From contig JAQGJB010000056.1 of the NCBI GenBank assembly GCA_028290825.1, positions 1 through 32,042 of the forward strand: a stretch of 32,042 nucleotides of DNA, read 5' to 3'. Position numbers and translations under genes: made by a program. Under the pieces are notes generated by a model. The model was given only the letters and a program-made list of their open reading frames with translations. It did no database searches and was not told the DNA's origin. Below, one piece after another: positions 1 through 32,042 of this stretch. Numbering within the stretch: the first letter of the stretch is position 1; each line of letters begins with the position of its first letter. The stretch comes from Micavibrio sp. (GTDB lineage: Bacteria; Pseudomonadota; Alphaproteobacteria; Micavibrionales; Micavibrionaceae).

Positions 1-2
1 TT

Positions 3-665
3 GGCGGTTTGTCCGGCGGTGGGGGGGACCCGCTTGCAGGACTTACAGATGCCCTCCATGGTTTGACAGACGGGCTGGGCGGCGGCGGAAATGAACCCGG
101 AACACCGGACACTGACCTTACAATTCATACCGGCATTGATCTTCTGGATAACACGCTTGGCCTCCCGGACATTGCGGCCACACTTGATCCTGTCGAAAAT
201 CTGGTCGGCGATATAGACCTCGGTATCAATCTTGATACAAATGCAGTCAATGAAATTTTATCCGGTGATGTACAGGGTACGATCGACTCACTGACCGGAA
301 CAGTCACAGGTCTTATCGACCTCAACCTCTTCTTGCTGAACCCCGAACCGGGCCAGACCGCACCGCTCAGTCTGGACATCGGTAACGCCGGCTCCAGCAT
401 CACGGACATTCTCTCTGGCCTGGCCTCTCCGCTGGGCGGATCGACAACGCCATCCTGGCCTGAGGCCACAGTTTCCGGGATAACCGATACCGTGTCGTCC
501 ACAATCGATCATACACTCGGCGCAACTCTGCCCGATCCTGTCGGAATTATTACCGAAGGACTTAGCCTTGTTACAGGCGCAGGGGGCGGTTCGGCCTCCG
601 GCGGCGGGTTGCTGGGTGGACTTCTGGGCGGCGGCGGTGGCGGCCATCACGGATTATTCGGGTGA
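3..665 (+). CDS. Glycine/aspartate-rich protein, C-terminal part (5'-truncated by window edge), probable type I secretion cargo
   Basis: The frame is open to the left edge, so this is the C-terminal end of a longer protein; the in-frame TTG at 9 need not be a start. About 220 residues are visible. They are rich in Gly, Leu, Thr and Asp, with about 20 Asp, 6 Glu, no Lys, no Arg and no Cys. Poly-Gly blocks frame the segment, and the protein ends in a GGLLGG-type glycine tail with two His. A short GLTD motif repeats near the left edge. I see no RTX nonapeptides. Extreme acidity and lack of basic residues are common in proteins exported by type I systems. The stop overlaps the next gene by four bases (GTGA) and the operon continues with ABC and HlyD subunits. 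Cargo identity is therefore an inference from composition and context; no family is recognised. Confidence 0.6.
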   Translation, partial: GGLSGGGGDPLAGLTDALHGLTDGLGGGGNEPGTPDTDLTIHTGIDLLDNTLGLPDIAATLDPVENLVGDIDLGINLDTNAVNEILSGDVQGTIDSLTGTVTGLIDLNLFLLNPEPGQTAPLSLDIGNAGSSITDILSGLASPLGGSTTPSWPEATVSGITDTVSSTIDHTLGATLPDPVGIITEGLSLVTGAGGGSASGGGLLGGLLGGGGGGHHGLFG

Positions 666-2341
666 GCAAGACAATGAAAAAAACACTCATACCCGAAGGC
701 TACGGTATCAACGCTGTTCAGTTGATCGTCCCGTCTGTATTTATCGCCGTTCTCTCGCTGACTTTGCCGGTCCTGACGTTACAGGTCTATGACCGCATTC
801 TTCCCAATCCGGATTCCGGCACTCTGCCGATCCTGGTTGCGGGGGTTTGTGTCGCCGTCCTGCTTGAGATGGCCCTGCGTCTCTGCCGCGCCTATACGCT
901 GGGGTGGAGCGGGGCGGCTTATGAACACCGTCTGTCCTGTGAAGCCGTCAATCATATCCTTCGCACCAATCTCTCCACCATCAACCGTGACGGGGCCGGT
1001 GAAAACCTGAACCGCATTGCGGCCATTTCCAAGCTGCGAGAATTTCATAATGGTTATGATCTTATCACTTACACGGAACTCGCTTTCATTGTGCCTTATC
1101 TTGTGCTGATCGCCTATATCGCCGGGCCGCTGGTTCTTGTGCCTGTGGTCATTCTTGCGCTTTTTGCCCTGGTTTCTGTTGTCATGGGGAAATGGCTTAA
1201 CCGGGCCCTTGCCGCCAGAGACCGCGCCGATGACACCCGTTATGATTTCCTGATTGATGGCCTACAGGGTGTTCACACCATCAAGGCCTTCAGCCTCGAG
1301 AAACCTTTCCTGCGCCGGTACGAACGTCTTCAATATAACGCCACCGTTGCCAACTACGAAGTGACCGAGGCAACATCCGGTGTCTTCAATGCCGCAGCAG
1401 TTTTCAGCCACCTCATGCTGGCCTCCGTCATCACCATCGGGGCTTGGCGCGTTCTGGATGGCGGGATGACCTCCGGTGCGTTGATTGCCACCATTTTCCT
1501 CTCTGGTCGCGTGATGCAGCCGGTTCAGCGCGCTTTGGCGCTCTGGACCCGTTACCAGGATTATCAGGTCGCCGCCGAAAAAGTACGCAAGATTTTTGCC
1601 ATGCCACTTGCTCCACAGGGGCAGAAAATTACCACGCCCGAACCGCAACGTGCGGGAACCCTGACGCTTCAGAACATTGCCTTCGGGGATATGTTCCAGA
1701 ATATAAACCTCTCTTTGATGGCAGGCGATTGCATCCAGATTTCCGGAGCCTATGGATCGGGTAAATCGACCTTGCTGAAAATCATGGCGGGTCTTTACAT
1801 CCCCGACCACGGCAGCGTCATGATTGACGGTCGCGAGCCGATGGATATCCCGCCCCAGGCCATGATGAACCATGTCGGCCTCATATCGACCGAGGGCGCA
1901 ATCTTCCGTGGCCGTATTCGCGATAACCTGACCCGCTTCGGCAGTATCCCCGAAGATGCGGTGCGCCCCATCAGCGCCATGCTCGGGATCGAGCAGGATG
2001 TTTCGGTCCTGCCCCGCGGCTTCGACACCTGGATGGAAGGGGTGGAGCAGGATACCGTCCCCCCCGGCCTGCGCCAGCGTATCGCCATGGCCCGAATCCT
2101 TGCCACCCATCCGAAAATAATCCTGTTCGACAACGCCGAGCGCAATCTTGACCGCGAAGGCTACCGCCAGATCCACACGCTACTCGGCAGGCTGAGGTCA
2201 AAGGTCGCGCTAGTTCTCGTTGCCGAAGATAACAATATCGCAAGCCTTGCCAGCCGACATTTCCGCCTGACCCGGCGGGGACTGATCGAGCAGCCGATCC
2301 TTAACGATACGATCCTCTCATTCAGGGAAACCCGCACATGA
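662..2341 (+). CDS. Type I secretion-like ABC transporter subunit (TMD-NBD) with degenerate ATPase motifs
   Basis: This is an inner-membrane half-transporter of the type I secretion ABC family (PrtD/LapB-like). Membrane segments occupy about residues 20-280 and the nucleotide-binding domain about 330-540. Walker A is intact (GAYGSGKS, 362-369). Other motifs are altered: the Q-loop position reads T410, the signature LSGGQ reads VPPGL (466-470), the Walker B aspartate D490 is followed by N491 instead of the catalytic Glu, and the switch His is replaced by about E522. It has no N-terminal C39-like domain. The domain probably binds ATP but may not hydrolyse it. The GTG start overlaps the previous stop by four bases. 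An ATG at 674, seven bases after GGTGAG, is an equally plausible start. The stop overlaps the next ATG by four bases (ATGA). It likely forms a heterodimer with the downstream ABC subunit. Confidence 0.85.
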   Translation: MSKTMKKTLIPEGYGINAVQLIVPSVFIAVLSLTLPVLTLQVYDRILPNPDSGTLPILVAGVCVAVLLEMALRLCRAYTLGWSGAAYEHRLSCEAVNHILRTNLSTINRDGAGENLNRIAAISKLREFHNGYDLITYTELAFIVPYLVLIAYIAGPLVLVPVVILALFALVSVVMGKWLNRALAARDRADDTRYDFLIDGLQGVHTIKAFSLEKPFLRRYERLQYNATVANYEVTEATSGVFNAAAVFSHLMLASVITIGAWRVLDGGMTSGALIATIFLSGRVMQPVQRALALWTRYQDYQVAAEKVRKIFAMPLAPQGQKITTPEPQRAGTLTLQNIAFGDMFQNINLSLMAGDCIQISGAYGSGKSTLLKIMAGLYIPDHGSVMIDGREPMDIPPQAMMNHVGLISTEGAIFRGRIRDNLTRFGSIPEDAVRPISAMLGIEQDVSVLPRGFDTWMEGVEQDTVPPGLRQRIAMARILATHPKIILFDNAERNLDREGYRQIHTLLGRLRSKVALVLVAEDNNIASLASRHFRLTRRGLIEQPILNDTILSFRETRT

Positions 2342-4566
2342 CCAGCAGCTTTAAGATTACAAAAAACGAAAAAGTGCCCGCGAATGAATCCCAGCTTGAA
2401 AAGGCGCAGGCCGACCCTGTCGAGGGTTTGCTGAATGTCTTGGGCGATACCATCTGGTCTGCCCAGCGCCACCGCGAACACAATGCATGGGAAGCCTGCC
2501 TGTGCAGCCTGATCCTGGGCCTTGACCCCACCATCCGCACGGTTCAGGTCTGCGAAGCTGTGCCGTATGGATCGGAATCCCTTGACCGCGTCGGTTTTGC
2601 AAACACAATGGCCAATCTTGGCTATACATGCAAAACCATCTATACCTCGCTAAAAGATGTCGATAAGCGGATCATGCCCTGCATGTTCATTCCGCTTGAT
2701 CATCCTGAATCCCCGGCCATTCTTTTTGCCGACGGCTCCGTTTATCAGGGGAGGCAACGCAAGAACAGATCCCTGAATAACAAACAGGACCTGAAAGGAA
2801 AGGTTGTCATCTTTCGGCGCACCGATTCCCTGGACGACCAGACCTCCCGCATTTCGCGTTCAGCAACACAGTTCAGCTGGTTTCGCGCCCTTGTCGAACG
2901 TTTTCACAGTACCTCACTGAACATCCTCATCACCGGGCTGGTCCTGAATCTCATTGGCTTGACCACGCCTTTATTTATCATGCTCGTCTATGACCGTGTC
3001 ATTTCCTCGCATGCCCTGAATGTTCTACCCTGGCTGGCTGCCGGTGTCGGTATTGCCCTGATCGCTGAATGGGCGCTCCGTGCGATACGGTCTAAATCGC
3101 TGTCCTGGCTCGGCGGGCGTGTTGATAATATTGTCAGTAACATGATCTTCGATCATCTTCTCCATCTTGCGCCGTCCTATATCGAACGTGCTTCTATTCC
3201 GTCTCAGATCGCACGGATCAAGACCTTCGAATCCATCCGCGATTTCTTCAGCGGTGCAATGTTTCTGTCGGTCATGGAGCTGCCGTTCATGATTATCGCC
3301 CTGGCAGCGATTGGTTTGATTGCCGGTCCTCTGGTTATCGTCCCTATCGGCATGTCTCTGGTTTACCTCACACTGTTCTACTTTATCTGGCGCAAGGTAC
3401 GCGTCGCCATCCGCACAGCCGCGAAGGCCAGCTCCGCCCGCCAGCAATTTTCCCTTGAAACCATCGAAAAGGTCGAGGCCATACGCGGCAATGCGCTCAC
3501 CGAAATCTGGGGTGAAAAGTTCCGCGAACTTTCAGGCCGGGAAGCATTGGCGCAGTTCCAGCTCGGCTGGTACGGCATGATCGGTGAAACCTTCGCCAAT
3601 GCCCTCACCGTGATGTCCGCCGTTGCGGTAGTAACCTTCGGGGTCAGCTTTATCTGGAATGGTGAAATGACCACCGGCGGGCTTGTCGCGACGATGATCC
3701 TGGTCTGGCGTGTGCTCGGCCCGTTCTATAGCCTTTGCACCATGGTGCCGCGTCTTGAGCAGTTACGTAATTCCATCCGCCAGGTGAATGGCCTGATGGA
3801 TGTGGACACGGAGGAAATGTCCGCAGAAGGTCTGGCCCGTCCCGGCCGCCTGAAAGGCCGCGTCACCTTTTCTGCCGCGACCCTTAAATACAATACGTCT
3901 GCCGACCCGGTGATCGCCGGCCTGACACTGGACGCGGCGCCCGGCGAAATCATCGCTATAACGGGTGAAAATGGTTCCGGGAAAACTTCATTGCTGAAAA
4001 TGATCAAGGGCCTGTATCTGCCCCAGCATGGCAGCCTCCGTCTTGACGGTTACGACATGCGCCAGCTTAATCCGCACGACGTTCGCCGCAATATCGCTTA
4101 TATCCCGCAGACGCCGGATTTCTTCCCCGGCACAATCGCCGAAAACCTGCGTTTCGGGAATCCCCTGGCGACTGAAGGAGAGATCAGGCAGGCATTAGGG
4201 CAGGCCCGCGTCCTCGACGAAATCAACGCAATGCCGGACGGCCTTCAGACGATCATCGGCGGTAGCGAGGGCATTCGCCTGAACTCCACCCTTGCCGCAC
4301 GCCTGAGCATGGTCCGCGCCTATCTGCAGGACGCACCGATCATGCTGATCGATGAATTGCCCAACACCCTGTTGACCGACGAATCCGGACGGTTCCTGCA
4401 CGACACTATCATGCGGCACAAGGGAACCCAGACCGTCTTTATCGTCAGCTACCGCGAAGACTTCCTCAACATGGCCGATAAAATCGTCTTCCTGCGCCGT
4501 GGCTATGCCCCGCAATGCGACACGGGAAAAACGATGACCGAACGCCTGAAAAAATCACTCTGGTAA
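2338..4566 (+). CDS. Type I secretion-like ABC transporter subunit with N-terminal C39-like domain
   Basis: This 742-residue protein has the layout of RTX/LapB-type secretion ATPases. Residues about 30-165 resemble a C39 peptidase-like domain. The membrane domain spans about 190-470 and the nucleotide-binding domain about 505-725. The peptidase-like part lacks the usual DCG cysteine motif; the corresponding stretch is WEACLC at 51-56, so it is probably a non-cleaving substrate-docking domain. Walker A (GENGSGKT, 543-550), the Q-loop Gln (Q591) and Walker B with catalytic Glu (IMLIDE, 668-673) are present. The signature is LNSTL instead of LSGGQ (648-652), and the switch His is Y705. These losses differ from those of the preceding ABC subunit. 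The four-base ATGA overlap with that gene suggests coupled translation and pairing. Confidence 0.88.
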   Translation: MTSSFKITKNEKVPANESQLEKAQADPVEGLLNVLGDTIWSAQRHREHNAWEACLCSLILGLDPTIRTVQVCEAVPYGSESLDRVGFANTMANLGYTCKTIYTSLKDVDKRIMPCMFIPLDHPESPAILFADGSVYQGRQRKNRSLNNKQDLKGKVVIFRRTDSLDDQTSRISRSATQFSWFRALVERFHSTSLNILITGLVLNLIGLTTPLFIMLVYDRVISSHALNVLPWLAAGVGIALIAEWALRAIRSKSLSWLGGRVDNIVSNMIFDHLLHLAPSYIERASIPSQIARIKTFESIRDFFSGAMFLSVMELPFMIIALAAIGLIAGPLVIVPIGMSLVYLTLFYFIWRKVRVAIRTAAKASSARQQFSLETIEKVEAIRGNALTEIWGEKFRELSGREALAQFQLGWYGMIGETFANALTVMSAVAVVTFGVSFIWNGEMTTGGLVATMILVWRVLGPFYSLCTMVPRLEQLRNSIRQVNGLMDVDTEEMSAEGLARPGRLKGRVTFSAATLKYNTSADPVIAGLTLDAAPGEIIAITGENGSGKTSLLKMIKGLYLPQHGSLRLDGYDMRQLNPHDVRRNIAYIPQTPDFFPGTIAENLRFGNPLATEGEIRQALGQARVLDEINAMPDGLQTIIGGSEGIRLNSTLAARLSMVRAYLQDAPIMLIDELPNTLLTDESGRFLHDTIMRHKGTQTVFIVSYREDFLNMADKIVFLRRGYAPQCDTGKTMTERLKKSLW

Positions 4567-4577
4567 AGGAAAAGATC

Positions 4578-5918
4578 ATGACTTCTATAGCGATGAAACA
4601 TTCGTCCTCAAAAGCCAGGCAGCTGCGTTTCCTGTCGCAATCCGCCCGGCTGGAGGAAGCCGTGAATCCGCGTATTGTTACCATGACCTCCTGGGCCGTT
4701 TCGCTGACTGTCGTCGCCTTTCTGGGCTGGGCCAGCGTCACCAGCATCAATGAAATTACGCGCGGTCCCGGCGAAGTCATCCCGCAGGGCTTCCAGCAGA
4801 TCGTCCAGCATCTGGAAGGCGGTCTGGTCCGTGAAATCCGTGTGACCGAAGGCGATGTGGTTGATAAAGGACAGGTTCTCATGGTTCTCGACGGGGCAGG
4901 GACCCAGGAAGATCTTGGCCGTTCCCTCTCAGAAAAAGTTTTCCTCGAGCTGCAGCGTGAACGTCTGAAAGCCTACCTGGAAAACCGAAAACCCGATTTC
5001 ACCCCGTGGCAGTCCGCGAACACGGCCCTTGTCGCCGAACAGAAAAAAATCTTCGACACCATGCTGGATTCCAATGCCAAGGAACGGAACATCATCATGG
5101 ATCAGATCGCCCAGAAAAAACAAAGCATCTCCACCCTCGCCGTCAGGTCGGATTCAACACGTAAAAACCTGGCCCTGACCGAAGACATGTACAGCCGCCG
5201 GAAAGGTCTGCATGACCAGGGTTACATCTCCGACATGAAGCTTTTGGAAAGTGAACAGGAACTGAATTCTCTGCGCGGTGATACAGCCTCGGTAAACAGC
5301 CAGATAGGTCAGGCACGCCAGGAAATTCAGGAATACCAGTCCCGCCTGAAATCCCTCGACGCCAAAAACCGTGAACAGGCCTACCAGCAACTGAACGCCA
5401 TCGAAGGCCAGCTGGCCCAGAACAGCGAAACGGTCCAGAAACTGAACAAACGTTCAGGTCGCCTGGCCATCACTTCACCGGTTCATGGTCTGGTTAAGGG
5501 CCTGACGGTTAATACCATCGGCGGCGTGATTCAGCCAGGGCAGCAATTGATGGAAATCGTTCCGCTTGACCGCAAACTGGAAGTCGAAGCCCGTATCCCG
5601 CCGCAACAGATCGGCCATATCAAGGTGGATATGCCGGTTCAGGTGAAGGTCAGCACCTATGACTTCGCGCGTTACGGCTCCATCACAGGTCATGTGGAAA
5701 CCATATCCCCGACCACCTTCGAGGGGGAACGGGGCGAGCGTTTCTACCGCGTACGGATCGGTCTTGACCGCAACTATGTCGGTCCGGACCAGAAAAGAAA
5801 CATTATCGTGCCCGGCATGACTGTGATGGCCGATATCGTCACCGGCGACAAGACGATCCTGTCCTACCTCTTGAAACCGATCCACAGATCCCTGCAAACA
5901 TCCTTTACGGAGAGATAA
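4578..5918 (+). CDS. HlyD-family periplasmic adaptor of a type I secretion system
   Basis: This is a membrane-fusion protein that links the inner-membrane ABC pair to an outer-membrane TolC-like channel. I chose the ATG at 4578 (446 residues) because AAGGA at 4566-4570 lies seven bases before it. The longer open frame upstream would run back into the ABC gene. One membrane segment lies at about residues 33-55, followed by a biotinyl/lipoyl-like part with the typical EGGLVREI and EGDVV motifs. A long Gln/Glu/Lys-rich coiled coil spans about 110-300, and a beta-barrel region with the ITSPVHGLVKGL motif follows. Length and order match HlyD/LapC/PrtE proteins. The gene follows the ABC gene by 11 bases. 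No TolC homologue is visible in the window. Confidence 0.92.
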   Translation: MTSIAMKHSSSKARQLRFLSQSARLEEAVNPRIVTMTSWAVSLTVVAFLGWASVTSINEITRGPGEVIPQGFQQIVQHLEGGLVREIRVTEGDVVDKGQVLMVLDGAGTQEDLGRSLSEKVFLELQRERLKAYLENRKPDFTPWQSANTALVAEQKKIFDTMLDSNAKERNIIMDQIAQKKQSISTLAVRSDSTRKNLALTEDMYSRRKGLHDQGYISDMKLLESEQELNSLRGDTASVNSQIGQARQEIQEYQSRLKSLDAKNREQAYQQLNAIEGQLAQNSETVQKLNKRSGRLAITSPVHGLVKGLTVNTIGGVIQPGQQLMEIVPLDRKLEVEARIPPQQIGHIKVDMPVQVKVSTYDFARYGSITGHVETISPTTFEGERGERFYRVRIGLDRNYVGPDQKRNIIVPGMTVMADIVTGDKTILSYLLKPIHRSLQTSFTER

Positions 5919-5920
5919 AT

Positions 5921-6430
5921 ATGCTCATGCAAAACCGTGGCCGCGAACTCGATTTCATGGTGTCCGCGACCTTCCAGTTCAGAACGATGGAGGAGGCGCA
6001 TACCCTCTCTCTTTATCTCGCCAATTGTTTCCCGGAACCTGAGCGCGTGGTGAACGGGTTGACCGAACTGATGTTCAACGCCATTGAACACGGCAATCTC
6101 GGCATCGGCTACCAGATGAAAGCCGAACTCAGCCAGCAGAACCTGCTGGCAACCGAAGTGGCGCAGCGTCTGCAAAGCCCGGTTCTGGGCGAACGTGTGG
6201 CCGAGGTCACCATGGCCCGTAAGGACGGCGGCATCTATATTGTCATCACTGACCAGGGCGAGGGCTTCGACTGGAAAGATCACATCAAAATCAATCCGTC
6301 GCGGGCCGGAAAAACCTCGGGCAGGGGGATCGCCATGGCGAATTCCATAAGCTTTGATAAGCTGACCTACAATGAAAAGGGTAATACCGCAGTGGCCTTT
6401 GTTGCCGAAAGTTCAGATTTCAGCTGGTGA
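5921..6430 (+). CDS. RsbW-like HATPase_c ATP-binding protein (anti-sigma/serine kinase type)
   Basis: This 169-residue soluble protein consists essentially of one GHKL ATPase domain. The N-box is E49-L-M-F-N53-A-I-E-H-G-N. The G1 box is DQGEG at 111-115, and the G2-like loop is SGRGIAMA at 133-140. It has no dimerisation-histidine domain, no membrane segment and no receiver domain, which fits anti-sigma-factor kinases of the RsbW/SpoIIAB type or other standalone regulatory ATPases. An insert at about residues 66-95 separates the N-box from the next strand. The ATG is two bases after the hlyD-like stop, and the purine-rich GGAGAGA overlapping that stop is the likely ribosome site. It is therefore co-expressed with the secretion system and may regulate it. 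No anti-anti-sigma partner or sigma factor is visible nearby. The domain call is firm; the biological role is inferred. Confidence 0.8.
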   Translation: MLMQNRGRELDFMVSATFQFRTMEEAHTLSLYLANCFPEPERVVNGLTELMFNAIEHGNLGIGYQMKAELSQQNLLATEVAQRLQSPVLGERVAEVTMARKDGGIYIVITDQGEGFDWKDHIKINPSRAGKTSGRGIAMANSISFDKLTYNEKGNTAVAFVAESSDFSW

Positions 6431-6504
6431 GGTAAACGGGTAACAACGGACAGAGAACAATAAATCCGTCGCGAAAAAGGAATAAAAATTCTCCTTGCCG
6501 CGGT

Positions 6505-6539
6505 GGAATTGCGCTATATTTCAATGACATCGCAATTCC
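6505..6539. promoter_or_regulatory. Perfect 9-bp inverted repeat abutting the efflux gene start
   Basis: GGAATTGCG (6505-6513) and CGCAATTCC (6531-6539) are exact reverse complements separated by 17 bases. The right arm ends one base before the ATG of the efflux adaptor gene. A TATATT hexamer lies in the spacer at 6515-6520 and could be a -10 element, although no good -35 is found. It may be a repressor operator for the efflux operon or an mRNA hairpin that hides the start. No regulator gene is adjacent. Confidence 0.45.
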
Positions 6540-6540
6540 C

Positions 6541-7662
6541 ATGAGTTCCCGGCCGCAAATGACCCGAAAAATCCTGCCCTTCATTGTATTGACCTTAATC
6601 CTCGTCTCCGGGGTCTGGCTTGCCACCACGGCGTCGGCAAAGGATGAGCCAGCGCCGAAAGCCCCGGCTGCGGTGCCTGTAAAAATCGTCCCTGTCGCCC
6701 GCCGCGATATGCCCGTGACGATCAGGGCTGTCGGTACGGTCACCCCGTTTCAGACCGTCGCCATCAAATCCCGCCTCGACTCCCAGATCATGCAAGTTAA
6801 ATTTCAGGATGGTGACGCCGTAAAAAAAGGCGATACGCTCTTTGTCCTCGATGACCGCGTGCTGAAATCCCAACTCACCCAGGCCCAGGCCAACCTGCAA
6901 CGTGACAAAGCCCAGCTTCAGAACGCGAAACAGCAAAACGAACGCACCCAGAAACTGGCCCAGCAGGGTTACGCCACCGGCACAACCAGCGACGAAACCA
7001 AAGCCGCCGTTGAATCAGGCATTGCCACAGTTGCGGCAGATCAGGCCGCTATTGATAACATTCGCGTTCAGCTCGGCTACACCAACATCACCGCACCGAT
7101 TGACGGACGTACCGGAACCATCAACGTCACCGTCGGTAACAACGTTAAGGCAAACGACACCACCGCCCTCGTCACCATCAACCAGATCAAGCCGATCCTG
7201 GTTCAGGTCGCCTTGCCCCAGAGTAATTTTGATGCCGTGCGCCTGGCGATGGCGCAGGGTGATGTGCCGGCCTCCGCCAAACGCGACGGCAGTGACGCCA
7301 TCAGCGCAGGAAAACTTCAATATCTTGATAATGCCATCGACCAGGGAACTGGCACTTTTGTAACCCGCGCCGCTTTCCCAAATGTTGATGAAAGCCTGTG
7401 GCCGGGAATGCTGGTAAACCTTTCCATCACGCTGAAGGAAGACAAGGGCGTTCAGGTCGTTCCCGATGTCGCCATTCAACACTCCCCGACCGGCGATTTC
7501 GTCTTTGCGATTATCGGCGGAAAATCTGTGAAAAAACCTGTCGCCGTCGCCCGGATGCAGGACGGCTTCGCCGTCATCGCCAAGGGTCTGGAAGATACGG
7601 ATCAGGTCGTCACCGACGGCCAGATGTCTCTCAAGGACGGCAGCGTGGTCAGTACGCAATAA
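6541..7662 (+). CDS. RND efflux periplasmic adaptor (MdtA-like)
   Basis: This membrane-fusion protein of a resistance-nodulation-division pump has 373 residues. An N-terminal hydrophobic segment at about 11-33 acts as signal or anchor. The lipoyl half-motif (VKFQDGDAVKKGDTLFVLDD) is followed by an alpha-hairpin with Gln/Lys heptads, then the lipoyl return motif with TAPIDGRTG, which is characteristic of MdtA/AcrA-type adaptors, and a C-terminal membrane-proximal domain. The ATG at 6541 has no convincing Shine-Dalgarno. An internal ATG at residue 7 is possible, also without one. The permease gene follows after 17 bases, so the two form an operon. The inverted repeat directly upstream may control it. 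The substrate cannot be read from the sequence. Confidence 0.92.
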   Translation: MSSRPQMTRKILPFIVLTLILVSGVWLATTASAKDEPAPKAPAAVPVKIVPVARRDMPVTIRAVGTVTPFQTVAIKSRLDSQIMQVKFQDGDAVKKGDTLFVLDDRVLKSQLTQAQANLQRDKAQLQNAKQQNERTQKLAQQGYATGTTSDETKAAVESGIATVAADQAAIDNIRVQLGYTNITAPIDGRTGTINVTVGNNVKANDTTALVTINQIKPILVQVALPQSNFDAVRLAMAQGDVPASAKRDGSDAISAGKLQYLDNAIDQGTGTFVTRAAFPNVDESLWPGMLVNLSITLKEDKGVQVVPDVAIQHSPTGDFVFAIIGGKSVKKPVAVARMQDGFAVIAKGLEDTDQVVTDGQMSLKDGSVVSTQ

Positions 7663-7679
7663 CCCAAGAGTAGTTTTTA

Positions 7680-10600
7680 ATGGTCCTCTCCGATTTCTGC
7701 ATCCGCCGTCCGGTCTTTACGATTCTTCTCATGGCGGCGCTTCTCGTTGCCGGTGTTGCCGGATATCAGACCCTTGCGGTCAGTGCGCTGCCCCGCGTCG
7801 ATTTTCCAACCATTCAGGTTTCCGCCAGCCTTCCGGGGGCCAGCCCGGAAACCATGGCGTCCTCCGTCGCGACGCCTCTGGAACGGCAATTCTCGACCAT
7901 CTCCGGCATTTCCTCGATGAATTCATCCAGCTACCTGGGTAATACGTCCATCACCCTGCAATTCGATCTGAACCGCAGCATCGACGGGGCTGCGCTTGAT
8001 GTGCAGACCGCAATTTCAACCACACTCCGTAAACTGCCGAAGGAAATGACCACGCCGCCGTCCTTCCGCAAGGTCAACCCCGCCGATGCACCCGTTTTGT
8101 TTATCGGTGTATCCTCCGACACCATGCCGTTGTCCGAGGTCAATGAATACGCCGACACCATGATGGCCCAGCGTATCTCCATGGTTCCCGGTGTCGCTCA
8201 GGCCATTATTTACGGGGAACGTAAATATGCCGTCCGCATCCAGGTCGACCCTAACAAACTCGCCGCACAGGGTCTGGGCTTCAACCAGGTGCAGCAAGCC
8301 GTCGCCGCCGCCGCCTCGAACGCCCCGTTGGGCAGTATCTACGGCCCCAAACAGCTTTTTAACATCAGCATGGAAGGCCAGCCCAAAGACGCCGCCGGTT
8401 TCCGCGACCTTATCGCCGTCTGGAAAAACGGCGCACCGATCCGGCTTGGCGATCTCGGCACCGTTGTCGATGATGTGCAGGATACTCACCAGGCCGGTTT
8501 CCTGAACGACAAACCTTCCATCGTAATCGCGATCCAGCGTCAGCCAGACGCCAACACTATCGAAGTCGTAAAACAGATCCGCGAGCTTCTGCCCAAATTC
8601 AAGGACCAGCTTCCAGCCTCGATCCAGATCACGCCTATGTTCGACCGTTCGGTCGCCATCCAGAACTCCGTCCATGATGTGCAGTTCACACTTTTCATCA
8701 CCTTCGCCCTCGTCGTTCTGGTGATCTATTTATTCCTGGGTAATGTCCGCGCCACACTGATCCCCGCGCTCGCTGTGCCGCTTTCTATTGTCGCCACCTA
8801 TGCGGGTATGGCAGCGCTCGGTTTCTCCATAAACAACGTATCCTTGCTGGCGCTCACGCTTTGCGTTGGCTTCGTCGTCGATGACGCCATTGTGATGCTC
8901 GAAAACATCGTCCGCCATATAGAGGAGGGAATGAAACCCCTCGACGCCGCCTTCAAAGGCTCGAAGGAAATTGGCTTCACGATTATTTCCATGACCGTGT
9001 CGCTGATCGCCGTGTTCATTCCGGTCCTGTTCATGGGCGGCATCGTTGGCCGCCTGTTCCGCGAATTCGCCGTCACCATATCCATCGCCATCATGTTCTC
9101 CGGTCTCATTTCCCTGACGCTTACGCCGATGCTGTGCGGGCGCTTCCTGAAGGGCGAGGCAGGTCACAGCGGACGTATTTTTAACTGGGTCCAGGACCTC
9201 TATGTCTCCAGCCTCGCGGTTGTTCTGCGCTTCCGTCTGGTCACGCTGATCGCAACATTTGTCGTTCTCGGCGTTTCCGTCTGGCTGTTCGTCATTTCCC
9301 CGAAAGGTTTCTTCCCGCAGGAAGACACCGGCTTCATCCAGATCAGCACCGAAGCCGCCCAGGATATTTCCTACGATGCCATGCTGATCAAACAAAAGGC
9401 GGCCGCGGATATAATCAAGGCCGATCCGGCCATCTTTAATGTTTTCTCCGCGCTCGGCGGCGGGCGCGGCACTTTGAACTCCGGCCGCATGTTTGTCGGT
9501 CTGAAACCCAAGAACGAACGTGCGCCCATGTCAGACGTCGTGCAGGGCTTGCGCAAGAAACTTGCAAAAATCGAAGGCATGAAAGTCTATATGCAGCCGG
9601 TTCAGAATATCCAGATCGGTGGCCAGCAGGCAAAAAGCCAGTACATCTATTCAATGCAGGCGGGCGACCTTGACCAGCTCTACGGCTGGTCTGAAAAACT
9701 GAAGGATGCCCTCGGTAGCGAATCGGGTTTCCAGGACGTCAACTCCGACCTGCAGTTAAAAAGCCTCCAGGCCATCGTCACCGTGGACCAGCAAAAAGCC
9801 GCCAGTGTCGGTATAACCTATGATGACGTTCGTCAGGCCCTCTACGGCGCTTACGGTACAGGCCAGGTCGCAAGCCTCTACACCGACGCCAACGATTACG
9901 AAGTCATCTTCGAGGTCGCCCCGCAATACCAGAAAACCATTGATGACATTGGCCAGATTTATATTTCGGGCAGCGCCGCCGGGGGCCGTGTTGTCGCCAT
10001 GAACTCGATCGCCACAATAACGCGGGGTGAAGCTTCTCTCTCTGTCAACCACCAGGGACAGCTCCCGTCGGTCAGCCTCTCTTTCAACCTTTCCCCCGGC
10101 GTTTCCTTGAGCGACGCAGTCCAGCGTATCTCCTCGATCCGCCAGAAACTCCAGGTGCCCGATTCAATCACCGGCAGTTTCCAGGGTACCGCCCAGGCAT
10201 TCCAGGCCTCCGCGCAGGGGCAGGGCTTACTCCTCCTGCTTACGATCGTTGTGATCTACATTATCCTCGGCATGTTGTATGAAAGCTTTATCCACCCGAT
10301 CACCATCCTTTCCGGCCTGCCTTCCGCCGGGCTGGGGGCGATCCTCACACTGATGCTGTTCAAAATGGATGTCAGTGTAATCTCGATCATCGGTATCGTT
10401 CTGCTGATCGGCATTGTGAAGAAGAACGCCATAATGATGATTGACTTCGCCATTGGCGCGCGGGCTGAGGGGAAAACCGCTGTAGAAGCCATTTCCGAGG
10501 CCTGCCGCCTGCGCTTCCGCCCCATCATGATGACCACAATGGCCGCGATTTTCGGCACATTGCCGATCGCAATGGGTATTGGTGACGGTGCCGAACTACG

Positions 10601-10736
10601 TCAGCCTCTTGGTGTGGCCGTTGTTGGTGGCTTGCTGACGTCACAATTGTTGACGTTGTTCATCACGCCTGTCGTCTACGTCTACCTTGAAAATCTGAGC
10701 ACACGGTTTAAACGGAAACCTGCTCAGGCCGAATAA
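7680..10736 (+). CDS. RND multidrug efflux permease (MdtB/MdtC-like)
   Basis: This 1018-residue inner-membrane proton/drug antiporter has full family length. The N-terminus is typical (SDFCIRRPVFTILLMAALL, first membrane helix), followed by the VSALPRVDFPTIQVS strand, PLERQF, and the repeated porter domains. The fourth membrane helix carries the proton-relay acidic pair in GFVVDDAIVMLENI. The second half repeats the fold and ends with the MMTTMAAIFGTLPIA loop and last helices. It most resembles MdtB/MdtC rather than AcrB. A single permease accompanies the adaptor, so it probably works as a homotrimer with an unlinked TolC-like channel. Its stop lies 15 bases from the stop of the convergent oxidoreductase gene. 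Confidence 0.94.
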   Translation: MVLSDFCIRRPVFTILLMAALLVAGVAGYQTLAVSALPRVDFPTIQVSASLPGASPETMASSVATPLERQFSTISGISSMNSSSYLGNTSITLQFDLNRSIDGAALDVQTAISTTLRKLPKEMTTPPSFRKVNPADAPVLFIGVSSDTMPLSEVNEYADTMMAQRISMVPGVAQAIIYGERKYAVRIQVDPNKLAAQGLGFNQVQQAVAAAASNAPLGSIYGPKQLFNISMEGQPKDAAGFRDLIAVWKNGAPIRLGDLGTVVDDVQDTHQAGFLNDKPSIVIAIQRQPDANTIEVVKQIRELLPKFKDQLPASIQITPMFDRSVAIQNSVHDVQFTLFITFALVVLVIYLFLGNVRATLIPALAVPLSIVATYAGMAALGFSINNVSLLALTLCVGFVVDDAIVMLENIVRHIEEGMKPLDAAFKGSKEIGFTIISMTVSLIAVFIPVLFMGGIVGRLFREFAVTISIAIMFSGLISLTLTPMLCGRFLKGEAGHSGRIFNWVQDLYVSSLAVVLRFRLVTLIATFVVLGVSVWLFVISPKGFFPQEDTGFIQISTEAAQDISYDAMLIKQKAAADIIKADPAIFNVFSALGGGRGTLNSGRMFVGLKPKNERAPMSDVVQGLRKKLAKIEGMKVYMQPVQNIQIGGQQAKSQYIYSMQAGDLDQLYGWSEKLKDALGSESGFQDVNSDLQLKSLQAIVTVDQQKAASVGITYDDVRQALYGAYGTGQVASLYTDANDYEVIFEVAPQYQKTIDDIGQIYISGSAAGGRVVAMNSIATITRGEASLSVNHQGQLPSVSLSFNLSPGVSLSDAVQRISSIRQKLQVPDSITGSFQGTAQAFQASAQGQGLLLLLTIVVIYIILGMLYESFIHPITILSGLPSAGLGAILTLMLFKMDVSVISIIGIVLLIGIVKKNAIMMIDFAIGARAEGKTAVEAISEACRLRFRPIMMTTMAAIFGTLPIAMGIGDGAELRQPLGVAVVGGLLTSQLLTLFITPVVYVYLENLSTRFKRKPAQAE

Positions 10737-10751
10737 GAAAAGGCTGATAAA

Positions 10752-11831
10752 TTACGCCCGCGCATATTGAACCGGCAGTTTAACCGCATCTTTCTTATGC
10801 ACCTGCCGTGCCGCTTCGATCGGCCAGTAGGGGTTCCGCAACATCTCCCGGGCCAGATAAACCATATCCGCCTGTCCGTTCCGGATAATCTGGTCCGCCT
10901 GCATCGGTTCGGTAATCATCCCGACTGCGGCAGTCAGAACCCCCGCCTCGCGCCGGACTTTTTCGGCGAGGGGGACCTGATACCCCGCGCCCGCGGCCTG
11001 GCTGTAAACCGCACCGTCTTCCGCGCGCATACCGCCGGACGAACAATCAACAAGATCAACCCCGGCAGATTTCAGAAGCTTCGCCAGTTCAACTGAATCA
11101 TCAACCGTCCATCCCCCGTCAACCCAATCTGTAGCTGACAGGCGAACGCTTAACGGTAAATTATCCGGCCACTCCGTCTTCACCGCCGCAATAATATCAA
11201 GCAGCATACGCGCACGGTTCGGCAAGGACCCGCCATATTCATCGCTGCGCGTATTGGTCAGCGGCGAAAGAAAGCTATTGATCAGATATCCATGCGCTCC
11301 GTGAATCTCCAGCCACTCATATCCTGCCTCCTTCGCCCGACGCGCCGTATCGCGAAACGCTGCAACAATCGTACCGATCCCCGCCTTGTCCAGTGGCGTC
11401 GGCTTTTTCATCTGCGATCCGCCAAACGGCACATCCGTCGGGCCCACAATATCCCAGTCACCCTGACTGTCATTAAGGTGAGCACCACCGTCCCACGGCA
11501 ATGCCGAACTCGCCTTGCGGCCCGCATGCCCGATTTGAATCCCCGGCACAACCCCGTGCTGTTTCAAAAAATTCGTAATGCGGGCGAGGGGTTCAATCTG
11601 GCTGTCCTGCCACAAACCCATGCATCCCGGCGTGATGCGGCCTTCCGCTGTCACCGCTGTGGCCTCCGTTATAATCAATGCCGCGCCGCCGACTGCGCGC
11701 GTCCCCTGATGCACAAGATGCCAGTCATTGGCATGCCCGTTTTCCGCCGAATACTGACACATCGGCGAAACGCCGATCCGGTTTTTAAGGGTGATGGATT
11801 TGATGGTGAGGGGGTCAAACAGATGCGGCAT
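10752..11831 (-). CDS. NADH:flavin oxidoreductase, Old Yellow Enzyme family (YqjM-like)
   Basis: This FMN-dependent ene-reductase of 359 residues has a TIM-barrel fold and is probably cytosolic. It belongs to the YqjM/thermophilic-like class, shown by C25 and Y27 in VSPMCQYS, which tune FMN in that class. The substrate-binding pair H177 and H180 sits in IHGAHGYL, followed by FLSPLTNTRSDEYGGS and NR, a diagnostic block. Family members reduce activated C=C bonds of enones and electrophiles; the natural substrate is unknown. The ATG at 11831 is supported by AAGGAA on the - strand (plus 11839-11844), seven bases away. It lies downstream of the thermonuclease-like gene on the same strand with a 75-base gap containing a candidate promoter. 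Confidence 0.93.
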   Translation of the reverse strand: MPHLFDPLTIKSITLKNRIGVSPMCQYSAENGHANDWHLVHQGTRAVGGAALIITEATAVTAEGRITPGCMGLWQDSQIEPLARITNFLKQHGVVPGIQIGHAGRKASSALPWDGGAHLNDSQGDWDIVGPTDVPFGGSQMKKPTPLDKAGIGTIVAAFRDTARRAKEAGYEWLEIHGAHGYLINSFLSPLTNTRSDEYGGSLPNRARMLLDIIAAVKTEWPDNLPLSVRLSATDWVDGGWTVDDSVELAKLLKSAGVDLVDCSSGGMRAEDGAVYSQAAGAGYQVPLAEKVRREAGVLTAAVGMITEPMQADQIIRNGQADMVYLAREMLRNPYWPIEAARQVHKKDAVKLPVQYARA

Positions 11832-11867
11832 GATCGGGTTCCTTGAAATCTCTTTTCCGGGAGAGTG

Positions 11868-11895
11868 AAGATAAACCGAAACGCGTTATTTACAA
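11868..11895 (-). promoter_or_regulatory. Candidate sigma-70-type promoter for the oxidoreductase gene
   Basis: On the - strand TTGTAA (plus 11890-11895) and TATCTT (plus 11868-11873) are separated by 16 bases. Each matches the consensus at four of six positions. The predicted start of transcription would give a leader of about 30 bases to the ATG at 11831. It is weak and rests on pattern alone. Confidence 0.3.
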
Positions 11896-11906
11896 GCCGT
11901 CTGACT

Positions 11907-12506
11907 TTAAGGGCGGGGGCAATCCGCTGGCCGGTTTTTCTTCTTGTTGTTGCAATTGCGCCACCGTGTAGGGTCATCCATCTGCATGCCCCAGATGCCG
12001 ATCTTCCCGGCACGCGCTTCATCCTCAAGGGATTTATAGGCGCCCTTGCTATACTTCATATCCGCCGTGGCGTAACCCTGGCGCACCATTTCGGCGCCGA
12101 TATTCCTGCCGCCTGCCGTAACGCATGTGGCGACCCAGCGGTTATAGCTCGGCAACACCATTTCACAGGTCATGGCATCGCCACCGATAATTTTCTCTAA
12201 TCCTTCACGGGCAAATTCTCCGCAGGCCGTGGCTTTGCCGTCCTTGCTACACATCTGCTTCAGTTCCGGCGCGTCGATGCCCCAGACCCGTAACGCAATA
12301 TCCTGACCCGCATGCGTGAGCCTGAAAGTATCACCGTCATGAAAATCTTTGGCCCGGCCGGAAATTTTTGATCCCTTGCCCAGAATGGTAGTCGCCGGTG
12401 CGTCTGACTCATTCCCGGACGAAGGTCCGAGCGCAAGAGTGCCCCCAACCCCGATACCCAGACCGGCGGTGAGTCCGATGAAAAGCGTCTTTATATGTGT
12501 CTGCAT
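11907..12506 (-). CDS. Membrane-anchored thermonuclease-like (SNase domain) protein
   Basis: This protein carries a staphylococcal-nuclease-like OB-fold domain at about residues 48-180 of 199. DGDTFRL (57-63) holds the metal-binding Asp. LRVWGIDAPE (72-81) carries R73 and the acidic partner E81, and R123 in YNRWVA matches the second catalytic Arg. An N-terminal hydrophobic stretch (about 5-27) is a signal or single anchor, so the domain probably acts in the periplasm or outside. Six cysteines follow, consistent with disulfides. I prefer the ATG at 12506; a TTG at 12524 would add six residues, and neither has a clear ribosome site. The C-terminal tail is basic (NNKKKNR). Nuclease activity is a family expectation. 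Confidence 0.88.
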   Translation of the reverse strand: MQTHIKTLFIGLTAGLGIGVGGTLALGPSSGNESDAPATTILGKGSKISGRAKDFHDGDTFRLTHAGQDIALRVWGIDAPELKQMCSKDGKATACGEFAREGLEKIIGGDAMTCEMVLPSYNRWVATCVTAGGRNIGAEMVRQGYATADMKYSKGAYKSLEDEARAGKIGIWGMQMDDPTRWRNCNNKKKNRPADCPRP

Positions 12507-12536
12507 GGAAAGGACAATATTCAAAACATAATCTTA

Positions 12537-12583
12537 TGGCAATCGTAAAATTTCCCGGCGATAATCCAGCGATAATATTGCCA
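12537..12583. repeat. Inverted repeat enclosing an 11-bp-period direct repeat in a divergent intergenic region
   Basis: TGGCAAT (12537-12543) and ATTGCCA (12577-12583) are reverse complements. Between them GCGATAAT occurs twice, at 12558-12565 and 12569-12576, a period of 11 bases or about one helical turn. The site lies between the divergent thermonuclease-like gene and the small DUF6356-like gene. It could be a regulator-binding site; no regulator is linked. Confidence 0.3.
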
Positions 12584-12630
12584 AAACCGCCTTTTTGAAG
12601 TCTTCTGATACATGACAGAGGAAGCCAGCA

Positions 12631-12861
12631 ATGCTTAAAAAATGTACCAGCCATCTCAACGAAGTCCACGAAACTTACGGTGAACATCTTTGTTTCGCCA
12701 TGGAAATTTCGTGGCTGATGCTTTCGGGCGCGGTGATGATTTTCCTTCATGCGCTGATCCCAGGAATCTTCATCCGTAACGGCAGCCAGCGCATCAATCT
12801 GATGGCGCAAAAAATCCGCACCCGCCAGAACGATCCGACCATTCAGGATTTTGTAATCTAA
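12631..12861 (+). CDS. Small DUF6356-like membrane protein
   Basis: This 76-residue protein has an amphipathic start, HLNEVHETYGEHLCFAM, followed by one hydrophobic segment with the HALIPGIF motif. That resembles the short alphaproteobacterial DUF6356 family of unknown function. The ATG at 12631 is well supported by GAGGAA (12618-12623) seven bases upstream. The stop overlaps the stop of the convergent AI-2E family gene by a few bases (12858-12861). The protein is probably an inner-membrane accessory of unknown role. Family assignment is from memory of the motif and moderately certain; that it is a real gene is well supported. Confidence 0.75.
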   Translation: MLKKCTSHLNEVHETYGEHLCFAMEISWLMLSGAVMIFLHALIPGIFIRNGSQRINLMAQKIRTRQNDPTIQDFVI

Positions 12862-13937
12862 GGGGCCGTCGCGTCCAGTTGCTGCTTCTCCGCGCGCCCC
12901 AGTTCGGTGATCAGAGAGTACGCCACGGCCAGCAGTGTCGGCCCGATGAAAATCCCGATAAACCCGAACGCTATAATCCCTCCAAATACCCCCAGCAAAA
13001 CCAGAAGCAATGGCAACGAACTGCCCAGGCTGATGAAGTAAGGCCGTACGATAAAATCCATCACGCAGACAATAACGATGCCCCAGATCGCAATGAAAAT
13101 TCCGTAGCCCATCTGGTCCGTGTGGAACAGCCACACCGTAATCGGCACAAATAAAATCGGAAATCCGCCTGGCACAAACGATAAAATCACCGCCAGCAAC
13201 CCGAGGAATCCGGCACCCGGAACATGCGCGATCCAGAACCCCGCCGCCGCAAGCAACCCTTGTCCGATCGCCGTACCTAAAATCCCGTAAACCACGCCGA
13301 TCATGGTGTTCTTTGAGACCAGCAATAAATGCGGCCCCCATTCACCCCCAAAGCGGGCAATCAGCGCACTGATGAGCTGAGCCACCTGCGTTCCCTTGCG
13401 GAAGAAGAAAAACGCAATCAAAACCCCAAGCGATAAATCCAGAATGCCATGCCCGATCGATCCACCGTAATGCAACAATAACTGGCTGATCGTTCCGGCA
13501 TTGTTTTGCAGGGCCGACACAATGCTCTGCTTGTCTTTGGCGTAGGTAATCCATACCTCGCTGAAAAACGCACCAAGCCCGGGAAAATCAGTAACCCACA
13601 CCGGGGGCCTGGAGAAATCACCCTGCAGGCTCTCCATAAAGATCGCTTTCAGATGCGCGAAATCCCCGGTCATGCTTGTGCCGAGGAAAATCAGCGGTAC
13701 AAGAAAACAAACCGCGAGGAGGAGGGTGATTATAGCCGCAGACAGGGTAGGACGCCCCCCCAGTTTCCGGTCAAGCCACATAAAGGCCGGCCACGCCGAA
13801 AGCGCAAGGATTGTCGCCACCAAAATCGCCGGAATAAACGGCGTCAGAATATAAAGACACCCGATCAGCAAAGCCGCCGTGGAAACAATAATTACCATGG
13901 TCCGGTAAAAAGCGATTTTATCAACATTGGTCAGCAT
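12858..13937 (-). CDS. AI-2E family transporter (PerM/YdiK-like membrane protein)
   Basis: This 359-residue polytopic protein of the UPF0118/AI-2E exporter family has two hydrophobic helices at the N-terminus (about 15-55), a third at about 65-85, a soluble stretch, and then a cluster of C-terminal helices. The conserved PGGFPILFVP and FIGPTLLAVAYSLITE motifs are visible. Members move small molecules or ions; the autoinducer-2 name comes from one E. coli member and should not be taken as function here. The family is usually stand-alone. It lies on the - strand, 87 bases downstream of the holin-family gene, and converges with the small DUF6356-like gene. No strong ribosome site is visible at the ATG at 13937. 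Confidence 0.9.
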   Translation of the reverse strand: MLTNVDKIAFYRTMVIIVSTAALLIGCLYILTPFIPAILVATILALSAWPAFMWLDRKLGGRPTLSAAIITLLLAVCFLVPLIFLGTSMTGDFAHLKAIFMESLQGDFSRPPVWVTDFPGLGAFFSEVWITYAKDKQSIVSALQNNAGTISQLLLHYGGSIGHGILDLSLGVLIAFFFFRKGTQVAQLISALIARFGGEWGPHLLLVSKNTMIGVVYGILGTAIGQGLLAAAGFWIAHVPGAGFLGLLAVILSFVPGGFPILFVPITVWLFHTDQMGYGIFIAIWGIVIVCVMDFIVRPYFISLGSSLPLLLVLLGVFGGIIAFGFIGIFIGPTLLAVAYSLITELGRAEKQQLDATAP

Positions 13938-14024
13938 GAAAAAAATCCATGAAATTAGGAAATGTCCAGCCCGCTAGGACTGCGCCTATCGTACTGCATC
14001 ATTTTCCAAAAGGATAGGGTGGCT

Positions 14025-14369
14025 TTAGTCGCTCTTGACCAGTGCTTTGAGGACGATGTTCACCAGGGTCAGCACAATCCCGCCCCAGAACGCCGAGGCA
14101 AAGCTGGCAATATAAAATCCCGGAATGAAATTAGCCGCCAGTTCGATCATCAGGGCATTGATGATAAACCAGAAGATCCCCAGCGTCATGATCGTCAGGG
14201 GCAGTGTGATGATTTTTAACACCATGCCGATCGTGGCGTTTACCAGCCCGATAACAACCGCCGCAATCAACGCCGCACCAGCCCCGTCAACGACAAAGCC
14301 GGGAACGATCTGCGATACCAGCCAGATGGCAAGCGCGCTCAAAGCCCAGTGAATAAGAATCTTTTCCAT
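14025..14369 (-). CDS. Phage holin family protein (YvlD-like, PF04020 type)
   Basis: This 114-residue protein is almost entirely membrane-embedded, with four predicted helices. It has the family pattern of an IHWALSALAIWLVSQIVPGF start, a central LVNATIGMVLKIITLPLTIMTLG segment and a terminal LVNIVLKALVK helix. Despite the name, most members are chromosomal inner-membrane proteins of unknown role (YvlD), and there are no phage genes around it. The ribosome site is weak. It diverges from the copper-binding protein gene across a 132-base region that holds the MerR-type promoter candidate. Confidence 0.88.
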   Translation of the reverse strand: MEKILIHWALSALAIWLVSQIVPGFVVDGAGAALIAAVVIGLVNATIGMVLKIITLPLTIMTLGIFWFIINALMIELAANFIPGFYIASFASAFWGGIVLTLVNIVLKALVKSD

Positions 14370-14386
14370 GCCTCTAATTTAGAAGT

Positions 14387-14417
14387 TTTACCGCTAATAG
14401 CAATAGCGGTGTGCAAT
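14387..14417 (+). promoter_or_regulatory. MerR/CueR-type promoter candidate (dyad in a 19-bp spacer)
   Basis: A dyad with arms ACCGCTA (14390-14396) and TAGCGGT (14404-14410) and a 7-base centre lies between TTTACC (14387-14392, -35) and TGCAAT (14412-14417, -10). The spacer between the hexamers is 19 bases. MerR-family activators such as CueR use exactly this design: an over-long 19-base spacer holding an ACC-N15-GGT dyad. The downstream gene encodes a Cys-rich copper-binding protein, which fits a metal response. A second -10-like hexamer, TATAAC at 14440-14445, has no good -35. No MerR-family gene is in the window. Confidence 0.55.
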
Positions 14418-14501
14418 AAGCGACTGCCATTGCGGAACTTATAACCGTCTCCGGCGGTAGGAATAGCGCCCGAAATCAAAAAAAATCCGAGGAGATTCCC
14501 C

Positions 14502-14903
14502 ATGTTTCACAATATCGACGGCGCTATGAACAGCTGTATAGAATCCTGCGGCGATTGCGCGAATGAATGCAAAGAAGTGTTGTTTCAGCATTGCCTTAAT
14601 AAAGGCGGCGCACATATAGAACAGAGCCATGTCAACCTAATGGTAGATTGTATCCAGATATGCCGCATGACGGCCGACTTTATGCTGCGCGGTTCCGATA
14701 TGCATATGCTCAGCTGTGCTCTTTGCGCCGAAATCTGCGACGCCTGTGCGGCGTCCTGCGAGGAAATCGGGGACGAAGAAATGCAGGAATGTGCGGAACT
14801 CTGCCGCCAATGCGCTGAATCCTGCCGCGAAATGAGCGGTAACATTCACCTTCCGCATGAATCCACAATGACACATTCACAGGCAACCCGGCCCTATATG
14901 TAG
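14502..14903 (+). CDS. Cys-rich four-helix bundle copper-binding protein (Csp/DUF326-like)
   Basis: This 133-residue protein has 16 cysteines at positions 12, 16, 19, 23, 31, 50, 54, 72, 75, 79, 82, 86, 97, 101, 104 and 108. They fall in CxxxC and CxxC spacings that line the inside of helices, as in the copper storage proteins (Csp) and DUF326 family. Met and His clusters (MHML, HxxQSH) add further soft-metal ligands. No signal peptide is visible, so it is probably a cytosolic Csp3-type store of Cu(I). The start has an excellent GAGGAG ribosome site at 14489-14494, seven bases before the ATG. The MerR-type promoter lies about 85 bases upstream. It leads a three-gene unit with the hydrolase and the PfpI-like protein. 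Confidence 0.9.
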   Translation: MFHNIDGAMNSCIESCGDCANECKEVLFQHCLNKGGAHIEQSHVNLMVDCIQICRMTADFMLRGSDMHMLSCALCAEICDACAASCEEIGDEEMQECAELCRQCAESCREMSGNIHLPHESTMTHSQATRPYM

Positions 14904-14925
14904 AGAAAGAAACAAGGAAAAGAAA

Positions 14926-15756
14926 ATGCAGGATCTGATTTTTGTACACGGCATGTTCCAGAACCCGAAAAGTTGGGAGAACTGGGTCAGCTATTTCAGC
15001 GCGCAGGGCTACAACTGTATTGTGCACGCTTGGGCTTTTCATGAAGGTGAGCCGGTCGCGCTTCGAAATAATCCCCCGTCCGGCCTTGGTGAGCTTCGTC
15101 TCGAAACCGTACTCAATCACATTGAGAGTGTGGCGTCGCAATACGCGCATCCCATTATGATCGGTCATTCCGTCGGTGGCCTTATCGTCCAGATTTTAAT
15201 TGCGCGTGGGGCCATCGCCGCTGGGGTTGCCATTGACTCCGTTGCGCCCAACGCCATGCTTGATCTGGATTGGAGCTTCCTCAAAAACAGCGCCGTTATC
15301 ACCAACCCACTCAAAGGGAATGAACCGGTCTACATGGATGCCAAAACCTTTCATAATGCCTTCGCCAACACCCTGACCGAAGCGGAGGCTGCCCAGGCTT
15401 TCGGAACCTTTGCCACCCATGACAGCCGCAATATCTTGCGCGACTGCATGGGTCATCTTGGCCACATCGATCTCGACGCGCCGCATGCACCCTTGCTTTT
15501 GATTGCAGGTGAAAAGGATGAAATTATTCCGGCGTCCCTGACAGAAAAAAATTTCAAGGCTTACAAGGATAAAGGCAGCATCACGACCTTCAAGCAATTT
15601 GCCGGACGCAGCCACTACATTTGCGGTGAACCTGGCTGGGAAGATGTCGCTGGTTATGTGGCCCAGTGGCTCAACCATCATGCTAATGCGGGCGTTTCAA
15701 TTCCCTACGGAACCGCACCTCAATCTGTTTCAACTAACCGTACAACTCTCAATTAA
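14926..15756 (+). CDS. Alpha/beta hydrolase
   Basis: This 276-residue cytosolic alpha/beta-hydrolase fold protein starts with the oxyanion-loop motif FVHGMFQN. The nucleophile elbow is GHSVGG with Ser82. The likely acid is D198 (GEKDEIIP) and the catalytic His is H230 (GRSHYICG). It resembles lysophospholipase/esterase-like members; the substrate is unknown. AAGGAAA lies just before the ATG. It begins 22 bases after the copper-binding protein gene and ends 12 bases before the PfpI-like gene, whose ribosome site overlaps this stop region. The three genes are therefore probably one mRNA. The Ser-rich C-terminal tail after about residue 255 is not part of the fold. Confidence 0.9.
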   Translation: MQDLIFVHGMFQNPKSWENWVSYFSAQGYNCIVHAWAFHEGEPVALRNNPPSGLGELRLETVLNHIESVASQYAHPIMIGHSVGGLIVQILIARGAIAAGVAIDSVAPNAMLDLDWSFLKNSAVITNPLKGNEPVYMDAKTFHNAFANTLTEAEAAQAFGTFATHDSRNILRDCMGHLGHIDLDAPHAPLLLIAGEKDEIIPASLTEKNFKAYKDKGSITTFKQFAGRSHYICGEPGWEDVAGYVAQWLNHHANAGVSIPYGTAPQSVSTNRTTLN

Positions 15757-15768
15757 GGATAAAATATC

Positions 15769-16332
15769 ATGGAAAAAAATCTTTCCGGTAAACGCATCGC
15801 TTTTCTTGCAACCGATGGCGTCGAACAAAGCGAGCTTTCGAAGCCTTGGGATGCCATCAAAGGGGCAGGGGCCGAGGTCATTCTTGTCTCTCTTGATGCA
15901 GGTAAAATCCAGGGTATGGAGCATGACGAAAAAGGCCAGCAGTTCAATGTGGATCAGGTCATTAGCGACGTCAGCGCCGCCGATTTTGACGGACTTGTCC
16001 TTCCGGGCGGCGTTGCCAATCCCGATAAGCTGCGTATGGAAGAAGACGCCGTATCCTTCGTGCGGGATTTCTTCGAACAATCAAAACCTGTCGCCGCCAT
16101 CTGTCATGGCCCCTGGACGTTGATTGAGGCTGATGTCTTAAAGGGACGCACCATAACCTCCTGGCACAGCCTGAAAACCGACATCATTAATGCCGGCGGT
16201 GAATGGGTCGATGAAGAAGTCCATGTCGATCAGGGCCTCGTCACCAGCCGTAAACCCGATGACCTTGATGCGTTCTGTGCCAAAGCCATCGAAGAATTCA
16301 GCGAAGGCCGCCATGAGGGTCAGAGAGTTTAA
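15769..16332 (+). CDS. DJ-1/PfpI family protein (YhbO-like type 1 glutamine amidotransferase domain)
   Basis: This 187-residue protein has the single DJ-1/PfpI domain. The nucleophile is C112 in AAICHGPW, followed by H113, and the conserved Glu is E19 in DGVEQSEL. This matches YhbO/PfpI proteins implicated in stress resistance, with reported glyoxalase/deglycase or protease-like activities; which applies here is open. AAGGA at 15755-15759 precedes the ATG. It closes the unit headed by the copper-binding protein and is followed by a strong hairpin terminator. Linked expression with a metal-responsive promoter would make it part of a metal/electrophile stress response. Confidence 0.92.
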   Translation: MEKNLSGKRIAFLATDGVEQSELSKPWDAIKGAGAEVILVSLDAGKIQGMEHDEKGQQFNVDQVISDVSAADFDGLVLPGGVANPDKLRMEEDAVSFVRDFFEQSKPVAAICHGPWTLIEADVLKGRTITSWHSLKTDIINAGGEWVDEEVHVDQGLVTSRKPDDLDAFCAKAIEEFSEGRHEGQRV

Positions 16333-16341
16333 TCTAAATAA

Positions 16342-16372
16342 AAAGGCCGCAATTAATGCGGCCTTTATTTTA
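16342..16372. terminator. Bidirectional intrinsic terminator
   Basis: AAAGGCCGC (16342-16350) and GCGGCCTTT (16358-16366) form a perfect 9-bp stem with a 7-base AT loop. ATTTT follows on the + strand, and a TTTATTT run follows on the - strand. It ends the unit that finishes with the PfpI-like gene and, in the other direction, the tRNA-Ser transcript. Confidence 0.85.
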
Positions 16373-16374
16373 AA

Positions 16375-16464
16375 TGGCGGAAGCGGTGAGATTCGAACTC
16401 ACGGAGGGCGTAAACCCTCGTCGGTTTTCAAGACCGATGCATTCAACCGCTCTGCCACGCTTCC
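16375..16464 (-). tRNA. tRNA-Ser (anticodon UGA)
   Basis: On the - strand the sequence folds as a class II tRNA. The acceptor stem pairs GGAAGCG with CGCTTCC, followed by discriminator G and an encoded CCA (plus 16375-16377). The anticodon stem TCGGT/ACCGA closes a CTTGAAA loop with anticodon TGA. A long variable arm (GAGGG with CCCTC) follows, then a T-arm with the GTTCGAATC loop. Length is 90 nt with CCA. It reads UCA/UCG-type serine codons. It has its own promoter at 16473-16501 and shares a terminator with the convergent PfpI unit. tRNA-Ser genes are frequent integration sites, but no integrase or duplicated 3' end is seen here. Confidence 0.97.
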
Positions 16465-16472
16465 TTGAGTGG

Positions 16473-16501
16473 AAAATAGAATATGTCCGGGCGGCTGTAA
16501 A
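16473..16501 (-). promoter_or_regulatory. Sigma-70-type promoter of tRNA-Ser
   Basis: On the - strand TTTACA (plus 16496-16501, five of six matches to the -35 consensus) and TATTTT (plus 16473-16478) are separated by exactly 17 bases. The -10 lies eight bases before the mature tRNA 5' end, so transcription would start almost at the tRNA. The -35 sits immediately after the stop of the GT39 gene. Confidence 0.6.
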
Positions 16502-16502
16502 G

Positions 16503-18104
16503 CTATTTTGCCCCGCTTTTTGCTTCCACAATCGAGATATAGCCGCTGCCGCGATAGGGCAGGGTATACAGGGTTTTAAAAGGTTTAACCTCGGCCTTGT
16601 CTTTGTAACGGATAACCATCACGCCGCCCTTGTTCTTCCTGAACCAGGCCGGAGCATCCTCGCGCGCCACCGGAATCACCGGTTTCTGCAGCCGCGCCAG
16701 GAAACCGATCTCCCCGGCATATTCCGGCGCAAAGGCGACTGGCTTGTCCTTATGCTGCTGCAACTCCGCCGCCAGGGGACGAAGATCGTAATAATTCAGC
16801 AATTTCTTATCCGCCTCCATCGTCGCGGACCCCAGCATGATCGAAAATGCCAGGATCATCGCCAGAATCTGGCTTTCCAGTTTCCCGCTTAACCCGACGG
16901 CGAACAGGATCACCACCACCATCCGCACTAACAGCATCGGCGTGTTAAATTCCTGCAGACCCTGCCACAGATATTTGGCATCTTCGCCGCTGAATAACGG
17001 GTGGTATTGAATAAGCGCAAAGAACAGGAACCCGGCCAGTACCGGAAGAATGGCGCTCACCCCCCAGATTTTGGCGGGGCCTGTATCCTGTTCCTCCACA
17101 AACCTGGCGATCATGATCGCGATACCCGGCATCATGGGGATCAGGTAATGCGGCTGCTTGCCGCTGATCAGGGAAAAGATAACGAAGACGGGAATGGTCC
17201 AGCAGAGCAGGAACATAATCGCCGGGTCGCGCCGCGCCGCAACTACGCGCTTTGCGCTGCGCCAGAACGGAGCCCAGCACAGCAACGGCAGAATGAATGC
17301 CATCAGGATAGGAATGTAGAACCATATTGGCTGGCGGTGAGCGAAGGATTTTGTCACCCGACCCGCCGATTGTTCCCAGAAAATCATATGCGTGAATTTC
17401 GGCCCGCCATGAATCGCCGCCGGTATAGCCCAGGCCAGCCCGATCAGAAGCGCGATGAGGATCGCCACACCGATACCCCCGAACCAGTGCTTGAGCACAG
17501 GCCCGTCCCATTGTTTTCGCATAAAGAACGGGAACAGCAAAGCCACCGGCATTACGTGCACCAGGATCACCGGCCCCTTGGCCAGAACCCCCAGCCCCAT
17601 GGCCAGGCCCAGCATGACCCACGATTTAAACCGCTTGGTCGTATAGGAATCCCACAACGCAATCATCGCCATCATCACACAGACCGCCTGCATGAAATCG
17701 AACATGATCATAATGCCGTAAATCATAAACACTGGGCACGCCATGAAGATGAGGCCCGCGAAAGTCGAAACTCTTACCCTGTCCGGAAACATGCGTCTGG
17801 CAAGCACAGCCGTGAAAAACAGCGTCGCCAACGACGCAGCCAAGGGTACAAGCCGCGCAGGATTGAAGGTCACCCCCGTCACACTCCAGATCAAATTGAT
17901 CAGCCAGAACAGCAAAGGTGGCTTGTGCGAATACGGCGCGAAGTTCAGGGTGGGAAGCAGGTAATCCCCCGAATTGCGCATTTCCCACGCGACGGTCAGG
18001 TAACGCGTTTCATCAACCGGGAAAAGGGGCAGATATGCCGCAAGCACAGCCCACAGCACGGCCCAGATGCCTGCTGCTATATAAAGATTGCGATTAAGGA
18101 TCAC
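16503..18104 (-). CDS. Glycosyltransferase family 39 (ArnT/PMT-like) membrane protein
   Basis: This 533-residue polytopic enzyme of the ArnT/dolichyl-phosphate-mannosyltransferase superfamily transfers a sugar from a polyprenyl phosphate carrier on the periplasmic side. The first periplasmic loop holds the catalytic acidic pair in PVDETRYL (D31, E32). It is followed by the SHKPPLLFWL motif and about eleven more hydrophobic helices with KGP and GKQPHYLIPMMPG loops. A soluble C-terminal part begins near residue 440. The start overlaps the stop of the LAB_N gene by four bases. With the upstream GT2 gene it makes a carrier-charging and transfer pair. The likely acceptor is lipid A, inferred from the LAB_N neighbour; the sugar is unknown. 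Confidence 0.92.
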   Translation of the reverse strand: MILNRNLYIAAGIWAVLWAVLAAYLPLFPVDETRYLTVAWEMRNSGDYLLPTLNFAPYSHKPPLLFWLINLIWSVTGVTFNPARLVPLAASLATLFFTAVLARRMFPDRVRVSTFAGLIFMACPVFMIYGIMIMFDFMQAVCVMMAMIALWDSYTTKRFKSWVMLGLAMGLGVLAKGPVILVHVMPVALLFPFFMRKQWDGPVLKHWFGGIGVAILIALLIGLAWAIPAAIHGGPKFTHMIFWEQSAGRVTKSFAHRQPIWFYIPILMAFILPLLCWAPFWRSAKRVVAARRDPAIMFLLCWTIPVFVIFSLISGKQPHYLIPMMPGIAIMIARFVEEQDTGPAKIWGVSAILPVLAGFLFFALIQYHPLFSGEDAKYLWQGLQEFNTPMLLVRMVVVILFAVGLSGKLESQILAMILAFSIMLGSATMEADKKLLNYYDLRPLAAELQQHKDKPVAFAPEYAGEIGFLARLQKPVIPVAREDAPAWFRKNKGGVMVIRYKDKAEVKPFKTLYTLPYRGSGYISIVEAKSGAK

Positions 18105-18433
18105 GTTTCGGCTTTCTCGACAATTGTCTGACGATGCTTTTTAAAAATAATGGAGAGATTTCGGGAGTAAATTAAAAGTCCCATCGCCTGACCGAGAATA
18201 AAGACCGGACTTTTAATATGGATCGCATAGATCAGCAGAACCAGACCGCCCGAAATACTGAAATACCAGAACATCAAAGGAATAACACTTTCCTTTTTCT
18301 TTTCAGTCGCAATCCACTGCACCAGAAAACGGGCCGTAAACAAACCTTGACCGATGAAGCCGATGGCTTCCCAGATATGCTCTGATGTCCAGAAACCGTC
18401 AGGCACTGTGCTCAGATGCGTAAAAAAATTCAT
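18101..18433 (-). CDS. Standalone lipid-A-disaccharide synthase N-terminal (LAB_N) domain protein
   Basis: This 110-residue membrane protein matches the LAB_N domain pattern. GQGLFTARFLVQWIATEKKKESVIP is recognisable as separate motifs (RFLVQW and SVIP), followed by FWYFSISGG, YAI and FILGQAMGLLIYSRNL. Three or four helices are expected. In some proteins this domain is fused to LpxB; here it stands alone between two glycosyltransferases. Such standalone forms occur next to ArnC/ArnT-like genes and are thought to act in lipid A or carrier handling, perhaps as a small flippase-like or accessory membrane protein; the function is not established. It lies four bases from the GT2 gene and overlaps the GT39 gene by four. 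Confidence 0.88.
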   Translation of the reverse strand: MNFFTHLSTVPDGFWTSEHIWEAIGFIGQGLFTARFLVQWIATEKKKESVIPLMFWYFSISGGLVLLIYAIHIKSPVFILGQAMGLLIYSRNLSIIFKKHRQTIVEKAET

Positions 18434-18436
18434 GGC

Positions 18437-19165
18437 TTAAACTTCCTTGACGTCAATCACGGGTTTAGTGCGCGACAGCAGCCAGCGTACACCGAACAGA
18501 TCGGCAATCCCGACCCATAACCTATCCCAGAAACCGTATTTCGAAACACCCTGCGTCCGCGGACGGTGCGAAACATCAATCAGGGTCAGTTTCACCCCGC
18601 GCGCCAGCATCAAGGCGGGTATATAACGGTGCAGATGGTTAAAGAAGGGCAGGGAAATAAAATCCTCCCGGCGGAACAGTTTAAGACTGCACCCTGTATC
18701 ACGCACCCCGTCTTTCAGCATGAAAGCGCGGATTTTGTTCGCCCCGCGGGACGACAGGCGGCGCACCAGATTGTCCTGTCTCTTTTTTCGTTGCCCGGCC
18801 ACCAGCATTCGCGGGTTTTCATTCGCGTGTTTCTGATACGCATTATAAAGCAGGGGAATATCCGCGGGGTTGTTTTGCCCGTCGCCGTCTAGCGTTACAA
18901 TCAATGCACCGCGCGCGTGGCTGATTCCGGTCCAAAGCCCTGTGGATTGTCCTGAACGCTGGCTATGCCGGACGATGCGAACTTTAGGATAGGTCTGTTT
19001 TAGTTGCTGCAAGATCCGCGGTGTATCGTCATCGCTGCAATCGTCGACGATCACGATCTCTTCCAGAGGAAACGCGCTCGAAGCCTCGGAAATTTCCCTG
19101 ACCAGCGGACCGATGCAATCAACTTCATTATAGACCGGCACGACGACGGAAATGGCGGCACACAT
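18437..19165 (-). CDS. Glycosyltransferase family 2 (polyprenyl-phosphate sugar synthase, DPM1/ArnC-like)
   Basis: This 242-residue GT-A fold enzyme transfers a sugar from a nucleotide donor, probably to undecaprenyl phosphate at the cytoplasmic face. VVVPVYNE is at the start, the DDCSDD donor motif lies near residue 42, and TLDGDGQNNP carries the DxD-type metal site. The acceptor block is RDTGCSLKLFRRE, followed by HRYIPAL and the SHRPRTQGVSKYG motif typical of DPM1/ArnC. It has no C-terminal membrane helices, unlike ArnC, so the adjacent LAB_N protein may provide membrane attachment (inference). AAGGGG (plus 19172-19177) lies six bases before the ATG. It is the first gene of the three-gene operon. 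Confidence 0.92.
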   Translation of the reverse strand: MCAAISVVVPVYNEVDCIGPLVREISEASSAFPLEEIVIVDDCSDDDTPRILQQLKQTYPKVRIVRHSQRSGQSTGLWTGISHARGALIVTLDGDGQNNPADIPLLYNAYQKHANENPRMLVAGQRKKRQDNLVRRLSSRGANKIRAFMLKDGVRDTGCSLKLFRREDFISLPFFNHLHRYIPALMLARGVKLTLIDVSHRPRTQGVSKYGFWDRLWVGIADLFGVRWLLSRTKPVIDVKEV

Positions 19166-19250
19166 TTGTAACCCCTTGGCTTAACTGCTAAAAAATCATG
19201 AATATGTATAAATTCTAATGAATTTCCTGTCCAGTGCGATAACGTGGGTT

Positions 19251-19263
19251 TATACTATATTAT
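19251..19263 (+). promoter_or_regulatory. -10-like TATACT directly before the kinase start; possible leaderless mRNA
   Basis: TATACT (19251-19256) matches five of six -10 bases and lies only seven bases before the ATG at 19264. No Shine-Dalgarno is visible in the preceding 20 bases. Transcription starting from this element would begin at or next to the start codon. The matching -35 region (TGTCCA at 19228-19233) is poor, so this is a weak call. Confidence 0.35.
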
Positions 19264-22200
19264 ATGTCGTCGTTCCAGATTGCCTTCCTTCACAGAATAA
19301 TCATAATCCTGACCTTCGCGGTCGGGATAGTAACGATTTGCGTGATGACCGGCTGGCTGACTGGCAACCCCGATCTTCTTCTGCAATTCAGTCCAAATTA
19401 TTCGCCGATGAAATTTAACAGCGCCATCGGCCTCTTATCCTGCGCCATTGCCGTTGCCTGCTATGACCGGCGATCGAGGTTGCTGATCCTCATTCCGTCT
19501 TTTTTTGCCTTTATAATTTCTATTCTGACCGGCATTGAAAATTTCATCGGCCTTGACCTTGCCATCGATGATATTTTTGCGAAACCTTTTGTGCAGACCC
19601 ATGGCATCATTACCGGACGAATGGGCATTTACACAAATATCGCAATGTTTATCACCAGCATCACGCTTCTTTATTATGGCCTTATGCGCGGCCGAAAAAA
19701 TTTCCACCCCGTTCTGATGGCACTGGGTGGTAGCATTTCTTTCTCACTCGGGGCCATTCCCTTACTGGGCTATGCCAGCGGCCTGAATGGCGTCGATACG
19801 TGGCAACAGGCCACAGTAATGGCTGTCATGACGGCCCTATGCTTCGTTTTTCTGAATCTCGCCGTTATTCTGTGTGCCTGGCATAATAACCAACGCCTGC
19901 CGCTCTGGCTGCCTATACCCGTCATGGTCGGCATGCTGACCATCTCTATCTCGGTATGGCAGGCGACAATCACTTACCAGGACCAGCAGAATGCAATTCT
20001 GGTCCGTAACGAAACCCGTCTGATCGAACAGGTGACAACGCAGTATATGAACGAACTCTACGGTGCGTTGAACCGTATCGCTTCGCGCTGGGTTGCTGCG
20101 GGTGGAACGCCGAAAAAATTATGGCAGGCAGATGCCGAAAGCTACCTTAAAAGTTATCCGGTTATCCTCGGAATTGCCTGGGTTGACGAAGATTCAATTA
20201 TTCGCTGGCTCGCGGCCAGGTCCGGCAATAATAAGGGTCTGAACTTTAATCTGGAATCCGAACCGAAACGCGCGAGCGCCCTTCATAAAGCAATCCAAAC
20301 CCGCCAGCCCCAATCAACCGAAACCCTCACACTCCTGAACGGTGGCATCGGGTTCAACCGTTACTTCCCTTTATATATCGGTAACCGCTATAATGGTGTG
20401 ATGTCGGCCGGCTTCCGGGTCAGCGACATGTTCGAATATCTTCTTGTCACAAAAGATCTGACCGATTTTGATATGACGATAACCGAAGGCGATCAGGTTA
20501 TTTTCAGCAACGCTCCCGTCGATGACGGAACTTATAAAAAATGGCGGCAGACCGGCTCTATCAAAGTTGCGGACAAGGAATGGAATATAACGGTCGAACC
20601 TAATAAATCGTTTATTCAGGAGCATAAATCCCCCGTCCCGCTGATTACGCTTCTGGCGGGCCTCTTTACTTCCATACTGTTTACGCTTGCGACCTATCTC
20701 GGCCTGAAGGCGAACCAGCTTGCCAATACCCTGCTTGTTTCCAGATCCCAGCTGCAGCTTTTCGTCAAACATGCTCCGGTGGCCCTGGCGATGTATGATC
20801 GCGACCTCAATTTTATCGCGGTCAGTGACCGGTGGCTGAAAGATAACGGGCTTGATAGCCGGGAAATCATCGGCAAATATCATTTCTCTATCCTGCCCAA
20901 GGCACCCCAATATTGGAAAGATGTCCATCAACGCTGCCTGATGGGTGCGGTTGAGCGCTGTGACGAGGAATGCTTCACCATGCGTGACGGCACCCAGGTC
21001 TGGGTGCGGTGGGAGGCCCGGCCCTGGTACGATATTGACGGCACGATCGGCGGGATCATCGTTTTCTCCGAACTGATCACCGAACGCATCGAGAGTAAAA
21101 ATAACCTCGACAAGCAACAACGTTTCCTGGAGCTGGTTCTCGCAGCCTCGCGGGAGGGTGTTGCCGATTACAATGTGACCACCGAAAAAGTCTGGTTCTC
21201 TCCGCACTTCAAGGAAATGCTCGGCTATGAGGATCATGAAGTTCCCAATACCGTGCAGGGCTGGCGCGACCTGATTTATCCCGAAGACGGCGCACGTTCG
21301 ATCCGGATGATGGAAGATTATAACTCCGGCAAAATCCCTGAATTCCAGGTCATTGAACGTTATCTGCATAAGGACGGTTCGACCCGGTGGATCTTTACCC
21401 GCGCCCTGCATGAAAAGGATGAATTTGGTCATCCTATCCGTCTGGTCCTCGTTTTCAGTGATATCAGTGAACTGAAAGACGCACAGGCACGGGCTGAGGA
21501 AGCGACACGCCTTAAATCCGATTTCCTCGCAAATATGAGCCACGAAATCCGCACCCCGATGAACGGCATTATCGGCATGTCGAACCTGCTGCTCGAAACC
21601 AGCCTCGATTCCCGCCAGCGTCACTTTGCTGAAACCGTCACCAATTCCGCCGATGCATTGATGCAGATTATCAACGACATTCTCGATTTCTCGAAAATCG
21701 AGGCCGGAAAAATGGAGGTCGAAAATATCCCGTTTGATTTCCAGCTGATCTGCGAAGAAATCTCCGAAGTCATGGCCATCAAGGCGCGTGATAAAAAGAT
21801 CGAGCTTTTCCTGCGTTACGCCCCTGGTTCAGAACGCCGCTTCATCGGTGATCCGGGCCGTATCCGCCAGGTTCTGTTTAACCTTGCCGGGAACGCAATT
21901 AAGTTCACCGATACGGGCCATGTCCTAATTGATGTCAGTCCGCAACAGACCGACCACAACCACTATACTTTCAATATCCGGATCAAAGACACCGGCGTCG
22001 GCATTCCCGCCGACAAGGTTGAGCGTATGTTCGGAAAATTCAACCAGGCCGACAGCTCCACCACGCGCCGCTTCGGCGGCACAGGCCTCGGCCTTGCAAT
22101 TTCGAAACAACTGGTCGAACTGATGGGTGGCGCCATCGGCTTTGAGAGCGTCGAGGGGCAGGGGTCCACGTTCTGGTTCACCCTTCCGCTGCAGATGGCT

Positions 22201-23490
22201 GAACAGCCTGCTGAAAATTCCATTGATGCCAGACGCGCTGAATTGCAGGGCAAAAAAGTTCTTGTCCTCGACGACAGCCCCGTGGCCCGCGATATCGCTG
22301 CGGAACAACTAAGCGTCATGGGTATGGAAGTGACTGCGCTTGAAAATCCCGAAGAGGCACTGGATTACCTGAAAGCTGCGGCGGCTGAAGGAAAACCTTG
22401 CGAATTCGCCATTATCGATCATCAGATGCCAGGCATGAGCGGTCCTGAATTTATGGAATCTCTCCGTCTCTATCCGGCTCTGAAAAATCTGCAGGCCATT
22501 CTCCTGACCTCGCAGCCCTATCGCGGCGACGCCCGCAAGGTGCAGCAGGCTGGCTTCCAGGGTTATCTCACCAAACCCGTTCATCCCGGCGAATTGCCCG
22601 CCATGCTGGCCATGATGCACGAAATGCGCGAACAGGGACGCGAACCGAAACTCGTCACACGTTACAGCCTGCAGGAAAATTATTCCGGCACGGCTGACCG
22701 CCGCACCAAGCCGGTGTTCAGTAATGCCAGAGTTCTTCTTGCCGAAGATAACATCGTCAACCAGGAGGTGATGATGTCCCTGCTTGGCAATTACGACATC
22801 AAACCGACCGTTGCCGATGACGGCAGGCAGGCCCTGAACCTCATCGAGACAAAAGAATTCGACCTCGTCCTGATGGATTGCCAGATGCCTGAAATGGACG
22901 GGTTCGAGGCAACGGCAAAAATCCGTGCCTTCGAACGCGACACCAAACGCGATGCCGTTAATATTGTTGCACTGACCGCCAACGCCATGAAGGGCGACCG
23001 GGAACGGTGCCTTGCCATCGGCATGAACGATTACTTAAGCAAGCCTATCAAAGAACAGGAACTGGAATCAATGCTGCGTAAATGGCTGTCGCTCCGTAAA
23101 GTCGGCGAAAGGGCAGTGACGCAACCGCCATCACCTGAAAAACCCGACCAACCGCAACACGGCCAGGTGGTCGACGAGGAAATCGTCACAAAGCTGCGTA
23201 GCGCGACGAGAGAAAAATTTAGCTCCCTGATCTCGATCTTCATCAGCAACGGCGAACAGTTGATGAAAACCCTTGAGGATTCAATTGCCCAAGGCAACGT
23301 CGCGGAAATCGGGCGTGCCACCCATGCGCTGCGGTCCACCACGGGTCAGATGGGCGCGGTCACACTGCAGCATCTGGTCATGCAGATCGAAGAACACGCG
23401 AAGAATGGCAATATGTCCGAAATTACTGGGTTGTACGGAGATGCCAGGAACCAGTGGTATCAGGTGCGCGCCTATTTCGAGCAGGAATAA
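19264..23490 (+). CDS. Hybrid sensor histidine kinase (membrane sensor, CHASE-like, PAS x2, HisKA, HATPase, REC x2, Hpt)
   Basis: This 1408-residue inner-membrane phosphorelay kinase has about seven N-terminal helices (about 10-235) and a CHASE-like extracytoplasmic domain (about 240-455) closed by a helix at about 458-480. Two PAS domains follow (about 495-610 and 620-740). The phospho-accepting H760 lies in [15 protein letters not shown]. The ATPase has N-box, DTGVGI and GGTGLGL motifs. REC1 has D1052 and REC2 has D1205. The C-terminal Hpt domain has H1354 (RATHALRS). All phosphorelay residues are present, so signal can pass His-Asp-His within one chain. No output domain is present. The signal is unknown. 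The gene converges on the Hpt-REC-REC operon with only 14 bases between stops, which suggests that those proteins are its partners. Confidence 0.93.
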
Positions 23491-23506
23491 AGCCTGCGCG
23501 TTTTTT
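23481..23506 (+). terminator. Probable intrinsic terminator at the end of the hybrid kinase
   Basis: GCAGG (23481-23485) pairs with CCTGC (23493-23497) around a loop that contains the stop codon. Three bases later a run of six T follows (23501-23506). The stem is short, so confidence is moderate. A weaker AT-rich 8-base inverted repeat (GAATAAAG with CTTTATTC) overlaps it and extends into the convergent gene. Confidence 0.5.
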
Positions 23507-24668
23507 ATTCTTTATTCAGAGCTTTCATACAACGCGACAGCAACTTATCCGCTACAAACGGCTTCGAGACGTAATCGGTCGCACCGGCATTTTTCGCGGC
23601 CCTGATATCGTCTTCGTCTTTGCTCGCGCTCAGGATGATGACCGGAATATTACGTGTGTCATCCCGCGCCTTTAATCCTTCCAAGACCCCAAATCCGTCC
23701 ATCCCCGGCATACGCAGGTCAAGGAGGATCAGGTCCGGAATATTCTTCTGCGCCTCGGCCAGCGCCGCAACGCCGTTATCCGCAAGGATCACATTCAATC
23801 CATGGCGCATGAATTTGTGATGGAGCAGCGACAGGATCAACTGGTCGTTATCCGCGACCAGGATCGTGCGGCTGAGGGTGCGCCTCAGTTTTTCAACCCG
23901 GGTGACGAGGTCGTTAATATCAATCGGCTTGACGATATAATCCATCGCCCCGGAATGCAGTGCCCCGACGACATCATGCTGCTTTGCCGATGCGGTCAGC
24001 ATCAGAACAGGAATTTTTGCCAGTTCAGAATCCTGTTTCAGACTGCGCAGCACATCATGTCCGCTTGGTCCCGGCATATTGATATCGAGGATAATCAGAT
24101 CCGGCTGCCGTTCCCTGGCTGCCATCAAGGCCTCGGTGCCGTTATGCGCTGTCATCACCCCGAAATTGCGTTGCGTCAGTTTGAGCGACACCAGTGCAGT
24201 CAGGCTGCGGTCATCATCGACAACAAGGATATTGATCCGCTTTTTACCGTCCAGCGTCGCCGGTGCGGGTTTCTCCGTCAGGACCAGGTCGGAATCGGGC
24301 AGGGCGGCCAGCGTCTGCGCTTTCTCACACGCATCGGCCAGTTCATTGAGGGCGCTCTGATACTCCGTCAAAGGATCGCCCAGCAACAACTCATCATCTT
24401 TTAGCGATTTTGAAAGCTTCTCGGCCAGTAATTCGGTCCTGCGCCCCGCATTGGTCACCTCCGGAAATCCGAATGTCGCGCCCGATCCCGCAAGCCCGTG
24501 CGAAAGACTTTGCATTTTGGCAAGGTCTTCGCGGTCCACCGGCGAGTTCAAAGTTTTCTCTGCCGCGCTTCTGATATGGGCCTCATTGTCGCGCAACCGT
24601 TCAACATAGTCGGCCCGCAATGCCGAATACGTTTCCTCGAAACCGGTCATACGGCCATCGTCGCTCAT
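23505..24668 (-). CDS. Hpt-REC-REC response regulator-like protein, downstream paralogue
   Basis: This 387-residue cytosolic protein has an N-terminal Hpt domain (about 10-125; H57 in LSHGLAGSG) and two receiver domains with phospho-acceptors D195 (ILDINMPG) and D317 (LLDLRMPG). Both receivers keep the Thr/Ser and the C-terminal Lys (DYIVKP, DYVSKP). There is no DNA-binding, GGDEF or enzymatic output. In the second receiver the usual acidic DDD reads ADND. It is clearly similar along its whole length to the gene 3 bases upstream on the same strand, which indicates tandem duplication. It probably acts as phosphotransfer intermediate or phosphate sink for the convergent hybrid kinase. The start is the ATG at 24668; M7 is an alternative. 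Confidence 0.9.
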   Translation of the reverse strand: MSDDGRMTGFEETYSALRADYVERLRDNEAHIRSAAEKTLNSPVDREDLAKMQSLSHGLAGSGATFGFPEVTNAGRRTELLAEKLSKSLKDDELLLGDPLTEYQSALNELADACEKAQTLAALPDSDLVLTEKPAPATLDGKKRINILVVDDDRSLTALVSLKLTQRNFGVMTAHNGTEALMAARERQPDLIILDINMPGPSGHDVLRSLKQDSELAKIPVLMLTASAKQHDVVGALHSGAMDYIVKPIDINDLVTRVEKLRRTLSRTILVADNDQLILSLLHHKFMRHGLNVILADNGVAALAEAQKNIPDLILLDLRMPGMDGFGVLEGLKARDDTRNIPVIILSASKDEDDIRAAKNAGATDYVSKPFVADKLLSRCMKALNKE

Positions 24669-24671
24669 CGC

Positions 24672-25826
24672 TCAGCCCGCCGTTACCGGTGTCTTCAACA
24701 ACTTGCGTGTCCGTTCAACCAGGTCATCGGTAAGAATGGGTTTGATCATATAATCCTGCGCCCCGGCCTCGAGGCCTTCATCCACCTGGTCTTTATCCGA
24801 ACGGGTGCTGACAACGATCACAGGAATGTTCCTGGTCTTGGCATCGGCCCGCATATTGGCCAGAACCGACAAACCATCCATCCCCGGCATCAGGATATCA
24901 AGCACCACCAGATCGGGCAGCGCCCGGTAAATCACATTCCACGCCTTAACGCCGTTATCGGCCGTTATGACCCTGAACCCCTGGCTTCTGTACTTGCCCG
25001 CAAGTAATTCCGCGATATGTGTGTCGTTATCCGCCACCAGAATTGTCCGGCGCGCGGAATCAAGAATACTGGCGACTTTCTCCATCAGGGCTTCCGGGTC
25101 GAACGGCTTGACGATGTAATCCAGCGCACCGGAATGCTGCGCCGTCCTGACGTCTTTTTCATTAGTCTTGCCGGTCAGCATGATTACAGGCATCGAAACG
25201 AATTCGGGGTCCTGTTTCAGGCGGCGCAGCAATTCCTGACCGTTCATGTCCGGCATCATGATGTCGAGGATCACCAGGTCCGGCCGTTTCATGCCAAGAA
25301 TTTTTAGCGCCTTCTCACCGCTGCGCACGGCCTCCGCCTCAATACCTTTTTCCTTAAACTTAAGGACCAGAAGATTGCAGAGGTCGTCATCGTCATCAAC
25401 GATCAGAACGGAATATTCTTCATTGCTGCCCGTGGTTCCTTCCGCCGCAACTACGGCTTGCGGGCGTAACGCTCCGGCTTCCGACGCACGCAGGCAGGAC
25501 CGGCGCAGATCCTGCGACATGGCCTCAAAGGTCTGGTACTGATGTTCCGACATCACATCGAATTCGCCCAGCGATCCGATAACAAGGTCCAGAAAAATTT
25601 CTATTTTCAGCGCCGCCTCGCTGACCTGCGGGAATCCGAACGTGGTGCCCGAACCGGCCAGACCGTGGAAGAGGGTAATGGCGCGCCTTAAATCCTCCGC
25701 CGCCAGCGGCGCAAGTTGTTTTTGTGCCAATACATTGTCGATCGCCTCGACACTGTTGCGCAAACGTTCGATATAAGTCTGGCGAAGGCGCTGAAATGTA
25801 TCTTCGAAACTAATGATTTCTGACAT
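24672..25826 (-). CDS. Hpt-REC-REC response regulator-like protein, upstream paralogue
   Basis: This 384-residue protein has the same layout as its downstream neighbour: Hpt (about 10-120) with H54 in LFHGLAGSG, receiver 1 with D188 (ILDIMMPD) and receiver 2 with D310 (VLDILMPG). The two paralogues share the GLAGSG and TFGFP blocks next to the phospho-His and the LVADND start of the second receiver. No output domain is present, so output must come through protein contacts or phosphotransfer. The ATG has a strong AAGGAGA ribosome site (plus 25834-25840). That site touches a 23-bp near-palindrome, so control at this point is possible. The gene leads a two-gene operon and is divergent from the YdcF-like gene. 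Confidence 0.9.
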   Translation of the reverse strand: MSEIISFEDTFQRLRQTYIERLRNSVEAIDNVLAQKQLAPLAAEDLRRAITLFHGLAGSGTTFGFPQVSEAALKIEIFLDLVIGSLGEFDVMSEHQYQTFEAMSQDLRRSCLRASEAGALRPQAVVAAEGTTGSNEEYSVLIVDDDDDLCNLLVLKFKEKGIEAEAVRSGEKALKILGMKRPDLVILDIMMPDMNGQELLRRLKQDPEFVSMPVIMLTGKTNEKDVRTAQHSGALDYIVKPFDPEALMEKVASILDSARRTILVADNDTHIAELLAGKYRSQGFRVITADNGVKAWNVIYRALPDLVVLDILMPGMDGLSVLANMRADAKTRNIPVIVVSTRSDKDQVDEGLEAGAQDYMIKPILTDDLVERTRKLLKTPVTAG

Positions 25827-25838
25827 AAGAGATTCTCC

Positions 25839-25861
25839 TTAATGAACAGACTATTCATTAA
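25839..25861. promoter_or_regulatory. 23-bp near-perfect palindrome between divergent genes
   Basis: TTAATGAACAG (25839-25849) and CTATTCATTAA (25851-25861) form a dyad with ten of eleven positions complementary around one central base. It lies in the 73-base region between the divergent Hpt-REC-REC operon and the YdcF-like gene. It overlaps the last two bases of the ribosome site of the former. It looks like a dimeric regulator operator; an RNA hairpin in the leader is an alternative. Confidence 0.5.
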
Positions 25862-25899
25862 CGGGGCTTGGTACTACAAAAGATTAAAGGGGAAATTTA

Positions 25900-26673
25900 G
25901 TGTTCTTTATTTTATCGAAAATAATCTGGTTTCTGCTGGCACCGCTGAATCTGCTGACGATCCTCACCGTTACCGGGCTGTTTTTCCTGCGCTTTAAAAA
26001 AATCCGTGCCGCCACCGCGTTATTCGTGACCGCCATGACACTGTTTCTTTTGATCGGCGTTTTTCCCACTGGTCAGAATGCCGTCCATTATCTGGAAAGC
26101 CGTTATTCCAAACCCACACTAATGCCCCCGCATATAGACGGTATCCTAATTCTCGGTGGCGCGGTGGAAAGCGATGCTTCGGAACTCAGCGGTATGCCCG
26201 AATTCAACGACGCCGTCGACCGCGTGAACGCGGCCATTATATTGTCGCGCAAATATCCGGCGGCCCGCATCGTTTTCTCCGGTGGTTCAGGAAAGCTGAT
26301 CCGCAGCGAACGCATCGATTCAATCGATATGAAAATGTTCTTAAAGGATATTGCTTTCGACGCATCTAAAGTAATTTATGAAGATCGTTCCAGAACCACC
26401 TCTGAAAATTTGATAAATTCAAAAGAAATGCTGAAACCCAAGCCTCACGAAACCTGGATTCTTGTGACCTCTGCCTGGCACACGCCGCGCGCCATGGGCG
26501 TCGCACAAAAACTTGGTTGGGGGTTAATTCCCTATCCGGTGGACTATCGCGCCTCCGGGCGGTATTTATGGGTAACTCAGAAATTTGATGTGCTCGATAA
26601 TATCTATATGGCGCATCTGGCCCTGCGTGAAATTTCGGGCATCGCCGCGTACAGGATCAACGGGAAGATTTAA
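25900..26673 (+). CDS. YdcF/SanA/ElyC-like DUF218 membrane protein
   Basis: This 257-residue protein has two N-terminal hydrophobic segments (about 5-50) and a DUF218 domain: GILILGGAVE, then VFSGGSG, then EDRSRTTSENL, and finally SAWHTPRAMGVAQKLGW. Members such as ElyC and SanA affect envelope integrity and peptidoglycan or lipid carrier metabolism; the biochemical activity is unsettled. The start is GTG at 25900, preceded by AAAGGGGA. The stop shares one base with the ATG of the MltB-like gene (TAATG), implying translational coupling and an envelope-related role. Confidence 0.9.
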   Translation: MFFILSKIIWFLLAPLNLLTILTVTGLFFLRFKKIRAATALFVTAMTLFLLIGVFPTGQNAVHYLESRYSKPTLMPPHIDGILILGGAVESDASELSGMPEFNDAVDRVNAAIILSRKYPAARIVFSGGSGKLIRSERIDSIDMKMFLKDIAFDASKVIYEDRSRTTSENLINSKEMLKPKPHETWILVTSAWHTPRAMGVAQKLGWGLIPYPVDYRASGRYLWVTQKFDVLDNIYMAHLALREISGIAAYRINGKI

Positions 26674-27734
26674 TGCCATACAAACGCAACCAGCTGCGCT
26701 CCATGTTCTTTGCCGCCGTTATCGGTTTCGCGGTTCTTATGCCCGGTATGATAAATAAATCCTATGCCGCGACCGAGCCGTTTAACCTCGGCTGGCTTGA
26801 ACTCCTGCGGGAGGAAGCCGTGCAGAAGGGCGTAAAGCCTGGAACCGTCGGTCGCCTGTTGCCAAATACCCTTCAGCCGCTCGAATCTGTTGAACGCCAG
26901 TCCCAGTCTCAGCCAGAAAAACGCGCAACGCTCGAGGATTATCTGAGCAAACGCGTCACCCCGCACCGCATCGCCAAAGGGCGTCAGATGATGAACGACA
27001 ATGCCAGCCTGCTGGGCCGGATGGAGCGTCAACATCATGTCCCGCCCCAACTCATCATGTCGATCTGGGCCATGGAAACCTCCTATGGCTCCAACATGGG
27101 TGATGTGAATGTCATCCGCGCTTTGGTCACCGTCGCCCGGTCCCGTCCTGAATACCGCCGTGAGGTGATCGAAGCCCTTCATATGATTGACGAAGGCTAC
27201 ACCCAGATCGAAACCATGCCCGGATCGTGGGCGGGGGCCTTTGGCCAGACTCAGTTTATTCCCTCGTCCTTCCGCCGCCTTGCGATTGATGGCGATGGTG
27301 ATGGCCGCAAGGATATCTGGACTAACCTTGCCGATATTTTCGCCTCCACCGCCAATCATCTCAAACTATCAGGTTGGAAAGAGGGGGAGCCGTGGGGGAA
27401 AAGAGTCATCCTGCCGCCGGGTTTCAACCGGGATCATCTTACGGACCTGAAAAAGGAACGTGTGGAGAGAAGCAAAACGCTTCAGGAATGGGCGCAACTC
27501 GGCGTCCGTCTGCCGGGGGGCGGTGCCTTACCGCTCGATTATAATAAGCCCGTAACGCTGATCGCCCCGAATTATAACCCGCAGACGGACCGCGAAGTGC
27601 AGGGGCCTGTTTACGTCGTCTACGATAATTTCTGGACGATCCTTGATTACAACAGCTCCTATAAATATTCCCTCGCCGTCAATATGCTCGCCGATGCGAT
27701 AGGCAGGCCGCAAGTGATGAGGCAGCCGGAATAA
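26673..27734 (+). CDS. Lytic murein transglycosylase, MltB-like
   Basis: This 353-residue periplasmic enzyme cleaves the MurNAc-GlcNAc bond with formation of anhydro-MurNAc. A signal peptide runs to about residue 32 (KSYA before ATEPF), with no lipobox. The SLT-type catalytic domain carries E135 in IWAMETSYGSN, followed by the FGQTQFIPSSF block, a DGDGDGRKDIW calcium-binding-like loop, and ASTANHL. A C-terminal stretch (about 280-345) with the NYNPQ and YDNFWTILDYN pattern is typical of MltB. Overlaps of one base with both neighbours (TAATG at each end) place it in a tight unit with ydcF-like and rlpA. Confidence 0.94.
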   Translation: MPYKRNQLRSMFFAAVIGFAVLMPGMINKSYAATEPFNLGWLELLREEAVQKGVKPGTVGRLLPNTLQPLESVERQSQSQPEKRATLEDYLSKRVTPHRIAKGRQMMNDNASLLGRMERQHHVPPQLIMSIWAMETSYGSNMGDVNVIRALVTVARSRPEYRREVIEALHMIDEGYTQIETMPGSWAGAFGQTQFIPSSFRRLAIDGDGDGRKDIWTNLADIFASTANHLKLSGWKEGEPWGKRVILPPGFNRDHLTDLKKERVERSKTLQEWAQLGVRLPGGGALPLDYNKPVTLIAPNYNPQTDREVQGPVYVVYDNFWTILDYNSSYKYSLAVNMLADAIGRPQVMRQPE

Positions 27735-28678
27735 TGCGCAATATCCTCCTGGTAATGCTGGCCTTGGCCTTGACCTCCTGTACCGAGGTTCAATTCGCCT
27801 CCCACGTTTTCAAAAATCCCGGCGGGGATGGCCAGCCGCAAACCACCTCTACCACCCCGACCCAGGGCACCTTTAAAGTCGGCAAGCCCTATGTGGTTCA
27901 GGGCACAACGTATTACCCGAAAGAAAATTATAACCTTGTCGAAACGGGCATCGCCTCTTGGTACGGCCCCGGTTTCCATGGTGGCCGCACGGCAAGCGGG
28001 GAGGACTTCAATACCAATGAACTCACCGCAGCGCACCGCACGCTGCAACTCCCCTCGCTGGTTCGCGTCACCAATCTTGAAAACGGGCGCTCCGTCATCG
28101 TCCGTGTGAATGACCGCGGCCCCTTCGCGCGCAGCCGTGTGATCGATGTTTCCTCCCGGGCTGCCGATCTTCTCGGCTTCAAGGGCAGGGGGACGGCCAA
28201 GGTCAAACTTGAAGTCCTGCCCCAGGAATCTCTCCGCATTGCTGAGATGGCCAAGCAGGGCATCAATACCCGTGGCACGGAACTGGCAATGAACAACCCG
28301 GGTTACGCCCCGGCGGGTGAGGTCCTCGGTGTTTCCCAGCCCGTTATCGCCGAACCGCTGGCCGTAAACCAGCCCGTTGTCCCCATGCACGTAACGCGTG
28401 AAGGCGTTCTGATGCCTGATCCCGTCGTCGTCCAGATGCCCGTCCATCCCACCAGTATTTATGTCCAGGCCGGGGCCTTCGGTGTCTATGACAATGCCGA
28501 ACGCATGCGCCAGAAACTTTCTTCGCTTGGTTCAGTCAATATCCAGCAGGCCCTTGTGGGAGGGAAGCAGCTATACCGCGTGCGCGTCGGACCGATCAAC
28601 GATGTCGCCTCTGCCGACGCCATGCTGAACCGTGTGGTGGCCCAAGGCCAGAACAAGGCCATTATTGTAGTTGATTAG
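27734..28678 (+). CDS. rlpA: RlpA-family septal ring lytic transglycosylase (lipoprotein, DPBB + SPOR)
   Basis: This 314-residue outer-membrane lipoprotein has the lipobox LTSC with Cys16. The double-psi beta-barrel domain (about 70-160) shows GIASWYGPGFHGGRTASGE, with the catalytic-type Glu90, and VNDRGPF with Asp127, both typical of active RlpA enzymes. A low-complexity linker leads to a C-terminal SPOR domain (about 237-314: YVQAGAF to YRVRVGP). SPOR domains bind denuded glycan strands at the septum. Family members cut such naked glycan. The start overlaps the mltB-like stop by one base. The last codons are followed by the leader of the carboxypeptidase gene. Confidence 0.94.
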   Translation: MRNILLVMLALALTSCTEVQFASHVFKNPGGDGQPQTTSTTPTQGTFKVGKPYVVQGTTYYPKENYNLVETGIASWYGPGFHGGRTASGEDFNTNELTAAHRTLQLPSLVRVTNLENGRSVIVRVNDRGPFARSRVIDVSSRAADLLGFKGRGTAKVKLEVLPQESLRIAEMAKQGINTRGTELAMNNPGYAPAGEVLGVSQPVIAEPLAVNQPVVPMHVTREGVLMPDPVVVQMPVHPTSIYVQAGAFGVYDNAERMRQKLSSLGSVNIQQALVGGKQLYRVRVGPINDVASADAMLNRVVAQGQNKAIIVVD

Positions 28679-28681
28679 CGG

Positions 28682-28687
28682 TATAAT
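28682..28687 (+). promoter_or_regulatory. Consensus -10 element of the carboxypeptidase leader
   Basis: TATAAT lies four bases after the rlpA stop and matches the -10 consensus completely. A -35 with proper spacing is not apparent (CCATTA at 28659-28664). A start near 28694 would give a leader of about 74 bases containing two hairpins. Confidence 0.4.
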
Positions 28688-28730
28688 TTATCCGTCAAAC
28701 CGTTGATTTTTAACCCCGGACGGGGTCTTA

Positions 28731-28753
28731 TGGGGTGGTTCAAATCCACCCCA
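28731..28753 (+). promoter_or_regulatory. T-arm-like hairpin in the leader of the carboxypeptidase gene
   Basis: TGGGGTGG (28731-28738) and CCACCCCA (28746-28753) form a perfect 8-bp stem around the 7-base loop TTCAAAT, which fits the tRNA T-loop pattern with a G-C closing pair. It ends 14 bases before the ATG at 28768. A smaller stem, CCCC/GGGG, lies just upstream. It may affect translation or RNA stability, or be a tRNA-derived remnant. Confidence 0.5.
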
Positions 28754-28767
28754 CACGGAATCAAAAC

Positions 28768-30054
28768 ATGTCACGTTTTTCCCTCGCGCTGCCTGTCCTC
28801 CTGCTGTCCCTGACCTTTGCGCCGCTGGCGCACGCTGCGGACCCGGCAAAACCGGCCCCGGCACAAACAACCAAAGCACAAACAGCCCCCGCGCAAACGG
28901 CCAAAGCCGCGGATTCCGCGCCTGACGCAAAAACCTCTGCAACCCTGACGCAGAAATCGCCTGAAACCAGCGACCCGACCACTGCGAAACAGGCCTTTAT
29001 CATCGACTATGAAACCAACACTGTGCTGATGGACAAAAACGGCCACGAAAGAATGCCGACGTCTTCGATGTCCAAAACAATGACCATCTATATGGCCTTC
29101 GACGCCCTGAAAAAAGGCAAGATCACCCTCGATTCAAAATTCCCGGTCAGTGAAAAAGCCTGGCGCATGCAGGGTTCCAAAATGTTCGTCGAACTGGGCA
29201 GCCTGATCGACGTCCAGAACCTCATCCGTGGCATCATTATTCAATCCGGTAACGACGCCACCATCGTCATGGCCGAAGGCATCGCCGGAACCGAAGCCGA
29301 TTTCGTCGACCAGATGAACGCCAAGGCCAAACAACTCGGCATGAACGAAAGCCACTTCATTAACGCGAGCGGCTGGCCCGATCCTGATCACTATTCCACC
29401 GCGCATGACCTGGTGATTCTGGCCGATCACCTGATCGCCGATTTCCCCGAGGATTATAAATTCTTCTCCGAAAAGGAATTCACCTGGCACAACATCCACC
29501 AGATGAACCGCAACCCGCTGCTGTTCCGTGATGTCGGTGCCGACGGCCTTAAAACCGGTCATGCGGAAGAGGCAGGGGCAGGCTATGGCCTGATGGGGTC
29601 GGGCACACGCGATGGCCGCCGCGTCGTCATGGTCCTGAACGGTATGGCCAGTGAAAAGGACCGCGCCAACGAAGGCGCACGCCTGATGGACTGGGCGCTC
29701 CGTAACTTTGAAAATGTTAACCTGTTCAAATCCGGCGACACTGTGGAAAAGGCAACCGTCGCCATGGGCCAGGCCGCCGAGGTTCCAATGGTCGTTGACC
29801 GCAATATCCTTGTTACCGTCGCTAAGGCTGTGAAAAACGACCTGAAAGTGACCGTCACCTACAAAGGCCCGTTGATGGCGCCGATCAAAAAAGGTGATGA
29901 AATCGGCCAGCTTAAAATTCAGCTGCCACGCGGCGGGGAAATTCTTGCACCGCTGACAGCTGGCGAAGATGTACCGAAACTCGGGCTGATGGCCTCGACG
30001 GTTCAGAAATTCAAATTCATGCTGAACCACAAACTGGATAGCGTCGTCCGCTAG
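28768..30054 (+). CDS. D-alanyl-D-alanine carboxypeptidase, PBP5/6 (DacA) family
   Basis: This 428-residue periplasmic enzyme removes the terminal D-Ala of peptidoglycan stem peptides. I chose the ATG at 28768 because a signal peptide (MSRFSLALPV to AHA, cleavage near residue 23) begins there; the longer frame would start inside the leader hairpin. An Ala/Pro/Lys/Gln/Thr-rich linker (about 25-70) follows, unusually long for the family. The active-site motifs are SMSK (S100-K103), SGN (160-162) and KTG (262-264). A PBP5-type C-terminal beta domain occupies about 330-425, with a basic amphipathic tail (FKFMLNHKL). Its stop overlaps the tmk GTG by one base (TAGTG). The ribosome site is weak. Confidence 0.94.
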   Translation: MSRFSLALPVLLLSLTFAPLAHAADPAKPAPAQTTKAQTAPAQTAKAADSAPDAKTSATLTQKSPETSDPTTAKQAFIIDYETNTVLMDKNGHERMPTSSMSKTMTIYMAFDALKKGKITLDSKFPVSEKAWRMQGSKMFVELGSLIDVQNLIRGIIIQSGNDATIVMAEGIAGTEADFVDQMNAKAKQLGMNESHFINASGWPDPDHYSTAHDLVILADHLIADFPEDYKFFSEKEFTWHNIHQMNRNPLLFRDVGADGLKTGHAEEAGAGYGLMGSGTRDGRRVVMVLNGMASEKDRANEGARLMDWALRNFENVNLFKSGDTVEKATVAMGQAAEVPMVVDRNILVTVAKAVKNDLKVTVTYKGPLMAPIKKGDEIGQLKIQLPRGGEILAPLTAGEDVPKLGLMASTVQKFKFMLNHKLDSVVR

Positions 30055-30748
30055 TGAAACCCGGTTTATTCATCACACTGGAAGGCGGCGAGGGGACGGG
30101 TAAATCCACCCAGATCAAACGCCTGTCCGAAATATTGACGAATAAAGGCCACGCTGTCGTCACCACCCGAGAACCGGGCGGCACACCCGAGGCTGAGAAA
30201 ATCCGCGAACTCCTCGTCCGTCGGGACAGCGGCGCATGGTCGCCCATGGCGGAGGCCTTGCTTCTCTTCGCCGGTCGCGTCATGCATGTCGATACCCTGA
30301 TCAAACCGTCTGTCGCTCTTGGTAAAATCGTTATCTCCGACCGTTTCACCGATTCAACCCGCGCTTATCAAGCCTATGGGCATGGACATCCTCTCGAAAC
30401 CATCGAAAGCCTGAACACCCTTACCCTTGGCGATTTCAAACCCGACCTCACCTTCATATTCGATATGCCGGTTGAAATCGGTCTTGAACGCGCAAATCAC
30501 CGTATCTTTCATGCCCTGAAAATGCCCATGAAAGATGCAAAGCCCCACCTCGAAAAAGAATATAAAACCGCCGACGCGCCGGAGGACAAATTCGAACGCC
30601 TCGGTCTCGAATTCCATGAACGCATGCGCCAGGGCTATCTTGAAATCGCGAAAGGTGATCCTGATCGCTGCGTTATCATCGACGCCACGCAGTCCCTTGA
30701 TGACGTCACCGCCGATCTGCAACGGCATATTCTCGGAAGGCTTGGTTA

Positions 30749-30749
<1 letters not shown>
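30054..30749 (+). CDS. tmk: Thymidylate kinase
   Basis: This 231-residue cytosolic enzyme phosphorylates dTMP to dTDP. The P-loop is EGGEGTGKST (10-19), followed by REPGGTPEAEKIRELL and the nucleoside-binding DRFTDSTRAYQAYGHG block, then FDMPVEIGLERA. The length slightly exceeds the usual 205-215 because of an insert in the LID region (about 145-185, EKEYKTADAPEDKFE). Start is GTG at 30054, sharing one base with the dacA-like stop; its own stop shares one base with the holB ATG (TAATG). The tmk-holB pair is conserved in alphaproteobacteria. Confidence 0.96.

Positions 30750-32042
<1,293 letters not shown>

What the first reader, a model, noticed from the sequence alone, without database searches (positions are those of the whole stretch)
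662..4566. Two tandem secretion ABC subunits with complementary loss of ATPase motifs
The first nucleotide-binding domain keeps Walker A but has lost the Q-loop Gln (T410), LSGGQ (VPPGL), the catalytic Glu (N491) and the switch His. The second keeps Walker A, Q591 and E673 but has LNSTL instead of LSGGQ and Y705 instead of the switch His. Type I secretion ATPases are normally canonical homodimers. A coupled pair with neither signature intact suggests a heterodimer with an unusual, slow or gated ATP cycle, or a holding state rather than continuous export.
Basis: partly seen in the sequence, partly recalled or inferred. Interest (0 to 1): 0.78.

Follow-up and report, generated by a model that had tools for sequence, protein, structure and literature searches.

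The report
Paired secretion pump with crippled ATPases
Two neighbouring genes encode the two halves of a bacterial protein-export pump whose ATP-burning parts have both lost motifs thought essential; the pair is kept together in many bacteria, which raises the question of how such a pump is powered.

Summary
ABC1 (662-2341) and ABC2 (2338-4566) overlap by four bases and precede an HlyD adaptor. They belong to a widespread tandem type I secretion pair: the same 19 of 58 genomes (own and relatives) hold both, none only one. In 63 fetched loci both lie together, fused into one chain in 5. LSGGQ occurs in neither subunit in 60 of 60 scored pairs nor in 19 of 19 from a phylum search; 13 of 13 canonical type I transporters keep it. 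In the window's clade no switch His is left in 15 of 16 pairs, and in six ABC2 also lost the Walker A Ser/Thr and Q-loop Gln. Decay is unlikely: dN/dS 0.016-0.018 in two congeners. In ABC2 of this clade the nucleotide-binding domain is less conserved than the membrane domain in 119 of 120 pairs, the reverse of canonical transporters. Two-component genes follow HlyD in 23 of 24 visible loci of the wider clade. Best reading: a heterodimeric exporter for an acidic repeat protein, with one ATP-holding and one slow or non-hydrolysing site, probably gated. Energetics are inferred. Two-ABC systems were known (RtxB/RtxE, NHLP).

The parts
3..665 (+). C-terminal part of the putative secreted substrate (acidic/Gly-rich repeat protein), open at the contig start
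   Evidence: ORF 9-665 lies in a frame open to the contig edge. Holds one repeat core DPVENLVGDID. Proteins of 589-1123 aa that match a profile of the orthologues precede ABC1 in 17 other loci.
662..2341 (+). ABC1: transmembrane domain plus degenerate nucleotide-binding domain (559 aa)
   Evidence: PF00664 and PF00005; LssB/HlyB/PrtD-like, below their NCBIfam cut-offs
1742..1771 (+). ABC1 Walker A SGAYGSGKST (K368, S369 kept)
1889..1891 (+). ABC1 Q-loop position, T410 in place of Gln
2057..2071 (+). ABC1 signature VPPGL in place of LSGGQ (would form ATP site 2 in trans)
2132..2134 (+). ABC1 catalytic Glu position, N491
2225..2227 (+). ABC1 switch His position, E522
2338..2341 (+). ATGA overlap of ABC1 stop and ABC2 start (translational coupling, inferred)
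2338..4566 (+). ABC2: N-terminal extension aligned to the LssB model, transmembrane domain, degenerate nucleotide-binding domain (742 aa)
   Evidence: TIGR03375 aligned from residue 50, 424 bits, cut-off 693
3961..3990 (+). ABC2 Walker A TGENGSGKTS (K549, T550 kept)
4108..4110 (+). ABC2 Q-loop Q591 kept
4279..4293 (+). ABC2 signature LNSTL in place of LSGGQ (would form ATP site 1 in trans)
4354..4356 (+). ABC2 catalytic Glu E673 kept
4450..4452 (+). ABC2 switch His position, Y705
4578..5918 (+). HlyD-family type I secretion adaptor (446 aa; the ORF itself opens at 4515)
   Evidence: TIGR01843, 391 bits, cut-off 208.65
5921..6430 (+). HATPase_c_2 protein (169 aa); 19 of 21 family members in the loci are 306-352 aa with an extra N-terminal part, a receiver domain in the three tested

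Best explanation
ABC1 and ABC2 are the two different halves of one type I secretion exporter that works with the HlyD adaptor encoded next (and a TolC-like channel, near some loci) to export the acidic repeat protein encoded just upstream. The pair is an old, specialised heterodimer, fused into one chain in some lineages. Site 1 is an ATP-holding, non-hydrolysing site. Site 2 keeps Lys, Thr, Gln and Glu but lacks the switch His and faces a signature without its Ser, so it should bind ATP and hydrolyse it slowly at best. I think ATP binding gates the exporter and slow turnover resets it. Movement of the long chain would be helped by other forces (proton-motive force, folding outside). In this clade the operon-borne two-component proteins probably switch the system on. 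Shown: gene content, motif losses, conservation, purifying selection in two congeners, co-occurrence and fusion. Inferred: substrate identity, heterodimer assembly, the ATP cycle, the gating.
For: Two-way co-occurrence in 58 genomes (own and 57 relatives): the 19 genomes with ABC1 are the 19 with ABC2 at 713 bits or more, the next ABC2-profile match being 445 bits. 63 of 63 fetched loci hold both (fetched because they hold ABC1): 5 fused, 58 adjacent on one strand, 47 of these overlapping by 4 nt. 12 of 12 long frames taken from the phylum search are double-ABC chains of 1306-1484 aa. LSGGQ in 0 of 60 and 0 of 19 pairs against 13 of 13 controls. dN/dS 0.018 (ABC1), 0.016 (ABC2), 0.002 (ABC2 NBD) between two congeners. 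ABC2 NBD more conserved than TMD in 1 of 120 pairs of the clade, against 590 of 595 outside and 76 of 78 control pairs; same with two other boundaries. Substrate-like gene before ABC1 in 17 loci besides the window. Two-component genes directly after HlyD in 23 of 24 visible loci.
Against: No biochemical or secretion data. In HlyB the switch-His mutant H662A binds ATP, does not hydrolyse it and does not export (PMC5018854 section 6), so a His-less pair might not export at all. For ABC1 the domain comparison is less telling: outside the clade NBD exceeds TMD in only 247 of 595 pairs; and between clade and outsiders the ABC2 NBD is still the more alike part in 491 of 560 pairs. No complex could be modelled; the single-chain models are weak (mean pLDDT 68.8 and 57.8). 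The substrate is assigned by position and composition only. The window's own HATPase_c_2 protein lacks the N-terminal half of most relatives, so the gating idea is weakest in the window itself.
Confidence: 0.6

Rival explanations
1. Ordinary asymmetric heterodimeric exporter: site 2 is a working ATPase whose signature is merely divergent and whose Tyr replaces the His, so the pair pumps like TAP, TM287/288 or TmrAB.
For: The window pair keeps K549, T550, Q591, D672 and E673. Outside the clade ABC2 has all five residues (Lys, Ser/Thr, Gln, Glu, His) in 29 of 35 pairs, and the ABC1 signature keeps its second Gly in 58 of 60. ABC2 of the fused phylum chains reads LSxGF in 12 of 12. In MRP1, Gln or Asn can replace the site-2 His (PMC7756269 passage).
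Against: Site 2 faces a signature with Pro for Ser in 48 of 60 pairs, whereas in human full-length exporters the degenerate site is always one and the same (PMC7756269 section 6). Six pairs of the clade lack the Gln and the Walker A Ser/Thr in ABC2. The ABC2 domain conservation is inverted.
Confidence: 0.25
2. The pair is no longer a transporter but an ATP-binding sensor or scaffold for the operon's two-component proteins.
For: Catalytic residues are lost and two-component genes lie in the operon of 23 of 24 visible loci of this wider clade.
Against: The transmembrane domain is the best conserved part of ABC2. HlyD and a substrate-like repeat protein remain in the operon. A cluster of ORFs, one tested and a TolC-like OEP, lies near 8 relatives' loci.
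Confidence: 0.1
3. Pseudogene decay or sequencing error.
For: A few loci carry breaks: ABC1 of L138 is interrupted, HlyD of L076 is split, the ABC2 match of G024 (L083) shows one stop inside.
Against: Open frames at 31-54% identity in relatives, dN/dS of 0.016-0.018 in two congeners, same kind of motif loss in many genomes.
Confidence: 0.02

Closest known systems
MARTX type I secretion system with RtxB and RtxE
   Same: Two different type I ABC subunits plus HlyD-like adaptor, both needed for export, heterodimer suggested (passages of PMC3034196, and PMC4316617)
   Different: There the two ABC genes flank the adaptor gene, here ABC-ABC-HlyD or fused. Whether RtxB/RtxE keep LSGGQ was not tested.
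LssB-type type I secretion ABC (TIGR03375)
   Same: Best NCBIfam model for both subunits (311 and 424 bits); ABC2 aligns from model position 2
   Different: Single chains fall below the cut-off of 693. The 13 canonical type I transporters of the same order keep LSGGQ.
NHLP bacteriocin export ABC1/ABC2 (TIGR03796/TIGR03797)
   Same: Two ABC subunits at one locus (passage of PMC6959600)
   Different: 200 and 174 bits (window ABC1), 211 and 185 bits (window ABC2) against cut-offs of 853 and 709
Degenerate heterodimeric exporters (TAP, TM287/288, TmrAB, CFTR, Pdr5)
   Same: Asymmetric sites; Pdr5 site 1 shows E to N, H to Y and LNVEQ for LSGGQ (PMC7756269 passage)
   Different: There one site stays canonical; here neither signature is LSGGQ in 79 of 79 pairs, though the change is mild in the fused phylum chains
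HlyB
   Same: Best solved match of ABC1 by sequence and by a fold search of its weak model; for ABC2 the best sequence match is P-glycoprotein, HlyB lower
   Different: LSGGQ, Glu and His in HlyB; its switch-His mutant is inactive (PMC5018854). That HlyB is a homodimer is recalled.

Membership tests
Type I secretion system | ABC exporter of the LssB/HlyB/PrtD kind | tested here: met
   PF00664+PF00005 and best NCBIfam models LssB/HlyB/PrtD, though under the curated cut-offs
Type I secretion system | HlyD-family adaptor in the operon | tested here: met
   TIGR01843 391 bits, over cut-off 208.65
Type I secretion system | TolC-like outer membrane channel | tested here: inconclusive
   None among the window proteins tested; a cluster of ORFs (one tested, OEP) lies near 8 relatives' loci. 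Often encoded elsewhere (recalled).
Type I secretion system | Substrate without Sec signal, with a C-terminal export signal | tested here: inconclusive
   Upstream proteins have alike C-termini by eye, D+E 14-26%, K+R 0.2-1.3% in 17 copies. No signal predictor run, secretion not shown.
NCBIfam TIGR03375 (LssB), TIGR01846 (HlyB), TIGR01842 (PrtD) | Score over curated cut-off | tested here: not met
   ABC1 311/258/218 and ABC2 424/297/224 bits against 693/726/510; also below for the split pairs L070 and L123. The fused L146 passes two of the three, in two stretches, probably by summing both halves.
Canonical ABC ATPase | LSGGQ signature, catalytic Glu, switch His | tested here: not met
   ABC1 fails all three, ABC2 fails signature and His
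Heterodimeric exporter with one degenerate site | One fully canonical composite site | tested here: not met
   No LSGGQ in either subunit in 60 of 60 and 19 of 19 pairs
Heterodimeric ABC exporter | Two different half-transporters that assemble | tested here: inconclusive
   Genetic evidence strong (co-occurrence, overlap, fusion); physical assembly not testable here
RtxB/RtxE pair | Membership in the RtxB and RtxE clades | not tested
   Those sequences were not fetched

The most novel reading that the evidence does not exclude
In this clade, most clearly in the six-genome branch whose ABC2 has also lost the Walker A Ser/Thr and the Q-loop Gln, a type I secretion exporter works without ATP hydrolysis as its motor. 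ATP binding only gates or holds the channel, a two-component signal releases it, and the strongly acidic repeat substrate is moved by proton-motive force or by folding outside the cell.
Probability: 0.25. Interest if true: 0.9.

Novelty: new variant of a known kind. Interest (0 to 1): 0.66.

Why it matters
Whether ATP hydrolysis drives every step of type I secretion, or only starts it, is open: HlyB needs it for an early step (PMC5018854, section 6), while ATP binding alone drives the stroke in TmrAB (PMC7205462, abstract). A natural, conserved exporter family that ranges from near-canonical to apparently non-hydrolysing lets this be tested with existing proteins. It also points to a widespread branch of secretion systems (52 of 398 genomes passed the filter in the phylum search) that no NCBIfam model tested here claims for single chains, often beside large repeat-protein genes.

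Tried and rejected
Decay or sequencing error: unlikely. Pairing with a canonical ABC instead of each other: not excluded experimentally, but fusion and 4-nt overlap argue against it. Loss of the His as a family rule: rejected, it is clade-specific. A missing receiver domain as a peculiarity of the window: rejected on recheck, L083 is short too; my notebook entry says otherwise and is wrong there. Search of genome contigs with P0001 alone returned 23 distant ABC loci; scored later with both family profiles none exceeds 196 bits, so no member. Literature: ten searches in the held open-access library; in the listings and the passages read I saw no type I secretion pair with both signatures lost. 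Most subscription papers are absent, so this is no proof of novelty. Not tried: comparison with RtxB/RtxE sequences; whether the fusions arose once or more often; a signal-peptide predictor.

Limits and rows dropped. Loci L066-L083 and L114-L153 were fetched because they hold ABC1; the reverse test was made only in the 58 genomes. Searches scored three candidates per genome, so counts are lower bounds; a 396-bit match cut by a contig end was not fetched. L083, L120 and L141 (truncated) are left out of the 60 pairs. The ABC1 switch-His column of L064 was cut off and counts as not His; its three sister plasmids have Ser there. L188 was flagged 'fused' by the script but is one 832-aa ABC1 whose partner was not examined; it is left out of the 19. 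L078 has no visible downstream gene.
Full report
What is in the window. The window is the whole contig C6 (32,042 bases) of a 2.46-Mb draft genome. It starts inside a Gly-rich ORF (to 665), followed by ABC1 (662-2341), ABC2 (2338-4566), an HlyD adaptor (4578-5918, TIGR01843 over its cut-off) and a short HATPase_c_2 protein (5921-6430). An RND efflux pair follows (6541-10736). Two same-genus genomes are single contigs of 2,481,983 and 2,458,610 bases, sizes that I recall for the two sequenced Micavibrio aeruginosavorus strains; this naming is recall, not a result.

Motifs. ABC1 has K368, T410, VPPGL466-470, N491, E522; ABC2 has K549, Q591, LNSTL648-652, E673, Y705. The signature contacts ATP held by the other subunit, as reviewed in PMC7756269 (section 6 and passages). 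So site 1 (ABC1 Walker motifs, ABC2 signature) lacks Gln, catalytic Glu, His and the signature, and site 2 (ABC2 Walker motifs, ABC1 signature) lacks the His and the signature Ser.

Family. A search of 58 genomes (the window's own and 57 relatives) gave 18 relatives with an ABC1 orthologue (31-54% identity, one of them a fragment at 39%) apart from other transporters (28% or less among those listed). A search of the same 58 genomes with the ABC2 profile gave 19 matches of 713 bits or more, in exactly the same 19 genomes; the next scored 445. A class-wide ABC1 profile search found 41 matches over 484 bits in 40 of 385 genomes; the next scored 402. I fetched 18 loci from relatives, 4 Azospirillum plasmid loci, and 40 class-wide loci (39 of the 41, the other two being the window and one already held, plus the 402-bit one); with the window this makes 63 loci. 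All 63 hold both subunits, three of them truncated (L083, L120, L141); 5 are fused (four Azospirillum plasmids and L146), 58 adjacent on one strand, 47 of these with a 4-nt overlap. A phylum search found 52 of 398 genomes at E up to 1e-115, with 19 matches in open frames over 1300 aa. Of 20 fetched loci 12 are double-ABC fusions and 7 split pairs; for one the partner was not examined.

How far the loss goes. On 60 complete pairs LSGGQ is present in neither subunit in any; the same holds for the 19 phylum pairs. All 13 control type I transporters keep it (my Glu and His text patterns matched 12 of the 13). Exact LSGGQ is not a law for other ABC kinds: 9 of 26 distant ABC frames have it and 7 of 26 have no SGG core. 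Within the family the loss has degrees. The ABC1 signature keeps its second Gly in 58 of 60, with Pro for Ser in 48 of 60; the ABC2 signature keeps a Ser in 14 and the second Gly in 30 of 60; in the 12 fused phylum chains it is LSxGF. By group: in the 35 pairs outside the window's wider clade, ABC2 keeps Lys, Ser/Thr, Gln, Glu and His together in 29 and ABC1 in 8. In the 9 sister pairs, in 5 and 0. In the window's clade of 16, in 1 and 0, and no switch His is left in either subunit in 15 of 16. Six of these (L070-L073, L075, L077) have also lost the Walker A Ser/Thr and the Gln in ABC2, and one (L073) has no catalytic Glu in either subunit, with Asp in ABC2. The tree of the concatenated pair places the six together (support 1.0). 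His is missing from ABC2 in 4 of the 35 outside pairs, in two separate places of the tree, so it was lost more than once.

Selection. Two congeners (97.5% protein identity) give dN/dS of 0.018 (ABC1), 0.016 (ABC2) and 0.002 (NBD of ABC2) by NG86; dS is 0.77-0.84, so these are estimates, and the window's own copy is not in the test. Among canonical controls the NBD is more conserved than the TMD in 76 of 78 pairs, and in ABC2 outside the clade in 590 of 595. In ABC2 of the window's clade it is so in 1 of 120 (TMD 0.655, NBD 0.536), also with two other domain boundaries; the sister group is in between, 27 of 36. At matched TMD identity (0.55-0.75) it is 0 of 100 in the clade, 0 of 3 in the sister group and 5 of 5 outside. 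ABC1 of the clade gives 12 of 120, but outside it is 247 of 595, so ABC1 is less telling. Between clade and outsiders the ABC2 NBD is still the more alike part in 491 of 560 pairs. I read this as relaxed catalytic demand with a kept structural role. ABC1, ABC2 and canonical transporters form three separate groups (support 1.0, 1.0, 0.885), so the split looks old.

Operon and substrate. In 14 of the 18 relatives' loci (and in L114, L115, L118) the gene before ABC1 encodes a 589-1123-aa protein that matches a profile of its N-terminal 130 residues (the profile was built from nine of them). Seven full-length ones were scanned with Pfam: six gave nothing, one a weak hit under cut-off. It has an N-terminal stretch like KLDADQYxAEDLDGVTES (found by pattern in 12 of 17), repeats around DPVEDLVGDID, and a C-terminus ending near GLFG; D+E 14-26%, K+R about 1%. 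The window holds the C-terminal 220 residues of a related one. Outside the clade 27 of 35 loci have an ORF flagged as Asp/Gly/Thr/Asn-rich by composition, some short or perhaps spurious. The four Azospirillum neighbours are annotated as Ig-like proteins, and the one scanned (L062) carries cadherin, Big and RTX repeats. Export of a large surface protein is therefore the likely job, by position only.

Two-component module. Directly after HlyD (within -82 to +33 nt) lies a receiver-HATPase-type protein or a hybrid histidine kinase in 22 of the 25 window-clade and sister pairs by script, and in L076 by the gene map, that is 23 of 24 with visible downstream DNA (L082 has none, L078 ends). Outside, one of 35 (L147, a hybrid kinase) has it by the same profile; at least three of those 35 (L131, L135, L145) end near HlyD, and kinases unlike the profile could have been missed. 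Of 21 proteins of the receiver-HATPase family, 19 are 306-352 aa and two lack the N-terminal part, those of the window (169 aa) and of L083 (186 aa); the receiver itself was shown by Pfam in three.

Mechanism. HlyB with its switch His changed to Ala binds ATP, does not hydrolyse it, and puts no substrate on the surface (PMC5018854, section 6). TmrAB moves substrate by ATP binding and uses hydrolysis to reset (PMC7205462, abstract). Extracellular calcium-driven folding was reported to help export of CyaA but not of HlyA, and proton-motive force acts early in HlyA export (PMC5018854 passages). Together these make a binding-gated, slowly reset or non-hydrolysing exporter the most interesting reading. 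The window pair itself keeps the Gln and Glu of site 2, so slow hydrolysis is more likely there; the six-genome branch is the place to look for none.

What is known. Two-ABC type I systems are known: RtxB/RtxE (passages of PMC3034196 and PMC4316617) and NHLP pairs (passage of PMC6959600). Degenerate exporters are known, with one site kept (PMC7756269, section 6 and passages). A tripartite-transport review (PMC8277102, passages) mentions degenerate heterodimers such as TmrAB and no RtxE in the held text. The Micavibrio genome paper (passages of PMC3189940) describes another hlyB locus; I saw no mention of this one. The combination, both signatures lost across a family and a clade with both sites failing, I did not find in the ten searches made. 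I therefore call it a new variant of a known kind.

Noticed in passing
window 5921-6430; L083 4161-4721: These two HATPase_c_2 proteins (169 and 186 aa) lack the N-terminal part that 19 other family members (306-352 aa) have, among them two of the window's genus.
   Followed up: partly
L062, L063, L064, L065 (Azospirillum plasmids), L146, L172-L183: The two ABC halves are fused into one chain of about 1300-1480 aa, in Alphaproteobacteria and in genomes of another class of the phylum; whether this happened once or more was not tested.
   Followed up: partly
L066 6249-8972 and 16 further loci: A family of very acidic repeat proteins (K+R about 1%), without a Pfam match over cut-off in the seven scanned, with alike ends; function unknown.
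   Followed up: partly
window 6541-10736; L066 15384, L067 16332, L062 14413, L064 14384: RND efflux genes lie downstream of the operon in several loci although only about 26-33% identical to the window's pair.
   Followed up: no
window 19264-23490 and 23505-25826: A 1408-aa CHASE/PAS hybrid histidine kinase with Hpt, followed on the other strand by two Hpt-receiver-receiver proteins.
   Followed up: no
L076 11524-12975; L138 6325-8019: HlyD split into two ORFs in L076 and ABC1 interrupted in L138; draft errors or true breaks not resolved.
   Followed up: no
L066 5153-6040, L067 4868-5755: A mechanosensitive-channel-like gene (MS_channel_2nd, tested in L066) precedes the substrate gene in the two congeners.
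   Followed up: no

Follow-up and report, generated by a model that had tools for sequence, protein, structure and literature searches.

The window, i.e., the whole stretch of 32,042 nucleotides analysed here, is contig 6 of a 2.46-Mb metagenome-assembled genome (MAG) of Micavibrio sp. that is 86% complete, and partner genes could be absent from the assembly. It begins with a type I secretion operon containing two ABC half-transporter genes and an HlyD-type adaptor gene, directly followed by a gene for a stand-alone GHKL ATPase (Table 1).

Table 1. Genes and sequence elements at the beginning of the window
Feature	Position	Strand	Remarks
Presumed secreted protein, C-terminal part	1..665	+	Cut by contig start; Gly/Leu/Asp-rich, LFG end
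ABC1 half-transporter	662..2341	+	Lacks Walker B Glu and H-loop His; signature reads PPGLRQR
ABC2 half-transporter	2338..4566	+	Retains Walker A and Walker B Glu; lacks signature and H-loop His
HlyD-type periplasmic adaptor	4515..5918	+	TIGR01843, 390.8 bits (cut-off 208.65); start near 4578 also possible, with the ABC2 gene ending at 4566
GGAGAG, ribosome-binding-like site for the ATPase gene	5910..5915	+	Inside the hlyD end; read directly, role presumed
Stand-alone GHKL/HATPase_c_2 protein, 169 aa	5921..6430	+	ATG start; apparently descended from a REC-Bergerat response regulator, with REC lost
N-box region (...VVNGLTELMFNAIEHGN...)	6044..6076 (approximate)	+	Presumed catalytic Glu 4 residues before the invariant Asn

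The 169-aa protein matches Pfam PF13581 HATPase_c_2 with 37.4 bits (cut-off 27.4, E-value 2.9e-9), and the NCBIfam models searched with it gave no match. Its N (ELMFNAIEHGN), G1 (DQGEGF), and G2 (SGRGIAMA) boxes are all intact, and the N-box Asn, the G1 Asp and Gly, and GRGI are invariant in an alignment of 20 homologues. According to Foldseek, the closest structures to the predicted model (mean pLDDT 86) are LvrC (9QIH, E-value 1.1e-9) and then SpoIIAB (4.4e-5). The window protein thus combines the three boxes with what is predicted to be a GHKL fold of the RsbW/SpoIIAB type, and corresponds to the C-terminal GHKL domain of the TciR/LvrC subfamily. The original prediction of an RsbW-like GHKL ATPase with intact boxes, located 2 nt behind the adaptor, is therefore borne out by the open reading frame, Pfam, and the alignment. 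The hlyD stop codon TAA occupies positions 5916–5918, and the GGAGAG within the end of hlyD suggests that translation of the two genes may be coupled.

As for the upstream genes, both ABC halves are closest to the LssB model (TIGR03375), each below its cut-off. The product of positions 1–665 has 45% identity to the protein encoded 5' of ABC1 in G002 and G003, which are complete genomes of the same genus. No Pfam match was obtained for the presumed secreted proteins of the window and of two other loci (L030 4249–6972 and L036 2293–4191), whose N-terminal motif around DADQYSAEDLDGVTESLFGSGNLNY is conserved and which contain repeats similar to LDPVENIVGDIDID and end in LFG. Divergent OmpR-type response regulator genes lie 5' of the substrate gene in L033, L037, and L043, with a TolC-like gene beyond them in L033 and L043; the window contig begins too late to show this flank.

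The ATPase gene had also been described as the last gene of the operon. While its linkage to the operon holds, the terminal position is probable rather than certain: an RND adaptor gene starts at 6541 on the same strand, 110 nt 3' of the ATPase gene, and no convincing terminator or promoter was found between them. Positions 6541–10736 encode an RND efflux adaptor and pump, and an RND pair occupies the same place in G002 and G003 with merely 26–34% identity to the window pair.

In most relatives the homologous frame is ∼310–340 aa long and starts with a receiver domain (REC + GHKL), a point that the original prediction missed: the ATPase itself is real, but its usual form is a response regulator of ∼320 aa, the receiver of which has apparently been lost here. 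REC is present in G002, G003, and most other relatives, and its conserved Asp, Thr/Ser, and Lys positions are kept; in the G002 protein Pfam Response_reg is found, and HATPase_c_2 remains below cut-off. An N-terminal REC was sought and is absent from the window protein, from that of the Micavibrio sp. congener UBA6139, and from G024 and G038. Since these REC-less members sit inside REC-bearing groups, loss of REC appears to be the direction of change rather than late gain, and on the transporter tree REC is missing in three separate lineages. UBA6139 has a stretch like the last receiver helix (DPQLLKSVLESL versus NEDVLRSVLLAA), which is suggestive of a REC relic.

Two recently described proteins share this architecture. 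TciR of Vogesella indigofera has a REC and an RsbW-like domain, acts downstream of a sensor kinase, and controls pigment in a genome without an RsbV homologue, with homologues reported from beta-, gamma-, and alphaproteobacteria, Nitrospira, and Leptospira (J Bacteriol 2025, PMC12826045). LvrC of Leptospira combines REC with a Bergerat domain and is phosphorylated by the histidine kinase LvrB, and a sigma target has been proposed for it (Nat Commun 2026, PMC13269768, PDB 9QIH). Judging by sequence, the window gene is a REC-less descendant of this REC-Bergerat kind and not a full member of it. At several loci a hybrid kinase gene (HisKA, HATPase_c, REC, Hpt) lies directly 3' of the regulator gene and would be the natural phosphodonor for REC in those relatives; no such gene adjoins the ATPase gene of the window.

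Comparison of the window with UBA6139 gives dN of 0.257 and dS of 1.67 for the ATPase (dN/dS ∼0.15, with dS near saturation), and dN of 0.208 and dS of 2.0 for the HlyD part (dN/dS ∼0.10). With dS near saturation in mind, these values indicate that the REC-less domain is kept under purifying selection, and they rule out a pseudogene.

The linkage to the secretion operon is well conserved. Of 20 genomes with a homologue (window included), 19 have the ATPase gene 1–32 nt behind an orthologous HlyD gene. The exception is G039, in which the homologue lies in another context with no transporter beside it, and a search for HlyD in this 62% complete genome gave no match. Of 58 genomes, 19 have both the HlyD orthologue and the ATPase, 37 have neither, and 2 are discordant, kinship among the genomes being ignored in these counts. 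The order ABC1-ABC2-HlyD-ATPase is found in Desulfobulbus, Desulfogranum, and Desulfocapsa (Desulfobulbales), a gammaproteobacterial MAG, and Marinicaulis as well, so that checking the gene neighbourhood, as had been proposed, reveals an old link.

In a phylogenetic tree built from 114 domains, the secretion-linked members, 34 in number, form a group of 38 with four others, and the number of changes between secretion-linked and other labels is 5 versus 29 in shuffles, with none of 500 shuffles as low. The AU test (p 0.13) is compatible with a single clade of secretion-linked members but is no proof of one. In the tree of ABC1, ABC2, and HlyD, all regulator-bearing operons fall into one clade with SH-aLRT 97. 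Nested inside it, however, is a clade of three loci (L181–L183) where a hybrid kinase gene directly follows HlyD in the otherwise same operon and no REC-GHKL gene is present. The regulator gene is also absent from the more distant double-ABC operons, as far as their HlyD end was read. An obligate component of type I secretion would be expected in all homologous operons, which this gene is not, and because these operons do without it, the regulator appears to be an old but dispensable part that is not needed for secretion. From sequence comparison, it is a real, old, and selected add-on to the type I secretion operon. The original prediction had named operons lacking the ATPase as a sign of chance adjacency; such operons do exist, but the conclusion is not upheld, with chance adjacency being ruled out by the conserved spacing and the co-occurrence of HlyD and ATPase.

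In Desulfobulbales (L074 10660–12513, L076 8274–12698) a large cadherin/Big-repeat adhesin gene lies 3' of the REC-GHKL gene and probably encodes a cargo of the secretion system. The REC-GHKL gene of Desulfogranum marinum (L081 4091–6020) adjoins the same zinc-ribbon gene as in D. mediterraneum (L076 600–8274); unlike the latter, however, the D. marinum locus has no transporter or adhesin genes, which were either lost or never inserted.

As for the activity of the domain, Glu45 of RsbT is a potential catalytic base (PMC9237128), and the Glu at −4 from the N-box Asn is its likely counterpart here. This Glu is kept in 25 of 34 secretion-linked members versus 77 of 78 others; the rows behind the 9 and 1 losses, respectively, are related, yet the losses fall in several lineages. 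The G1 and G2 boxes, in contrast, are kept in all 34 secretion-linked members. Because Glu is repeatedly lost and the nucleotide boxes are kept, the function these members share is likelier to be nucleotide-dependent binding than kinase activity. In the window protein the presumed catalytic Glu is retained, and kinase activity may be possible in this species.

The reading favoured here, which seems reasonably probable, is that the gene encodes a REC-Bergerat output domain that forms an old part of one double-ABC type I subfamily and acts by nucleotide-dependent binding of a partner. Its assignment to nucleotide-dependent regulatory binding proteins as a functional class is moderately supported. 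In the ancestral form, a neighbouring hybrid histidine kinase/HPt would phosphorylate REC, and phosphorylated REC would expose or rearrange the GHKL domain, which would then bind a partner protein depending on ATP/ADP and adjust export or a surface-protein programme; kinase activity towards the partner is probably dispensable. With REC gone and no adjacent kinase in the window lineage, the remaining domain could serve as a constitutive nucleotide-gated binding protein, and its amount would track expression of the secretion operon via translational coupling. The partner could be a sigma factor, in line with the proposal for LvrC; since the sigma repertoire of the complete relatives is sparse, another cytoplasmic protein is at least as likely.

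An anti-sigma factor working without partner switching is possible, though distinctly less probable: the GHKL domain would bind a sigma factor directly, under the control of REC phosphorylation in relatives and of nucleotide state or dose in the window species. The similarity to LvrC together with the proposal of its authors (PMC13269768) and the eight Sigma70_r2 matches in the window genome agree with this. However, only two Sigma70_r2 proteins are found in G002 and three in G003, and G002 keeps the regulator although its two matches are RpoD- and RpoH-like by frame size. Moreover, for LvrC and TciR a sigma target is a proposal at most.

A classical anti-sigma kinase of the RsbW type, part of a partner-switching circuit that also comprises a PP2C phosphatase and a STAS antagonist encoded elsewhere, is unlikely. 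The fold and boxes do match those of SpoIIAB/RsbW, and related REC-GHKL proteins elsewhere (L111 and others) adjoin PP2C and STAS genes. In G021, moreover, a stand-alone STAS gene (L056 9478–9786) occupies the ATPase slot 21 nt behind HlyD, and a GHKL and REC-PP2C gene pair is located elsewhere in the genome (L057 2279–3815). Nevertheless, no SpoIIE (PP2C) phosphatase was found in G000–G004, and searches of G002 and G003, which carry the REC-fused form, with PF01740 and PF13466 gave no stand-alone STAS and no STAS_2, STAS being restricted to one frame of ∼580 aa in each. The same two models found no STAS in G000, a MAG that is 86% complete. The unlinked STAS partner that the original prediction suggested looking for was hence not found in any of the three genomes outside that one large frame, and its idea of coupling secretion to a partner-switching circuit finds no support in the complete congeners. 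The small number of Sigma70_r2 proteins in G002 and G003 and the repeated loss of Glu in the secretion-linked branch also make canonical partner switching unlikely here.

Direct post-translational control of the transporter is improbable as well. The GHKL domain would in that case bind HlyD, the substrate, or the asymmetric ABC pair and act as a gate that depends on nucleotide but not on kinase activity, and a phosphorelay, or the ATP/ADP state of the cell where REC is lost, would control type I export. Besides the gene's strict linkage to hlyD (19 of 20 genomes), this reading draws on conserved motif losses in the same transporters (window 662–4566; L029–L046, L056, L064–L080, L178–L184): ABC1 has lost Walker B Glu and H-loop His throughout, whereas in ABC2 Walker A and Walker B Glu are still present, the signature is gone, and so, in most cases, is the H-loop His. 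In the more distant regulator-less double-ABC operons, His, Glu, and other motifs are largely kept. The ABC2 site of the window is, however, near-complete, with the Q-loop also retained and the signature and H-loop His lost, and to describe the pair as ATPase-deficient is an overstatement. Furthermore, L181–L183 show the same motif losses without the gene, which weakens the idea of GHKL as a substitute ATPase for the pair, and D. marinum and G039 have the gene with no transporter beside it. Direct action on the ABC pair, the other role originally suggested, is accordingly doubtful.

Finally, chance adjacency or a decaying response-regulator remnant is very improbable, as the missing REC and neighbouring kinase gene in the window lineage are outweighed by dN/dS of ∼0.15 versus UBA6139 after the REC-less state had arisen, intact boxes, and linkage across phyla.

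The characterisation of REC-Bergerat regulators dates only from 2025–2026 (TciR and LvrC), and a target is shown in none of the papers found. A search of the open-access literature found no link between such a regulator and a type I secretion operon; the branch described here connects the family with a specific machine and its probable cargo. Hardly any alternative sigma factors and no STAS/PP2C partners occur in its genomes, which leaves fewer candidates for the bound partner and makes the question testable. Members in which REC or the presumed catalytic Glu has repeatedly been lost are natural variants that allow receiver input, kinase chemistry, and nucleotide binding to be told apart. Since Micavibrio lives as an obligate epibiotic predator, regulated secretion in its relatives may bear on prey attachment.

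In comparison with known systems, TciR has the same REC + GHKL architecture as the relatives of the window protein; the accessible parts of its description, however, report pigment control and no secretion operon, and the window protein has no REC. LvrC is the closest solved structure to the predicted models and also shares the architecture common to the relatives, with only ∼20–24% identity in structural alignments and, again, a REC that the window protein lacks. SpoIIAB/RsbW of Bacillus (PDB 1TIL, 1L0O, 6M36) resemble it in GHKL fold, N, G1, and G2 boxes, and stand-alone domain, but identity is 9–16%, the complete relatives lack a STAS/PP2C partner, and Glu is lost in part of the branch. SypE-SypA of Vibrio fischeri and HsbR-HsbA of Pseudomonas likewise tie RsbW-like domains to REC and biofilm behaviour and are cited as precedents (PMC12826045; PMC6482189); those systems, in contrast, use STAS partners and carry PP2C domains. 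The known type I system of strain ARL-13 (GMV0107–GMV0111; PMC3189940) appears to be different from this operon, since its gene numbers and position correspond to the HlyD match near 111 kb of G002, whereas the operon lies near 1.20 Mb. As for the LssB/HlyB-HlyD type I systems (TIGR03375, TIGR01843), HlyD scores above the curated cut-off and the ABC halves are nearest to the LssB model; here, however, there are two unlike ABC halves below the LssB cut-off, conserved motif losses, and a regulator gene in the operon.
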